DNA from: Hymenopus coronatus
Lineage: Eukaryota > Arthropoda > Insecta > Mantodea > Hymenopodidae
DNA length: 64,000 nucleotides
Direction: 5' to 3'
Assembly: GCA_030762935.1 (NCBI GenBank)
Contig: CM060895.1
Coordinates: 39,547,001 to 39,611,000 of the forward strand
Under the pieces are notes generated by a model. The model searched no databases. It was not told where the DNA came from and was given only the letters and a program-made list of their open reading frames with translations. This document shows positions 1 through 64,000 of the stretch, in pieces. Position 1 is the first letter of the stretch; each line of letters starts with the position of its first letter. Both the position numbers and the translations under genes were made by a program.

Positions 1-390
1 TTCTTCCTGTGTGTTCCACTCCAATACCTGTTTGGTTATACTCTCGGGTTCCTTTCTCACTGTGTGTCCAACCCATGTCCATTTCCGTTTCTTTATTTCT
101 TTATCAATTGGTATATGATTTGTAATTTCCCATAATGCACTATTGCTGATGTTTTTCGGCCACAAGTTTATTAATAGGTATCTTAATATGTACGAAAGTT
201 TGTAGTTTCTTATTTGTTTCTTGTCTCGTTTTCCATGTTTCACAAGCGTATAGCAGTACAGATAGTGCATTTGATTTAAAGATGGTGAGTTTAGTAGTTC
301 TTTGAATATTTTGGCAATAACTATTATTCTGAGTCGTGAAAAGGCATTGTTTCTTTATTTTGTTAGCTATATGTTGATCTGCTCCTCCAT
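1..390 (-). pseudogene. LINE reverse transcriptase C-terminal fragment
   Basis: Read on the minus strand, this stretch gives the C-terminal part of an endonuclease/reverse-transcriptase ORF2 of a non-LTR retrotransposon. Recognisable blocks in order are GGADQHIANKIKK, SVLLYACETWK, LWPKNISNSALWEIT and KKRKWTWVGHTVRKEPESIT, the last near base 30-90. Together these match the post-RT region found in many insect LINEs (the LLYGCETW ... RKWKWIGHTLRK pattern). A frame change is needed near 181, so the copy is dead. It runs off the window at base 1 and is cut on the other side by the mariner element beginning near 395. The precise clade (RTE/CR1/Jockey) cannot be set by eye. Confidence 0.85.
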
Positions 391-394
391 TTTG

Positions 395-1680
395 AGATTC
401 AATAAGTTCTTAGAAAACCCAATAAATTACACTCGTAGCATCGAAAAAAGTTTGTATTTAGTAACCGTCGTCTCTTACTAGATGACATTTAAAGTTTCAG
501 TTTTATGCATCATGTGGCTTCGTTAGTTGCCGTAAACGATTGAATCAACAATCTTCTGTTTATTTAGAAAAATGGAATAAAACGAGTTTCGTGCGCTGAT
601 TAAACACTTATATTTAAAAGGTTTAACACCGAAAGAGTTAAGAGCCGAGTTGGGTGAAGTTTATGGCACATCTGCTACAGCGTTTGCAACAATTTACAAT
701 TGAATAAATGAATTTAAACTGGCCGAACATCCACAAATGATGAACATCGTTCTGAACGTCCAGTAGAAGTGACTTCTTCCGAAATTATTGACAAAATCCA
801 GGATATGGTTTAGAGTGATCTAGAAATTAAAGCTCGCGAAACAGTAGAGGCCACAGGCAAAAGTCACTATTTTCTCAATTTTGCACAAAAATTAGGTCTG
901 ACAAGATGGGTGCTGCGTTTGCTTTAAATGGAGAATAAACGCCATCGTGAATCGATTCAGAAGCTGGTTTGGCACTTTTCCGACGCAATCCTGGCAAGTT
1001 TCTGCATCGATGCATAACTGTGGATGAAACATGGATAAACTACTTCACTCCAGAGACAAAAGAAGTTGAAAAGTGGGTTTTTAAATGCGAACCGGCTCCG
1101 GAAAATGCAAAGGTGCAGAAATTTACAGACAAGGTGACGGCCTCGGGTTTTTTTTTTGGGGGGGGGGGATACACGCGGAATCATCTACATTGATTATCTG
1201 CAGAAAGGAAGAAGGATAATTGGAGAATATAATGCATTGTTAATGCGCTGTTGAACGGAGAAACCAAGAAAAAGCACCCTCATCTGGAAAAGAAAAAGAT
1301 GTTCTTCCATCAAGACAATACAAGAGTGCACAACTGCGCAGTTTCGAAGAAAGGAATTATAGAACCAAGGTTCGAATTACTACAATATCCACCGTATTCA
1401 CTAGACTTGGCCCCCAGAGACATATTTTTATTTCCAAACTTGAAAAAGTGGCTCGGCGGAAAACGTTCACGTCTAACGAAGAGGTCATATCCCAAACAGA
1501 TGCCTATTTTGAGGGCATTCCGTAATCCACTTTTGGAAGGCTTAAAACAGTTGGAGAAACGCTGAGATAAGTGTATCTAGCTAATAGGAGATCGAAAAAA
1601 AAAAAAAAAAAAAAAAAGAATTTACGAAAAATAATTTGTTTTTCTATCTTTTTCTTGGGACTTATTGAACGCCCCTCGTA
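395..1680 (+). mobile_element. Degenerate mariner element (mariner 1)
   Basis: The right terminal inverted repeat lies at about 1653-1680; its reverse complement starts TACGAGGGGCGTTCAATAAG. The left end near 398-418 keeps the matching part (TTCAATAAGTTCTTAGAAA), with the outermost bases diverged. The length of about 1.29 kb is normal for mariner. It abuts the LINE fragment, so it probably inserted into it. A run of A at 1596-1616 and long T and G runs near 1147-1168 have eroded the copy. Confidence 0.8.
572..1565 (+). pseudogene. mariner transposase pseudogene
   Basis: This encoded a DD34D cut-and-paste transposase acting on the flanking inverted repeats. The N-terminal helix-turn-helix part is visible (FRALIKHLYLKGLTPKE, then IYN-stop-INEFKL). 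The first catalytic Asp lies in TVDETW near 1020. The second is in FFHQDN near 1302-1319 and the third is in LDLAPRD near 1405-1423, with 34 residues between the second and third, as is usual for mariner. It is clearly inactive. There is a TAA at codon 3, a TGA near 700, several frame changes, and a homopolymer expansion (T then G runs, 1147-1168) that breaks the catalytic domain between the first and second Asp. Confidence 0.88.
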
Positions 1681-2152
1681 TGCATTCCAAATGACTGAAG
1701 CGTTCAGTTCTCTCTATTTCATGGCTATCTATATACAACTTATTTGTATTATTTTACTATATGTTTTTTAGCTTATGGTAACGTTTACTTTCATACCAAT
1801 ATCTTGGGCACCAGCTTTTAAATTCTATAGTTTCATTAATTATGTAATATTTAATAATTGCTGGCAATGTCTCAGTTGATTTATTGTCAACTTACTGCTG
1901 TTACAAATAGTGCTGCATAAATTGTGCGCTCACAGTAGCGTCAAACACGTGGCGAGTTGAGGTCATTCTAGTCAGCGACACGTGCAGTCTCTGGCGAACG
2001 CAGCGAAAGGCAGCGTATGGTGAACTAGGGAGGTATACACGACAATCTTCACATTCCACAAAGAAACAAGTCATGCGGCGTTAAGTCGGGTGATCACCCT
2101 GGACACAAATCTTGCTCTCCTATTCTCTTGTCCCTGAAGAAATGAAATGAAA
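1681..2152. other. Unassigned intergenic DNA
   Basis: There is no persuasive ORF or repeat match within the window. The part from about 1940 to 2120 is less AT-rich than its surroundings and may be an old transposon remnant, but I could not identify it. Confidence 0.4.
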
Positions 2153-2434
2153 TGACGTTTTATTTATGGACGTTCTTTAACTGCTATGGTTCTCAGCGTT
2201 CCATTCTATATTGGGCGTGAAAGACCGCTTAATTTTCCTTAGAGGCCGCTCTTTTAGGCTTGAGATTCTTTTACGTAAATCTACGACACGGGACCCACTG
2301 CCTTACTTCCCTTCCGAAGGAAGCCATGCTAAGGATTTTTACGCCCGAAAAAAGCCATCGTCCTCCGCCGGCTTTGAACCCGCGACCTTGGGCATATGAA
2401 GTTAGCATGGTAACCATTACACCACGGAGGGCGA
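2153..2434 (-). mobile_element. SINE-1 copy, tRNA-headed, antisense
   Basis: The element reads on the minus strand. Its head carries a tRNA-like A box (GTGGTGTAATGGTTACC near 2407-2430) and a B box equivalent to GGTTCAAAGCC near 2370. The body contains CTTCCGAAGGAAG and a tail ending in AAAACGTCATTTC. The same sequence recurs at 46396-46655 (sense, best copy), 43678-44125, 27862-28031 and 57410-57662. It is a Pol III-type, non-autonomous retroelement of about 260-280 bp and codes for nothing. Confidence 0.85.
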
Positions 2435-2595
2435 CTTCCCTGCAGAAGTTCTCTTACACAGACCTGCACAACTTTATTATCGCTTAAAATTTTTACCGCT
2501 CTACCAAGGACCAAATCAATTCGGACATCAATCTACTACAGTCAAACTTAATAATTTTGTTAGTCACTCTACTACACTATGCAGTAGGTAAAAAT

Positions 2596-3024
2596 TAGTG
2601 CCGTAGAATTCCGCTAATTCGAGCCTGAGTATTTTAAGCTACGTATACTACTAGCTAGTCTTAAGAAATTTTACGTAAAAACAGAGTAAAATCCCGCTTT
2701 TATACGTTGACCGCAAGTTGATTTTACGCATTTCCAAATGCGTTACGTTCTGAACTTTCCTTCAATTTTCCATGTACAATACAAATACAACTGTCCCAAT
2801 TAGAGTTTTCGTTCATAACAAACAGATATAACCTTGACCTCAGACTGCTAATGCGTTTTAAAGGTACCTTTAGATTTGGAGGAGGGGGCTTGCTCTTTCT
2901 TTGTCGGCCCTTCTCTCATCGGCACCGCGAGTGAATCAATTGTACAGTGCATAGCATTATTTCAGAAAAAATACTGTAATCCCTACTCAAGGACAGTAAT
3001 CATTAAAACACGTTTAAGTAAAAA
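2596..3024 (+). mobile_element. pogo/Tigger-like element, left part
   Basis: This begins with a terminal repeat reading GTAGAATTCCGCTAATTCGA at about 2598-2617. Its partner is the inverted terminus at about 4945-4977, reading CTCGAATTACCAGGACTGTA. The segment 2801-2856 (TTTTCGTTCAT, then CCTCAGACTGCTAATGC) recurs at 6793-6850 in a related copy. The CAGTAGAA-TAATTCGA type of end is known from pogo/Tigger-like Tc1/mariner-superfamily elements. No transposase is visible. The element is interrupted by two Rep1 copies (3025-4839) and resumes at 4840. Confidence 0.55.
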
Positions 3025-3839
3025 TCTGATGTGTTCCATTCACATGACTTTCTATACATCTCTGCAACAAATTATTGTTAAAAAGCTTAAGCTTCTATTT
3101 ACTTCATGCTAATCGACAAAAAAATTAGCAGAAATAATCTTATTACTTACTTCCTTGTAAGTAGAACTGAAATAAGGGTGTACCATAGGTTTAAGTGATA
3201 GTCAAAAGCTGGTTGCTATGTGAATGAAGTTCCTTTGTTTGTATGGACAGGAGTTGATAATTCCTGTATGAGTTTTTCAAAGCTGAAACCAAAAACAAGG
3301 AATACCTCAAAAACGACCAGCTCCAAGAGAAAAATATATATGAACATAAACTGTGTGTTTTAATGTGCTCTACATTTTTTGTGTAGTAAGTTTTTGTCCA
3401 TTTCTTACGGTTTAGCAGTTATGCAAAATTCCGTAAAATTCACTCAGAATAGTCTTTAGAGGCTATTCCCAGAAAATTCAAAATATTCATTTTATTTGTC
3501 ATGTAAATATCTTTAATATACGATATTTTAATCAAAATCGTTAGAGCCATTTTTAAGAAAATCCAAATGTTCAAAAAAAAGTTCCATGTAAAGGGTAGTT
3601 TGGGTTGGGGGGATTTTTCTCAAAATCTTCGTGTCGCATCCCTGGAAGATACTAAACTTAAATGCCAAGTTTGGTATTTTAGCGACTTTTCGTTTTTGAG
3701 TTACCGTGTTCACAGACAATACTTTTTCTGGATACAGGGGACCCTAAAACATATATTTCCGGTAAAATCCCGTTATGAAATTTTTGGTGGAGTGCAATAC
3801 CTTCTCTATACACTATGTACATAATACTGTAGAGAAAGT
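3025..3839 (+). mobile_element. Rep1 copy (sense)
   Basis: Left end TCTGATGTGTTCCATTCACA at 3025; right end TAGAGAAAGT at 3830-3839. The copy lacks the microsatellite: the sequence jumps from the GTTCACAGAC motif to the GGATACAGGGGACC block at 3712-3740. Flanked by A runs on both sides. Short ORFs across it are not conserved between copies. Confidence 0.9.
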
Positions 3840-3950
3840 AAAAATACACATTGTATAGCAGTAATACACTGGCCATTATTGTAAATGGTGTGTACCTATA
3901 CATACTGTACTGCGAGCCCACCATATAACACAAGTATGTACTAAATTGTT

Positions 3951-4839
3951 ACTTTCTCTATACCTATTGTGTATATAGTGTATAGAGATGGTATTGTATT
4001 GCACCCAAAATTTTGATACCCGGCTTTCAACGGAAATACGTGTTTTGAGAATCCCTGAATCCAAAAAAAAGCATTTATAGAAAAGTGTCCGTGTGTGTCC
4101 GTCTGTGTGTGCGTGCGTGTCTGTCTGTCTGTCTGTCTGTCTGTATGTATGTGGGCAGCATAGTTCAAAAACGAAAAGTCCGTTAAAAACCAAACTTGGT
4201 ATTTAGGTTCAGTATCTTCCAAGGATGCGATTCGAAGATTTTTAAAAATCTTCGCACACCCAACTACCCTTTACATGGAACTTTTTTCGAAAATTTAGAT
4301 TTTCTCAAAAACGGCTAACGATTTTGATTAAAATATCATATATTAAAGATATTTACCTGACAAATAAAATGTATATCTTGAATTTTCTGGGAATAGCCTC
4401 TGATGACTACTTTACCCTGGATGAATTTTACGGAATTTTGCATAGCTTATAAACCATACGAGAAAGACAAAAACCTACCACACAAAAAAAATGTAGAGCA
4501 CATTAAAACGCATAATTTATGTTATACACATTATTTTCTTGGAGTGGGTCGTTTTTTAGATATTCCTTGTTTTTTGTCTCAGCTTTAAAAAACTTATTTT
4601 CTCCTCATTCCTCATTCAGGAATTTATCAACTCCTGTCCATACAAACAAAGGAACTTCAGTCACATGGCAATCACCTTTTGACTATCACTTTAACCTTGG
4701 TACTCCCTTATTTCACTTCTTCTTACAAGGAAGGAAGTAATAAGACTATTTCTGCTAATTTTTTTCTCGATTACATGAGCTTGTTAACAATAATTGATGC
4801 AGAGATGTAGAGGAAGTCATGTGAATGGAACACATCAGA
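3951..4839 (-). mobile_element. Rep1 copy (antisense)
   Basis: Full length. The right terminus ACTTTCTCTA at 3951 and the left terminus CATCAGA at 4839 are shown on the plus strand. The microsatellite position (4085-4150) is occupied by GT-rich sequence and a (GTCT)n run instead of (CA)n. It forms a tail-to-tail pair with the copy ending at 3839, with a 111-bp spacer between them. Confidence 0.92.
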
Positions 4840-4977
4840 TTGTTTTTTAATTATGTTGTGCTCATTAAACATGTATTCATGATTTACCCATTGATTTTGT
4901 GATATTTTCGTATAATCCGAGGTTTTTAGTACTCTGAGGTAGCCTGAGCCCCAGTTAGCTCGAATTACCAGGACTGT
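4840..4977 (+). mobile_element. pogo/Tigger-like element, right part
   Basis: Continuation of the element starting at 2596. The motifs ATGTATTCATGATTTA, TAATCCGAGG and GTAGCCTGAGCCCC match 6970-7045 of the second copy. It ends in the inverted terminus near 4945-4977. Confidence 0.55.
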
Positions 4978-5100
4978 ACAATATTCATGTCAACATTTTT
5001 TGGCGTTTTAATTAAAATCATATTCAAAATTGTTTACTTATTGTCACATCCTGGATGCGGGTACAGGATGCGGTAACATTATAAAGAATTAATGTTTCAT

Positions 5101-5110
5101 ATGTTGGCGA
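5101..5110. repeat. Target-site duplication of SINE-2, left
   Basis: ATGTTGGCGA, repeated exactly at 5430-5439 on the other side of SINE-2. Confidence 0.75.
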
Positions 5111-5429
5111 CATGGTCGTCTTCTTAGCACTGTGGTAGCGTTGCTGCTTGTCAAGCGAGAGATCTGGGTTCGATTCCCAGTACCGGCGTGGGGATTTTTC
5201 CCCAGCTGGGAGACTTGGACCGGGGTGCACTCAGCCTCATGAGGTCCCTGGGTGGCCAATTGAGGAGCTACTTGATGGAGAAGTAGCGGCTCCAGGTCGT
5301 GAAGACCGCATTAACTGGCCGTGGGGGTCGAAGTGCTAACCACGTCTCACCCCCCAATACTGCACCCATCCATGACGTCTGTAATGAACCGAGATCGGGG
5401 ACACAGCGGCCGGGCTCTTAGTGAGTCAC
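5111..5429 (+). mobile_element. SINE-2, full length, tRNA-headed
   Basis: The head has a tRNA-like region with a B box GGTTCGATTCCC at 5167-5178. The body is G+C-rich (GGGGATTTTTCCCCAGCTGG, CCACGTCTCACCCCCC, ATGACGTCTGTAATG). It is bounded by a 10-bp direct repeat. The 3' half recurs at 57957-58103. It is non-coding; the short ORF crossing it only reflects the G+C-rich body. Confidence 0.85.
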
Positions 5430-5439
5430 ATGTTGGCGA
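5430..5439. repeat. Target-site duplication of SINE-2, right
   Basis: Second copy of ATGTTGGCGA. The flanking bases also agree approximately (CATATGTT versus CACATGTT). Confidence 0.75.
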
Positions 5440-5939
5440 TATTGCCAACTTTGCTGATTATAAAAACAGCCTGTAGAGCAGTTTTTTTCTTTCTCTTTTG
5501 TACTGTTCATTTAGTATGGGATAGTTGAAACAAGGAGCGCTGGCTCCACACCAAGATGGTGCCACGTATTATGTGGATTCTGAAAAAGGTAAAATTAATA
5601 AGAGTTTCTATTAAGAAGGTTTGTCTTTAGATTAGTTAACTCATCCATGTCACTTTGCTGTATTATGTAGGCTATTTTCTTTGTGTTATTAGATGGAACA
5701 GAGCTGCGTCCCCATGTGCACGCCTATTTGTAGTGAAAAGTACATTTTGCCTGACTATTCCCTCTCATAGCCAAGCGAGTTTCTTGATTTTAATAACAGA
5801 AGGCGTGACAATATATATGGTTGCAACAGTTCACAATAAAACATTTAAATAGAAATGTTACTACAAATTGTGCTGAGAGAGTTCAATAATAAATAAAGTT
5901 GTGCTGAGAATGTGACACACGTTTAGTATCACGTTGTTT
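5440..5939. other. Unassigned intergenic DNA
   Basis: No recognisable coding or repeat structure, apart from the AT-rich end near 5860-5930. Confidence 0.4.
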
Positions 5940-5944
5940 AACTG

Positions 5945-6160
5945 GTAGGTCACATCGGGCGGTGAAAAAATCGGTGGAACAATGCTTTGATCAGCCCGGG
6001 GTCAATTGAACTCATAGTTGCTCGACATTCTTCTTCTCAGGAAAAGGGAAAATCCCCGCAAAAAACTCTTATCCAGGAAAACTCATCCCAAACAGGATTC
6101 GAACTCGGGGCCTCTTAAATGTGAGACAGACACGCTACTTCCACACAACAGAGGCGGGTT
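5945..6160 (-). mobile_element. SINE-3 copy, antisense
   Basis: Minus-strand tRNA-like head ends near 6160, with a B box (GAGTTCGAATCCT read on minus) near 6090-6102. The body includes the family motif TCGACATTCTTCTTCTCAGG (6027-6046) and ends in the CATCGGGCGGTGAAAAAATC region. Other copies are at 11206, 11853, 36690/37094, 37894, 42989 and 53886. Confidence 0.85.
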
Positions 6161-6585
6161 ATTTTGACTATCTGATCAATGTTTGAAGTGGTCGTTCATA
6201 AATAGCTTCTAAATTGATATAGTTACATAAGAATACCTGGTAAGCAGCATCCAACAAACTTTTCAATTTATCCTGACACAATAGAATAAATAAAGTACTC
6301 TTCCTATGTTAAATTCGAATAACTTAACAGTCCCCTGTCTTAAGTAATTTCAACCAGATAGATGAGCCAAAATTAAAATAAATAGCATCGCGGGCTGCAG
6401 GTGGAATGTTGAGCAGGGCGTCTTACAACATGGCTGAAGTGTGGCGGAGCCCCATCCTGCTGAAAGCACATACTAGGCTTTAAGATAGCAAGAGGCACAT
6501 TCTTCATGAGCATGTAGCTCCTAACCTATGCATCAGTCAACATTAGTTGCCTATATTGGTTGCTTGGAGCCAAGGTTATTTCTGT
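6161..6585. other. Unassigned intergenic DNA
   Basis: No feature that I can support. The part near 6390-6560 is less AT-rich, without a credible ORF. Confidence 0.35.
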
Positions 6586-7059
6586 GTATTATGAACGAAA
6601 ACCCTATGTGGGGCAGTTTTATCTGTAATGTATATGGAAAATTGGAAGGACAATTAAAATGGAACAAATTCGGAAGAGGGTAAAAGTACAGGTGGACAAC
6701 GTATAAAATCGGAATTTTAACCTTGTTTAATGTAAAATTTTAATTTTCTTAAGAACACTGAAGTACACGGAACCTGGATTTTCATGTGCAATTCACTTAG
6801 GATTTTCGTTCATTATACACAGAGATAATCTTGGCCTCAGACTACCAATGCATTTCTACACTGTTATAGATAGCATGCAGCTAGACATGATGTATTGTAG
6901 TAAGCACTCCAAATAGTACAATAGGTACTATATTTTAAAATTTATTTTAACTATTAATGTGCTGATTAAAAATGTATTCAGATTTAGTGATATTCATGTA
7001 TAATCCGACTGTTTTGAAGTAGCCTGAGCCCCGTTTAGCTCGAATTACTTGGATTCTAC
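6586..7059. mobile_element. pogo/Tigger-like remnant with inverted internal segment
   Basis: The right terminus reads, on the minus strand, CAGTAGAATCCAAGTAATTC, at 7040-7059. Sequence 6790-7059 is collinear with the element at 2596-4977. Sequence 6586-6715 is an inverted piece of the same family: TATTATGAACGAAAAC at 6590 is the inverse of GTTTTCGTTCATAA-type sequence, and GACAACGTATAAAATCGG at 6695 is the inverse of 2693-2712. No transposase is present. It ends just before mariner 2. Confidence 0.5.
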
Positions 7060-7072
7060 TGTGTGTGTATAT

Positions 7073-8408
7073 ATACGAGTTACGTCCAGAAAGTAAGTTC
7101 CGTTTGGTAATAACATTAAATTGTGTACAGATACAGAATAATTATTTATTGCACAAAATTCTACAACTCTTAAACTACTTTTCCATATAACTGCCGAAAT
7201 TTTGCAGGCATTTGTAATAGCGTGGCACAAGTTTTTATATACCTTCTTCATAGAAGCTTGCCGCCTGTGTCTTCAAAAAGTTGGAAACATTTTCTTTCAG
7301 CTCTTCGTCATTGTTGAAGTGTTGACCGCCAAGGAAAGATTTGAGATGTAAGAACAGATGAAAGTCGCTAGGAGCGAGGTCAGGGCTGTACGGAGAATGG
7401 TTAAACACGTCCCAGCCAAATCCCTGTAGGAGGTTTTTCGTCACATTTGCAGTGTGCGGTCGTGCGTTGTCGTGAAGAAAAACAACACCTTTTGACAGCA
7501 ATCCTCGGCGCTTATTCTGTATTGCGCGGCGCAATTTCCTAAGTGTCTCGCAATAAACATCTGCTTTGATTGTTTGACCACGCGGTAAGAAATCAATGAG
7601 TAAGATGCCTTTCCAGTCCCAGAACACTGTGCACATCATTTTTCGAGGTGTCAAGATTTTTTTCAGCTTAACCTTTGCTGGGGATGAAGTGTGCCTCCAT
7701 TCCATTGATTGCCGCTTACTTTCAGAGGTGTCGTAAGAAACCCAAGTCTCATCTCCTGTGACTATCTGTTTCAGAAATTCTTCGCCGTCTTCATCATAAC
7801 GGGTTAAAAACTGAAGTGCACTACCCATCCGTTTTGTTTGGTGTTGCTCAGTAAGAATCTTTGGTACCCAACGTGAACAAAGTTTACGAAATTTCAGTTT
7901 TTCGGTAACAATTTCATGAATTAGTGATCGTGAGCTTTGGGGAAATTCCATAGCGAGAGCACTAATTGTAAACTTGCGGTTTTCCTGGATCTTGTCATCA
8001 ATCGCGTGAACCAGTTCTTCTGTAACCAAAGATGGACGCCCACTTCGTTCTTCATCGTGCACTTCACTACGTCCTTCATTGAATTGTCGGACCCATCTTC
8101 TCACCATTGAATCACTCATCGCATTTTGTCCAAACTTCGCAAATTTGCTGATAAATTTCAATTGGTTTCATTTTCTTAGCATTCAGAAAACGAATCACAG
8201 ATCTGAATTCACAAGCGGTGGGATTTTCAATCAACACCGACATTGTAAACAAGCACAACAAAGCGTATGTGGCTGACAGCGATCCCAAAATAGCGCACGT
8301 TTCTTCTCCTTGATATAGAGCGCTACCGCGCATGTGCGGAACTGCGATCGCAGCGCTGCAGCGAAGATAAATTGAAACGGAACTTACTTTCTGGACGTAC
8401 CTCCGATA
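7073..8408 (-). mobile_element. Nearly intact mariner element (mariner 2)
   Basis: Terminal inverted repeats are 25 of 25 identical over the core: 7081-7105 (TACGTCCAGAAAGTAAGTTC...) against the reverse complement of 8375-8399. The outer 7-9 bases differ slightly. Both ends lie in TATATA sequence, consistent with the TA target used by this superfamily. Length is about 1.34 kb. Much younger than mariner 1 judging by its long open frame and matching ends. Confidence 0.92.
7175..8243 (-). pseudogene. mariner transposase, one frameshift and one late stop
   Basis: This is a mariner-family transposase of about 355 codons, starting at the ATG at 8241-8243 (MSVLIENPTACEFRS). The N-terminal DNA-binding region includes VIRFLNAKKMKPIEIYQQIC and VRRWVRQFNEGR. 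The catalytic Asp residues are in VTGDETW, FLHDNARPH and SPDLAPSDFHLF; the last two are 34 residues apart (DD34D). The linker has the family's WVPKILTEQHQ region. Two lesions are visible. A frame change lies near 8130-8140, after the QQICEV segment. A TAA at 7235-7237 comes about 20 codons before the natural stop at 7175. A 308-codon frame otherwise stays open. Without repair it should not make active full-length enzyme. Confidence 0.93.
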
Positions 8409-8410
8409 TA

Positions 8411-8784
8411 TCTTCTATGCGAGACGTATCGTTCCTCAAAATATATTTTGCAGGGCTATTGAACTCTTCCTGGGCATCTCTATAGGATTAAAGGCTGAGG
8501 TCCAATAATGGGATATTCAATGACAACATGCGATTTCTTACCTTAAGCATTAGAAGGCATTTCTGTAAATGTTGGAAAAGTAGCAGCGTCCTTGAGTTGC
8601 ATCTTTCTTAAGCCGCGTAGCCGTGAAGCTGTGAACAAATGAAAAATCATTGTTTTAAAAGTGCTGTGGTAATTTTATAAAATAATGAAGTGGATATTTT
8701 AAAACATTAATCAGTTCAACAACAAAAACAAATGTAGTACGACAAAAATTGTAATACAAATTATAAAATAATAAGTATTTCATA
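8411..8784. other. Unassigned AT-rich DNA
   Basis: No supported feature between mariner 2 and the next SINE. Confidence 0.4.
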
Positions 8785-9065
8785 CTGCCTCTGTGGTCGA
8801 GCGGTAAGCGAGCCGACTTCTAACTCAGAGGTCCAGGGTTTTATTTCCGGCTGGGGCGGGAAATTTTTCTTTAACCAGAATTATTCCCTATCTGCCATAG
8901 AGTCTGGAAGTATGAATGTGAGAGTAAATGAGTGTGTGTTTAATGATATAAAATAATTAACTTAATGTTCTAAACCTACCGTAATATGAGTTATTTCACA
9001 AGTCAAAGCCCCCGATATGGCCATTGAAGTTAAAGGGGGTTATACAAATGAAATAAAAAAAAGTA
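8785..9065 (+). mobile_element. SINE-5 copy, sense
   Basis: Head CTGCCTCTGTGGTCGAGCGG resembles a Leu/Ser-type tRNA A box region. The B box is degenerate (CCAGGGTTTTATTTCCGG). The body contains the family motifs TATTCCCTATCTGCCATAGA, GTCTGGAAGTATGAATGTGA and CCCCCGATATGGCCATTGAA, followed by an A-rich tail at 9050-9062. Other copies are at 14860, 20484, 24400 and 38845. Confidence 0.85.
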
Positions 9066-9218
9066 CCTCACTACCTAGCGGGTTGCCTCAGGCAGTAATG
9101 TCTGTGGACCGAATTCTGGTGAGCTGACCAACCTAACTAGGAATGTTTCTGGTTATCTTAAGTCGCCAGGGTAACTACTGATTGAATATGTAATACTACG
9201 ACCCAACAATGGTAAAAA

Positions 9219-9945
9219 TCAGATGTGTCCATTCAAAAGACTTTCTCTAGAGCTGTGTTACAAATTATTGTTGAATTTATTCTTCATGCTGTTCTAGATA
9301 AACAATAGCAGAAATGGTCTTATTAGTTGGTGTCTTGTAAGTATAAGGGAAATAAGGTAGTGCACTAGACTAAAGTGATAGTCAAAACTTTTAAAAGCTT
9401 GTTGCCGTGTGATTGAAATACATTCCTTTGCACGACTAGGAGTTGATAAATACCCGTATGACAAAAGTTTAAGTATTTTGAAACCGAAACTAACTATAAT
9501 AAATCTCTCTGAAATTGTCAATCTAGAAAAGAATTGTATACGACATAAATATATATTTTAACGAGATCTACACTTTTATGCAGTAAATTTTTGTCTAACT
9601 CTTACGATTTACCAGTTATGCAAAACTCAGCAAAATTCACCTAGAATGAAGAGCTCTTAAAGTTAGTCCCATAAAATTCAAAATATACATTTTGTCATAT
9701 GAATATCTTTAATATATTAGTATTTTAATCAAAATCGTTAGAGTCATTTTTGAGAACATTAAAATCTTTGACAATTTTTCCATGTAAAACGCTGCTCGAG
9801 GTGGGGATTTTCTCCAGCAGCGAGGTGGGGATTTTCTCCAAAAGCGTCGAGTAGCCATTTCAGGAGACACTAAACTTAAACACCAAGTTTGGTATTTTAC
9901 CGACTGTTCGTTTATGAGTTGTGCCCATGTACTATGTAGAGAAAG
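9219..9945 (+). mobile_element. Rep1 copy (sense, internal deletion)
   Basis: Left end TCAGATGTGTCCATTCA; right end GTAGAGAAAGC. It lacks the whole microsatellite and GGTGGAGTGC block, joining GAGTTGTGCCCATG directly to the 3' stem-loop. It has a local duplication of GAGGTGGGGATTTTCTCCA at 9798-9840. It belongs to the older, more divergent group. Confidence 0.85.
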
Positions 9946-10243
9946 CAAAAATCAAAACACATGTTATTAGCGAATGCGCAGCCATCTATCCACAAATAAT
10001 GAAAGCAGGTAGAATGAACGGCACTCTAATGCCTCAACTCGAGTTGCAGGTTCTGTAAAAGGTGCAGAAGCAGAGGTACAGTTGTCTACCACTAAGGCCT
10101 TTGTGGACACAAGACGCAAGATGGTATGGTACAATGTTGAGACCTAGAAGGCTAACTGTGCATCACATACGACCTATGAGGTATCTCCTGAGAGATTCGT
10201 CGCGATATGATCACGTACTTAAAGTGATATAAAATGTAAAAAA
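9946..10243. other. Unassigned intergenic DNA
   Basis: No supported feature. Confidence 0.4.
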
Positions 10244-10960
10244 TCTGATGTGTACCATTCACATGACTTTCTCCATATCCCTGCAACAAATTATTCTTAA
10301 AAAGCTTATACTTTTATTTACTTTATGCTAATCAGAAAAAAATAGCAGAAATAGTCTAATTACTCGCTTCTTTGTAAGTAGAAGCGAAATAAGGGACAAC
10401 CGTAGGTTAAAAAGATAGTCAAAAGCTGGCTTCTATGTCAATGAAGTTCCTTTGTCTATATGGATAGGAGTTGACAAGTTCCTGTATGAGAAAAGTATAC
10501 GTTTTTCATAGCAGAAACCAAAAATAAGGCATGTCACAAAAACGACGTACTCCACGAAAAAAATGTATATAACATAAATTGTGTGTTTTAATGTGCTCTA
10601 CATTTTTTGTGTAGTAAGTTTTTGTCCATCTCTTACGGTTTAGCAGTTATTCAAAATTTAGTAAAATTCATCCAGAATAAACTACTCTTCAGAGGCTATT
10701 CCCAGAAAATTCAAGATATACATTTCATTTGTCAGGTAAATATGTTTAATATCCGAAATTTTACTCAAAATCGTTAGAGACATTTTTGAGAAAATCAAAA
10801 TTTTCTAAAAAATGTCCATGGAAAGGGTAGTTGAGGGTGGGGAGATTTTTCTCCAAATCTTCGTGTCGCATCCCTGGAAGATACTAAACTTAAATACCAA
10901 GTTTGGTATTTTACCGACTATTCGATTTTGAGTTATCGTGTTCACGGACACACGGACACT

Positions 10961-11006
<46 letters not shown>

Positions 11007-11142
11007 GCTTTTTGTGAAAATGCTTTTTTTGGATATTGGGGACCCTAAAACATATATTTCCGGTGAAATCTCGGTATCGAATTTTTTGGTGGAGTGCAAT
11101 ACTTTCTCTATACACTATGTACATAGTGCGTATGGAGAAAGT
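10244..11142 (+). mobile_element. Rep1, reference full-length copy
   Basis: The best single copy for describing the family. Order: TCTGATGTG end (10244); inner ACTTTCTC repeat about 23 bases in; conserved AAATACCAA-GT-TTGGTATTT palindrome (10892-10911); CGATTTTGAGTTATCGTGTTC; (CA)n at about 10966-11002; GATATTGGGGACCCTAAAAC; GGTATCGAATTTTTTGGTGG; and a 3' stem-loop TCTCTATACACTATG/CATAGTGCGTATGGAGA (11105-11138) running into the terminal GGAGAAAGT. Flanked by AAAAAA on both sides. No ORF is conserved across copies, so it is non-autonomous. Classification as a Helentron-associated (HINE/DINE-1-like) rolling-circle element is inferred from structure. Confidence 0.92.
10966..11002. repeat. (CA)n microsatellite inside Rep1
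   Basis: Pure CA/AC run lying at the fixed microsatellite position of the family. It produces spurious ORFs on both strands (poly-HT and poly-VC translations). Confidence 0.95.
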
Positions 11143-11205
11143 AAAAAACATCTACCTTTAAATGCCACAATGCGAGGTATTCACGATAAAAGACATTGGA
11201 ATGTA

Positions 11206-11388
11206 TTGCATGGCCCGCCACGGAAGTGTGGGGGTAGCGTGTCTGCCTCACATTCAATAGATTTACGAGTTCGAGCCACGCTTAGCATACGGAAACGGAT
11301 TTTGAGAAGACGAATGTTGAGTAACGCTGTATGGATTCAGAGATCATTTGAGCATCATTTCACTAATTTCAATTATCGTCCAATATGA
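11206..11388 (+). mobile_element. SINE-3 copy, sense
   Basis: Head GGGGGTAGCGTGTCTGCCTC at 11230-11249, B box GAGTTCGAGCC near 11268, and body AGAAGACGAATGTTGAGTAA. The 3' end, CGTCCAATATGACC, corresponds to the family end. A 161-codon ORF crossing Rep1 into this SINE is a chance fusion. Confidence 0.8.
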
Positions 11389-11852
11389 CCTACCAATATA
11401 AAATACGCCAAGCTACCAAAAACAAAACGAAAAAACCGCTATTTTAATAAAGTATGAAATCACTGTTATTTTTATAAGGATGCTGAAATTGGCTCCTGAA
11501 ATGAAAGGCATGCAGTTTAAATGAGACCATTAAAAAGAGTAAAAGGTTGCATGAGGTGGATAGATTTCGAAATCTAGACATTAGAAATAAGCTAAAATGC
11601 TACAAATCTAAGCTTACAAAACGTTATTTTTATCTACATCATGCTAATCAAGTTCTGCTTTGTAACAATCTCAATAAGCACCTCAATATAGAGCTAATGA
11701 CCATTTTTTGATAAACTACTACTTTGCTGTATTCGTGGCAACGTTCCCGTATATTACCTTGGAATAGTCGAAGTCTGCTATATCTAAATTGCATGTCAAT
11801 CAAGTTTTCATGAAAGCACATAGCAAAACGCAAACTACTCTACAACTACTTC
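11389..11852. other. AT-rich DNA with a possible Rep1 scrap
   Basis: Around 11605-11652 (TTTTATCTACATCATGCTAATCAAG) the sequence resembles the 5' third of Rep1, but it is too short to delimit. Nothing else is supported. Confidence 0.35.
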
Positions 11853-11980
11853 CGTGATGTAGGAATAGCGAGTCTGCCTCATATTCAACAGGTCGAGTTC
11901 GATTCTCGGTTAGGGTGAGCTACCTGGATATGGGTTTTTGCCGGGGTTTTCCGGTGAAAAGGCGAATGTCGAGTAATTCT
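11853..11980 (+). mobile_element. SINE-3 head, sense, with unrelated 3' sequence
   Basis: Head GAATAGCGAGTCTGCCTCAT, B box GAGTTCGATTCTC near 11887-11900, and body CGAATGTCGAGTAATTCTAA. After about 11980 the family sequence is lost, so the copy is truncated or chimeric. Confidence 0.7.
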
Positions 11981-12139
11981 AACCTCTAAAGCAAACATGC
12001 CAGATTGAAGTAGCAGATGGGGAGCTAAAGTAACTCATTCCACTCCATGTGAAGCATTAGTGCATTCCGCCAAGCGATGTAATGGAATGATTGTAAACAC
12101 AAAGAATTCTTCATCTGCATCAAGTGCTTTTGTCTTGAA

Positions 12140-12512
12140 AGAAAGTAAAAGGAATGATGACTTCTCAATTGAGAGTAATGTATTGGAAAATTTAATCCAA
12201 TAAGAAAGAATATCTGAAAATGGCTAACTCTACAAAGAATGAATTGAATATAAAGTGTGGTTTTAACAAGGTCGGCACCTTACGTTATACCGGTTATGCA
12301 AAAATCACCCAGAATGAAGAGGACCTTCAGAAGCCATTCAATATATACATTTGTGATGATAATATGTTAAGAATATGGCATTTTGATCAAAACCGTAAGT
12401 TTCCAAGTAAAGGTTACTTTGGGATGGGGATTTTCTTGAATATTTTCGTGTCGCATCCTTGAGAGACCCTGAACTTTGTGCTAAGTTTGGTATTATTGGA
12501 CTTTTCGTTTTT
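12140..12512 (+). mobile_element. Rep1 host copy, left portion (interrupted)
   Basis: Older-group Rep1 sequence (GAATATCTGAAAATGGCTAA, TCGTGTCGCATCCTTGAG, GACTTTTCGTTTTT). It stops exactly in the CGTTTTT tract, where an antisense Rep1 starts at 12513. It resumes at 13382 with TTTTTGAGTTATGC. The true 5' end is not visible. Confidence 0.75.
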
Positions 12513-13381
12513 ACTTTCTCTAGCCCCATATGTCCAATGTACATAGGGATAGAGAAGTATTGTATTCCACCCAAAAATTCGATACCGAGATTTCACCGGA
12601 AATACATGTTTTAGGACCCCCTGTATCCATAAAAAGCGTTTTCAGAAAAAGGTCCGTGTGTGTCCGTGTGTCTATGAACATGATAACTCAAAAACGAATA
12701 TTAGCTAAAATACCAAACTTGGTATTTAAGTTTAGTATCTTCCAGGGATGCGATACGAAGATTTTGAGAAAAATCCCCCCCACACCAAACTACCCTTTAC
12801 ATGGACTTTTTTTCGAAAATTTTGATTTTCTTAAAAATGGCTCTAACGATTTTGATTAAAATATCGAATATTAAAGCTATTTACCTGACAAATAAAAGGT
12901 ATATCTTGAATTTTCTGGGAAAAGCTTCTGAAGACCCGTTTATTCTGGATGAATTATGCTTAATTTGGCATAACTAGTAAACCGTAAGAGATAGCCACAA
13001 ACTTACTATACAAAAAAATGTAGGGTTTTTTTTTAAAATACACAAATTATGTCATATACATTTTTCTCGTGGAGTTACCGTTTTCGAGGTACTCGTTGTT
13101 ATTAGTTTCAGTTGTGAAGTACTTATATTTTTTTTTTTTTTTTTTTGGTTCTACTCCTGGCCAAGAAAAGAAGCGATTTGTAATGACAATCGCGTAACGA
13201 CAGCTTTTAAAACATTTGACTATTGGTTTAGCCTAGTGTATTCCCTTATTTTCTTCCTACTTATAAGGAACTAAGTAATAAGAATATTGTGCTAATGAGT
13301 ACCTCGAAGAGAAGAAGAATTAACTTATGTAAGAAGTTTGTGGAACAGCTAGAGAAAGTCATGTGAGTGTAGCACATCAGA
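12513..13381 (-). mobile_element. Rep1 copy nested in another Rep1 (antisense)
   Basis: Complete insert from ACTTTCTCTA (12513) to CATCAGA (13381), inverted relative to its host. Both junctions are TTTTT, while the uninterrupted family sequence has a single T5 there. Contains a T-run (13131-13147). Confidence 0.9.
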
Positions 13382-13405
13382 TTTTTGAGTTATGCTTTTC
13401 TCAGA
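13382..13405 (+). mobile_element. Rep1 host copy, short right remnant
   Basis: TTTTTGAGTTATGC continues the host sequence broken at 12512. The match fades within about 25 bases. Confidence 0.6.
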
Positions 13406-13599
13406 CTCTAGGAGCAATTGCAGAAGCCTTTCCCCACGACTACCCCTTCTACTAACTTCGCTCACTCAATCTTGGAAGCAAGATCTTGAATGGCTAGAAT
13501 GTTTTTAAGGGCAAGAGGGTGCATCTACCTTGATTACGTACTACATCTCATGTAGATCTCGGGATGACGACATACGGGAAGGCTGCGATGTGGTATCTG

Positions 13600-14473
13600 T
13601 GCTTGTTTTTTTAGAATTTTGTCACATTACGATGACCACATGTGTATATACACCGACAGAAGTGAGTGCACCGTTGAATGTACCTTTGTTTATGAAACCA
13701 AGTCATACACATTCGGCTTGCATATTCCACACCCGTTTATTCTGCATATCTCTTGCCATTTACCGAGCCATTCACTATGTTCGCCGTCACAATTTGGATA
13801 CTCCCTTATTATGAGTGGCCCTTAGTGCACTTAAGAGCAATCGTGAGTTGTACTACTACCATTCTATCGTACTAACGCATTCAGGACGCCCTTCACAGTT
13901 TACATGCTTCCGGCGTTAATACGCAGAGTGCATGGGTTTCTGGTCACGTTTCTTGCTGGGGAATGAACTGGCGGATTCGGCAGCAAAGACGGCAACCACA
14001 GAACCCAGTGTTGCAATTACTTGTGTAACCGATGAAAACTTTAGTCTTTTGTGCGGAGAGCGGTGCTTTCGTGCTGGCAGGAAGAGTGATCAGCTCTACG
14101 CAGAAACAAGATAAGTATAGTGAAGGAACTTCCAATACACTGGGTAACTTGCTCTCGTGTATCTCGTCGTGGGGTGGTGATTTTGGCTCGATTGCGTATT
14201 GCCATTGCATTTTTACACACAGTTACTGGCTTGAGAGGAAATCTACTCCTCCTATCTGTGCGCTCTGTAGAGAACTGTTGGCCCGTCATGTATTGCTAGA
14301 GTGTGATTTTTAGATTCATTTATGGTTTCTGCTTTGGCTAGTGTTATTTACACTCTTATTTTATTTATGCTTTTTTTTTATTGGTATTTATCTCTGGCTT
14401 ATGCCTCGATTACTTTATAAGGACGCTAATGACCTAGCAGTTGAGCGTCCTTAAGCACCAATCATCATCAACG
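13600..14473 (+). pseudogene. LINE 3' fragment: RNase H and C-terminal Cys-rich region
   Basis: The translated pieces belong to an RNase H domain followed by the C-terminal tail of a non-LTR retrotransposon ORF2. RNase H: CVYTDRSE near 13640, KSYTFGLHIP near 13700, AIYRAIHYVRRHNLDTPLL at 13757-13813, then LLGNELADSAAKTATTEP near 13957-14010, the usual GNE.AD.AAK motif. Tail: IFTHSYWLERKSTPPICALC near 14210-14268, followed by RHVLLECDF. Several frame changes and an in-frame stop make it dead. The 3' untranslated end has a 9-bp stem (AAGGACGCT at 14419-14427, AGCGTCCTT at 14444-14452) and an (ATC)n tail near 14461-14471, typical of a LINE 3' end. Its 5' part is missing (5' truncation). Confidence 0.85.
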
Positions 14474-14859
14474 CTTATTCAAGCCGGTTGCACTATGGGG
14501 CGGCTGATTTGTTTTGTACTTGCAAGATAGTGGAGTGAGATCGTCATAATGCTTCACCCCCACTGCGAGTTCCCGGCTCCTGTTCTTGGAACTTAAAGGC
14601 TTCCCACCAAAAAGTGAATATCGTTGCTTTCAAAGGAATTTGTCAAGAAAACGCAGTTGTTCTGTAAATTAATAGCAATATTTAGAGTATTAGTCATTTC
14701 AGCTTTACAAGTACTTTCTAAGAATTGGTAATTGTTGCATTCTGCAATCTAGATAATAAGAATTTTAAGTTTAATTACAAATTCTGAGCGAGGCGCATTA
14801 TCATTGGTTAGCATAATTGAATGCGCAATGGTTTTATGAACCATGGTATTGTGGCGGGA
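14474..14859. other. Unassigned intergenic DNA
   Basis: No supported feature. Confidence 0.4.
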
Positions 14860-15128
14860 TTTTTTTTTTATTGCTTCATTTGTATAGCCCCCTTTAACAT
14901 CAATGGTCATATCGGGGGCTTTCACTTGTGAAACTATGGTTCAGAACATTAGGTGAAACTTTATATTACTAAACACAAACACATTCACTCTCACATTCAT
15001 ACTTCCAGACTCTATGGGGGATAGGGAATAATTCCGGTTAAAGAAAAACTCCCCGCCCCAGCTGCGAATCGAACCCGGGACCTCCGGGTGAGAAGTCAGC
15101 TCGCTGACCACTCGACCTCGGAGGCAGT
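14860..15128 (-). mobile_element. SINE-5 copy, antisense
   Basis: T-tract at the left end is the A-tail of the minus-strand element. The motifs GGTCATATCGGGGGCTTTCA and CATTCATACTTCCAGACTCT match the family. The B box reads CGAACCCGGGACC near 15068, and the head ends CTCGGAGGCAG near 15118-15128. Confidence 0.87.
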
Positions 15129-15565
15129 CTGGGAATTATTGTTTCGGGGCTTTGGAGGGAAATAAGGAAACGGGTTGGATCGCCGGCTAGCTAAGGAACT
15201 GTGTGATAGTCTCAGGGTGTGCGGGGAAAAACCTGAATGAAACTCTGGTACTGGTTTCTAAGGGTCCTTTACTTTCCCGCACATAATGTTTCACTTTTCC
15301 CCTGGCCGTCCAAAGTACAAGAACCCATTAGCTTCCCCAAGACAAAACCGATTACAAATTAGTTTAGATGTTTCCCTTTCCCTTCGCGCTAATCTCCCTA
15401 TTAATTCCCTTCCCCTTTACATCGCGGACTAGTAACTTCTCATTTTGCTATGAGCTACGACTCGACGCGGGTTCACTACACGGTGGCAGACTTGTGAGTC
15501 TCCCGTCTTTTCCGATGCTCCCGCGGCTAGACGAGAGTCTATTCGTCGCCCCTTTTCTAGGATTA
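15129..15565. other. Unassigned DNA, less AT-rich
   Basis: Contains an open frame of about 110 codons that runs on into the SINE-4 head. It has no family likeness that I recognise and is probably not a gene. Confidence 0.35.
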
Positions 15566-15791
15566 GCCGGTCCCCATGGCCGCGCTAGCCAAGGCGTCCC
15601 GCTTTGGCTCTTCGTAGCGCTGGGGATCGTGGGTTCGAGTCCCGCCTTGGGCATGGGTGTTATGTGTTTGTGTATATGTGTGTGTTGTAAAAGTAATAAA
15701 CAGTAACAATGTGGCAAAGCAAAGTAAAAAGAAAAAGCTAAATAAAAGTAGGGTATACAGTGCCGGAGTCCTGATCAGACTCCGGTACTGT

Positions 15792-15828
<37 letters not shown>

Positions 15829-15842
15829 AAAAAAAAAAAAAA
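15566..15842 (+). mobile_element. SINE-4 copy, sense, with 3' hairpin and poly(A)
   Basis: Head GCCGGTCCCCATGGCCGCGC resembles a Ser/Leu tRNA 5' region. B box GGGTTCGAGTCCCG near 15631-15644. The body is A-rich. A perfect stem-loop CCGGAGTC-CTGATCA-GACTCCGG (15763-15785) precedes the poly(A) tail (15796-15842). The second copy at 36860-37093 keeps the same arrangement. Confidence 0.88.
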
Positions 15843-17520
15843 GGATTTGCCTAGACTTTTGCTATCTTCGTTACTTTCACCGATTTTACTGGCCCAAACT
15901 GTGTTGCATTTTTATATTTTGTCGCGTTTTTTTTCAGTCTCAGGATTTTAGACGTCACGCTATGTCCTTACTGCTATTAACATTTTACACTTTCTGTGTG
16001 TGGTGGAGCGTGAATTTTGTTTGGGATTTTTCCCTTCATTGTTCATAGTTGAGTTTCTGCATATCAGCTCCTTTTGTTCACCAGCTTTGCTTTACACCTT
16101 TTCTTTTTGGACTCACGATCTTTCGTGTTTCGTAGCGATTTTATTTCATGTTTCTTTTTCTCTTTAATATAGCTAGCATTGTTTAAGTAGTTTTGATTCT
16201 GTTTTTAATTGTGATTGTATTCTATTTATTACTTTATTTCTTTTCTTAAACACTCTCTCTCTCTCTCTCTCTCTCTGTTTATTCATTTGTTTAATTTGTT
16301 ATATTTCATTCGTTTTTTTTTATTATTACGTTACTCTTATTTGTCTGTCTAGTTTTATTATTCCAATATTTAATTTACCTTTGTATTTATACTACTAATG
16401 CAGAATCCAAATTGGATTTACTTAAACGCCCACGAACGCTACGATCTCAGGACAAGTAAATGTTTTAGACAGTACTTATTCTGTTAGAAAGGACATAATA
16501 TATGCAATAAGTTATAGCTACAGATATCTTTGAGGGAAACATTCTTACATAAGAGATGTTTTCTCACCGCACTAACTGCCTATTCCTGTGACAAGCATTA
16601 TGCTTCTGTGTCTGGCCAGGTAAATAAAGATGGCTCCGATTACAGGCTTTTTCAATATTTTCAAGCTCCATAATAAGTTGGTCATGGCGACGTATGATGA
16701 ATATGTTGCAGGAAAGTGTTTTTATTTTCTGTACTGCATACTTATAACAAAAAGAAGAAATATTCACTGGAAACAACGCGTTTTGACGTTCCTGAATTCA
16801 AGAAAGTAATTTTTGTTAACACTTCAGTGAAATATGAGGGAACTGTGATATAAATAAAAGCCCCCATAAACCTTTCTAAGAAATATTTATAAGCCTTTTC
16901 ATTTACCACTTTAGGCTATAAATCATGATTGCAATAAAGTGCCAAAAGCTGTCTCTGATATCCATATACAACGAAACGGAATTGAAATTTGGTGGAATGA
17001 ATGTTAAGATACCCTTAATCCTCCAACTTTCTAATTCTTGGAAAGATTATATAGCCTCTATCCATCTGGAAGAATAGGACCTTTCAATGGTGAAAGAATT
17101 ATCAAAATCGGTTGAATGGTTTTTCGGATTACCCACATATGTAGATAAACAACACATTTCCACACACACAAATGTTCTCTCATAGTATTGGAATGGATTA
17201 TGAAACTGATATAAACCCTCCCCCTCCCCAAAGCAATATGTTCCGACTGAAGAAATGTTAACTACAGCGCTTCGCAAGCAATTTTACGATGTTCTATTTA
17301 GTGAAAGGACATGCATGTCGCGTTTTAAAAGACGTTTACTCGACGATATGCAGTAAATGCCACTTTGTGTTTACGTAAACAGGACGCAGGAAACATTGGA
17401 GTAAGCAAGAAAGAGCTGAAAAGTGGTGTGATGTTAGAATAGGGTTAACGTTGATAGCTTAGTGGCTACAAAAGGCCTTTGGCCCCGTTACACTATGAAA
17501 CAGTCACATACGTATCTATT
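15843..17520. other. Unassigned AT-rich DNA
   Basis: Only a (CT)n microsatellite near 16252-16276 stands out. The text around 17050-17160 (CAAAATCGGTTGAATGGTTT) is of a kind often seen in degenerate transposon copies, but I could not place it. Confidence 0.4.
16251..16276. repeat. (CT)n microsatellite
   Basis: Uninterrupted CT repeat. Confidence 0.95.
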
Positions 17521-17967
17521 GCTTTCTCTAGCATATATGTAAAGTCCACATAGTGGGTAGAGAAAATATTCTATTCCATCCAAAAATTCAATATCGGGAT
17601 TTCACCGAAAATAAATGTTTCAAGGGCCCTGAATCGAAAAAACTTTTGCTCGGTGTGTGTGAGTGCGGGTTGGCAGCATTACTCAAAAATAAAAAGTACA
17701 ATAAATGCCAAACTTGGTATTTAAGTTTAGTATCTTCTAAGGATGCAACACCAAGATATTCAGAAAACTCACCCAACACCAAACTACCCTTTACAATGAA
17801 TATTTTTAAAATTGTTCGATTTTTTCAAAAATGATTTACGATTTTGATTATAATACCATATGCTTAAGATATTTTATGTATATCTTAAACTTTCTGGGAA
17901 CTGCTCCTGAAGTCCTCTTCTGAATGACTTTTAAATAACTCGTAAACCTAAGAAATAGACAAAAAAA
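17521..17967 (-). mobile_element. Rep1 host copy, first portion (antisense)
   Basis: Starts GCTTTCTCTA at 17521 and is broken in the GACAAAAA tract at about 17960-17967 by a sense Rep1. The rest of the copy is at 18793-19208. Confidence 0.85.
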
Positions 17968-18792
17968 TCTGATGTGTCCATTCACATGACTTTGTCTACA
18001 TCTCTGCAACAAATTATTCCATTTACTACATCTAATCGAGAAAAAATTAGCAGAGATAGACTTATTACTTGCTTCCTTGTTAGTAGAAGCGAAATAGGTT
18101 AAAGTGATAGTCAAAAGCTGGTTGCTATGTGACTGAAGTTCCTTTGTTTGTATGGTCAGGAGTTGACAATTTCCTGTAAGAGAAAAGTATGTTTTTCAAA
18201 GCTGAAACGAAAAACAAGGAATAACTAAAAAACGATCAACTCTACGAAAAAAGTGCATATAACTTAAATTGTGTGTTTTAACGTGCTGTACGTTTTTTGT
18301 GAGGTAAGTTTTTGTCCATCTCTTATGGTTTAGCAGTAATGAATAATTCCGTAAAATTCATCCAGAACAAAGTAGTCTTCAGAGGCTATTCCCAGAAAAT
18401 TCAAGATATACATTTTATTTGTTAGGTACATAGTTTTAATATACGATATTTTAATCAAAATCGCTAGAACCATTTTTAAGAAAATCAAAATTTTCGAAAA
18501 AAGTTCCATGTATAGAGAGTTTGGGGAGGGGGGATTTTTCTCAAAATCTTCTAGTCGCATCCCTGGAAAATACTAAACTTAAATACCAAGTTTGGTATTT
18601 TACCGACTTTTCATTTTTGAGTTATTGTGTTCACAAACACACGGACACACACACGGACATTTTTCTGAAAAAGCATTTTTGGATACAGGGGACCCTAAAA
18701 CATATATTTCCGGTGAAATCTCCGTATCCAATTTTTGGGTGGAGCGCAATACCTTCTCTATACACTATGTACATAGTACATGTAGAGAAAGT
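17968..18792 (+). mobile_element. Rep1 copy nested in another Rep1 (sense)
   Basis: Insert from TCTGATGTGTCCATTCACA to TAGAGAAAGT (18783-18792), flanked by A runs. Opposite orientation to the host, at a different A-tract from the other nested pairs. Short (ACAC) microsatellite near 18637-18656. Confidence 0.9.
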
Positions 18793-18940
18793 AAAAGTAT
18801 ACTACACGAAAATGTTCATCTAGTTACATACAATTTTTGTCATACATTTTTTATTTTTCTCGTAGAGCTAACCATTTCGGAGATATTCCCTGTTATTGGT
18901 TTCAATTTTATAATACTTTTCTCAAACGGGATATCCTCAT

Positions 18941-18977
<37 letters not shown>

Positions 18978-19208
18978 TCCTTATATATATATATAAGGAG
19001 AACCAATGAAAGTAGCATAGAGACAGATTTAAAAGATTTTACTGTCGTTTAGACTGGTGTCTTTTCTTATCTCCCTTCTACTTATAAGGGATCAAGAAAT
19101 AAAACCCATTTCAGGTAATGTTTAACTTGATTAGCGTGATAGAGATAAAAGAATAATCCTTTGTAACAATAGTTTATAAAGAAAGTCATGTGAATGGGCC
19201 ACATCAGA
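18793..19208 (-). mobile_element. Rep1 host copy, second portion (antisense)
   Basis: Resumes with TACTACACGAAAATG and ends with CACATCAGA at 19208. Carries an unusual (GT)n expansion (18943-18975) in a part of the element where other copies have none. Confidence 0.85.
18943..18975. repeat. (GT)n microsatellite
   Basis: GT run inside the older Rep1 copy, followed by an imperfect palindrome CTCCTTATATATATATAAGG (18977-18996). Confidence 0.9.
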
Positions 19209-19530
19209 TTTTTATGAAACGAATAATTAATTAAATTGATCCATTCATTCCAAGCAATAATGTTAAAAGTATTTGCTTTATCTGAGCCTCAAATAGCATT
19301 TTGCAAAACATTTGTTGTACAAATATGAACATTTTAGAACAAGTGTTTTACAAAATGTTTTACTTATTCGCACATTCATGGCATAAAATATAGCAACACA
19401 GTTTTGAGCACGAAAGTAGTTTTCAAATACAGTGTCTTAAAGAAGAGCTAGCTTTAAGACATGCTGGGCATGATGTTCATATCTACAATACATTTTCATA
19501 TTGATATCTCAAAATTGTTTATTGTGTATT
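19209..19530. other. Unassigned AT-rich DNA
   Basis: No supported feature. Confidence 0.4.
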
Positions 19531-19641
19531 ACTTTCTCTACCTATTATGTACGAAGGTAGAGGATTCCACACAAAAACATTTTAACCGGAAATTTATCCC
19601 CAAATTCTGAAAAAGAATTTTTAGAAAAAGGTCCCTGTGTA

Positions 19642-19704
<63 letters not shown>

Positions 19705-20340
19705 AAGAAACTGTGGACAGCATTACTCAAAAACGAAAAGTCTGTTAAATAGCAAACTTGGCATGTAAGTCTAGTATCTTCCAAGGAAGTGACACGAAGA
19801 TTTCACGAAAAACTCTCCACCTAAAACTGCCCTATAAATGGAAAAATAATACAAAAAGAATTTTCTATAAAATGATAATGATTCTGATTAAAATTATTAA
19901 AGATATTTACGTATAAATTGAATGCATGTATTGAATTTCCTTGGGATAGGCTTTAAGTCCTCTTCATTCTGCATGATTTTTGCATAGCAGGTAAACCGGA
20001 AGTGACAGACAAAACCTTACTACACAAAAAATGTAGATCTCGTCAGAACACATAATTTATCGGACTTCTTCTTTTTTTTTTTTTTTTTTTTTTTGTGGAT
20101 TTAATAATTTCCGAAATATTTATTTCTATTGGTTTGAATGTTAAAATACTTATAATTTTCTCAAACAGGAGAACGTCAACCGTGTTTCTTTTATTTACTC
20201 ATGGTCGTCCAAAGATAATCGAATTTTAATGTCTATCGCATAGCTTTTTAAATATTTGACTATCACTTTAGCGTAGTGTACTTCCATAGTTCCCTTCTAC
20301 TTATAAGGAACTAAGAAGTACTACGATCATTTCTGTGAAA
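19531..20340 (-). mobile_element. Rep1 copy (antisense, 5' truncated)
   Basis: Begins ACTTTCTCTACC. The microsatellite position holds (GT)n followed by a long (GA)n run (19637-19701). The TCTGATG end is missing; homology stops near 20340 after CTTATAAGGAACTAAGAAG. A T-run lies at 20070-20093. Confidence 0.85.
19637..19701. repeat. (GT)n(GA)n compound microsatellite
   Basis: GT repeat then GA repeat at the Rep1 microsatellite position. Confidence 0.95.
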
Positions 20341-20483
20341 GCCACGTATCAGTATTTTGTTCTGGTTTTTAAATAAAATTAGATACAAAATTCATGACAT
20401 CATTAATACAGAATACGTTTTATACAGGAGACGTTGAGATTTATAGTTTCATAATTTGAAACATGTATGTTTATTTTTATATT

Positions 20484-20672
20484 ATTTATATAGTCCTCTT
20501 TGCAACCTTTATGGTTATATCGGGCTTTGACCCGAGGAAAAAGCTCGTTACCTAAACGCTGGGTTTTAATCATTTTTAACTGGAAACACATTCGCATACA
20601 CTCCCATATTCGCAGCGTGGATAAAGATTCTAATAAAAAAGAAAGTCCCCCTCTCCATTCTGGAATTGCATG
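20484..20672 (-). mobile_element. SINE-5 copy, antisense, degenerate
   Basis: GGTTATATCGGGCTTTGACC (20512-20531) and ACACTCCCATATTCGCAGCG match the SINE-5 3' half. The tRNA-like head is absent. Confidence 0.65.
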
Positions 20673-21171
20673 GTGTTGATTTTTCTTTTAGCTAAACTCA
20701 ATTTAATTTTTAAACACGTTTCTGTAGTTCCAACTTGAAAGCAATAACAAAAGATGATACAAAAAGCAATTTTCGAAAGTTACTCCCGTACAGAAGTTTT
20801 ATTGACGAATAAATGCTGTGCTTTCAAGTAGCAAAGCATATACTACTGTTTAGATTAACTGTTTAGTCCTTTCTGCTACCCCACGAATCTTGAAACACGC
20901 TATTTGGAATTATCTTGGAAAAATGCAATGCACACATTTACTTAACATAGTTTCGGCTGGAAGAATACAGCTTCGTTCTATATAAATATTCCTTAGAAGT
21001 TTTTATTCTTTTTATTCTCTTCGTGGAATGGAAAGAACTGCCTGTTCCAGTTTCAAAGGCCCTGCCACCTTTTCCTTGAACGGCTCCAGGCACTATCTTC
21101 CGCTAGGTCTATAACTCGTTGTCTTGCTGAGGAAACTATTGTGCTCTGTACTTTCATTTATTTTTGTCTAT
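20673..21171. other. Unassigned intergenic DNA
   Basis: No supported feature. Confidence 0.4.
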
Positions 21172-21270
21172 TCCTTTTTCTAGCACTCATGTACAATGTA
21201 CAAACGATAGAGAAAGTATTGTATTCCACCCAAAAATTCGATGATTTCGCCGTAATGTGTGTGTGTGTGT

Positions 21271-21334
<64 letters not shown>

Positions 21335-21950
21335 ACAACACAGCTAAAAATCTAAAATGCCGCAAAACACCAAACTTGGTCTAAACTTTGTATCTTCCAA
21401 GGATACGACAGGACTATTTTCAAGAAAATTCCCGCCAACTCAAACTCCTTTTTACATGGAAAACTGTTTTTCTCAAAAATGACTATAACGATTTTGATTA
21501 AAATACCGTATACTAAAGATATTTACATCACAAGATATATATCTTTAATTTTCTGGTAATATCTTCTGAAGACCTGCTCATTCTGAATAAATTTTACTGA
21601 AGTTGCGTAACAGGAACATCATAAGAAATAAACACAAACCTACTACACACACATGTAGATCTCGATAAAACACACAATTTATAACATATATATTTTTGTT
21701 TCTAATATTTCTGTTATTGGTTTCAATTTTAAGCTTAACTTTTCTCAGACGGTAGGCCATCTTTCTTTCGTCTGTCTTTTGTTTACTCCTATCAAGCAAA
21801 GAGAGCGGAACGTCAATTGGTTCATATAGCGACCTGTTTTTAACAGTAGTGACTATAGCTTTAGCCTAGTGTATTTCCCTTCTACTTATAAGAAAGCAAG
21901 TAATAAGACCAATTCTGCTTAACTCATCAATTTGTAGAAGACGTTTCCGT
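21172..21950 (-). mobile_element. Rep1 copy (antisense, 5' truncated)
   Basis: Right end CTAGCACTCATGTACAATGT near 21180. The longest microsatellite of the family occupies 21257-21332. Sequence is lost near 21950, before the TCTGATG end. Confidence 0.8.
21257..21332. repeat. (GT)n microsatellite inside Rep1
   Basis: About 75 bases of GT with one interruption. Confidence 0.95.
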
Positions 21951-22157
21951 CGGTGCGATCGTTTAGTAAGAATCCATTGTATTTTTCGCGTCAAGAGTTT
22001 CGTACAATGGTGTAATTTCCCGCCTAAAATAAGTCATGTATATTCATAAAAACTATACTATGTGGTCTGTTCTGTTTACACACAAAACACCAGAGCGATA
22101 TTTTAGGTCCTACAAGAAAGTATTTAACCAGCTTTTGTTTTAAAGAAGTACATTTTT

Positions 22158-22230
22158 ACTTTCTCTAATAGGATAAATTATGAGCAACAAGTAAAATAGG
22201 GTGGAAATGAGCCCCAAAACATTTATATGC
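22158..22230 (-). mobile_element. Possible Rep1 3'-end scrap
   Basis: TTTTTACTTTCTCTAATAGG followed by faint similarity (GGGTGGAAATGAGCCCC). Too short for certainty. Confidence 0.4.
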
Positions 22231-22815
22231 AAATAAAGCTCAGAAAATAATTTTCTGTTTTCCATTTTCGTGAAATAAATTCCCTCTACGAACTAAATTC
22301 AGCACCTATTCGTCCGAATACAGTTTAGCTTCACAGCAAACGCAGCAAATGTCCATATTTGACAAAATATTAAGGTGATATGGGAACAGTTGCTGGGAAT
22401 ATGCAATTATTTGGCAATTACAAACACACTTCTATTGTTGTATTAACAGTTTGCTGTCAAAGATATTTTAACAATTAATTATACACTTATGATACAATTA
22501 GATAATTGTAATTAAACATTGATAGTTAATTATGTTATCGCACAAAGAAAACAAAGTAGCTATGTCAAAGTAAAGTTTTATACAACGAAACAATGCAAAT
22601 CAAATAAACTGCTGAGTTAGCATTATGAATTATTCAAATCTAAGACAACAAAAATTATTTAGAGAAATAGATCTAACAGATGTTTCATTTGCTGCTTAGT
22701 TACTGACCTGTTTTATTCCTGATCTGTTACACTCCTAATATCAAGTTATTTTAATGTTTTAGGCATAAATGAGTGATGTAGCTCTATTTTATAGAGCCTA
22801 AATCGACCTAATTTT
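22231..22815. other. Unassigned very AT-rich DNA
   Basis: No supported feature. Confidence 0.4.
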
Positions 22816-22990
22816 ACTTTCTCTGCATAGTACATAGGTAGGGGAAGGCATTGCACTCCACCCACAAATTCGATACCGAGATCTCACCGGAAATACATAT
22901 TTTAGAGTCCCTGCATTCAAAAAAGAAGTATTTTTTAGAAAAAAATGTTTGTGTGTGTATCCGTGTGCTTTGAAAACAATAACTCAAAAA
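22816..22990 (-). mobile_element. Rep1 host fragment (antisense)
   Basis: From ACTTTCTCTG (22816) to AATAACTCAAAAA (22990). It stops at the A5 tract equivalent to the T5 tract hit at 12512. Confidence 0.8.
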
Positions 22991-23173
22991 TCGTATGTGT
23001 TGCATTCACATGACTTTCTCTACATCTCTGCAACAAATTATTCTTAAAAAGCTAATGCGTTTATTTACTTAATGCTAATCGAGAAAAAATTAGCAGAAAT
23101 AGTCTTATTACTTGCTTCCTTGTAAGTAGAAATGAAATAAGGCAGTCCATAGGTTAAAGTGATAGTCAAAAGC
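22991..23173 (+). mobile_element. Rep1 5' fragment nested at the A5 tract (sense)
   Basis: Starts TCGTATGTGTTGCATTCACA directly after CTCAAAAA of the antisense host. It runs through the CTAATCGAGAAAAAATTAGC block and stops after GTCAAAAGC. The 3' parts of both insert and host are gone. Confidence 0.8.
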
Positions 23174-23762
23174 CACCTTTACAGCGGTTTCTTTACAGGG
23201 AATCATTAAATGACCAAAAGTGATTTAATAACAAAGCATTTTACTAATGTGGGACCCATGATGAAGGATTTGCGTACATGTTAGCAATGCCTTCATACAA
23301 TTAAAATATATTATAGTATCAGAATCGGAGCCCAGGTTATTTTAACCCCTATTTCATAATGTGACATTCTAAATTCCGCAACGTCAAACCTGTAAAGTAG
23401 TAACGAGAACTCGCACAAGAGAAATGTTACCTCGCAAGTGACTGTCTATATTTAAACATCTCAATTGTATTACGTTCTCTTTTGAGAGCAAAGAGCGAGT
23501 ATTTGCTGCTTATTTGTGCTTCTTATCACTGCGTATTATTATACCTACTGTTACGCTGCGGAGAGTTGCCCACGCTCGTGACGTCACAGCTGTGTTTGGC
23601 CCGGGAAATACAGAAGGCCCTGATACTGCCCACACAGACGAATAAAAGCTTATATATAACAAGCTGACTGCACGGCAGCTTTCTCAACTCAAATGATGAT
23701 TTAATGAATTTCATCTACCCCATTCGCCTTTTTTTATGAAATTATTATACAAAGACACTTTT
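23174..23762. other. Unassigned intergenic DNA
   Basis: Short ORFs of about 60 codons on both strands near 23482-23714 have no recognisable family. Confidence 0.4.
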
Positions 23763-24399
23763 ATTTTCTCTACTTAGTACATAGTCCTTAGGTTGAGAAG
23801 GTGTTGTATTCCACCAAATTATTCGAAAAAGATATTTCCCCGAAAATACACGTTTTAGGGTTCCTAGAATCCAAAAAAGGCAATTTCAGAAAATGTTCCG
23901 TGCGTGTGGGTGCGTACGTGTCTGTTCTGTCTGTCTGCCGGAACAATATAGCCCAAAAACGAGAAATCGGTTGAATAGTAAACTTGACAATAACTTCAGC
24001 CCTTCCAAAGATAAGCCACGAATATTTTCAAGAAAATCTCCCCATCCCTAACGACTCTTATAGGAAAGTGTTTTGAAAGTGTTTTCTTAAAAATGCCTAT
24101 AAGGATTTTGATTAAAATACCGTATATTAAAGATTGTTACTCGACAAATAAAATGTATATCTTGAATTTTCTAAAAATAGTTTCTGAAGACCTCCTCATT
24201 CTGGATCATAAGTGGTAACCGTAAGACAAAAACTTACAAAAATGTAGATCTTGTCAAAACACGCAATTTATATTCCTTTACATTTCTGTGCCCTTGTTTC
24301 GGTTTTAAAATACTTAAATATTTTTGTCATACAAGAATTTGTCAACTCCTGTCATGCAAAATAAAACGAATTTCAATCACATGGCAATAGCGTTTTAAA
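23763..24399 (-). mobile_element. Rep1 copy (antisense), truncated at a SINE
   Basis: Begins ATTTTCTCTAC. Includes a (GTCT)-type variant of the microsatellite near 23926-23936. Ends at CAATAGCGTTTTAAA, where SINE-5 starts at 24400. The remaining 5' third was not found beyond the SINE. Confidence 0.85.
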
Positions 24400-24615
24400 C
24401 TGCCTCGTGTGATCAGCGAGCTATCTTCTCATCCGGGGGTCCCGAACTCGACTCCCGGCTGGTGGGGGGTTTTTTCTTTAACCACAATCATCCCCTCTCT
24501 CCCGCAGAGTCTTGAAATACATATATGAGAGTGAATGTGCGTATGTTTGAAGAAAATGATTTTAAAAATCTAATGTTAACCCAGAATAAACAAAGTGTTT
24601 CTAAAGCAAAGCCCT
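24400..24615 (+). mobile_element. SINE-5 copy, sense
   Basis: Head CTGCCTCGTGTGATCAGCGA, B box CGAACTCGACTCCCGG near 24448-24463, and body TCTCCCGCAGAGTCTTGAAA. The 3' end has decayed. Confidence 0.8.
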
Positions 24616-24619
24616 AAAT

Positions 24620-24844
24620 GAATGAAATAGAAAATGCACACAATGTGTAAAGAGTTTAGGAATGGCCAGTACAGAACTTTGACACAGATTCCCCTTTCCC
24701 CTCTCTGTTTGCATGTCACAACATGATATTTTTCACAGCATTCCACACAGCATTTGCACACACATTCTGGATCTGTTTGGTGGAATCTTGTGAGTTTGCA
24801 AATCTTGTAATGAAACCATACACAGCCATCCTAGTCACTAAATA
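24620..24844 (-). pseudogene. LINE ORF2 C-terminus, part beyond the foldback insert
   Basis: Minus-strand translation gives YDLRYLVTRMAVYGFI (near 24800-24853), then, after a frame change, DPECVCKCCVECCEKYHVVTC. This is a Cys-rich C-terminal motif of the kind found at the end of Jockey-like LINE proteins. It is the continuation of the fragment at 25483-25884, separated from it by the foldback element. Confidence 0.75.
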
Positions 24845-24856
24845 TCTTAAGTCGTA
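24845..24856. repeat. 12-bp direct repeat, left of foldback element
   Basis: TCTTAAGTCGTA, identical to 25471-25482. On the minus strand it encodes the YDLR of the interrupted LINE, so it is a likely target-site duplication. Confidence 0.7.
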
Positions 24857-25470
24857 AATGGATGCGCAGGCTTCCACGACCTGTGTCTTGGTATGTCTTC
24901 TTAGCTTCCGGAGAAGGCCGCGTTATCTTGCATGGGAATGTCGACGTTTCGCTCATCTTGCCGTGAGCTTCTTCTGGGCTCTTGTGCGGTGGTTGCAAGG
25001 AGCGCCATAGGCTGGCCTCCAGCCAAAGAGAGGCAAGGGGCGGAGACATGCGGCACTCTAGAAACTAAGGAGCTCCATAGACTGGCCTCCAGCCAGAGAG
25101 AGGCAAGGGGCGTAGACATGCGGCACTCTAGAAACTGACGGCAAACTACGGCAGCATTAACTAAAAGAAGTTCCAAACCACAATCTAGAACAAGAAATAA
25201 GACAAAAAGGAAACAAAAACCTGGAAAAGGAAAGCGTAAAGCAACTCCAACACCACCAGGAAAGAGCGGCGCCAGCACCCACGCCAATTGGCAGGCAACT
25301 AGCCAACCAGAAGCGAGAGGGCGAGGCAACCTCCACCGCACTGCCACCATATAAGCGAGAGCAAATAAGCAACCACCGCACAAGAGCCCAGAAGAAGCGC
25401 ATGGCAAGATGAGCGAAACGTCGGCATTCCCATGCAAGATAACGCGGCCTTCTCCGGAAGCTAAGACACG
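24857..25470. mobile_element. Foldback element with 97-bp inverted repeats
   Basis: Arms are 24900-24996 and 25369-25465. They are complementary with about three mismatches by eye and start CTTAGCTTCCGGAGAAGGCC. The interior holds two tandem units of about 69 bases (24998-25066 and 25067-25135; shared text GCCTCCAGCC, GAGAGGCAAGGGGCG, ACATGCGGCACTCTAGAAAC). A further 43 bases lie between the left direct repeat and the left arm, so the ends are asymmetric. It interrupts a LINE. The 203-codon minus-strand ORF across it is non-coding shadow. Superfamily not recognised. Confidence 0.8.
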
Positions 25471-25482
25471 TCTTAAGTCGTA
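25471..25482. repeat. 12-bp direct repeat, right of foldback element
   Basis: Second TCTTAAGTCGTA. Confidence 0.7.
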
Positions 25483-25884
25483 GTTTCCACTGGTCCAGTC
25501 TCGAATCAGCATCGCATCTGTGGCGAAGAAGTCATTCCAGATGTTCTCTCTTTTAGTCTTCAGCTCGCGTGTTATTTATCTAAAGCTCGTAATAGATGGC
25601 AGCAGTAGCATCCTCAAACTAAGCTCCACGAAAAATTGTTCTCTGGCCAGAATGTACACCAGACGCGATGGAGTGTAATTGGTCAGGCATAGGGATTTTT
25701 TCAAAGAGGATGCCTTCACTTTCTCTAGCTCTGCCAGCTCCTTCTTGCGCAGGTAAAGGCCATGTGGTTTTTAGGCCATATATGGCTATCAGTGTAATCC
25801 TGTTGCGGAAGAGTTCCATGGCTGTTTGAAGCGACAGTTTCTTTAGTTGCTTGATGCTATTCATTACCACCAATCTGGAATACC
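25483..25884 (-). pseudogene. LINE ORF2 fragment (Jockey-like)
   Basis: The minus strand reads SIKQLKKLSLQTAMELFRNR near 25790-25860, ITLIAIYGLKTTW, then, further along, KREHIWNDFFATDAMLIRDW and NYDLRR up to 25471. The order and motifs match the region after the reverse-transcriptase domain of arthropod Jockey-like LINEs. Frame changes and stops are present. The fragment abuts, in inverted orientation, the LINE beginning at about 25885. Confidence 0.78.
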
Positions 25885-26848
25885 ATTTTGTAATACAGAA
25901 AAGAATGTTGGAGTTTATATGCATCAAAATTTAAACTGGAAAACACAAATTACACATGTATGTAAAAAAAGTATTCTCAATAGTCTATCCTTTAAAACGT
26001 ACAAATGAATTTCTACCGACTTCAATTAAGAAAATATTAATACAAACGCTTATGATGCCCCATTTTGACAATTGTCACTCCTAACTGAACATTTGACTCT
26101 AAGACTTCAACGGGGCAAGGTACGCTTTGTATGCAATCTCTAGATTTGATCATGTTACACCATCACTTACAACACTTAAATGGCTCCAGCCTAGGGATAG
26201 AAGAAAATTGCATTCCTTATCATTTCTCTATCAACTCCTTCATTCTCGCATTCCACCATCTAAATATTCGCTTAAAATATCTTTCTGGCTGTCATAATCG
26301 AGAAACTCGCTCACGACACTCTTTCCTTCTTGCTATACTTGCTCATCATACAACTTTCAATTCATCATCATTTACAATAGATTTAGCTCCTGTTTGGAAT
26401 TCCCTACCTGAAGACGTAAGGGACTGCCGGAACGTTATATTGTTCAAGCAGAGAATTAGGGCATACATTTGTAATCAAACCTATTCTGCTGCTGTATTAA
26501 TATGATAAATACATCACTACTTTATTATTATTGACATTTTATGTGCTGGCAAGTAATATGCATTTCAATTGTAAATATGACTAATATGTGTTTCAACCTA
26601 CATGAATATTTCACTTAAAACAATTTTGTTAACAGTTTTTTTTTTGTTTTGTTTTTTTTTCATTTCAGTATACTTGTTGCACCTTTTTATATATGTTCTC
26701 ATTAAGTTGTATAGAATTGTATTTTTGTTACTTATTCCTTTATTCATTGTATCATTGCTGCATTGAAGTTAATGAACTGCCTGGTAGGGTGGAAGATAAG
26801 GCCTTGTGGCCTTAACTCCAACCAGGGTAAATAAATAAATTAATTATC
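25885..26848 (+). pseudogene. LINE ORF2 C-terminal fragment with 3' end
   Basis: Plus-strand translation starts with VGVYMHQNLNWKTQITHVCK, the GV..D..LNW motif after the RT domain. It continues to SCHNRETRSRHSFLLAI, FTIDLAPVWNSLPEDVRDCR (near 26373-26432) and LFKQRIRAYICNQT, the standard C-terminal block of CR1/Jockey-like ORF2 proteins. Frame changes are present before 26131. The 3' end has a hairpin AAGGCCTTGTGGCCTT (26798-26813) within CCTGGT...ACCAGG, and an (AAAT)n tail (26829-26845). It is 5' truncated. Confidence 0.85.
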
Positions 26849-26944
26849 GCCGCATTGTGTTGCCAGAAGTTTGCGTCACTTCATGACCATAGATGCTAAA
26901 AGGGGAATATATAAACTAACAAATAAAAACATCCTTAAAAGATT

Positions 26945-27102
26945 TTTATTCTGCTTTAGCCTAGTTTATTCCTTTATTCCCCTTCTATCTATAAGGAAGT
27001 AATTAATAACCATTTTTACTATCTTCTGATTAACACGCAATAGAGAGAAGGGTCATCTTTTGTAGGAATGATCTATTGCAGTATAGCTAAGAAAGTCGTG
27101 TA
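26945..27102 (-). mobile_element. Rep1 5'-end fragment (antisense)
   Basis: GCTTTAGCCTAGTTTATTCC, TATAAGGAAGTAATTAATAA, then TAGCTAAGAAAGTCGTGT correspond to the first third of Rep1. Confidence 0.7.
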
Positions 27103-27861
27103 AATTGACTGAAGCAGAAAGAGAAGAAGGAAGTTGTTGGTTTGCTCTAGCAATCACCACTGACGTGTTTTGCAATCGCAAACAAACTGCTCCACAGCGA
27201 GTGAATGTATTTAAACAACGCTCCAATCAATTTTCAATTTCAAAGTGTACAAATTCAATGAAACTCAAGCACTTGGATGCTCTGCTTTCAAAAGAAGCGA
27301 TAGATATCCGAAGGACAGCTAGTGCTTTCAATAAACCGGCAATAAAACTCTCTAAAAGGACTGCAAGCACTTCAAAGTCGGGCGAAGTTTAAACGCGTTA
27401 AGTTTCTGCAGCTAAATTCTGATTGGACAAAAGAGCATTTTCCCTTACAATACTTATTTTGATTATATGAATCAGCCTTCTATAGAATTTGGAACACTAG
27501 GCTTACTTCCTTTTCTCTCCATGGCAATACGTGCTTAACTATTGGGATAGTGAAGGAATTAGAAATAATGCTTTGAAATTACATTTGAATTCTCCCCACT
27601 CTCAATCCTTAATTTACAATCTTTTTCTAGAATGAGCTAATTAGATAGCTTCAGTTCGTTTCCTGTAGCTCCTAAGAGGAGCATAGGACATCGTTACTAC
27701 ATTTTCTTGATCGGATTTGAATTTTTAGTTCGGATTTCGCCGCTATGCGCCGTGGCGACGAGGATCGGCTTGTAGCCCACAGATGGCACTGTAGGACAAA
27801 ATCAGGACTTGCAGACGCTAAATAACGGAACTTTGCTCAGAAACTTTCTTTTTTCAAGGTA
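27103..27861. other. Unassigned DNA with a 95-codon ORF
   Basis: The frame 27105-27392 (starting MTEAEREEGS) resembles nothing I know, is basic and Ser/Lys-rich, and has no partner exon. The rest holds nothing supportable. Confidence 0.35.
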
Positions 27862-28031
27862 GGGGTTCTTTTACGTGAAAAAAAAAAAAAAAACATTACA
27901 CGAGGCCAACGGCTTTACTTCCCTTACGAAGGAAGCCATTCGTTCGAAAAAAACTTCATCTCTCTCTGCCAGGTTTGAACCTGCAAGCATTGATTTTGGA
28001 AGCTGGTAGCCACTACACCATGGAGGGTGAC
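27862..28031 (-). mobile_element. SINE-1 copy, antisense, internal A-run
   Basis: CTTACGAAGGAAGCCATTC, B box GTTTGAACCTGCAAG near 27973, head GTAGCCACTACACCATGGAG near 28007-28026. A run of A replaces part of the body at 27878-27893. Confidence 0.8.
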
Positions 28032-28215
28032 AGGGTTTTGCGTATTCCTGGGACTCGTTAAAAGAGGCTCACTTGTTTAGTGAGAGTCAGTCATTCTGAA
28101 TAACCTTGTCGGATTTTAAATGGATTAGTACTTAAAATTTTGGTCAGCGAGAGCTGTTTCAAATGGATTACGGAAATCAGTCAGGACATGCAGATACAAA
28201 AAAAAAAAAAAAAAA

Positions 28216-28912
28216 TCTGAAGTGTTCCATTCACTTTACTTTCTCTAGCCATTCCATATATAAGGTCTTGTTAAAAAAGATTATTTTAATATCTTTTTCA
28301 TGCTGAAAACCAGCTAAATGGTCTTATTAGCTGCTTTCCTGTAATTAAAATGTAAGTAAGGGAAAGCACTAGACTAAAGCGATAGTAAAATATTTTAAAA
28401 GCTGGTCGTTATATGAAACAATTGAGGTTCGGTTCCCTTTGCATGATCAGCAGAGAAACGAGAGATGAAACAAAAGATGACTTCCCGATTGAGAAAACTT
28501 TAGTAGTTAAAATTTGAAACCAATAACAAGGAATATCTCGAAACTGATCAACCAAAAAAAAAAAAAAAAAAAAAGGTATATAGCGTAAATTATGTGTTTT
28601 AACAAGATCTACATTTTTGTATAGTAAGTTTTTGTCTATCTCTCACGGTTTAACAGTTATACACAATTTTGCAAAATTCATCCAGATTAAAGCTGTCTTC
28701 AGAGGGTATTACCAGAAAATTGAAAATTCAAAATATATTTTTATTTGACATGTAAATACCTTTAATATGCGGTATTTTAATGAAAATCGTTATAGCAATT
28801 TTTTAGAAAAATAAAATTTTTAAAAATGTTCCCATGTTAAGAGACTTTGTGGTGAGGGAATTTTCCAGAAAATCTTCGTGACGCATCTTTGGGAGACTAA
28901 CCACAAATACCA
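28216..28912 (+). mobile_element. Rep1 copy (sense, 3' truncated)
   Basis: Starts TCTGAAGTGTTCCATTCAC after a long A-run. Belongs to the older group (GAGATGAAACAAAAGATGAC). Ends near GCATCTTTGGGAGACTAA, before the microsatellite. Confidence 0.85.
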
Positions 28913-30674
28913 CTCTGTTGGTCTATCACGTTCCACTGTTTGCAGAATTCTGCATAATTTAGTATTCATTTCTTGTCTTAAAACTACGGTACAGGCATTT
29001 GATTATGTTAAATATAAAATTGTATTATAATTGTAATACTCCTCTCTCCTACATATTATTAAAAGGTACACTGATATACGATTAGTCAATTAGAACCAGT
29101 TGAAAAATTCAATGCCACAGCCGGGAATTGAATTTTACAACTGGTTCTAATTGAATAAAATTGTCTGATTACACACTTTATCAATTAAAATTACATGTTT
29201 AATTCACAAGCTTTAAAATCTAAACATTCCTGTATTGAATATAAAGGATATGCAAAAAAGCATGCACATACTCTGGACTTCAAAGTTTTCTTATTTAGGA
29301 ATTTATTGTATAGATTGGAACGTAAATGCATATAACTATTTTGGGCTTTGATAATCTAAATTAAGGAATATTTACATTTGATTTTATCCTTGTATTATAA
29401 TTATGTGTATCGCCTCTTAATGTTAGGCTTTCAGAAGATTTGTGTACATAAACTAAAATATAAAGACTGTATAGTTAAAATATCTAGTTCGATAAAGAGT
29501 GGTCTACAAGCAGTTGTTAGCAACCGTTTTTAATTGTCCTTATAATTTTCTTTTGTAGAATGAAGATGCTATTAGTGTTGCACAAGAGATTAAACCATAT
29601 CTTATAATTGACTCAAAAATGAAAATACATACTTCTGACATCCGGGAGGAATTCACTCTTTCAGAATCCTTATTAAAAATATTATACTGAAGAATCTTTT
29701 TCCAGGTATTCAATATGAAAAGTCCAGGTTAGTTGGTGTTAATATGTACTCCTAGAAATGTAATATTCAGATAGAATTTAGCTGCATCAATCTCTAAATG
29801 TTTCAAAGCAAAAAAGAACAATATCAGAGTAGATCTGTAGTTCTATGCCTACAAAATTAGGCACTCAAATAAATAATACCTTCATAATATTTGATTTGCA
29901 CTAAAAATGATTGAATTGTCAATCTTCCTTATTTAGTTGAAATTAAATTAATTGTAATCGGTTTCGACCTGAGTTGTTTCAAATTCCCGTCGAAATGTTG
30001 CATCATGTGATGGATGATTTGTGATCGAGATACGAAATGCCTGCAGAAAACTGAAGCTCATCTTAGGAATGAAGTTTTCAAAAACTGAATACCATGTGTA
30101 CAAATCAAATGCAATCTTGTTTTTTTTTTCTATTATTGTATCTAACAGTTCCTCAAAAATATTTTTGTAGTTTATATAAATCAAAATATCCTGTATCTTT
30201 GGTCCACCCTATATTCTACTCGAGGTAATTCTCTGAATCCACTAACCAAGCAGTACAGAGTTAATTTTGAACCTGAAGTAGGTACTTGGTAAGGGGTCAA
30301 ATATTTCAGAGGCAGTTAACCGGTAACCAGGCCTTCTGTAGTACAGCTACTTGCGGAGTGTAACCAGCCCGGAGCGGAAGGGCTGACATCAAAGGGAATA
30401 TAATTATGAAATGTACGATACTTCTTCCCTCTTAAATAAGGTGTCCTCGGCCTGTGTGCGCTGCTATCTGGGAATAAACTTTCTACTCATTCGACCCAGC
30501 TCATTTACAAAAATGAATTTCATGGCGAGTGTTTGTTCCAATTCTTTCTCGGTGCGTGGGTTTGATCTGTACACCTATATTTTAGTTTTTCAAACGGGTA
30601 AAAGTCACAAACGATGAGGTCCAGGTAGCGGGATCGCTATTCGTAACATGTAAGAATGTCATTACAATAAAAAA
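28913..30674. other. Unassigned AT-rich DNA with one strong hairpin
   Basis: Apart from the hairpin at 29086-29154, nothing could be supported. Short ORFs (for example 29948-30184, 30411-30617) lack recognisable features. Confidence 0.4.
29086..29154. repeat. 28-bp inverted repeat (hairpin)
   Basis: Arms 29086-29113 and 29127-29154 pair at 27 of 28 positions; 13-base loop. Arm begins TCAATTAGAACCAGTTG. Could be a tiny MITE. Confidence 0.85.
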
Positions 30675-31425
30675 CGTATGTTCCATTCATATGAGTTTCT
30701 CTAGCTAATCTGCAAACAAACGTTTCTTACAAATGATTATTTTTATCTACATCATGCTAATTGAGATAATTAGGGAATACACTAGGCTAAAACCCACAGT
30801 CAAATTTTTTAATAGCCGGTCGCTATGTAAAATAATTGAAATGCTTTGATTCTCGTTGCTTCCTTACTAGGAGTAAACAAAACGGAGACGAAAAGAAAGA
30901 TGACTTCCCGTTTGAAAAACGTTTAAGTACTTTAAAACTGAAACTAATAACACGAAATATCTCGGAAACGGTTAGCTCTACAAAAACAAACAAATACATA
31001 TTTACATATAACAAATTGTGTGTTTTAACGAGCTCTATATTTTTGTGGATTAAGTTTTGTCTAGCTCTTATGGTTTAATAGTTGTACAAAAGTTATACAA
31101 AGGTTATCCAGAATGGCTATTCTTCAGAGGCTATTCGCAGAAAATTCAAGATATACATTTTGTTGGACATAAAAATAATCAAACATATGGTACTTTAATC
31201 AAAATCATTAGGAACCAATTTTGAGAAAAATACATCAAGCATATGGTACTTTACTCAAAATCGTTAGAACCAATTTTGAGAAAATTAAAATTCTCTTAAA
31301 ATGTTCCATGTAAAAGGTAGTTGGGTGAAGGATTTTCCTAAAAATCTTCGTGTCGCATCCTTGAGAGTTATTGAACTTAAATACCAAGTTTGGTATTTAC
31401 ATTGTATATACGTGCTAGAGAAAGT
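30675..31425 (+). mobile_element. Rep1 copy (sense, internal deletion)
   Basis: Starts CGTATGTTCCATTCATATGA. Has a local duplication of ATATGGTACTTTA-CTCAAAATC-type sequence (31190-31275). The segment from the palindrome to the 3' stem-loop is deleted (GGTATTTACATTGTATAT). Ends TAGAGAAAGT. Confidence 0.87.
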
Positions 31426-33094
31426 AAAAATATTTAAAACAGGCTTAAGATCCTGAAGTCCATCAAGTTTTTTTCAAATTCAATGCTTCACATAGCTTTC
31501 CAAAAGTCTTTGAAAGTCTTGGAAGCAAATCAAGACATGCTCTAAATGGTCAAATATATGATAATGATTAGTTGGCTGTGGCCAATTAAAACCAGGTATT
31601 TAAATTGCGTCATCAAAAATTGAACATGGTTAATCGAGCTGATCAGTTTTAGTTTTACGAAAGCTGGCCATGTCTATATTTTATAGAATCCGTGGAACCC
31701 CAAAACAAGACACGACACATGAATAAATTGCCAGGCAGATTTCCGGAGTTTACAGTAATACAAGTTAACATAGCGCAGTGAACCTATCAATTTGTGTTAC
31801 TTCCACTGCATTCGTAATCTGATGTTATGGGCGATCTAGATGTTATACGTGAAATTGCCATGTAATTAAATAAAGAATACGTTATTGCTAATTGTTATAC
31901 TGTGACGCAAATAGTAAATTATTTTGCACGTGAATTATAATCAATGTCTTCTAAAGGAACAACGTGTAATTGCATGCCAGGTTTTGTCAAACCTTGTTCA
32001 ATGTTGTCAAATATGTCTCAACCTTTGATAACTTTTCTTATAAACTCTTTAATGTAAAAACTAGTAATGGGGCGTATGACATCTGCGGGCATAAATATAT
32101 TTCATTTCTGAAGATAAACAGAGCTCATATTATCCCAGATGTCAGCAAGCCGAGGATCAACGCATTTGTATCGTGCATTTCAATGCTTTCTTTCAAGTCA
32201 GTCCACGCGTTCAGAGCGACCACGTTCAGCAAGCTACTGCACTTTAGCCTGAGAAAAATGAACAAAATTCTTTAATAAATTGATTTTTTTTATTTCAACA
32301 CATTAATATACCTTCGTCTTCGTAACTTAATATGCCGAAGTTATTTTCAGCTACTTGCAATTTAAACACTTGTGGCGTGGCCTTTTAAATGGCAGTTTTG
32401 ATGGTAACAAATGACACTTCAAATATTAAAGGTCGTGTTTCTGTACATACATTTTCAAACGCATGTAAATGCCCAAAATGATCCTTGCGGTGCACATTTC
32501 CACCAATCAGTTTAATCTTTAACCTTAATATCATAATAAATAAAAATTAACATCGAATTCGTTTTCTAATTAAGTACAGTAGTAAATGTTGATATTCCTT
32601 GAATGTAAATATGAAGTTTTGTTACAAAGTTTTGAAAAAAGAAGGGTAAGGAGATTTTTAGGTAGAGTAGCTAAAAATAGTTTTTCTCAAAAATGTATTT
32701 GTCTCAAAATTTCAGAATTAGTTACACATAGCAACAGAGGTATGTGGTAAAAATGAAGGTAAGTGTTTAAGAAACACTGAAAATTTCACAGGTTGGTCCC
32801 CCAATTACCGTGCATTTCAAAGCGTTCTTTCATGTCAGTCCACGCGTTCAGAGCGACCACGTACAAAAAAGCTATCGGATTTAAGCTAACTCAGCTGCCA
32901 GTTAGCAGCCCCTGAAATGTTCGAGGCGCCTAACAAAATTGATAATTTACAAGTGTCGAAATCACGTTATAGTTTACAAGGAAAATGCATTTAAAAACAT
33001 TGAATAGTTCTACATAACGAATGAATTATTCGCTAGACGAGATAAAAAATAAAAAATTTATAGTATTTATAAACGTAATGTTATTGAAACTTTT
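31426..33094. other. Unassigned AT-rich DNA
   Basis: A 30-odd-base stretch (TCAGTCCACGCGTTCAGAGC) occurs twice, at about 32199 and 32836, within longer similarity (CATTTCAA..CTTTC...), so a diverged local duplication exists. The 101-codon frame at 31970-32275 overlaps the first copy and has no known likeness. Confidence 0.45.
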
Positions 33095-33429
33095 TGATCT
33101 GTTACATTCATTCCTATCTACTCATTCTCAACAAACTATTCTTACTAAAGCTTATTCTACTATCTACGTATTTCATGCTAATCGAGATAAAAATTAGCAC
33201 AAATGATTTTGTTATATATTTCCAGGGGAATAACTGAGGACACTGGGCTAAAGCGATAGCTAAATCTATTAAGAGCCGGTCGCAATGTATACCATTGAAA
33301 TTCATTTCTCTTTGCATGAACAAGATGAAACTTTGTATAACGTTTACGAAAATTACTGTAAAATTTAAATCATAAGGAATATCTCGGGAATAGTTAACTC
33401 CACAAAAAATGTTAGCAAGTAGTTATTAA
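33095..33429 (+). mobile_element. Rep1 host copy, part 1
   Basis: Starts GATCTGTTACATTCATTCCT. Older-group sequence (GCTAATCGAGATAAAAATTAGC) up to CTCCACAAAAAATG, where a LINE fragment follows. Confidence 0.75.
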
Positions 33430-33831
33430 GCAATCTGCCTTTCTGCAGGTGCTCAAACTAGATATGCGAAATTTGTTCTCGATAGCTTTTCATCCTTTTC
33501 CTCCTTCTGTATCCAATATTTCCGCTTTTTCCTTAAATCGTCTAACAACTGAGTTATCATTTTTCCGAGTTTAATTGTCCCGGCTACTTTTCTTCTGTGT
33601 CGCCATGCAAGTGGCAGTTTCTTCTTATAATGTGCTCTATCCAGGTTGCTTTCCTCCTGCGAATTATGTGTAGGGTTGATTTTTTTCTCGGCCACCCTTC
33701 TTAGAACCTTTTCGTCTGTCCTTCCACTTTAAATTTTCTTTCCAGCTGTAGCACTACACTTCAAACCTCTCTGAAGTATTTTTGCTGCATTTTTCTCAAA
33801 ATCCACGTCTCCGATCCATAGAGAGCAAAGC
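33430..33831 (-). pseudogene. LINE ORF2 C-terminal fragment
   Basis: The minus strand reads LYGSETWILRKMQQKYFREV near 33770-33829. After frame changes it reads EKKINPTHNSQEESNLDRAH near 33640-33693 and KVAGTIKLGKMITQLLDDLR near 33540-33600. These match the LLYGSETW ... RRKATWIGH ... LLDDLKEKRRYW tail of insect LINEs. It lies within a Rep1 copy. Confidence 0.8.
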
Positions 33832-34158
33832 TTTAGGTATAACCAAAATCAAGGAATATCTTTAAATTATTATCTCTCTTTTACAGTTTACCAACTACGC
33901 AAAAGTTATCCAAAATGAAGAGCGCTTCAGAGACTATTCCTAAAAAATTAAAGATATACCTTTTATTTGTGATTTAAATATATTTAATATAGGGTATTTT
34001 AATCAAAATCATCACAAGTAATTTTTAAGAAAATCGCAAATTCCAAAATGTTCCATATAATGGGGACTTTGGAGTAGGAAGACTTTCCTAGAAATATTCG
34101 TGTTGCATCCTTGGAGGATACTGAACTTAAATACGATTTTGATATTTAACCGATTTTT
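33832..34158 (+). mobile_element. Rep1 host copy, part 2
   Basis: Resumes AACCAAAATCAAGGAATATC and runs to TTAACCGATTTTT, the same T5 tract where the copy at 12140 is broken. Confidence 0.8.
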
Positions 34159-34293
34159 ACTTTCTCTATACGTACTATGTACATAGTGTATAGAGAAGAT
34201 ATTGCACTCCACCCAAAAATTTGATACCGAGATTTCAACGATAATATATGTTTTAGGGTCCCCTGTATCTAAAAAAAAATTCTTACGAAAAGG

Positions 34294-34328
<35 letters not shown>

Positions 34329-34881
34329 GTGTGTCTGTGAACACGATAATTCAAAAACGAAAAGTCGGTAAAATACCAAACTTGGTATTTAAGTTTAGTA
34401 TCTTCCAGAGATGCGACACGAAGATTTGAAAAAAAAAATCCCCCCACCCTAAACTACCCTTTACATGGAACATTTTTCGAAAATTTTGATTTTCTTAAAA
34501 ATGGCTCTAACGATTTTGATTAAAATTTCGTATATTAAAGATATTTACCTGACAAATAAAATGTATATCTTGAATTTTCTGGGAATAGCCTCTGAAGACT
34601 ACTTAATTCTGGATGAATTTTACGGAATTTTGAATAACTACTAAGCCGTAAGAGATGGACAAATCATATAGGAGTTTGTCAACTGCTTCCATACAAAGAA
34701 AGGAATTTCAGTGGCACAGCAACTAGCAAGGAACAAAGCAAACATAGCAACAATGAACCAAGTAATAAGAATATTTCTGCTATTTTAGTCTGATTAACAT
34801 GAAGTAAATAGAAGTCTAAGCTTATTAAGAGTAATTTGTTGCAGAGATAAAGAGAAAGTCATGTGAATGGTACACATCAGA
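34159..34881 (-). mobile_element. Rep1 copy nested in another Rep1 (antisense)
   Basis: ACTTTCTCTATACG (34159) to CACATCAGA (34881). Carries (GT)n at 34297-34325. A deletion removes about 150 bases between GAGATGGACAAA and GGAGTTTGTCAA. Younger group. Confidence 0.9.
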
Positions 34882-35059
34882 TTTTTTTTGTTTTTGAGTT
34901 ATACTGTTCACAGCTACAATCATACGCGCACACTTTTTTCTAAAAAGATTTTAATCAGGGATCATCAATATTCGTATTTCCGTTGAAATCTCGAGATCGA
35001 ATTTTTGGGTGGAATACAATACCTTTTCTGCCTACTATATTGTACGTGGTAGAGAAAGG
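34882..35059 (+). mobile_element. Rep1 host copy, part 3
   Basis: TTTTTGAGTTATACTGTTCA continues the host from 34158. It runs through TTTGGGTGGAATACAATACC to TAGAGAAAGG. Confidence 0.85.
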
Positions 35060-35411
35060 AAACATATTTTCTAATTTGTATTTTTATATATAGTTTTCTA
35101 TTCAAAACACCCCATATTTGCAGCATTCTGCAGTCTCCTCTCGTGTTTTTTTTTTCGCTTCGCCTTCCTTCGAATTCGATGCACGTCCGCATTACAAATC
35201 CTTTAACCATCCTTCCGTGCAGGGTACTCCTACAAAGGTCCTAGCCCTGTAAACTCAATTTCTTGACTTCCTCACAAATCTGTTGGTATTGTTGGCTGAA
35301 CATATGCTGAAATTCGGTTGCTTGCAGTTACAGGAAGCGAGAACGTAAATTTGAAAAAAAAAACTAAATTAGGTCTTTACTTGTTCGTTCAATGCAACCG
35401 TGCACTTTTTT
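35060..35411. other. Unassigned intergenic DNA
   Basis: No supported feature. Confidence 0.4.
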
Positions 35412-35521
35412 ACTTTCCCTACACGTACTATGTGCATAGTGTATAGAGAAGGTATTGCACTCCACCCAAAAATTCGATAGCGAGATTTCACCGGAAATAT
35501 ATGTTTTAGAGTCCACTGTAT

Positions 35522-35569
<48 letters not shown>

Positions 35570-36334
35570 CATTTTCACAATAAGGTCCGTGTGAATGTGT
35601 GTATGTGTCCATGTGTCAGCATGTCCGTGTGTCTGTGAACATGACAACTCAAAAACGAAAATTCAGTAAAATACCGAACTTGGTATTTGAGTTTAGTATC
35701 TTCCAGGGATGCGACACGAAGATGAGAAAAATACCCCCACCACAAACTACTCTTTACATAGAACTTTTTTCGAAAATCTTGATTTTCTCAAAAATGGCTC
35801 CAACGATCTTAATTAAAATATCATATATTAAAGATATTTACCTGACAAATAAAATGTATATCTTGAATTTTCTGGGAATAGCCTCTGAAGACTACTTTAT
35901 TCTGGATGAATTTTACACAATTTTGCATAACTGCTACACCGTAAGAGATGGAGAAAAACCTATCACACAAAAAATATAGAGCACTTTAAAGCACACAATT
36001 TATGTTACATGCATTTTTTTTCGTGGAGTTGATCGTTTTTTAGATATTCCTTGTTTTTAGTTTCGGCTTTAAAAAACTTATAGATTTCTCATACAGGACT
36101 TTGTCAACTCCTATCCTTATAAACAAAGGAACTTTAATCACATAGGAACCAGCTTTTGACTGTCACTTTAGCCAATGGTATTCCTTATTTCGCTTCTACT
36201 TACAAGGAAGCAAGTAATAAGACTATTTCTGCTATTTTTTTCTCGATTAGCTTGAAATAAATAGAGGCATACGCTTTTTAACAATAACTTGTTGCAGAGA
36301 TGTAGAGAAAGTCATGTGAATGGAACAGATCAGA
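35412..36334 (-). mobile_element. Rep1 copy (antisense, full length)
   Basis: ACTTTCCCTACACG to AGATCAGA. A short A-tract found in every copy (before GCATTTT) is expanded here to about 45 A (35524-35568). Flanked by T-runs on both sides. Confidence 0.92.
35524..35568. repeat. Poly(A) expansion inside Rep1
   Basis: Uninterrupted A-run replacing the usual A6-8. Confidence 0.95.
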
Positions 36335-36689
36335 TTTTTATTCCTTACAGTTCAGTCCTAGATGAAAAGTTTAGCCCACTCGCATTAGAAATGGTGCCAT
36401 TTCTCCATACGGGCGCAGCATACACTACTCTAATGCTTCGGGCTGTATGCTTCTTAAGCATAAAAACCACTTAGAATGAAAGTTCGTAGACTACTTGTAT
36501 ATGATCTTAATATAGCTTACAGAAGCTTCAGCTTTGTTCATAGTAACCGCCTGCCAGAAACACATGAACTTATATGTTACTGTTTCAAATTAAACTGCGA
36601 ATGCACCTAAGAGTTTAACAACGGTGTCCGAGTGTACTACGAAAAAGGTATTTGTTTATTTGTTTTTTTTTACAGTTTTTTTTTTCTTT
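36335..36689. other. Unassigned intergenic DNA
   Basis: No supported feature. Confidence 0.4.
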
Positions 36690-36859
36690 TTAGCTTGACT
36701 TCCTTTAATCTGGTTGGTCATATCGGATGATGAATGCAATTAGTGAAATGATATCCAAATGATCTTGGGGTCCATGGAGCTTAAAGTTACTCGACATTTG
36801 TCTTTTCAGGATAAGAGAAAACCCCGAAAAAAAAACCTTATCCGGGTAACCCTAAGCGA
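36690..36859 (-). mobile_element. SINE-3 copy, body half, interrupted
   Basis: GCTTGACTTCCTTTAATCTG, GGTCATATCGGATGATGAAT and ACTCGACATTTGTCTTTTCA are the 3' half of SINE-3 on the minus strand. It stops at CCCTAAGCGA; the tRNA-like half resumes at 37094. Confidence 0.87.
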
Positions 36860-37093
36860 GCCGGTCCCCATGGCCACGCTCGCTAAAGCATCTCGCTTTG
36901 GTGCTTCATGGGCAGGGGATCGTGGGTTCGAGTCCCGCCTTGAGCATGGATGTTATATGTTTGTGCAATGTGTATATGTTTGTAAAAGAAACAGTAAAAC
37001 CAGTAATCAGTAAAACCTACGGGGGGAAATGTAAATAGGGATACAATACAGGAGTCCTGATCAGACTCCGTTACTGTTTTAAAAAAAAAAAAA
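36860..37093 (+). mobile_element. SINE-4 inserted in SINE-3
   Basis: Head GCCGGTCCCCATGGCCACGC, B box GGGTTCGAGTCCCG near 36923-36936, 3' hairpin GGAGTC-CTGATCA-GACTCC near 37050-37069, then poly(A). It is flanked by AAGCGA on both sides (36854-36859 and 37094-37099), a target-site duplication of 6-7 bases. Confidence 0.88.
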
Positions 37094-37161
37094 AAGCGAG
37101 ATTCGAACCCCCGATCTGTTGATTGTGAGGCACACCACACTATCACCACACTACCCAGGGA
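37094..37161 (-). mobile_element. SINE-3 copy, tRNA-like half
   Basis: Begins with the duplicated AAGCGAG, then the B box GATTCGAACCCCC. The head GTGAGGCACACCACACTATC is as in other copies. Confidence 0.85.
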
Positions 37162-37893
37162 AATAAAGCTTTTGTAACAGGCCAGAAGTCAGAAGTAAAT
37201 GAATAAGAATTCGAATCAAACTTTACAAAGAAACCAGAGAACAACATGACTCAGAACATGCAGCAGGAAATGAAATTATAACATACGGCTATTGACAAGA
37301 GTGAAGAAATTGCAAATTATTATTTTTTTTAATTCACCCAAGCTCACTACAGTCATTCTGCATAAAAACATTTCTAATGATCACTACATATGTTACAAAT
37401 ACAATGAAGAAACCATCATGAAGGGATATGCAACTTATGAACTTAAATAAAGCAAGACAGCATTCAAAATAAAATTATGCATAGAACTATAATATTTCAA
37501 GGAGTTCAGTAGAATTAAATCCGTAATCAACAAAGTTAGACTCTTTAAGGTACCCTGGGAGTGTAAATTTAAATTTCTATATTTTTATGTATTATTTTTT
37601 AAATTTTTACTGCGGTTGTATTTCTGTTATGTTAATATGAATACCAAATCTCCCTTCAATTGGATAAATATATTGCAAGCTATAAATTATTGTATAAAGC
37701 TATTACGTAAATAATTTGCAGAGTCAAAATGTTCCAATCGCCTCAAAATATCAGAAAATGATTTGATATTTTATGTATTGAGCGGCAATACTTTAATTAC
37801 TGAACTATGACAATTCCTTTTTAATTTAGAAATTTTAATTTCTAACATGTGTTTATCTTAATTGTTTATTTTTATTTCATAAAATTAATTATT
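37162..37893. other. Unassigned very AT-rich DNA
   Basis: No supported feature. Confidence 0.4.
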
Positions 37894-38134
37894 TTTGTAG
37901 CTTAACGTCCTTTAACTTGGTTGGCCATATCGGATGATAAATGAATAAAAATTGGTGAAATGTTGCTCAAATGATCTAGGAATCCATGGAGCTTAAAGTT
38001 ACTCAACATTCGTCTTCTCGGGATAATGGAAAACCCCATGAAAACCTTATACGAGTAACGCACCCTAAGCGAGATTCGAACTCGGGGCCTTTTGAATGTG
38101 GGCAGACACGCTACCTCCACACTACCGAGGTGGA
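37894..38134 (-). mobile_element. SINE-3, complete copy, antisense
   Basis: From the 3' end GTAGCTTAACGTCCTTTAAC to the head CTACCTCCACACTACCGAGG (38111-38130). B box GATTCGAACTCGGGG near 38074. The best reference for the family. Confidence 0.9.
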
Positions 38135-38547
38135 AAACTCATAATAATAAAATCGTTTTGAAAAAATACTATTGGTGTTCGGATAATTTTGTCCCTGCAA
38201 TATTAAAATAAATATGTCTGCACATTCTGGAAAATTTAAGTTGCATTTTAAAAATACCGAGACGCGTGGAATATTTTGAAAGTGAGAAAACTAGTTCCGA
38301 GAAAAACGCTGTTTTATAAAATAGTATGCCGGGAAACAGATGTATTTTACGTTCTTTAAATAGCTATAGAGCCCAGAGAAAGGGGGACAGCAAAATATTG
38401 ATTACCTTTGGGATTCAAGGTTCCAACAACCATTTTAAAAGAACAGTTTTCGATTTTTTAACAGAGTGTAGTCAAAATTTCACTCTCAGTGCTCTTTAAA
38501 AACCTCAACATTTGAAGTTTTTTATTCCACTTAAAGTGTTCCATGTA
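38135..38547. other. Unassigned intergenic DNA
   Basis: No supported feature. Confidence 0.4.
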
Positions 38548-38820
38548 TACCATGTGGCCCAACTGCCCCCTATTTGGCGTGTGTGTAAATATTTCAAATT
38601 AAAACCCGCCAGTGGACGGGAGCCATCTTCTTTTTGCCCCTCGCAACGACTTCGACCTGCTCAGTCTCCGTTGTTAGTAAGAAGTGCAAAGCGAAAGTCA
38701 CTCTCCAGTACTCTACTGGCGGGTTTTAACTTGAAATAGCCCTGTTGAGCTCTGCAACTCTTTCAACGCGCTAAGGGATATCTGCACACGCCAAATACGG
38801 AGAAGCTGGGCCACTTGGTA
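38548..38820. mobile_element. Small foldback element with double inverted repeats
   Basis: Outer arms 38548-38585 and about 38784-38820 (TACCATGTGGCCCA against the inverse of TGGGCCACTTGGTA; both have the inverse-paired ATTTGGCGTGTG). Inner arms 38590-38613 and 38715-38738 pair across ACCCGCCAGT/ACTGGCGGGT. The interior is less AT-rich and non-coding. It resembles a non-autonomous DNA transposon of unknown superfamily. Confidence 0.75.
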
Positions 38821-38844
38821 CGAACAAACCACTACTGACTGCAG

Positions 38845-39100
38845 ACAAATGGTCTGTGTTCTGACATAATACCTCATGGGTCTTGGGCTGGATTCCCGTC
38901 TGGCGCGGGGATGTATTCCTTAATACAACTATTCCCACCCTCTGTAGAGTCCGAAGTATAGCTGTGGGAATGATTGCGAGTGTTTCCTCATAAAATCAGT
39001 AAACACCGATAACGCAAATCTACAGTCAACGAGTTATTTGTTTCTAAAAGTCAAAGCCCCACGATATGACCACAGAGGTCACGGATAAAAAAAAAAAAAG
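38845..39100 (+). mobile_element. SINE-5 copy, sense, with poly(A)
   Basis: CTGGATTCCCGTCTGGCGCG, CCCTCTGTAGAGTCCGAAGT and CCCCACGATATGACC match the family. The A-tail at 39087-39099 is directly followed by a Rep1 start. Confidence 0.8.
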
Positions 39101-39714
39101 TCTGATACATTACACTCACAACAAAATATTCTTACAAATGCTTATTCTTCTCATGCTAATCGAGATAAATATTAGCAGAAATGTTTTACTGCAAGTTTTC
39201 CTGGAGATACAAAGAAAATATTGAATAAACTAGGCTAAAGTGATAGTAAAAAGCTTCTGAGAGCTGGTTGCTGTGTAATTGTAATCTGTTCTCCTTGCAC
39301 AAAAAGGACGAAAAAAAAACAAGCAAACAAAAGAAAAATAAAAGACAGCTTTTCATTTAAAAAGGTATAAGTTTTGGCAAATTTAAACAAAAAATAAGGA
39401 ATACCATCGAAAGAGTTATCTGTACAAAAATGAATTTGACATCAATGTGTTTTGACGAGATTTAAATGTGTATGTAGGTATTAAGATTTTGAGTATCTCC
39501 TTAGGGTTGTACAAAAGTCATCCAGAATGAAATGGCTTCAAAGGCTATTTCCAAAAAACTCAAGATATACATTTTATTTATGATGTAAGTATCCTTAATA
39601 TATGGCGTTTTAATGAGATTATTAGTCATTTTTGAGAAACCGAAAATATTCGTGTCGCATGCATCATTGAAAGATACTGAACTTGAATACCAATTTGTTC
39701 TTAATTGACTTTTC

Positions 39715-39758
<44 letters not shown>

Positions 39759-39762
39759 TTTT
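39101..39762 (+). mobile_element. Rep1 host copy, left portion
   Basis: TCTGATACATTACACTCACA immediately after the SINE-5 poly(A). Older group. It runs to TGACTTTTCGG, then a 38-base T-run (39718-39755) at the T5 site, where an antisense Rep1 begins at 39763. Confidence 0.85.
39718..39755. repeat. Poly(T) at a Rep1/Rep1 junction
   Basis: Long T-run at the insertion point between host and nested copy. Confidence 0.95.
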
Positions 39763-40632
39763 ACTTTCTCTATACGCACTATGTACATAGTGTATAGAGA
39801 AGATATTGCACTGCATCAAAAAATTCGATACCGAGATTTCACCGGAAATATATGTTTTAGGATCCCCAATATCCAAAAAAAGAATTTTCACAAAAAGGTC
39901 CGTGTGTGTGTGTGTGCGTGTGTGTGTGTGTGTGTGAACACGATAACTCAAAAACGAAAAGTCGGTAAAATACCAAACTTGATATTTAAGTTTAGTATCT
40001 TCCAGGGATGCGACACGAAGATTTTGAGCAAAATCCCCCCACACCCAACTACCCTTTACATAGAACTTTTTTCGAACATTTTGATTTTCTCAAAAATGGC
40101 TCTAACTATTTTGATTAAAATTTCGTATATTAAACATATTTACCTGACAAATAAAATGTATATTTTGACTTTTCTGGGAATAGCCTCTGAAGAGTAGTTT
40201 ATTTTGGATGAATTTTACTGAATTTTGAATAACTGCTAAACCGTAAGAGTTGGACAAAAACTTAATGCACAAAAAATGTAGATCACGTGAAAATACACAA
40301 TTTATGTTATATACATTTTTTCTGGAGTTCGATGTTTTTGAGACATCCTTATTTTTGGTTTCTGCTATGAAAAACGTATACTTTTCTCATACAGAAATTT
40401 GTCAACTCCTATCCATATAAACAAAGGAACTTCATTGACATAGCAACCAGCTTTTGACTATCACTTTAACCTAAGATAGTCCCTTATTTCGCTTCTACTT
40501 ACAAGGAAGCAAGCAATAAAACTATTTCTGCTAATTTTTTCTGATTAGCATAAAGTAAATAGAAGTATAAGCTTTTTAAGAATAATTTGTTGAAGGGATA
40601 TAGAGAAAGTCATGAGAATGGTACACATCAGA
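39763..40632 (-). mobile_element. Rep1 copy nested in another Rep1 (antisense)
   Basis: ACTTTCTCTATACGCACTAT to ACACATCAGA. (GT)n at 39901-39936. Younger group. The palindrome is altered to CCAAACTTGATATTT. Confidence 0.92.
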
Positions 40633-40756
40633 TTTTTTTTTAGTTATGCTATTTACAAACAGAAACACGTATTTCCAGCGAAATCTCGGTGTCGAATTTT
40701 TGAGTGGAGAGCAATACTTCTCTACCTGCTGCGTACATTAAAATGCTAGAGAAATT
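40633..40756 (+). mobile_element. Rep1 host copy, right portion
   Basis: T-run then AGTTATGCTATTTACA continues the copy broken at 39718. It ends CTAGAGAAATT. Confidence 0.82.
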
Positions 40757-41917
40757 AAAAAAGGTTTAACTGCGTCACAAGCTGATTTTAGGCACATGAA
40801 ATGAAATAATTGGAAACGTCCCACGCCTAAATTTAGGGTACCTCGCCGGCAAAATAGTGAAATCGTTACGTTCTGCTTTTCAGTTCTTTCCCATATAATG
40901 TTTATTTACGTTTTTATCAAAATTTAATTTAGTTAGTATTGAAATATAACTCTTTTAGTTGGAAGCTAAGGATATATGTAGTATAAGGTAAAGGGCGTTT
41001 CATATTTGAGAAAACTAAAACACTTAAAAGAGTATTTTTATCCTATCTGCAGACCTCAGCAACGTTAGCAAAATTGTTCAGGTAGCGGCTTTTATCAACC
41101 TGCTTTTCATAGTCTCTAGGCCTCAATTCATCCAATTTCTATTGGTGGCTTAGTCAGCAACCCCGAGGAACAGATTATTTCGTCAGTCCCGACTCATACT
41201 CGTTTTGCAAAGATTAATTACCATTATTTGGCCAATAAAGTGATGCATAGTTTGCTCCACTTTTAAATAATACGTAAAGTATAACATTTTGAAATTGTTA
41301 ATGGCTTATAAAGAATAAAATAATGCAACATTAGCGTCTGCGAGGAAACAAGTAGTTAACTTTAATTATAAAAGAACACAATACTTGGGGAAAACTTATC
41401 AGCTGATTTAAGAACGCCCCCCCTCCCCAAAAGTCAACGCAGCTCTACTTAAAGACGGAAAGAATTTTCCCCCACGAGTATGAAGTAGTTTAGCGAAGAT
41501 TTAAGCAAATCAGATGATAAAAATGAGGAATGTGTTAATTCAGCTGGAAATAGCGTTCATACTTATAAAGTTTGAAGGATGTTAAAATAGTTAATAGAAG
41601 AGAAACCCTTAAGAACTTTTCGGCCTAAAATTTGAGCTAAGTCACAGGAAACACTTTACGTTGCCGTAAGAGAAATTTAATGAAACCCTTACACACTCTG
41701 TGGGTAAAATAAATTGAGATTCTCTTGCAGCCATAAATTCGCAGTCAGTATCTTCCTTGTAAACAACTTTTTTGCCCTATCGTGTGTTTTCTACGTCTTC
41801 TAGAAGGAAGTTGAGAATTCTAACGCATAAATTGGTTTCCAAGGAAACCCATGTCTACCAACATAAGGGTAGCTGTATCAACATACAATATACACTAGAT
41901 TGGGAAGTAAAATAAAA
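40757..41917. other. Unassigned AT-rich DNA
   Basis: No supported feature. Confidence 0.4.
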
Positions 41918-42722
41918 GCTGATGTGTTCCATTCACATGACTTTCTCTCTCTTATAAAGTATTGTTAAAAAGCTTACTCTTCTATCTACTTCATGTTAAT
42001 TGAGACCAACATTAGCAGAAATGGTCGTATTGCTTGCTTCCTTGTAAGTAGAAGGGAAATAAGGGAGTACCATAAGCTAAAGCGATAGTCGAATCTTTTA
42101 CAAGCTGGTTGCTATGTGATTGAAGTTCCTTTGTTTGTATGGCCAGAAGTTGGCAAATTCCCATATGAGAAAAGCATAAGGATTTTAAAGCTGAAACCAA
42201 TAACAAGGAATATCTCAGCTCTACAAAAAAAAAGTGTAGGACTTAAAGTATGTGTTTTTACGAGATTTACATTTCTGTATAGTAAGTGTTTGTTATTCTC
42301 TTACGGTTTGCCAGCTATACAAAATTCAAAAAAAAGGCATCCAGAAGAAAGTTCAAGATATGCATTTTATTTGTCATGTAAATATCTTTAATACACAATA
42401 TTTTACTCAAAATCACCAATCATTATGAGAAAAGAATAATTTTTCCATATAAAGGGTTGTTGGGGTGGGAGGATTTTCTTGAAAACCTTCGTGTCGCATC
42501 CTTGGGAGATACTTAACTTAAATACCAAGTTAAGTATTTAACGGACCTTTCGTTTTTAAACTATGCTGTCCACAGTCACACACACTGACCTTTTTCTAAA
42601 AATGCATTTGTTTTAATTCTGGAGGACTCAAAACAAGTATTTTAATGAAATCTCGGTATCGAATTTTAGGTGGAATACAATACCTTCTTTATACACTATC
42701 CAGCAATGCATTTAGAGAAAGT
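41918..42722 (+). mobile_element. Rep1 copy (sense)
   Basis: GCTGATGTGTTCCATTCACA to TAGAGAAAGT. Almost no microsatellite (CACACACACTG only, near 42577). Confidence 0.9.
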
Positions 42723-42880
42723 AACAAGTAAATTTTTCATACCTCTTTAACTTCTGCGTCTTCATAATCCGTCTCTTGACTTCAAATTCCTCTGAATCTC
42801 TATTATCGTCCATATTATTATTTTCAAACAACCCGTTTTAAAAGCACGGCATCAACCATCAAACAATTGACTTGAGTGTT

Positions 42881-42885
42881 CCCCC

Positions 42886-42952
<67 letters not shown>

Positions 42953-42984
42953 CCCCCACCCTCCCTCACTCTCTCTCTCTCTCT
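42881..42984. repeat. C-run, (CT)n and (CTAT)n microsatellite cluster
   Basis: C9, (CT)n, about 13 units of CTAT/ATCT (42902-42952), then a second (CT)n run to about 42990, directly abutting SINE-3. Confidence 0.95.
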
Positions 42985-42988
42985 CTTT

Positions 42989-43228
42989 CTCTTAGCTTAA
43001 CACTCTTGAACCTGGTTGGCTATATTGGACGTAGAATGAAATCGGTGAAATGATAATTGACCTCGGGGCCCATAGAACTTAGTTATTCGATATTCGTGTT
43101 AAAAGGTAAGGGAAAACCCAGAGAAAAACCTTATCCGGGTACGTCACTCTACGCTATATTTGAACTCGCGACCTCCTGAATATGAATGACATGCCTCAGA
43201 CATGCTACCCCACACTACCGAGGCGGGC
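42989..43228 (-). mobile_element. SINE-3 copy, antisense
   Basis: GGTTGGCTATATTGGACGTA at the 3' end; head CTACCCCACACTACCGAGGC at 43205-43224; B box region TTTGAACTCGCGACC. Confidence 0.87.
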
Positions 43229-43677
43229 TGCTCCTAAATCATTTCTTACCAAATGATAGGTTGATTTTTTCTGACAGCAAGCTTCGCTAAAAGCAGCTGC
43301 AAGTTATCAAAAAACATTTAATATAATGTTGGTGCGTGGAGTGTCTCACCGATACTGAAATAAAATTAATTATACTGTAAACGTCGGGTGCAATCAGTTA
43401 TTTACTGCACCAATTTTAGCTGCCCATAGCCGTAATTATACATGTTGGTGAGCCTTATGAATAGGATAGAAAACGCAGGTATAACATGTACGCATAGCTT
43501 AGCTGCACGTACCTATTATTAGTGTAGAAATCTCTTAAACGCAAATATAAATATGCGCATTGGATAAATGATGTAATTGTGCAGTTGGATGGAGAGCAAC
43601 TTGAATCTTCCGTATTCCAGAAAACATTTTTGATATCGCTAGCCAAAGTTCACACCAGACGAAACACATTAAAATTG
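43229..43677. other. Unassigned AT-rich DNA
   Basis: No supported feature. Confidence 0.4.
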
Positions 43678-43810
43678 TTAGCATGGCTTCCTTCGGAAGG
43701 AAAGTAAAGCCGTTGATCCCGTGTCGTAGATTTACGGCATGTAAAAGAATCTCAAGCCTGATAAAAGATCCCTCTGGGCAAAATTAAGCGGTCTTTCACA
43801 CCCAGCATAA
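43678..43810 (+). mobile_element. SINE-1 copy, first part, interrupted by SINE-6
   Basis: GGCTTCCTTCGGAAGGAAAG, CCGTGTCGTAGATTTACGGC, AAGCGGTCTTTCACACCCAG. The tRNA-like head is missing except for GTTAGCATGG. It breaks at the duplicated CCCAGCATAA (43801-43810). Confidence 0.88.
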
Positions 43811-44061
43811 TTTTTTTTTTTTTGGTAGTGTTTAACGCCCGCTTTAACTACTTATGGCACCGCAGGCGGTGACACTGATGATACGTGAATGAAGAGGGAG
43901 CACCAGTGGAATGCGATGGCGGGGGAAACCGGAGAACCCGGAGAAAACCCGCCCCAGCGCCGCTTTGTCCACCACAAATCTCACATGCGGTCGCTTGGGA
44001 TCGAACCCGGGCCGTCTAGGTGAGAGGCGAGTGGTCTAACCACTCGGCCACGGCGCGGCCT
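43811..44061 (-). mobile_element. SINE-6 inserted in SINE-1
   Basis: Minus strand: head GGCCGCGCCGTGGCCGAGTG, of Leu/Ser tRNA type (44036-44059); B box CCGGGTTCGATCCC near 44000-44013. The body has GGGTTTTCTCCGGGTTCTCC, with poly(A), seen here as T, at 43811-43823. Perfect 10-bp target duplication CCCAGCATAA at 43801-43810 and 44062-44071. A 3' scrap of the same family is at 46168. Confidence 0.93.
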
Positions 44062-44125
44062 CCCAGCATAAAATGGGACGCTTAGAACCACAGCAGTTAT
44101 AGAGCGTCGATAAATAAAACTCCAT
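44062..44125 (+). mobile_element. SINE-1 copy, second part
   Basis: Starts with the second CCCAGCATAA, then AAATGGGACGCTTAGAACCA, the SINE-1 3' end. Confidence 0.88.
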
Positions 44126-44804
44126 TTCCATTTTGAAAGTTAACTTTTCACAGAAAAGAAAGTCTCAACTTTTGCTTTCCATATCAAGAGTGCACTTATT
44201 ATATGTAATTTGTTACCGTGTTCACAATGGATTAGCTGTTCAAAAATGACACAAAGTTCTTTGTAACAAAGAAGCAAATCAGAATTAATATAGCTTGTTT
44301 TAGATGAATTTAGTTAAATAAATGCCCCCATTACATTATTTAAATAAAGTATAGGTGCTTGAACTTAGTAACCAGCCTTAAAGGCTCAAACAAATTATCT
44401 AAAGCTTTTATTGTTATATCATTAGTTTTTTTGTTTTGTTTTTTGTTTGTGTTTTTGTGGGTTGTTTTGTTTTTTGTTGTTGTTTTTTTTTGTTTTTTTT
44501 TTGTTTTGTTTTTTTTTTCATTAGAGAGGCCAATTTTTAGTCACACGATGGTAAAATGTTGCTCTCAGCCAGCTAATTCGGGATAAAACAAGATAAGCTA
44601 CACGATTTTCTTTAGATTGATATTCCAATATTAGTTCTGTTACCAACCTGCAATTTTCAAAACAAAACTTTTTCTTACTTAGTAGCTTCTACATTCTTTT
44701 TGTTGAAATTCCAAACATTGTTTCACGTCTAGCTTCATGATATCAAGAGCAAACTTAACGTATCATTTTTGTAATTTGCTCATTTTTCAATGCAAAATAA
44801 AAAA
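44126..44804. other. Unassigned AT-rich DNA with a T/G low-complexity run
   Basis: 44425-44520 is almost only T and G. Its open frame is a low-complexity artefact. Confidence 0.45.
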
Positions 44805-45706
44805 TCTGATGTGTACCATTCACATGACTTTCTCTATATCCCTTCAACAAATTATTCTTGAAAAGCTTATACTTCTATTAACTTCATGCTAATCAGTAAA
44901 ACATTAGCAGAAATAGCCATATTACTTGCTTCCTTGTAAGTAGAGGTGAAATAAGGGAGTACCATAGGTTAAAGTGATAAAAGCTGGTTGCTATGACACT
45001 GAAGTTCCTTTGTTTGTATGGACACAGTTGACAAATTCCTGTATGAGAAATGTATAAGTTTTTCATAGCAGAAACCAAAAATACGGCATGTCACAAAAAC
45101 GACGAACTCCACGAAAAAAATGTATATAACATAAATTGTGCGTTTTAATGTGCTCTACATTTTTTGTGTAGTAAGTTTTTGTCATCTCTTACGGTTTAGC
45201 AGTTATTCAAAATTTAGTAAAATTCATCCAGAATAAGCATGTCTTCAGAGGCTATTCCCAGAAAATTCAAGATATACATTTTATTTGTCAGGTAAATATG
45301 TTTAATATACGAAATTTAAATCAAAATCCTTTGAGCCATTCTTGAGAAAATCAAAATTTTCGAAAAAAGTTCCATGTAAAGGGAAGTTGGGGTTGGGGGG
45401 ATTTTTCTCAAAATCTTCGTGTCGCATCACTGGAAGATACTAAACTTAAATACCAAGTTATCGTGTTCACAGACACACGGACACACACACACACACGGAC
45501 CTTTTTCCGAAAATGCTTTTTTTTAGATATAGGGAACCCTAAAACATATATTTCCGGTGAAATCTCGGTATCGAATTTTTTGGTGGAGTGCAATACATTC
45601 TCTATACACTATGTACATAGTGCGTATAGAGAAAGTAAAATCGAATTTTTTGGTGGAGTGCAATACATTCTCTATACACTATGTACATAGTGCGTATAGA
45701 GAAAGT
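44805..45706 (+). mobile_element. Rep1 copy (sense) with duplicated 3' end
   Basis: TCTGATGTGTACCATTCACA to TAGAGAAAGT. Short (CA)n at 45483-45499. The last 70 bases occur twice in tandem without a mismatch (45571-45640 and 45641-45710). Confidence 0.93.
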
Positions 45707-45710
45707 AAAA
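45571..45710. repeat. Perfect 70-bp tandem duplication of the Rep1 3' end
   Basis: Each unit starts TCGAATTTTTTGGTGGAGTG and ends GTATAGAGAAAGTAAAA, so it includes the 3' stem-loop and the terminus plus AAAA. Confidence 0.97.
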
Positions 45711-46167
45711 ACAGACATTTCTAATTTACTAAAATATCTCGAAAATATGATACATTCTCAAACATTCGTGAAAGAACTAATCCTTTACATAACTTCAACA
45801 TTATGTCAAATGCATACAAAACATTCTGTTTTTGTAACTCCACAACTTTCTCCTGTATCGTTAAAAACAGAAAATGTTGCCGCTGATGATGAGCAAAATA
45901 TCCTCCTCACTCGCTAGATAGATGTGAAACAAACCTGATTACCGAGCTAGACGGGACAATCTACAACGGGATTCTTTAGAATTCTGGTTCGTATGTAGGC
46001 GATGCAAAAAAAGAGGATGCAACTGCTTCTATCAGCCACTGAAGTAGAGTAGCAAGTTCACTTCCTCTGGATTAAAGGTCATGTAGGTATAAATTACTGC
46101 GGGGTTGTCCATCACCTGGCTAAACATAGCGTCCATGAGGGTACATTCCAAGAAATCAGACTCCCAT
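45711..46167. other. Unassigned intergenic DNA
   Basis: A frame of about 78 codons (45681-45917) begins inside Rep1 and has no likeness. Confidence 0.4.
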
Positions 46168-46240
46168 ACAGAGACTTTTTTTTTTTTTGGTGACACTGGC
46201 GGTGACACTGATGATACATGAATGATGATGGAGCACCGCA
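46168..46240 (-). mobile_element. SINE-6 3'-end scrap, antisense
   Basis: T-run then CGGTGACACTGATGATACAT and GATGGAGCACC, matching 43860-43905 of the full SINE-6. Confidence 0.7.
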
Positions 46241-46395
46241 GCACATTTCACCATATTAATCCGCATGCAACTTGGATGTATTGCTGAAATGATGAGGATT
46301 AAGAAATTGAGGATAGCGGTGTAGAACCATGGCATCTTGGGAACCTGGCGTAATGATTTCCTTTTGGTGATCTAGAAAGAATCCAGGCATTCCTA

Positions 46396-46655
46396 GTCGC
46401 CTTCCGTGGTGTAATAGTTACCATGCTAACTTCATATATCCAAGGACGCGGGTTCAAACCCGGCGGAGGACGATGGATATTTTCGGGCCTACTTCGGAAG
46501 GGAAGTAAAGCCGTTGGTCCCGTGTCGTAGGTTTACGGCACGAAAAGGAACCTCAAGCCTAATAGAGAGGCCTCTAAGGAAAATTAAGTGGTCTTTCACT
46601 CCCAATTTAGAATGGGACGCTGAGAACCACAGCAGTTAAAAAAAATCCATAAATA
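46396..46655 (+). mobile_element. SINE-1, best full-length copy
   Basis: Head TCCGTGGTGTAATAGTTACC (A box), B box GGGTTCAAACCCGG at 46449-46462. Body ACTTCGGAAGGGAAGTAAAG, CCCGTGTCGTAGGTTTACGG. 3' end AATGGGACGCTGAGAACCAC and an A-rich tail. The first 75 bases fold approximately like a tRNA but with mismatched stems, so it is not a functional tRNA gene. Confidence 0.9.
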
Positions 46656-47309
46656 ACCAACATCCAGGGGAAAGCGTCACCTGAATCATATTCCGTTTCG
46701 TTAATTCCCAACAGTTTCCCTGTTCCGCAGTCTTCATCGCCTTTTCATCCCATTTTATTGTCAGCATCAGTACTCTATTACAGTCTTGTCAAAAACCAGT
46801 GTACAGTATTTTCAGTATGATAAACCTGTCCCATTCCTCTGCCAAGGAGGATAAGTTTGGGATTATGAGGTGTGCGGCTGGAAACTAACCCCCTCAGTTG
46901 CCATGTCCCTTAACAGGTGTTGTAACTCACCGATTGGGGCACTACTAGTTTGTACTAACACGAAACAGAACTGCCTCTGAGTCTCCAGGAAACAGATTTT
47001 AATACGCTGCTTCTCGCCTCTAGTGGTTATTGTCCAGTGGCAGGGGGCAGTGGCCCCGTTAACAAACCAATTCAAGGGACAGGACAATAATAACTAAAAC
47101 AATATAGAGAGGAGATAGTACAATAAACTCTTAGGTTTCAGTGCCAGAGTATAAATGCAACCCTACTCCATCACAACGACTGTCAGTTCAAGCTATAGGT
47201 TAAATATATCCTTGGAATGTATAGCGTGACGTTACTGGAATTTCGAAGTGAAATTGTTCTCTTTTTATTTATAAATCATTGAAATAGTCAGACTATAGAA
47301 TAAAAAAAA
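46656..47309. other. Unassigned intergenic DNA
   Basis: 46840-47090 is less AT-rich, with an unrecognised 74-codon minus-strand frame. Nothing else. Confidence 0.4.
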
Positions 47310-48163
47310 TCTGATGTGTTCCATTCACATGAATTTCTTTACATCTCTGCAAAAAAATGTATTGTTAAAAAGCATAGGCTTCTATTTACTTCACGTTAAT
47401 CGAGAAAAAAAATATTCTTATTACTTGCTTCCTTGTAAGTAAAAGGGAAATAAGGGAGTACAATAGGTTAAAGTGATAGTCAAAAACTGGTTGCTATGTG
47501 ACTGAAGTTCCTTTGTTTGTGTGGACAGGAGTTGACAAATTCCTGTATGAGAAAATTATAAGTTTTCAAAGCTGAAACGAAAAGCCAGGAATATCTTAAA
47601 AACGATCAACTCCACGCAAAAAATGTATATGACATAAATTGTGTGTTTTAGTGTGCTCTACGTTTTCTGTAGAGTAAGTTTTTTCCCCATCTCTTACGGT
47701 TTAGCAGTTATGCACAATTCCGTAAAATGCATCAAGAATAAAGTACTCTTCAAAGGCTATTCCCAGAAAATTCAAGATATACATTATATTTGTCAGGTAA
47801 ATATCTTTAATATAAGACATTTTAATCAAAATCGTTAGAGCCATGTTTAAGAAAATCAAAATTTTCGAAATTTTTTCCATGTGAATTTTTTTCGTTTTTG
47901 AGCTATACTGCCCACAGACACCGGAAATATATGTTTTGAGACTCCCTGAATCCGAAAAAGCATTTTTAGAAAAAGGGCCGTGTGTGTCTGTGGGCAGTAT
48001 AGCTCAAAAACGAATACACGGACATTTTTCTAAAAATATTTTTTTTGTATTCAGGGGGACCAAAAGCATGTATTTCCAGTGAAATCTCGGTATCGAATTT
48101 TTGGATGCATTACAATACCTTTTCTATCCCTATGTACATTGTACATATAGGACTAGAGAAAGT
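47310..48163 (+). mobile_element. Rep1 copy (sense) with internal inverted duplication
   Basis: TCTGATGTGTTCCATTCACA to TAGAGAAAGT. The part around the T5 tract is rearranged. An inverted copy of the GGACC-CATTTTT block and a 31-bp perfect inverted repeat replace the microsatellite. Confidence 0.9.
47891..48014. repeat. 31-bp perfect inverted repeat, 62-base loop
   Basis: Arms 47891-47921 (starts TTCGTTTTTGAGCTATACTG) and 47984-48014 are exact reverse complements. Confidence 0.95.
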
Positions 48164-49333
48164 AAAAATTCAATATTCGTGCTCTCCGGAGTCAACCTGA
48201 AACATGAAAGAGTGAAACGGAACGAGAGCAAATGACATAATCAAAGAAATAGTAACCTAACGACTCAGGTGTGCTTCATAACATCTTGCATTAATCCGTG
48301 GGTTTTTCCATTTAGGACGGTGTCAATTTTACATACCGACGCCCTTGTTCTCGCAAATACGGAGATGCACACGCCGCTTACGCGCGTCAACCCCAAAAGG
48401 GGAAGAGTACCGAAATTTCGGTGGGGGCGACAGTTTCTGGCTAATGTCTACTTATATCTCCAGGTAAGTAGTCGGAGTACAGTAAGGCGTCTCACAACCT
48501 CGCCTAGCATCAAGGAACAATTGACCCGCCGAGTCCAACCCAATCCAAACAGCTCCCTTGCTGTAGGGGCTCAGAAAGTTCGCCCCAGCGTATTTTTAAT
48601 AACTTCGGAAGCTGCTAGCATTCGCACCAAAGCAGTTGAACAGGTCGAAACCTTCACCATAGGGAGAAAAGAAATCTATTTTCTCCTTACCAACTAGGAA
48701 AAACCACAAAAACACTTGGTTAAAGTGGGCGGCCACCGAGAATCACACTCAAGACCTACCTCCCTGCCGCATACGTTGCCGCGGAGCTATCTCGATAGAT
48801 AACATTTTCTGTAAATAGTCTACGAAATCCTTTAGTTCAGCCTAGAATTTAAGAAATCATACCTTTTAAAGGACTCCCAAGAAATATTATTTTAAATTTA
48901 GCATTTATATTTTAAATATTTTGCGTTGCAAGAAGCAATATGCTACACAACATTTTCAACCATACCTGCACATACGTTAACATGTTCTGATTATCAAAAA
49001 GAGGAAAAGAGAACTCTGGTGGGCCACCCCCCCCCCCTAGATTTGGGATGGAGATGAGTTTGGAATAAGTCAAACAGAGAGTTTGGTTATTTTAGCTGAT
49101 ATTGCAGGAAATCCTGCTTATGGAGCTGTGTGATGCGCTACGTTTTATATACCAACTTCAGTCTCAAGCCTGTAATCTCTCTCTTGCGATGGAAGCTTCT
49201 GGTATCAGCACCGCAAGTCTTGACTTAATTAACTTCTACGCCAATTTGTCCTCCATAACACATTGGTAACTCTGCAACGTGATTATTACACAGAATGCCA
49301 CCAAAGCAATGCGTCTAAAAAATGAAACAAAAT
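48164..49333. other. Unassigned DNA, with a less AT-rich block
   Basis: 48280-48800 carries a 142-codon frame (48269-48697) without recognisable domain. At 48725-48800 there is a weakly tRNA-like antisense stretch (CCGCGGAGCTATCTCGATAG end) that may be a diverged SINE head. The rest has nothing supportable. Confidence 0.35.
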
Positions 49334-49928
49334 TATGATGCGTTGCATTCACATGACTTTCTCTACTTATTCCTCAACAAACAAAAGCTTATTTTTCTAT
49401 CTACTTCACGTGCATCGATATAAACATTTTCAGAAATAACTTTATTACTATATTTATATTCAGGTCTCTTTGCCTGATTAAGAGAAAGAAATATGATTAA
49501 AGAATTTCCATTTAAGACAGTTAACTCCACAAAAACAAAAATGTATCTGACATGAACTGTGTGTTATAACCAGATCTACAGTTTTTTTTGTAGTAATATT
49601 TTCTCTGTGTCTTATAGTTTACCAGTTTTCAAAAGTCGTCCAGAATGAACAGAACTTCAGAGGCAATTCCTAGAAAATTTAGATATGCATTTCATTAAGC
49701 ATAAAACTATCTTAAGCATGTGATATTTTATTCAAAATCGTTAGAGCCAGTTTTAAGAAAATCACAATTTTCCGAATGTTTCGTGTAAAGGGTAGTTTGG
49801 GACAGAGGTACTTTCTCGATGCTTGGAAAAAGTTGCTTATGCATATTAAGTTTGGTATTTCAGACTTTTCATTTTTGATCTATGCTGTTTACAGACACAT
49901 ACGGACACGCAAGACTTTTTTCTACAAA
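49334..49928 (+). mobile_element. Rep1 tandem unit 1 (3' truncated)
   Basis: TATGATGCGTTGCATTCACA. An internal deletion removes the CTTGTAAGTAGAAGG block. It stops at GACTTTTTTCTACAAA, where unit 2 begins. Confidence 0.87.
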
Positions 49929-50805
49929 TCTGATGTGTTCCTTTCACATGACTTTCTCTACATCTCAGTAACAAATTAGTGTTAAACAGCGTATTCGGCT
50001 AAGTACTTTATAATATTCGAGACAAGCATTAGCAGAAATTGTCTTAATTACTTGCTTCCTTGTAAGTAGAAGGAACATAAGGGAATACACTAGGCTAAGG
50101 CGATAGTCAAATCTTTTAAAAGCTAACCGGTTGCCAAGTGGTTGAAATCCGTTTCTATGCATGGCCAGTAGTTTACAAATTTCCATATGAGAAAACTTGA
50201 AGTATTTTAAACCTGAAACCAATAACCAGGGAAATCTCAGAAATAGTCACCTCCGCAAAAAAAAATGCATATGAGAAAAATTGAGTGTTTTAACGAGATC
50301 TCCATGCTTTGTGTGGTAAGTTTTTGTCCATCTGTTGTGGTTTACAAGTTGTGCAAAATTCATTAAAATTCATCCAGAAATAAAGAGGTCTTTAGAGGCT
50401 TTTCCCAAAACGTTCAAGATATACGTTTTATTTGTCATGAAAATATCTTTAATATACGGTGTTTCCAATTTTGAGAAAATCAGAATTTTCGATTTTTTTT
50501 CCGTATAAGGAGTAATTTGGGGTGGGGTATTTTTCTCGAAATTGTGTTGCATCCCTGGAAGATACTAAACTTAAATACGAAGTTTGGTATTTTACGGACT
50601 TTTAGTTTTGAGTTATCGTGTTCACATACACTCGGACACACACGCACACGCAAGCACACACACATGTGCGCGGATCTTTTTCTAACAATGTCTTTTGGGA
50701 TACAGGGGGGCCGAAAATTTTTATTTCGGTGAAATGTGGGTATCAAATTTTGGTTGGAATGCACTACCTTCTATACATTGTGTACATAGTACGTGTAGCG
50801 AAAGT
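49929..50805 (+). mobile_element. Rep1 tandem unit 2
   Basis: TCTGATGTGTTCCTTTCACA to TGTAGCGAAAGT. Microsatellite degenerate (CACACGCACACGCAAGCACA near 50638). Confidence 0.9.
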
Positions 50806-50810
50806 AAATA

Positions 50811-51631
50811 TCTAATGTATTGCATTAAGCCGAGGTTCTCTGCCTGTTTTGCAATCTAAGTATTCTTACAAAATATTATTATTTTATTTTATCATACCAA
50901 TCGAGATAAACTTAAGCAGAAATGATCTTATTAATGCTTTCTTGTAAGTAGAAGGAAAATAAGGGAGTACACTAGGCTAAAGAGATAGCAAACAGCTTTT
51001 AAACATTTGACTAATTGAATGAAATTCGGTTCTTTTTCCATGGCAAAGAGTATAACAAAAGAAGTAGGAATGACAAATGTCCATTTGAGAAAATAAGTGT
51101 TTTAAAACTGAAACCAATAACAAGAGGGATGTCTCGGAAAAAAAAAAGTAATTAAAAAAAAAACGAATATGATATAAATGTGTTTTAACGAGATCTAAAT
51201 GTCTGTTCTGTAAGTTTTTGTCTAGTTCTTGCAGTTTACTAGTTACACAAAATTCATCCGGAATGAAGAGGTCTTCACCAGCTACTTCCAGAAAATTCCA
51301 GATATACATTTCATTTGTCATGAGAATACTTTAAACATACGGTATTTTAATCAGAAATCTCAAAGCTATTTTTGAGAAATTCAAAATTTTCGAACATTTT
51401 TCCACGTAAACAATATTTTGGGCTGGGTAAACTTTTTTGAAAGACTTCCTGTCGTATTCTTGTAAGATATTGGTCTTAATATAAAATTCGGTACCTACTT
51501 TAAAATACATTCTTTATTTTTATTCAAGAGATCTCAAAAGATGATTTCCCTATCAAGTCGCAGTATCGAATTTTGAGTGGAATACAATACCTCTCTATCT
51601 ATGTACATTTTACATGCACGCTAGAGAAAGT
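50811..51631 (+). mobile_element. Rep1 tandem unit 3
   Basis: TCTAATGTATTGCATTAAGC to TAGAGAAAGT, following unit 2 after AAATA. No microsatellite. Confidence 0.88.
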
Positions 51632-51641
51632 AAAATAAATA

Positions 51642-52489
51642 TCTGATGTGTTCCATTCCCATGACTTTCTCTACCTGTTCTGCAAACAAACTGTTTTACA
51701 AAAGACTATTCTTTTATATATGTACATCAATCTAATCAAGATAAACATTAGCAGAAATTGCCTTATTACCTGATTCCTTATAAGCAAGGTAAATAAGAGA
51801 ATACACTAGGCCAAAGCGATAGTCCAATATTTAAAAACTTGTCGATATGTGAACAATTAAGTACGGTTCGGTTTGCATTACCAGTAAAACAAAAGTGAAT
51901 TGAAACGAAAAGTGACTCAGTTTAAGAAAAGTTAGGTAGTTTAAATTTGAAACCAATAAGAAGGAATATATTGTAAATGTTCAACTCTATAACAAGAGTA
52001 TATTGTGTGTTTTAACGAGATCTACATTTTTTGGTGTTTTAAGTTTTTGTCTATTTCTTACTGTTTACTAGCTATTCAAATTAAGCAAAAGTCTCCAGAA
52101 GCTATTCTCAGAAAATTCAATACGAAAATTTTATTTATAGTGTAAATATCTTTAATATACGGTATTTAAATCAAAATCGTTCAAGTCATTTTTGAAAAAA
52201 AAATTTCAAAAAGGTTACATGTACAATGTAATTTGGGGTGGGCGGTATGTTCTTAAAAAACTTCGTGGCGCATCCTTTGAACAGACTAATCTTAAATATC
52301 AAATGTTGCATTTAACGGTATTTTAGTTCTTGAACTATGCGGTCCACAGATTCACAAACGGACCTTTTTCTATTTTTTTTTTTTTTTTTTTACTCGGGGA
52401 ACTTCTAAATATATTTTAGCAAAATATCGACATCGAATTTTGGGTGGAATACAATAGGTACCTTCTCTATATACTAATGTAGAGAAAGT
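51642..52489 (+). mobile_element. Rep1 tandem unit 4
   Basis: TCTGATGTGTTCCATTCCCA to TAGAGAAAGT, following unit 3 after AAAATAAATA. T-run at 52374-52390. Confidence 0.9.
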
Positions 52490-52534
52490 AACAAATTATT
52501 TACATTCAATGTTATTAGTTTAAAAATTGGGAAG

Positions 52535-52639
52535 ATTAATAAAAGGGTTAAATTTACACACACTTTACTTACTTATTGGGTAGGACAATGTTACCCAATA
52601 AATAAGTGAAGTGGGTGTAAATTTAACCCTTTTATTAAT
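52535..52639. repeat. MITE-like hairpin, 48-bp arms
   Basis: Arms 52535-52582 and 52592-52639 pair at 45 of 48 positions around a 9-base loop (GGACAATGT). Arms start ATTAATAAAAGGGTTAAATT. Similar short text, TTAAAAATTGGGAAGA and TTAAAATTGGGAAGA, lies on both sides (52520 and 52682). Confidence 0.9.
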
Positions 52640-52988
52640 TATATATGCCTTCACTGTAAGTAGCTTCATAATTTACATTACTTAAAATTGGGAAGAGATT
52701 GTTAAAATGTTTTACGGAATGTGAAACTTGGCGGATTCTAAAACAGGAAAGAAGAAGTAACTTTGGAAACCTTGTGCTACAGGAAACTGCTGAAAATTTT
52801 TTTGACTGATAACATTATCAATGAAGTAGTTTATATGAGAGAGACAGAGAGAGAGAATACAACGCCGCATATATATTAAGACGCCAGTATCTTGAAAATT
52901 ATAATCGAAGGAGTAACTGAATGCACCGGACAAATTAAGAACGACATGAACTGCAGGACGTATGAGGAACTAAAAAAAAAAAAAAAAA
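52640..52988. other. Unassigned AT-rich DNA
   Basis: Only a short (GA)n at 52837-52856 and an A-run before the next Rep1. Confidence 0.45.
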
Positions 52989-53707
52989 TCTGATGTGTTC
53001 CATTCACATGGCTTTCTCTACATCTTTGCAACAAATTATTGTTAAAAAGCTTATGCGTCTAATTATTTCACGTTTATCGGGGAAAAAAAATTGCAGAAAT
53101 AGTCTTATTACTTGTTTCCTTGTAAGTAGAAGCGAAATAAGGGAGTACCACAGGTTAAAGTGATAGTCAAAAGCTGGTTGCTATGTGACTGAAGTTTCTT
53201 TGTTTGTATGGGCAGGAGTTGACAAATTCCGTATGGGAAAAGTATAAGTTTTTAAAGGTGAAATCAAAAACAAGGAATAACTTAAAAACGATCAAATCCA
53301 CGAAAAAAATGTATATAACATAAATTGTGTGTTTTAAGTGCCCTACATTTTTTGTTTTGTAAGCTTTTGTCCATCTCTCACAGTTTAGCAGTTATGTAAA
53401 ATTCCGTAAAATTCATTCAGAATAAAGTAGTCTTCAGAGGATATTCCCAGAAAGTTCAAAATATACATTTTATTTGTCAGGTAAATATCTTTAATATACG
53501 ATATTTTAATCAAAATCGTTACAGCCATTTTTAAAAAAATCAAAATTTTCAAAAAAATGTCTATGTAAAGGCTAGTTTGGGGTGAGGGGATTTTTATCAA
53601 AAGCTTCGTGTCGCATCCCTGGAAGATACTAAACTTAAATACCAAGTTTGGTATTTTACCGACTTTTCGTTTTTGAGTTATCGTGATCACAGACACACGG
53701 ACACATA
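52989..53707 (+). mobile_element. Rep1 copy (sense, 3' truncated)
   Basis: TCTGATGTGTTCCATTCACA after A17. Keeps the perfect palindrome (AAATACCAAGTTTGGTATTT near 53637-53656). It ends at ACACACGGACACATA, at the microsatellite position. Confidence 0.9.
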
Positions 53708-53885
53708 TTATGTACACACATGCCGGATTAATTTCTGGGTACATTCTCATCTTCAAATTGGACCATACACATACTTTTAGGTGCCAATGTAATTTATATA
53801 TCTTCTGACAAATAGCGAGATGAAAGAATGATGAATAAATTGTTGTTTGTGATATTATTAAACAATAATACTCATTGTTTTATAT

Positions 53886-54094
53886 CGGACATATCGGACG
53901 ACAAATGAAATTGGTGAAATGATTCTCAAATGATCTCGGGGTCCATGGAGCTTTAAGTTACTCGACATTCGTCTTCTCAGGATAAGGGAAAACCACGAGA
54001 AAAAAAACTTATGTGGGTAACACTAAACGAGATTAGAACTTGCGACCTGTTGATGTGAGGCAGACACGCTACCACCACACCATTCCAGGCGGAC
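53886..54094 (-). mobile_element. SINE-3 copy, antisense
   Basis: GGACATATCGGACGACAAAT, TTACTCGACATTCGTCTTCT; head GCTACCACCACACCATTCCA (54069-54088). Confidence 0.87.
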
Positions 54095-54298
54095 AATACT
54101 CATATTGTGTAAATGTTTAAGCAAGAATCAAGTAACATTTTTTTAAAATGTATTTTCTTACAAAGAAGTAGGATAATTAAACATTCAACTTAGTCTATTA
54201 ATATATATATTACGACAGAGCTGAATTATGAAATATTAATTTTCCCAAAAGTTGATTCTTCGTGCCCAGAAATGTTGTAATAGTAAAAACAATAAAAA

Positions 54299-54499
54299 AT
54301 GAATATCTCAAGAACTGTACTAAACATATACATGACTGACTAACTATCCAACTCCTGTCCTACAAACGGCTTGTGTGAAAAAACAGCAAAAAAACAAAGA
54401 AATGAATATCTCAAGAACTACATTAAATATATATTTATAACTATCCAACTCCTGTCCTACACGCGGCTTGTGTGAAAAAATCAAAGTAAAAAACAAAAC
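54299..54499. repeat. Two-unit tandem repeat, period 103
   Basis: Units at 54299-54401 and 54402-54499 share ATGAATATCTCAAGAACT, CTATCCAACTCCTGTCCTAC and CGGCTTGTGTGAAAAAA. Confidence 0.85.
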
Positions 54500-55518
54500 A
54501 AAAATTGAATTAAAGGTTTAAAATATCAAACGCATCGACATGAAACTATATTTTGGAAATTTTACAGATGGGTATCTCACTGTATTGCGTCTTTAGTTCG
54601 CTGTAATGAGAATGCTCTAGATGCTGTTCTAACGGCGTAAATCACCAGCATTACTCAGGCTCTGAAAACCGATATAAATTTCAGGTCATTTTGCTGCCTC
54701 ATTGCTCAAATTAATACGCCGTTCCTCTTTAACAGACGCATGGGTGGACACTGTGTGTTTATTAGTAGCATCGGTTGCTATGGCACCGATCGTTAAAATC
54801 GCGAAACTTCAATGAACAGTTTCTCTGGTCTACGTGGGTGTCCAAATTCAATCAAAGCTTTTTCCTACTGCGGTAGAAACTTGCAATGCTGTATTTTACA
54901 ATATCTGCTGCTTTATTTTGCCTACTTTAATGCACAGCAACACTACATTCACCTCTGGAAATAAGAGTCTGCTAGAACATTTTAAGTGTGTTACTTAATG
55001 TAGAACACACCTAGCATAATACTGTCTGTCTAAAACAATTTCTGTAAGTATGGAGTAGAAAACATATTTATTGGAAGAATTTCAAATTTGTATTAAACAA
55101 ATGATCTGTGAAACTACATGTAAGGTATCATAGAAATGTATAACCATTTTTTACACAAAATAAGAGATACGTTTGCCATGTTCCGAAATTGTAGTTTGCA
55201 GGACTATTTAAATGTCTGTATTGTGTAAATTCATTTTCTAATAAAAATAATGCACGTATTGCACTTTTAAAAATACTCACATCAAAATTTGAATTTTACA
55301 ATAAATAGGTTTAAATATAGATCTATCATATCAGAATTTTTGAATTAACATTTAATTATTGCAGAAATTTACTTTCTGTACTCTCCAAAACTTTTAAGCT
55401 TTCATAAGTTAATAATTTATTTTTCTAAATTGGAGCATTACTTAGAAAAATACTTGTAACAAATTAGTGAAGAATTAAATATATGCAGAATTTTGAGTTA
55501 GGAGAGAAGTACAAACAT
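54500..55518. other. Unassigned AT-rich DNA
   Basis: No supported feature. Confidence 0.4.
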
Positions 55519-56469
55519 TCTGATGTGTTCAATTCAACTTTGTTCAAGAAACAAACATTCCTTACACAATTATTATGTTATTTAGTCAAGATAAACATTA
55601 GCAGAAATTGTGTTTATTATTTGTTTCCTTGAATATAAGAAGGGAATAATACACTAGGGCAAAGCGATAGTCAAATATTTTAAAACTCAGTCGTATGTGA
55701 AACAGCTAAATTCGGTTCCGTTTTGTATTCCCGGGAGTAAAACAAAAGAGATGAAACAAAAGTTGACTTCCCACTTGAAAATTTTTAAAAGCCAGTCGTT
55801 ACGTAAAATTATTGAAATTCGATTCTATTTTGCATTCTCGGGAGTAAAACAAATTAAATGAAACGAAAGTTGACTTCCCGTTTGAAATGTTTAAGTAGTT
55901 TAAAATTGAAACCAACGACAAGGAATATCTCGGAAATAGTATGACTCTACAAAAACTGAATAGGACACATAGTGTGTGTCAGTGAAATCTACATTTTTCG
56001 TAGTAAGTTCTGCCTATCTCTTACGGTTTACGAGTTAGTGCACAACTCATCCAGAATGAAGAGCTCTTTAGAGGCTATTCCGACAAAATTCAGGATATTC
56101 ATTTCATTTGACATGAAAATAAGGCATTTTAATCAATATCGTTAGAGACATTTTTGAGAAAATCAAAACTTTTAAAAACTGTTCCATGTAAAGGATAGAT
56201 GGGAATGGAGAAATTTTCTGGAAAATCTTTGTGTCGTATCCCTGCAAGATATTGAACTTAAATACCAAGTTTGGCATTTAACGGACTTTTCGTTTTTTAA
56301 GCTATGCAGTATCCGCATACATACACACACGGACCTTTTTCTAAAAACGTGTTTTATTTTTTTTTTTACTTAAAACATATTTCAGATGAAATCTTGGTAT
56401 CGAATTTTTTAATAAAATACAATGCCTTCTCTATCTACTGTGTGCCTTGTACATACGTGCTAGAAAAAG
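55519..56469 (+). mobile_element. Rep1 copy (sense) with internal duplication
   Basis: TCTGATGTGTTCAATTCAAC to CTAGAAAAAGG. A block of about 110 bases (GTTGACTTCCC, GGGAGTAAAACAAA) is present twice, 55673-55785 and 55786-55885. Older group. Confidence 0.87.
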
Positions 56470-57409
56470 GAAAAAGTTTTGCGAGAAAGCAAGGTTTGAA
56501 GTTGCGCTTGTCCATTTATTGCTTCAGTTAATTCGCAGTTGAATGCACCAGGTAGTAAAATTACATTCTGTGAAAGTTAAGAAATCGTGTTACTTTATTA
56601 TGAATACACGATGTTTTAATGTTTCACAATTCTGGTCAAATTTCAAAGATGCTTTACCTACCTTACTTAACTCGGTATAAAATTATGGGCATAAACCACA
56701 TGGAAGAAAGTTGTGATATTCAGCCAAATAGATACAGAATGGGTTTGAAATTAGGGTACGAGAATTTCAGCATAACTTTTATTTCAAATTTAGTACAAAA
56801 TTAAGGACAGTGTTTTGTAGATTCTTGTAAAAACTATTAATTTCAGCAAATACTAACATGTAAGTCGTTGTGTATCTGTCCCTGTTGGGCTTAACCTCAG
56901 GAATTGTTTAGATCGCATGTTTGATGTGGGTTTATGTTGAGGGTGTTAAGAAGGTAGCGATGTAGGCTTCTATACGGTTTCTTTTAAGGAGCAGCATCCT
57001 CACCTATAATCGGCCTGTGTCCTATTTTTCCAAAACTGGGTTGTATAATTTTGACCACTTGCTTTTTAGCTGATGTCTTTCTTAATGCCTTCATTGCCGG
57101 GGATGCAAATAGGGCTTGCGTGGAACCCTATTAGTATGGATTCCCCCAAAAATCTGACAAGAGCGTCCTCATGAAGGGCCAATCTGGCGCGAAATTTTGC
57201 GCCCGGCGCCTAATCGCATCCTCCACCATGGATGTGCCGAAGTTTCATGGTATTCTCACTGGAAAGCGACGCAGACAGAGTAAATGGACAGGAGCCCCCT
57301 ATTCTGTATATGCCGTAACCAGATAAGTCAGGTGTATGCTGCCATACCGCAACCTCACAGGCATAGAGCATCCGTAGAATAAGCGGTTTATTAACATGTT
57401 AGCTTCTAG
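56470..57409. other. Unassigned intergenic DNA
   Basis: 57060-57380 is less AT-rich than its surroundings and could be a decayed retroelement. No domain was recognised in any frame that I read. Confidence 0.35.
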
Positions 57410-57662
57410 AGTTTTATTTATGAACACTTTTTACTGTTGCGGTTCTTAGCGTCCCATTTTATATCGGGCGTGAAATACCGTTTAATTTTGATCAGATGCC
57501 TCTTTATCAGACTTTAAGTTCTTTTACCGCCGTAAATCTACGACACGGGAGCGACTGCTTTGCTTTACTTCCCTTCCGAAGGAAGAATTTTGCGCCGGAA
57601 AAAAAATGCACCGGGTTTGAACCCGCGACCCTGGAACAAGATTGTAGCACGGAGGACGACGT
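57410..57662 (-). mobile_element. SINE-1 copy, antisense
   Basis: GCGTCCCATTTTATATCGGG, CCCTTCCGAAGGAAGAATTT, B box GGGTTTGAACCCGCGACC at 57608-57625, decayed head to GGAGGACGAC. Confidence 0.85.
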
Positions 57663-57956
57663 CTATTGAGAAGAAATGTCTATCGCGGCTTAGACGATTT
57701 CAACAGCAGGATGATAGACAAATTTTTCAAGTTTAAAGATCGGCTGAGGACTCATTTTTGGTCAGTAATTAAACGAGTTTTAATTACTGAATCAACTTGT
57801 TTTTCATGTTGCATGTTATAACACGCCATATATTTCAGTCGCGAACCGCACTGCATTTAGGTATGCTTTACCGAGATATAATTAATTTTATTCACCATAT
57901 CAAAATCGAGAGAATTATTTTTAATAAAAACAAAATTCAGGTCATGCGGACCGCAT

Positions 57957-58103
57957 TAAACGGACGGGGAGGGGGAGGAGCTGACCACGTCTCACCCTCC
58001 AAAACTGCATCCGACCATGACGTCTGTCATGGACCGAGATGGGGGACGCAGCGGCCAGGCGGTAGGCCAAGGTTCCTTGTCAGCTGTGGTGCCATGGAGT
58101 TAT
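57957..58103 (+). mobile_element. SINE-2 3' half
   Basis: GCTGACCACGTCTCACCCTC, CGACCATGACGTCTGTCATG and GACCGAGATGGGGGACGCAG match the end of SINE-2 at 5320-5425. The tRNA-like head is missing. Confidence 0.82.
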
Positions 58104-59539
58104 TATTTTTTATTATTATTATTGTTATAAAAACAAAATTAAGTAGAAATTCCTTCTTGTAAAGTGTTGTTTAGAGTGAAAAAGAAATTCATAAAAATAT
58201 TCGTTATTGAGTTAGGTTATTTTCTGGTGTTTTTCTCACACATTTAACTTCTTTTTTCGAGTATTTCTGATGAAATCTCCAATTAAAATGTTTGGAGTTG
58301 AAACACTTTTCCTAACATATGTAATTAGGATAGGAGGTTTGTGAAATGCCATTTCACAAACAAGCATTAAGCCTTATATTATCTCGTATATGAGAAGAGC
58401 TACTTACTCTCTTTATACTCTACGCATACTATTTTATTTGATAGATTAGACATTTGTGCATTGCTTCCAAGGATATTTTGTTTACTTTCAATCGCTAGGT
58501 TAATTTTAAAAATTAAATACCTTAGCAGTGCAACTATGCAATACAAATTATTTTCTATACAGTTTTGTAGAAAATGACATTTCAGAGTATGCATGTACCT
58601 TTTTCTCAAAATCTATGTATAGCAACTCGATATTTCCCAAACCGATTAATCCAATGTCAATGAAAATTTAAGCTCTATGGAACTGAATATTAATATCATA
58701 AGGCATCCATCTGAAATGTGTAAGGAAACAGCAGTATACATTCAGATATTGCAATGGTGATCTCTAGTCTGCTGTTGTTTGGCTTTCGTTATTGTTGGAC
58801 ATTCGTTGAAACGATGCTGAAATGATCACTTACAGAGTCTCTTATAATATACAGAAGGCTATCACAAAATAAATTGACAGAATATGTGTAGCAATAGTGT
58901 TATTAATAGACATACATTTTATTCATTATTATTATTTTTTGTGGTGATGATTCAGAAATGGTTGTAACTTATAATATTAATTTCTTGTACAGAGGAAATA
59001 GTTTTGATATTGATAGCATTATTATTATTATTATCATTATGTAAATTGTCTGGAGTGGAATCACTCGATTCATTTAAGAATACATTTTTGAATCATTAAT
59101 TACATTTATCGATAGTAGGCATTAGCTTAATATACAGCGCTTACATATCAAAACTTCCCTGTCTATATAACAAATTTAAATTTAATTTAATTTTAACGAA
59201 AAAACACGTCAACTTGGGGATTCGGGGGGAGCTTAAATTAGTCTTAATTCAGCCATTCGTGCTTTAAAAGTTCAAATGGCACTATAATTAAATATGAAAG
59301 AATATTCAATTGTTTATTCATGTCATTCATTTCTTTAGTCTAAATTGTTGCCTAACTATCTGGATTGTTGTTACTGTGGAAGACCACTTTGAATATGTCT
59401 TTATATTAGATGTTTGTAAATTTCATTTAAGAGAGAACAGAATTCATATTTATTTATGGAGCTGAAAGCTTTTGCGTCCTCAGAACCGCCAATGCTTTTA
59501 ACGAGAGGCATCCTGAGAAAAATATAAGTTATCAGTATT
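58104..59539. other. Unassigned very AT-rich DNA
   Basis: Includes an (ATT)n-rich run near 59016-59035. No supported gene. Confidence 0.4.
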
Positions 59540-60385
59540 CATAGATCTAGCACGTAAATTTGAAGAAACTGGTTCCGTGTGCAATAAAGTAAATAAACAA
59601 CCTAGAAAACTCTAGAAATTTCGCAGACTGAAGTATTAGGTCATTTCAGTATTGAACTCACCTGCTCATTCCAAAAGTATCTGTTGTAACAAAAATTTCG
59701 GTTGGATCTATACATAAAGTGTTAAAACTGAATAAATGTTATTCCTGGAAAATATAAATTCACCAACACTCAACGAAGACGATTTGGATACAAGCGTAGA
59801 ATTCGGTGAACAGATGTCTCAGAGAATCGAAGATGATGAAACTCTGACACAGAATATTTGCTTTAGTGATGAAGCAATCTTTTTTCTTAAATGGTTTTAT
59901 CAACAAATGGGTGGGTAATGGAAAATGAAAATCCTCATGTGTTTTGCGAAGAAAATGCTCAGTTTCCGCAGAAGAGGATGACAATGTTGCATCGATTTTC
60001 ATTGAAGAAAACCTGACTGGAGAAATGTATCCCAAAATACTAGACCATGTAATTCGCTCACTATCACACTGTCGCTAGAAAACTAAGTCAGTGAATTAAA
60101 CGTGGTGTTGGGAAAGCAAAATTTGATTTTCAACAGGATGGATCTCCCCCACATTATGCACTGTTGTGCGACAATCGGTGATAGATTTCCAGGAAAATGG
60201 ATTGGTGGTAAAGAATAGTAGAATGGCCGGCGACGCCTGCTCCTGAGAATATTCAAGATCTGAGAAATAGAATAACCCAAAAATGCAATCGGGTTAGTAA
60301 TTAAACACAACAGAAAGTCGTGAGGAGTTCCAAAATGCTATATTACTATTTAGCCAACAATGGACCACATTAATTAAATGAATAA
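59540..60385 (+). pseudogene. Degenerate Tc-like (DDE) transposase
   Basis: Pieces in several frames line up with a transposase type common in insect Tc1/mariner-superfamily elements. In order: KFEETGSV (helix-turn-helix region, near 59558); SVHKVLKLNKYYSWKIQIHQ-type text near 59710-59765; EDDETLTQNICFSDEAIFFL (first acidic residue region, 59835-59894); FIEENLTGEMYPKILDHVIR at about 59998-60057; FQQDGSPPHYAL (second Asp) near 60130-60165; and YLANNGPH near 60350-60373, the family's C-terminal motif. Multiple stops and frame changes make it inactive. No terminal repeats were found. Confidence 0.8.
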
Positions 60386-62084
60386 ACAATTGAATACTAT
60401 TTAATATTTAAATATAAAAATATAGGAGTTCCATTTGAAATTTCAAAGTATCGGTGGCTACTGGTGAGGGGGTGAAACCTAAAATGCAATTAAGACCAGT
60501 TTTACGCTTCCCTCTCAAAATCTAAGATGACCTTTTTTGTTAAAATTAAATTTTAATAAATTGTTATTTAGAATGGCAAATTTTGAAATGAAAGCCTTGT
60601 ATATAAAATGACCATTACAAGAAACATGGGTGGTAACAATGGAGTGTTATAAAATGTTATTCTACTAAATGTTATACCCAACTTATGATTTGCTTTTAGT
60701 GCGAGCTGTCTTCACAAAGCTTTAATCCTATAATTTTGATAATTCCATCAAAATTGAAACAGACCCAATACATTGTTTTCCCGTGCTCTATAGTATTGTG
60801 AAGACGACTTCCCCTGCAAGCCAACCAGTTTATGTCCTGAGAAAGACGAGGAACCCCCAACAACTATGAACTCTCTTCTCTACTCCATCTCCCTTTTCCG
60901 CTGCTTCACCTTTCTCACCTTTTTATTTTGCTTTTCATCTTATTTTGATGCCAGGTCAGGTCAAAGACGCCTGGCTTAAAAAGGGGATGGGGCAGGAACC
61001 TGTTGAAATATAGCTTTCACCCTGTAGGAAGTCTGTAGCTTCTTAGTGAAAAACTTGTTCGTAGTCGCCAAATGTGATCAGCGACGCGTCTCGCTAATTA
61101 GGAAATGGATTTCATTTTCCTTATCTAGACACTTCGGAAATTACTATTTTTTGCTATTTTTTGACTGGCGTTTTAATAAAAGATTTCTCGATAGTAGTTA
61201 TTGAGGCCACTTTACAACAGCGTTAGTAATGAATTTTGTAGAAGTTTTGAACAGATAACCGCCGTTATTCTCGTTAAAGATACGTTTAAGCTACATTATT
61301 TTAGATAACGGGGATTCATTGGAGTTTTATCGAAAAGGCTTATTGTACAATCCCATTGCAAGAGATTTTTCGTTGTTCCCCAAAATCTTTCCCTGATCGA
61401 GTTGCAGTAGTTTGGCTAAATTATTAGCATCCGTGAAGTTGCCGCCATCGATATCCGAACTTTACTGTATTTTCATTATAAATAAACGGCAAGTCCATTT
61501 CAGCTCTTCGTTTCTGCAACTTCAGTGTATTTTCTTACATACTTGCACGCGCTATTTTTATCTGCCCCATCCTATATATACACGAGATATAAGATAAAGT
61601 AGCAATATGTACACATATATACATACATATATAGAGCATTATTCCAATTGATCAACAGAATAGACTCATTTGGAAGAGCAATAAGCTATTGTGATTCAAC
61701 ATAACATGTAGTTACATGAACAGTGCTAGGTATAAAATATATAATTTTCATATTAAATTAAATTTATATAGTTTAAATAAAACACTAAACTATATTAAAA
61801 TATATAAATATAATTTTTTAAAGAAATTAAGGTAAAATGAACATCACATTCCAATGGATATAGTCTTGGTATGTACATGAAAATGAAAGGCCAACTTGTG
61901 GCAAAAAAGGGAACATCGATATCAATGGCCAAAACAACTCACATTATCCCTCCACTAAGTAAAAATGAAAAATAAATACTTATTCAAACGTGAATTAACT
62001 GAGAAACTACTTAAAATTAACTATGAGAAGAGGTGAACTAATATTCTCAACAAACAAAGCACTATATCAGACTGGCTTAGGAGT
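60386..62084. other. Unassigned AT-rich DNA
   Basis: 60790-61010 is less AT-rich, including GGTCAGGTCAAAGACGCCTG; its nature is unclear. A (TA)-rich stretch lies near 61608-61640 and 61730-61815. No supportable gene. Confidence 0.4.
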
Positions 62085-62285
62085 GAAACTGTTGCTGAGT
62101 GTCGAAGAATTACTCTACACGACTGCTTTGCTGAACGTCTAAATCGCATAAAGATCATCGCTTCATCAAACTGTGCGCTTTGCAAGAAGAATGAGATAAT
62201 AGGTGTGCACTGACTTTAGATTTTCTGGAGCTAACCATACGGTTACATTTATTAGCAGCCAGAAGACAATTATTTGAAATGTTTT
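62085..62285 (+). pseudogene. LINE ORF2 C-terminal scrap
   Basis: ETVAECRRITLHDCFAERLN, then RIKIIASSNCALCKKNE, reads in one frame (about 62088-62203). It resembles the ALAEFRL.TGHDCL..HLHRI....SP.C.LC motif after the RNase H domain of arthropod LINEs. A frame change follows, then text ending AARRQLFEMF-stop near 62286. Confidence 0.75.
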
Positions 62286-62599
62286 AAACAGAGCAATCAA
62301 AAATCGTTAGAGCAAATTTAAAAAGTAACAAAGTATGTTCTATGCAAAGAGTAAATTAGTGCGGAAGGATTTTCTTGTGAGGCATCCTGTAAGATTATTA
62401 ACTTAAATATCAAGTTTGGCATTTACTCGACTATTCCTTTATGTCTTATATTGTTCATATTTCCCACTCACACATACATAGACGTTTCTATAATTACCAT
62501 CCTATTTTTTGGGGGGGTCAAAATTGTATTTTTGTAAAACCTTGATACTGATTGTTTGCGCCGAATACAACAATAGCTCCTCTATTTACTAGAGAAAGT
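62286..62599 (+). mobile_element. Rep1 copy (sense), 3' part only
   Basis: From CAATCAAAAATCGTTAGAGC through the palindrome region (AAATATCAAGTTTGGCATTT at 62406-62425) to TAGAGAAAGT. The 5' half is missing. Confidence 0.82.
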
Positions 62600-62729
62600 A
62601 AAACTGTAGATCAGGTATTGTTTTTGGACATACTTCCGAAATGAGCTGTAATGTATTAAATCTACAGTTTTCTACTGAAACAGATCTTATATCTGTCTAT
62701 TCTCTACGTGAAGAAATACTCCTAAAAAA

Positions 62730-63422
62730 TGTGATGTGTTCCATTCACATGACTTTTCTACATATCTGCAGCAAAGTTTTGTTAAAATACTTATTCTTCT
62801 ATTTACTTCATGCTAATCGAAAAAAACATAAGCAGAAATTGTATTATTATGTTTCTATGTAAATAGAAGGGAAACAAGGGAGTATCATAGGCTAAAGCTA
62901 TAGTCAAATGTTTAAAAAGCTGGTTGCTATGTGTTTATATAGACAGAGAGGACAAATTCCCGTATGAGAAAAGTATAAGTATTTTAGAGCTGAAAAAAAT
63001 AACAAGAATACTTCCTAAACGGTCAACTCCACCACTAAAAACATGCATACAACATAAATTGTTGTTTTAACGAGTCTACATTTTTTGTTTAGTAAGCTTT
63101 TGTCTATCTCTTACGGTTTACCAGTTATTGAAAATCCGCAACATTCATCCAGAATGAAGTTGTCTTTAGAGGCTATTCCCAGAAAATTCAAATTATACAT
63201 TTTGTTTATCATGTAAATTATTATAATATACGATATTTTAATTAAAATCGTCAGAGCCATTTTTGAGAAAATGAAAATTTTCACAAATTTTTTCACGTAA
63301 AGGGTAGTTGGGTGTGGGGGATTTTCTTGAAAATCTTCGTGTCGCATCCTTGGCAGATAGTGAACTTAAATATCAAGTTTGATATTTCATGGACTTTTCG
63401 TTTTTGAGCTATGCTGTCAACA

Positions 63423-63465
<43 letters not shown>

Positions 63466-63596
63466 TGTTTCTAAAAATGTTTTTTTTTATTCAGGAGAAT
63501 CAAAAACATATATTTCCGTGGAATCTGGGTATCGAATTTTGAGGTGCAATACAATACATTCTCTATACGCAATGCATATAGTACTATAGAGAAAGT
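62730..63596 (+). mobile_element. Rep1 copy (sense)
   Basis: TGTGATGTGTTCCATTCACA to TAGAGAAAGT. (CA)n at 63424-63460. 3' stem-loop degenerate (ATACGCAATGCATATAGTAC). Confidence 0.92.
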
Positions 63597-64000
63597 AAAA
63601 ATATATAGTATCCACTCATACAAGCTGTGGTGTTGATACAATAACAGAATTACATTTAATGCTGTGAACTGTTGGCTTCTTGCCTCTTGAAAGCGGATTC
63701 AGAGAGAAGAAATCGGATACGGACATCTCCACAATGAATCAGATTAGAGACAAGCGAAAGGAGTGTAGTGGCGTAACAACTTTATCTTTTACATGCTTTG
63801 AGAGGCGGCAGGCAGCGGCTGTTAAGGGCAAGCAAAAATGACCACGTTTACTAAATAACAATTTATTTCCAATAAATTAGTTAGTGCTGATACAATTTCC
63901 GTCATTTACTCCGGCCGCACTTAAACTTAAGATATACTTTTAATATCAGTTCATTACGCTCGTAACCCTTTACTAAGGAACAGAGTATCAGGACCTAGAT
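63597..64000. other. Unassigned DNA to the window end
   Basis: No supported feature. Confidence 0.4.

What the first reader, a model, noticed from the sequence alone, without database searches (positions are those of the whole stretch)
10244..11142. Rep1: an abundant non-coding family with Helentron/HINE-like structure
About 33 copies or pieces occupy roughly 23 kb of 64 kb. Seen directly: a fixed TCTGATG 5' end, a fixed TAGAGAAAGT 3' end, ACTTTCTCTA near the 5' end inverted at the 3' terminus, a 3' stem-loop just before the terminus, a microsatellite at one internal position, A-tract flanks and no conserved ORF. In established knowledge, subterminal inverted repeats, a 3' hairpin, an internal microsatellite and insertion in T/A-runs are features of Helentron-associated elements (DINE-1 type). 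Calling Rep1 one of them is inference.
Basis: partly seen in the sequence, partly recalled or inferred. Interest (0 to 1): 0.8.

Follow-up and report, generated by a model that had tools for sequence, protein, structure and literature searches.

The report
Abundant DINE-1-like rolling-circle transposon family
About a third of this stretch of an unidentified genome is made of copies of one short non-coding jumping element whose ends match the known DINE-1/HINE family of rolling-circle transposons, once it is read in the opposite direction to the one first proposed.

Summary
The repeat is real: Rep1 covers 23,483 of 64,000 bases in 38 masked stretches, at least four of them plain A/T tracts. Fifteen near-complete copies are 72.6-94.0% identical to an 869-bp consensus. 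The reverse complement has the published DINE-1/HINE order: T-run, 5' repeat ACTTTCTCTATA at the terminus, its inverted partner 18 nt on, GT-rich microsatellite about 140 nt in, 3' repeat 22 nt from the end, small stem-loop, CAGA, T-run (papers). The hairpin called 3' is the 5' one. Five nested copies sit in A-runs of older Rep1 copies, inverted to the host copy, four at one site. No Rep/helicase, endonuclease or reverse-transcriptase domain was found in 55.3 of 64 kb. The parent genome could not be searched, so the autonomous partner is untested. Absence of a target duplication is unproven (5-7 extra T in three nested insertions). I judge it an ordinary new HINE-type family.

The parts
10244..11142 (-). 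Reference Rep1 copy of the finding (899 bp); in DINE-1/HINE orientation it lies on the minus strand
11131..11142 (-). 5' subterminal inverted repeat (ACTTTCTCCATA on the minus strand), at the 5' terminus
11101..11112 (-). Second inverted copy next to the 5' repeat (TATAGAGAAAGT on the minus strand), pairing with it
11114..11127 (.). Self-complementary ACTATGTACATAGT between the two 5' arms
   Evidence: read; same region folded in other copies
10964..11003 (.). (AC/GT)20 microsatellite at the fixed block-A position; GT-rich, some with GTCC/GTCT units, in other copies
10266..10277 (-). 3' subterminal inverted repeat (TATGGAGAAAGT on the minus strand), 22 nt from the 3' end
10248..10264 (-). 3' stem-loop (5-bp stem, 7-nt loop) followed by CAGA and the T-run
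3025..3839 (-). near-complete copy, 94.0% to consensus
3951..4839 (+). near-complete copy with TTGTT on both sides
12513..13381 (+). near-complete copy nested at the hotspot of an older copy (host piece 12401-12512 and right flank); clean T5 to T5+T5 case
17968..18792 (-). near-complete copy nested in an older plus-strand copy (17522-19208) at consensus 488-492
34159..34881 (+). copy nested in an older minus-strand copy (33863-35058) at the hotspot
35412..36334 (+). near-complete copy
39763..40632 (+). near-complete copy nested in an older minus-strand copy (39119-40754) at the hotspot; flanks expanded with long T tracts
22991..23173 (-). 3' end of a copy inserted at the hotspot of an older copy (22816-22990); its far side is lost
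41918..42722 (-). near-complete copy
44805..45706 (-). copy with a duplicated 5' terminus: two identical 70-bp units at 45570-45710
47310..48163 (-). near-complete copy with an inverted block-A piece inside (47919-47992)
49336..52489 (-). head-to-tail array: a copy cut off at consensus 122, then copies 49929-50805, 50811-51631 and 51642-52489, the last three separated by 5 and 10 A/T bases
52989..53705 (-). copy with intact 3' end, cut off at the microsatellite (consensus 151)
62731..63596 (-). near-complete copy

Best explanation
Rep1 is a family of short, non-coding elements of the HINE/DINE-1 type, the non-autonomous partners of the Helentron/Helitron2 group of rolling-circle transposons. 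Shown: the two unlike ends, the subterminal inverted repeats, the 5' inverted partner, the microsatellite, the T-run insertion sites, nested and head-to-tail copies, and no recognised protein domain. Inferred: a Rep/helicase protein made by an unseen autonomous element nicks the 5' end (ACTTTCTCTA side), peels off one strand, terminates at the internal 3' repeat plus stem-loop (CATGTG...CACATCAGA), and pastes the strand into a run of T. The minus strand of the reported coordinates is the sense strand of the element.
For: Order of the parts in the reverse orientation matches published DINE-1 and HINE descriptions: 5' repeat 0-2 nt from the end, inverted partner beside it, GTCY-rich microsatellite in block A, internal 3' repeat followed by a stem-loop, TT/T-rich targets (passages; text part). 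Measured here: exact end-to-end repeat of 12 bp in 4 of 15 copies and at least 9 bp in 7 of 15, against 43 of 3000 random pairs at 9 or more; best 3' arm, sought 12-31 nt from the end, at 20-22 nt in 16 of 17 copies and 18 nt in the other; 5' hairpin z -1.9 to -4.7 in 5 of 5 copies folded; runs of 3 or more T directly outside the 5' end in 12 of 15 copies and TTGTT in the other 3; 5 nested insertions, all in A-runs of the host copy and inverted to it; a head-to-tail array and a copy with a doubled 5' terminus, both reported for Helitron-like elements (passages).
Against: No autonomous partner seen. The 3' stem-loop is short (5 bp) and not more stable than shuffles in the 4 copies folded (z 0.68, -0.93, 0.06, -1.36). 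The 5' hairpin alignment has no pair with both sides changed (0 of 8, covariation term +0.46). The 3' repeat lies 22 nt from the end, closer than the 38-60 nt of the mite HINEs. Two of 15 copies (50811, 51642) have a single T before an A at the 3' side, where mite HINEs have at least two T. In 3 nested cases the flanks hold 5, 6 and 7 more T than the host copies would predict, and one copy has TTGTT on both sides, which could be a short target duplication.
Confidence: 0.87

Rival explanations
1. A MITE moved by a cut-and-paste DDE transposase that duplicates about 5 bp of T-rich target.
For: 5-7 extra T in 3 nested insertions; TTGTT on both sides of 3951-4839; identical stretches of 4 or more bases on both sides in 11 of 15 copies, 9 of them pure T, one TTGTT, one ATTTTT with an uncertain boundary.
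Against: The two termini are unlike (ACTTTCTC against CAGA). The inverted repeat is terminal at one end only, 22 nt in at the other. Of 6 copies in which the 5-mer outside the 5' end is not pure T, only 1 has the same 5-mer on the other side. The mariner-like transposase in the window (7238-8167) lies outside any masked Rep1 stretch.
Confidence: 0.07
2. A canonical Helitron in the reader's orientation: TC start, hairpin near the 3' end.
For: Starts TCTGATG; a strong hairpin lies at the other end.
Against: No 3' CTRR (the end is AAGT), insertion between A and A rather than A and T, and the hairpin is terminal and made of the inverted repeat rather than standing about 11 nt inside (definition).
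Confidence: 0.03
3. A SINE or other retroposon with oligo-A tail.
Against: T/A-runs occur on both sides, and both ends are fixed. No Rfam match and no tRNA gene. Nested copies sit in A-runs that other host copies also have.
Confidence: 0.02

Closest known systems
DINE-1 / INE-1 of Drosophila (Yang & Barbash 2008, PMC2374699; passages read)
   Same: 5' subterminal repeat at or within 2 nt of the end, partial inverted partner beside it, GTCY-rich variable microsatellite in block A, internal 3' repeat, stem-loop a few nt downstream of it, T-rich TT targets, no significant ORF.
   Different: Unrelated repeat sequence by eye (ATACCCGTTACTC in D. melanogaster, ACTTTCTCTATA here); 3' stem is 5 bp against 7-11; no species-type central repeat block seen.
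HINE families of the mite Metaseiulus and Helentrons (Thomas et al. 2014, PMC4067079; abstract, parts 1-2 of 8 of the text, and passages read)
   Same: 12-15 bp subterminal repeats, palindromic 5' repeat, 3' palindrome, T-rich targets, variable number of flanking T, no coding capacity.
   Different: 3' repeat 22 nt from the end here, 38-60 there; at least two T on each side there, 13 of 15 copies here; autonomous partner known there, not searchable here.
Cg_HINE of the Pacific oyster (PMC7492417; passages read)
   Same: 5' repeat plus complementary IR, then a microsatellite (GTCY/GTCC/GTCK in several), 3' repeat plus palindrome, T-rich targets.
   Different: Oyster elements carry satellite-like central repeats. 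In Rep1 the tandem-repeat scan shows, besides simple tracts and the doubled 5' terminus, only a 56-bp unit twice (31171-31288) and a 24-bp unit twice (9797-9846).
FoHeli Helitron2-type elements of Fusarium (PMC5148889; part 1 of 8 and passages read)
   Same: Asymmetric terminal inverted repeats, hairpins at the ends, 3' repeat about 20-40 nt from the terminus, self-insertion, copies with more than one 5' terminus.
   Different: Different terminal sequences and targets (TNAT and A for FoHeli1/2 in the main text); those encode Rep/helicase.

Membership tests
HINE / DINE-1 (non-autonomous Helentron) | Subterminal inverted repeats of about 11-15 bp, terminal or nearly so at the 5' end and internal at the 3' end | tested here: met
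   12 bp exact in 4 of 15 copies, 9-11 bp in 3, shorter in 8; 3' arm 22 nt from the end; chance of 9 or more is 43 of 3000
HINE / DINE-1 (non-autonomous Helentron) | Second inverted copy next to the 5' repeat | tested here: met
   8 pairs between the two arms, each kept in 14-16 of 16 aligned 5' ends, none with both sides changed; hairpin z -1.9 to -4.7 in 5 copies
HINE / DINE-1 (non-autonomous Helentron) | Variable, GTCY-rich microsatellite in the 5' block | tested here: met
   GT-rich tract of 17-83 nt, some with GTCC/GTCT, at consensus about 138-168 in 16 of 22 copies or pieces, plus 21188-21921 where the anchor failed (TG39); not seen in 3025, 47310, 50811, 51642, 34882. GT units outnumber GTCY in most.
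HINE / DINE-1 (non-autonomous Helentron) | Stem-loop just downstream of the 3' repeat | tested here: inconclusive
   5 pairs, each kept in 19-21 of 22 3' ends; two copies (28216, 30676) each with one pair changed on both sides; not more stable than shuffles in 4 copies folded
HINE / DINE-1 (non-autonomous Helentron) | Insertion in T-runs (TT) | tested here: met
   two or more T directly outside the 5' end in 15 of 15 and outside the 3' end in 13 of 15 (allowing one changed base in 62731; TATTT in 50811 and 51642); 5 nested insertions in A/T runs
HINE / DINE-1 (non-autonomous Helentron) | No target-site duplication | tested here: inconclusive
   3 nested insertions show 5, 6 and 7 extra T; homopolymer targets hide whether these are duplicated or carried
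HINE / DINE-1 (non-autonomous Helentron) | Shares ends with an autonomous element encoding Rep/helicase(/endonuclease) | not testable with these tools
Canonical Helitron (Helitron1) | 5' TC, 3' CTRR, insertion between A and T, hairpin about 11 nt inside the 3' end | tested here: not met
MITE (cut-and-paste) | Terminal inverted repeats at both ends | tested here: not met
   repeat at the very end on one side only, 22 nt inside on the other
SINE | RNA polymerase III-type head | tested here: inconclusive
   no Rfam match at gathering scores, no tRNA gene (bacterial settings); box motifs as such not scanned

The most novel reading that the evidence does not exclude
Rep1 is a HINE-like family whose integration adds a near-constant block of about five T (or TTGTT) at the 5' side, either carried by the element or made by a short staggered cut, and which keeps its two subterminal repeats matched within a copy (for example CTCC at both ends of 10244-11142). 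This would mean its integration chemistry differs from the duplication-free insertion described for Helentrons, and that the two ends pair during transposition.
Probability: 0.12. Interest if true: 0.5.

Novelty: new member of a known kind. Interest (0 to 1): 0.25.

Why it matters
It also shows how such elements are easily oriented backwards when no autonomous partner is known. The nested copies give internal empty sites in T-runs without needing a second genome.

Tried and rejected
Searches outside the window: two 20-22-base consensus patterns had no match in viral contigs. One pattern had a single match in a Scalindua bin; compared with the Rep1 consensus that locus shows only the 20-base match and isolated shorter ones, the longest 29 bases at 76%, so it was set aside as chance. 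Two Rep1 reading frames, used to look for species carrying the family through spurious predicted proteins, gave no match at E 0.001. Six Rep1 strings searched in open papers gave none.

Autonomous partner in the window: six-frame Pfam scans of 55.3 of 64 kb gave only the mariner-type Transposase_1 (and HTH_32, below its cut-off) at 7238-8167. Not scanned: 3031-4839, 9219-11183, 34300-36329, 51270-51599 and 61456-64000.

Do the two subterminal repeats of a copy match each other more than those of other copies? Over 17 copies the own-copy mean was 10.7 of 14 against 10.2 shuffled (p 0.008). Without three CTAG-type copies it was 10.8 against 10.5 (p 0.09). Subfamily structure alone can do this, so no claim is made.

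Fixed 5-bp target duplication: considered because of the T5/T5 and TTGTT/TTGTT flanks. Not adopted, because 5 of 6 informative copies do not match.

Host identity: the mariner protein is 95% identical to an unnamed protein and 94% to one from Anoplophora glabripennis, with 84% in Trichonephila and 62% in Periplaneta, in the best 120 of 4739 matches. Mariners move between species, so this only hints at an arthropod.

The confidence of the main reading went from 0.88 to 0.87 and of the MITE rival from 0.06 to 0.07, because two copies lack TT at the 3' side and the 5' hairpin shows no compensatory pairs.

Full report
What is there. The window (35.5% G+C) holds one dominant repeat. Using 14 copies as queries, 23,483 of 64,000 bases are masked in 38 stretches, at least four of which look like plain A/T tracts. 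Fifteen near-complete copies give an 869-bp consensus; they are 72.6 to 94.0% identical to it.

Ends. ACCTTCTCTATACACTATGTACATAGTACGTATAGAGAAAGT|A-run. TCTGATG is exact in 11 of 15 copies and TAGAGAAAGT in 12 of 15; the rest have one changed base. Read as the reverse complement, the order is: T-run, ACTTTCTCTATA (repeat at the very 5' end), an 18-nt spacer with the self-complementary ACTATGTACATAGT, the inverted partner TATAGAGAAGGT, about 100 nt of sequence, a GT-rich microsatellite, about 670 nt of AT-rich sequence, TAGAGAAAGT (3' repeat), ATGTG-7 nt-CACAT stem-loop, CAGA, T-run.

Comparison with published structure. DINE-1 is described with a 5' repeat 0-2 nt from the end, a partial inverted copy beside it, a GTCY-rich variable microsatellite in block A, a 3' repeat that is clearly internal, a stem-loop a few nt downstream of it, and TT targets (PMC2374699, passages). 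Mite HINEs have palindromic 5' repeats and 3' palindromes, flanked by T (PMC4067079). Oyster HINEs have 5' repeat, complementary IR, a microsatellite (GTCY/GTCC/GTCK in several), then 3' repeat and palindrome (PMC7492417, passages). The 2008 paper itself notes that 5' and 3' are arbitrary without an ORF.

Strength of the features. The exact repeat between the two ends is 12 bp in 4 of 15 copies, 9-11 bp in 3 and shorter in 8. In 3000 random pairs from unmasked sequence 43 reach 9 and 15 reach 10. The 5' hairpin is more stable than shuffles (z -3.61, -4.28, -4.67, -3.25, -1.90 in five copies), but the 16-copy alignment gives 0 of 8 pairs with both sides changed. The 3' stem-loop is not more stable than shuffles (z 0.68, -0.93, 0.06, -1.36 in four copies), although each of its 5 pairs is kept in 19-21 of 22 copies and two copies, 28216 and 30676, each have one pair changed on both sides. 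A GT-rich tract stands at the microsatellite position in 16 of 22 copies or pieces, and in 21188-21921 by the tandem-repeat scan; five others lack it or are rearranged. TTTTT occurs at 0.5% of unmasked places, yet 9 of 15 copies have five or more T directly outside the 5' end; the others have TTTT (2), TTT (1) or TTGTT (3). At the 3' side 13 of 15 have at least two T; 50811 and 51642 have TATTT.

Insertion sites. Five copies lie inside older Rep1 copies: 12513-13381, 17968-18792, 34159-34881, 39763-40632 and 22991-23173. All five sit in an A-run of the host copy and are inverted relative to it, as a T-run preference with fixed polarity demands. Four of five use the same host place, CTCAAAAACGAAAAG at consensus 179-193, although the consensus offers nine A-runs and seven T-runs of five or more. 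A possible sixth case, 49929-50805 at the TTTTT of consensus 123-127 of the copy beside it, has the same orientation as that copy and its other side is missing. For 12513-13381, 13 of 15 junction-spanning alignments to other copies lack exactly five bases at the junction, one lacks six, one none. Against the consensus, 17968-18792 gains six A/T and 34159-34881 gains seven. The flanks of 39763-40632 are expanded by long T tracts and the far side of 22991-23173 is lost, so neither was used. Published HINE empty sites likewise vary in the number of T. Whether the extra T are duplicated target or carried by the element is not resolved. Of six copies whose 5' flanking 5-mer is not pure T, one (3951-4839, TTGTT) has the same 5-mer at the other side.

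Arrangements. Copies 49929-50805, 50811-51631 and 51642-52489 stand head to tail, separated by 5 and 10 A/T bases, next to a fourth copy cut off at consensus 122. Copy 44805-45706 has its 5' terminal 67 bases plus three T exactly twice. Tandem insertions, self-insertions and doubled short 5' termini are described for Helitron-like elements (PMC5148889, passages).

Mechanism. Inferred from membership: rolling-circle copying by a Rep/helicase supplied in trans, start at the 5' repeat and hairpin, stop at the 3' repeat and stem-loop, joining into T-runs. None of these steps is shown here. The protein source is unknown: twelve requests to search the parent genome did not complete, and scans of 55.3 of 64 kb in six frames found no Rep, PIF1 helicase, endonuclease or reverse-transcriptase domain.

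Verdict. It is a new family of a well-known kind. I found no published match to its sequence, but the only sequence comparisons possible were six strings against open papers, patterns against viral and prokaryote contigs and two translated frames; Dfam and Repbase were not available.

Noticed in passing
window 7238-8167, minus strand: An open frame of 310 aa for a mariner-type transposase, 95% identical to an unnamed protein and 94% to one from the beetle Anoplophora glabripennis: probably a young, horizontally spread mariner.
   Followed up: partly
window 951-1562, plus strand: A second, broken mariner-like reading frame (by eye; Pfam did not call it).
   Followed up: no
window 45570-45710: The 5' terminus of one Rep1 copy with three T is duplicated exactly (70 bp twice, 100% matching), although its element is about 7% from consensus.
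   Followed up: partly
window 47919-47992: A block-A piece of Rep1 lies inverted inside copy 47310-48163, where the microsatellite is usually found.
   Followed up: no
window 12513, 22991, 34159 and 39763 (insertion points; Rep1 consensus 179-193): Self-insertion hotspot CTCAAAAACGAAAAG just after the microsatellite: 4 of 5 nested copies.
   Followed up: partly
window 11211-11290: Sequence beside the reference copy that looks by eye like a tRNA-derived SINE head (GGGGGTAGCGTGTCTGCCT ... GAGTTCGAGCC); not called by ARAGORN or Rfam.
   Followed up: no
window 26089-26502, plus strand: Reading frame whose end (...VWNSLPEDVRD...FKQRIRAY) resembles, from memory, the C-terminus of non-LTR retrotransposon ORFs; no Pfam match.
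   Followed up: no
window 24997-25136: 70-bp unit twice, 94% matching, overlapping long reading frames that look G+C-richer than the rest of the window by eye.
   Followed up: no
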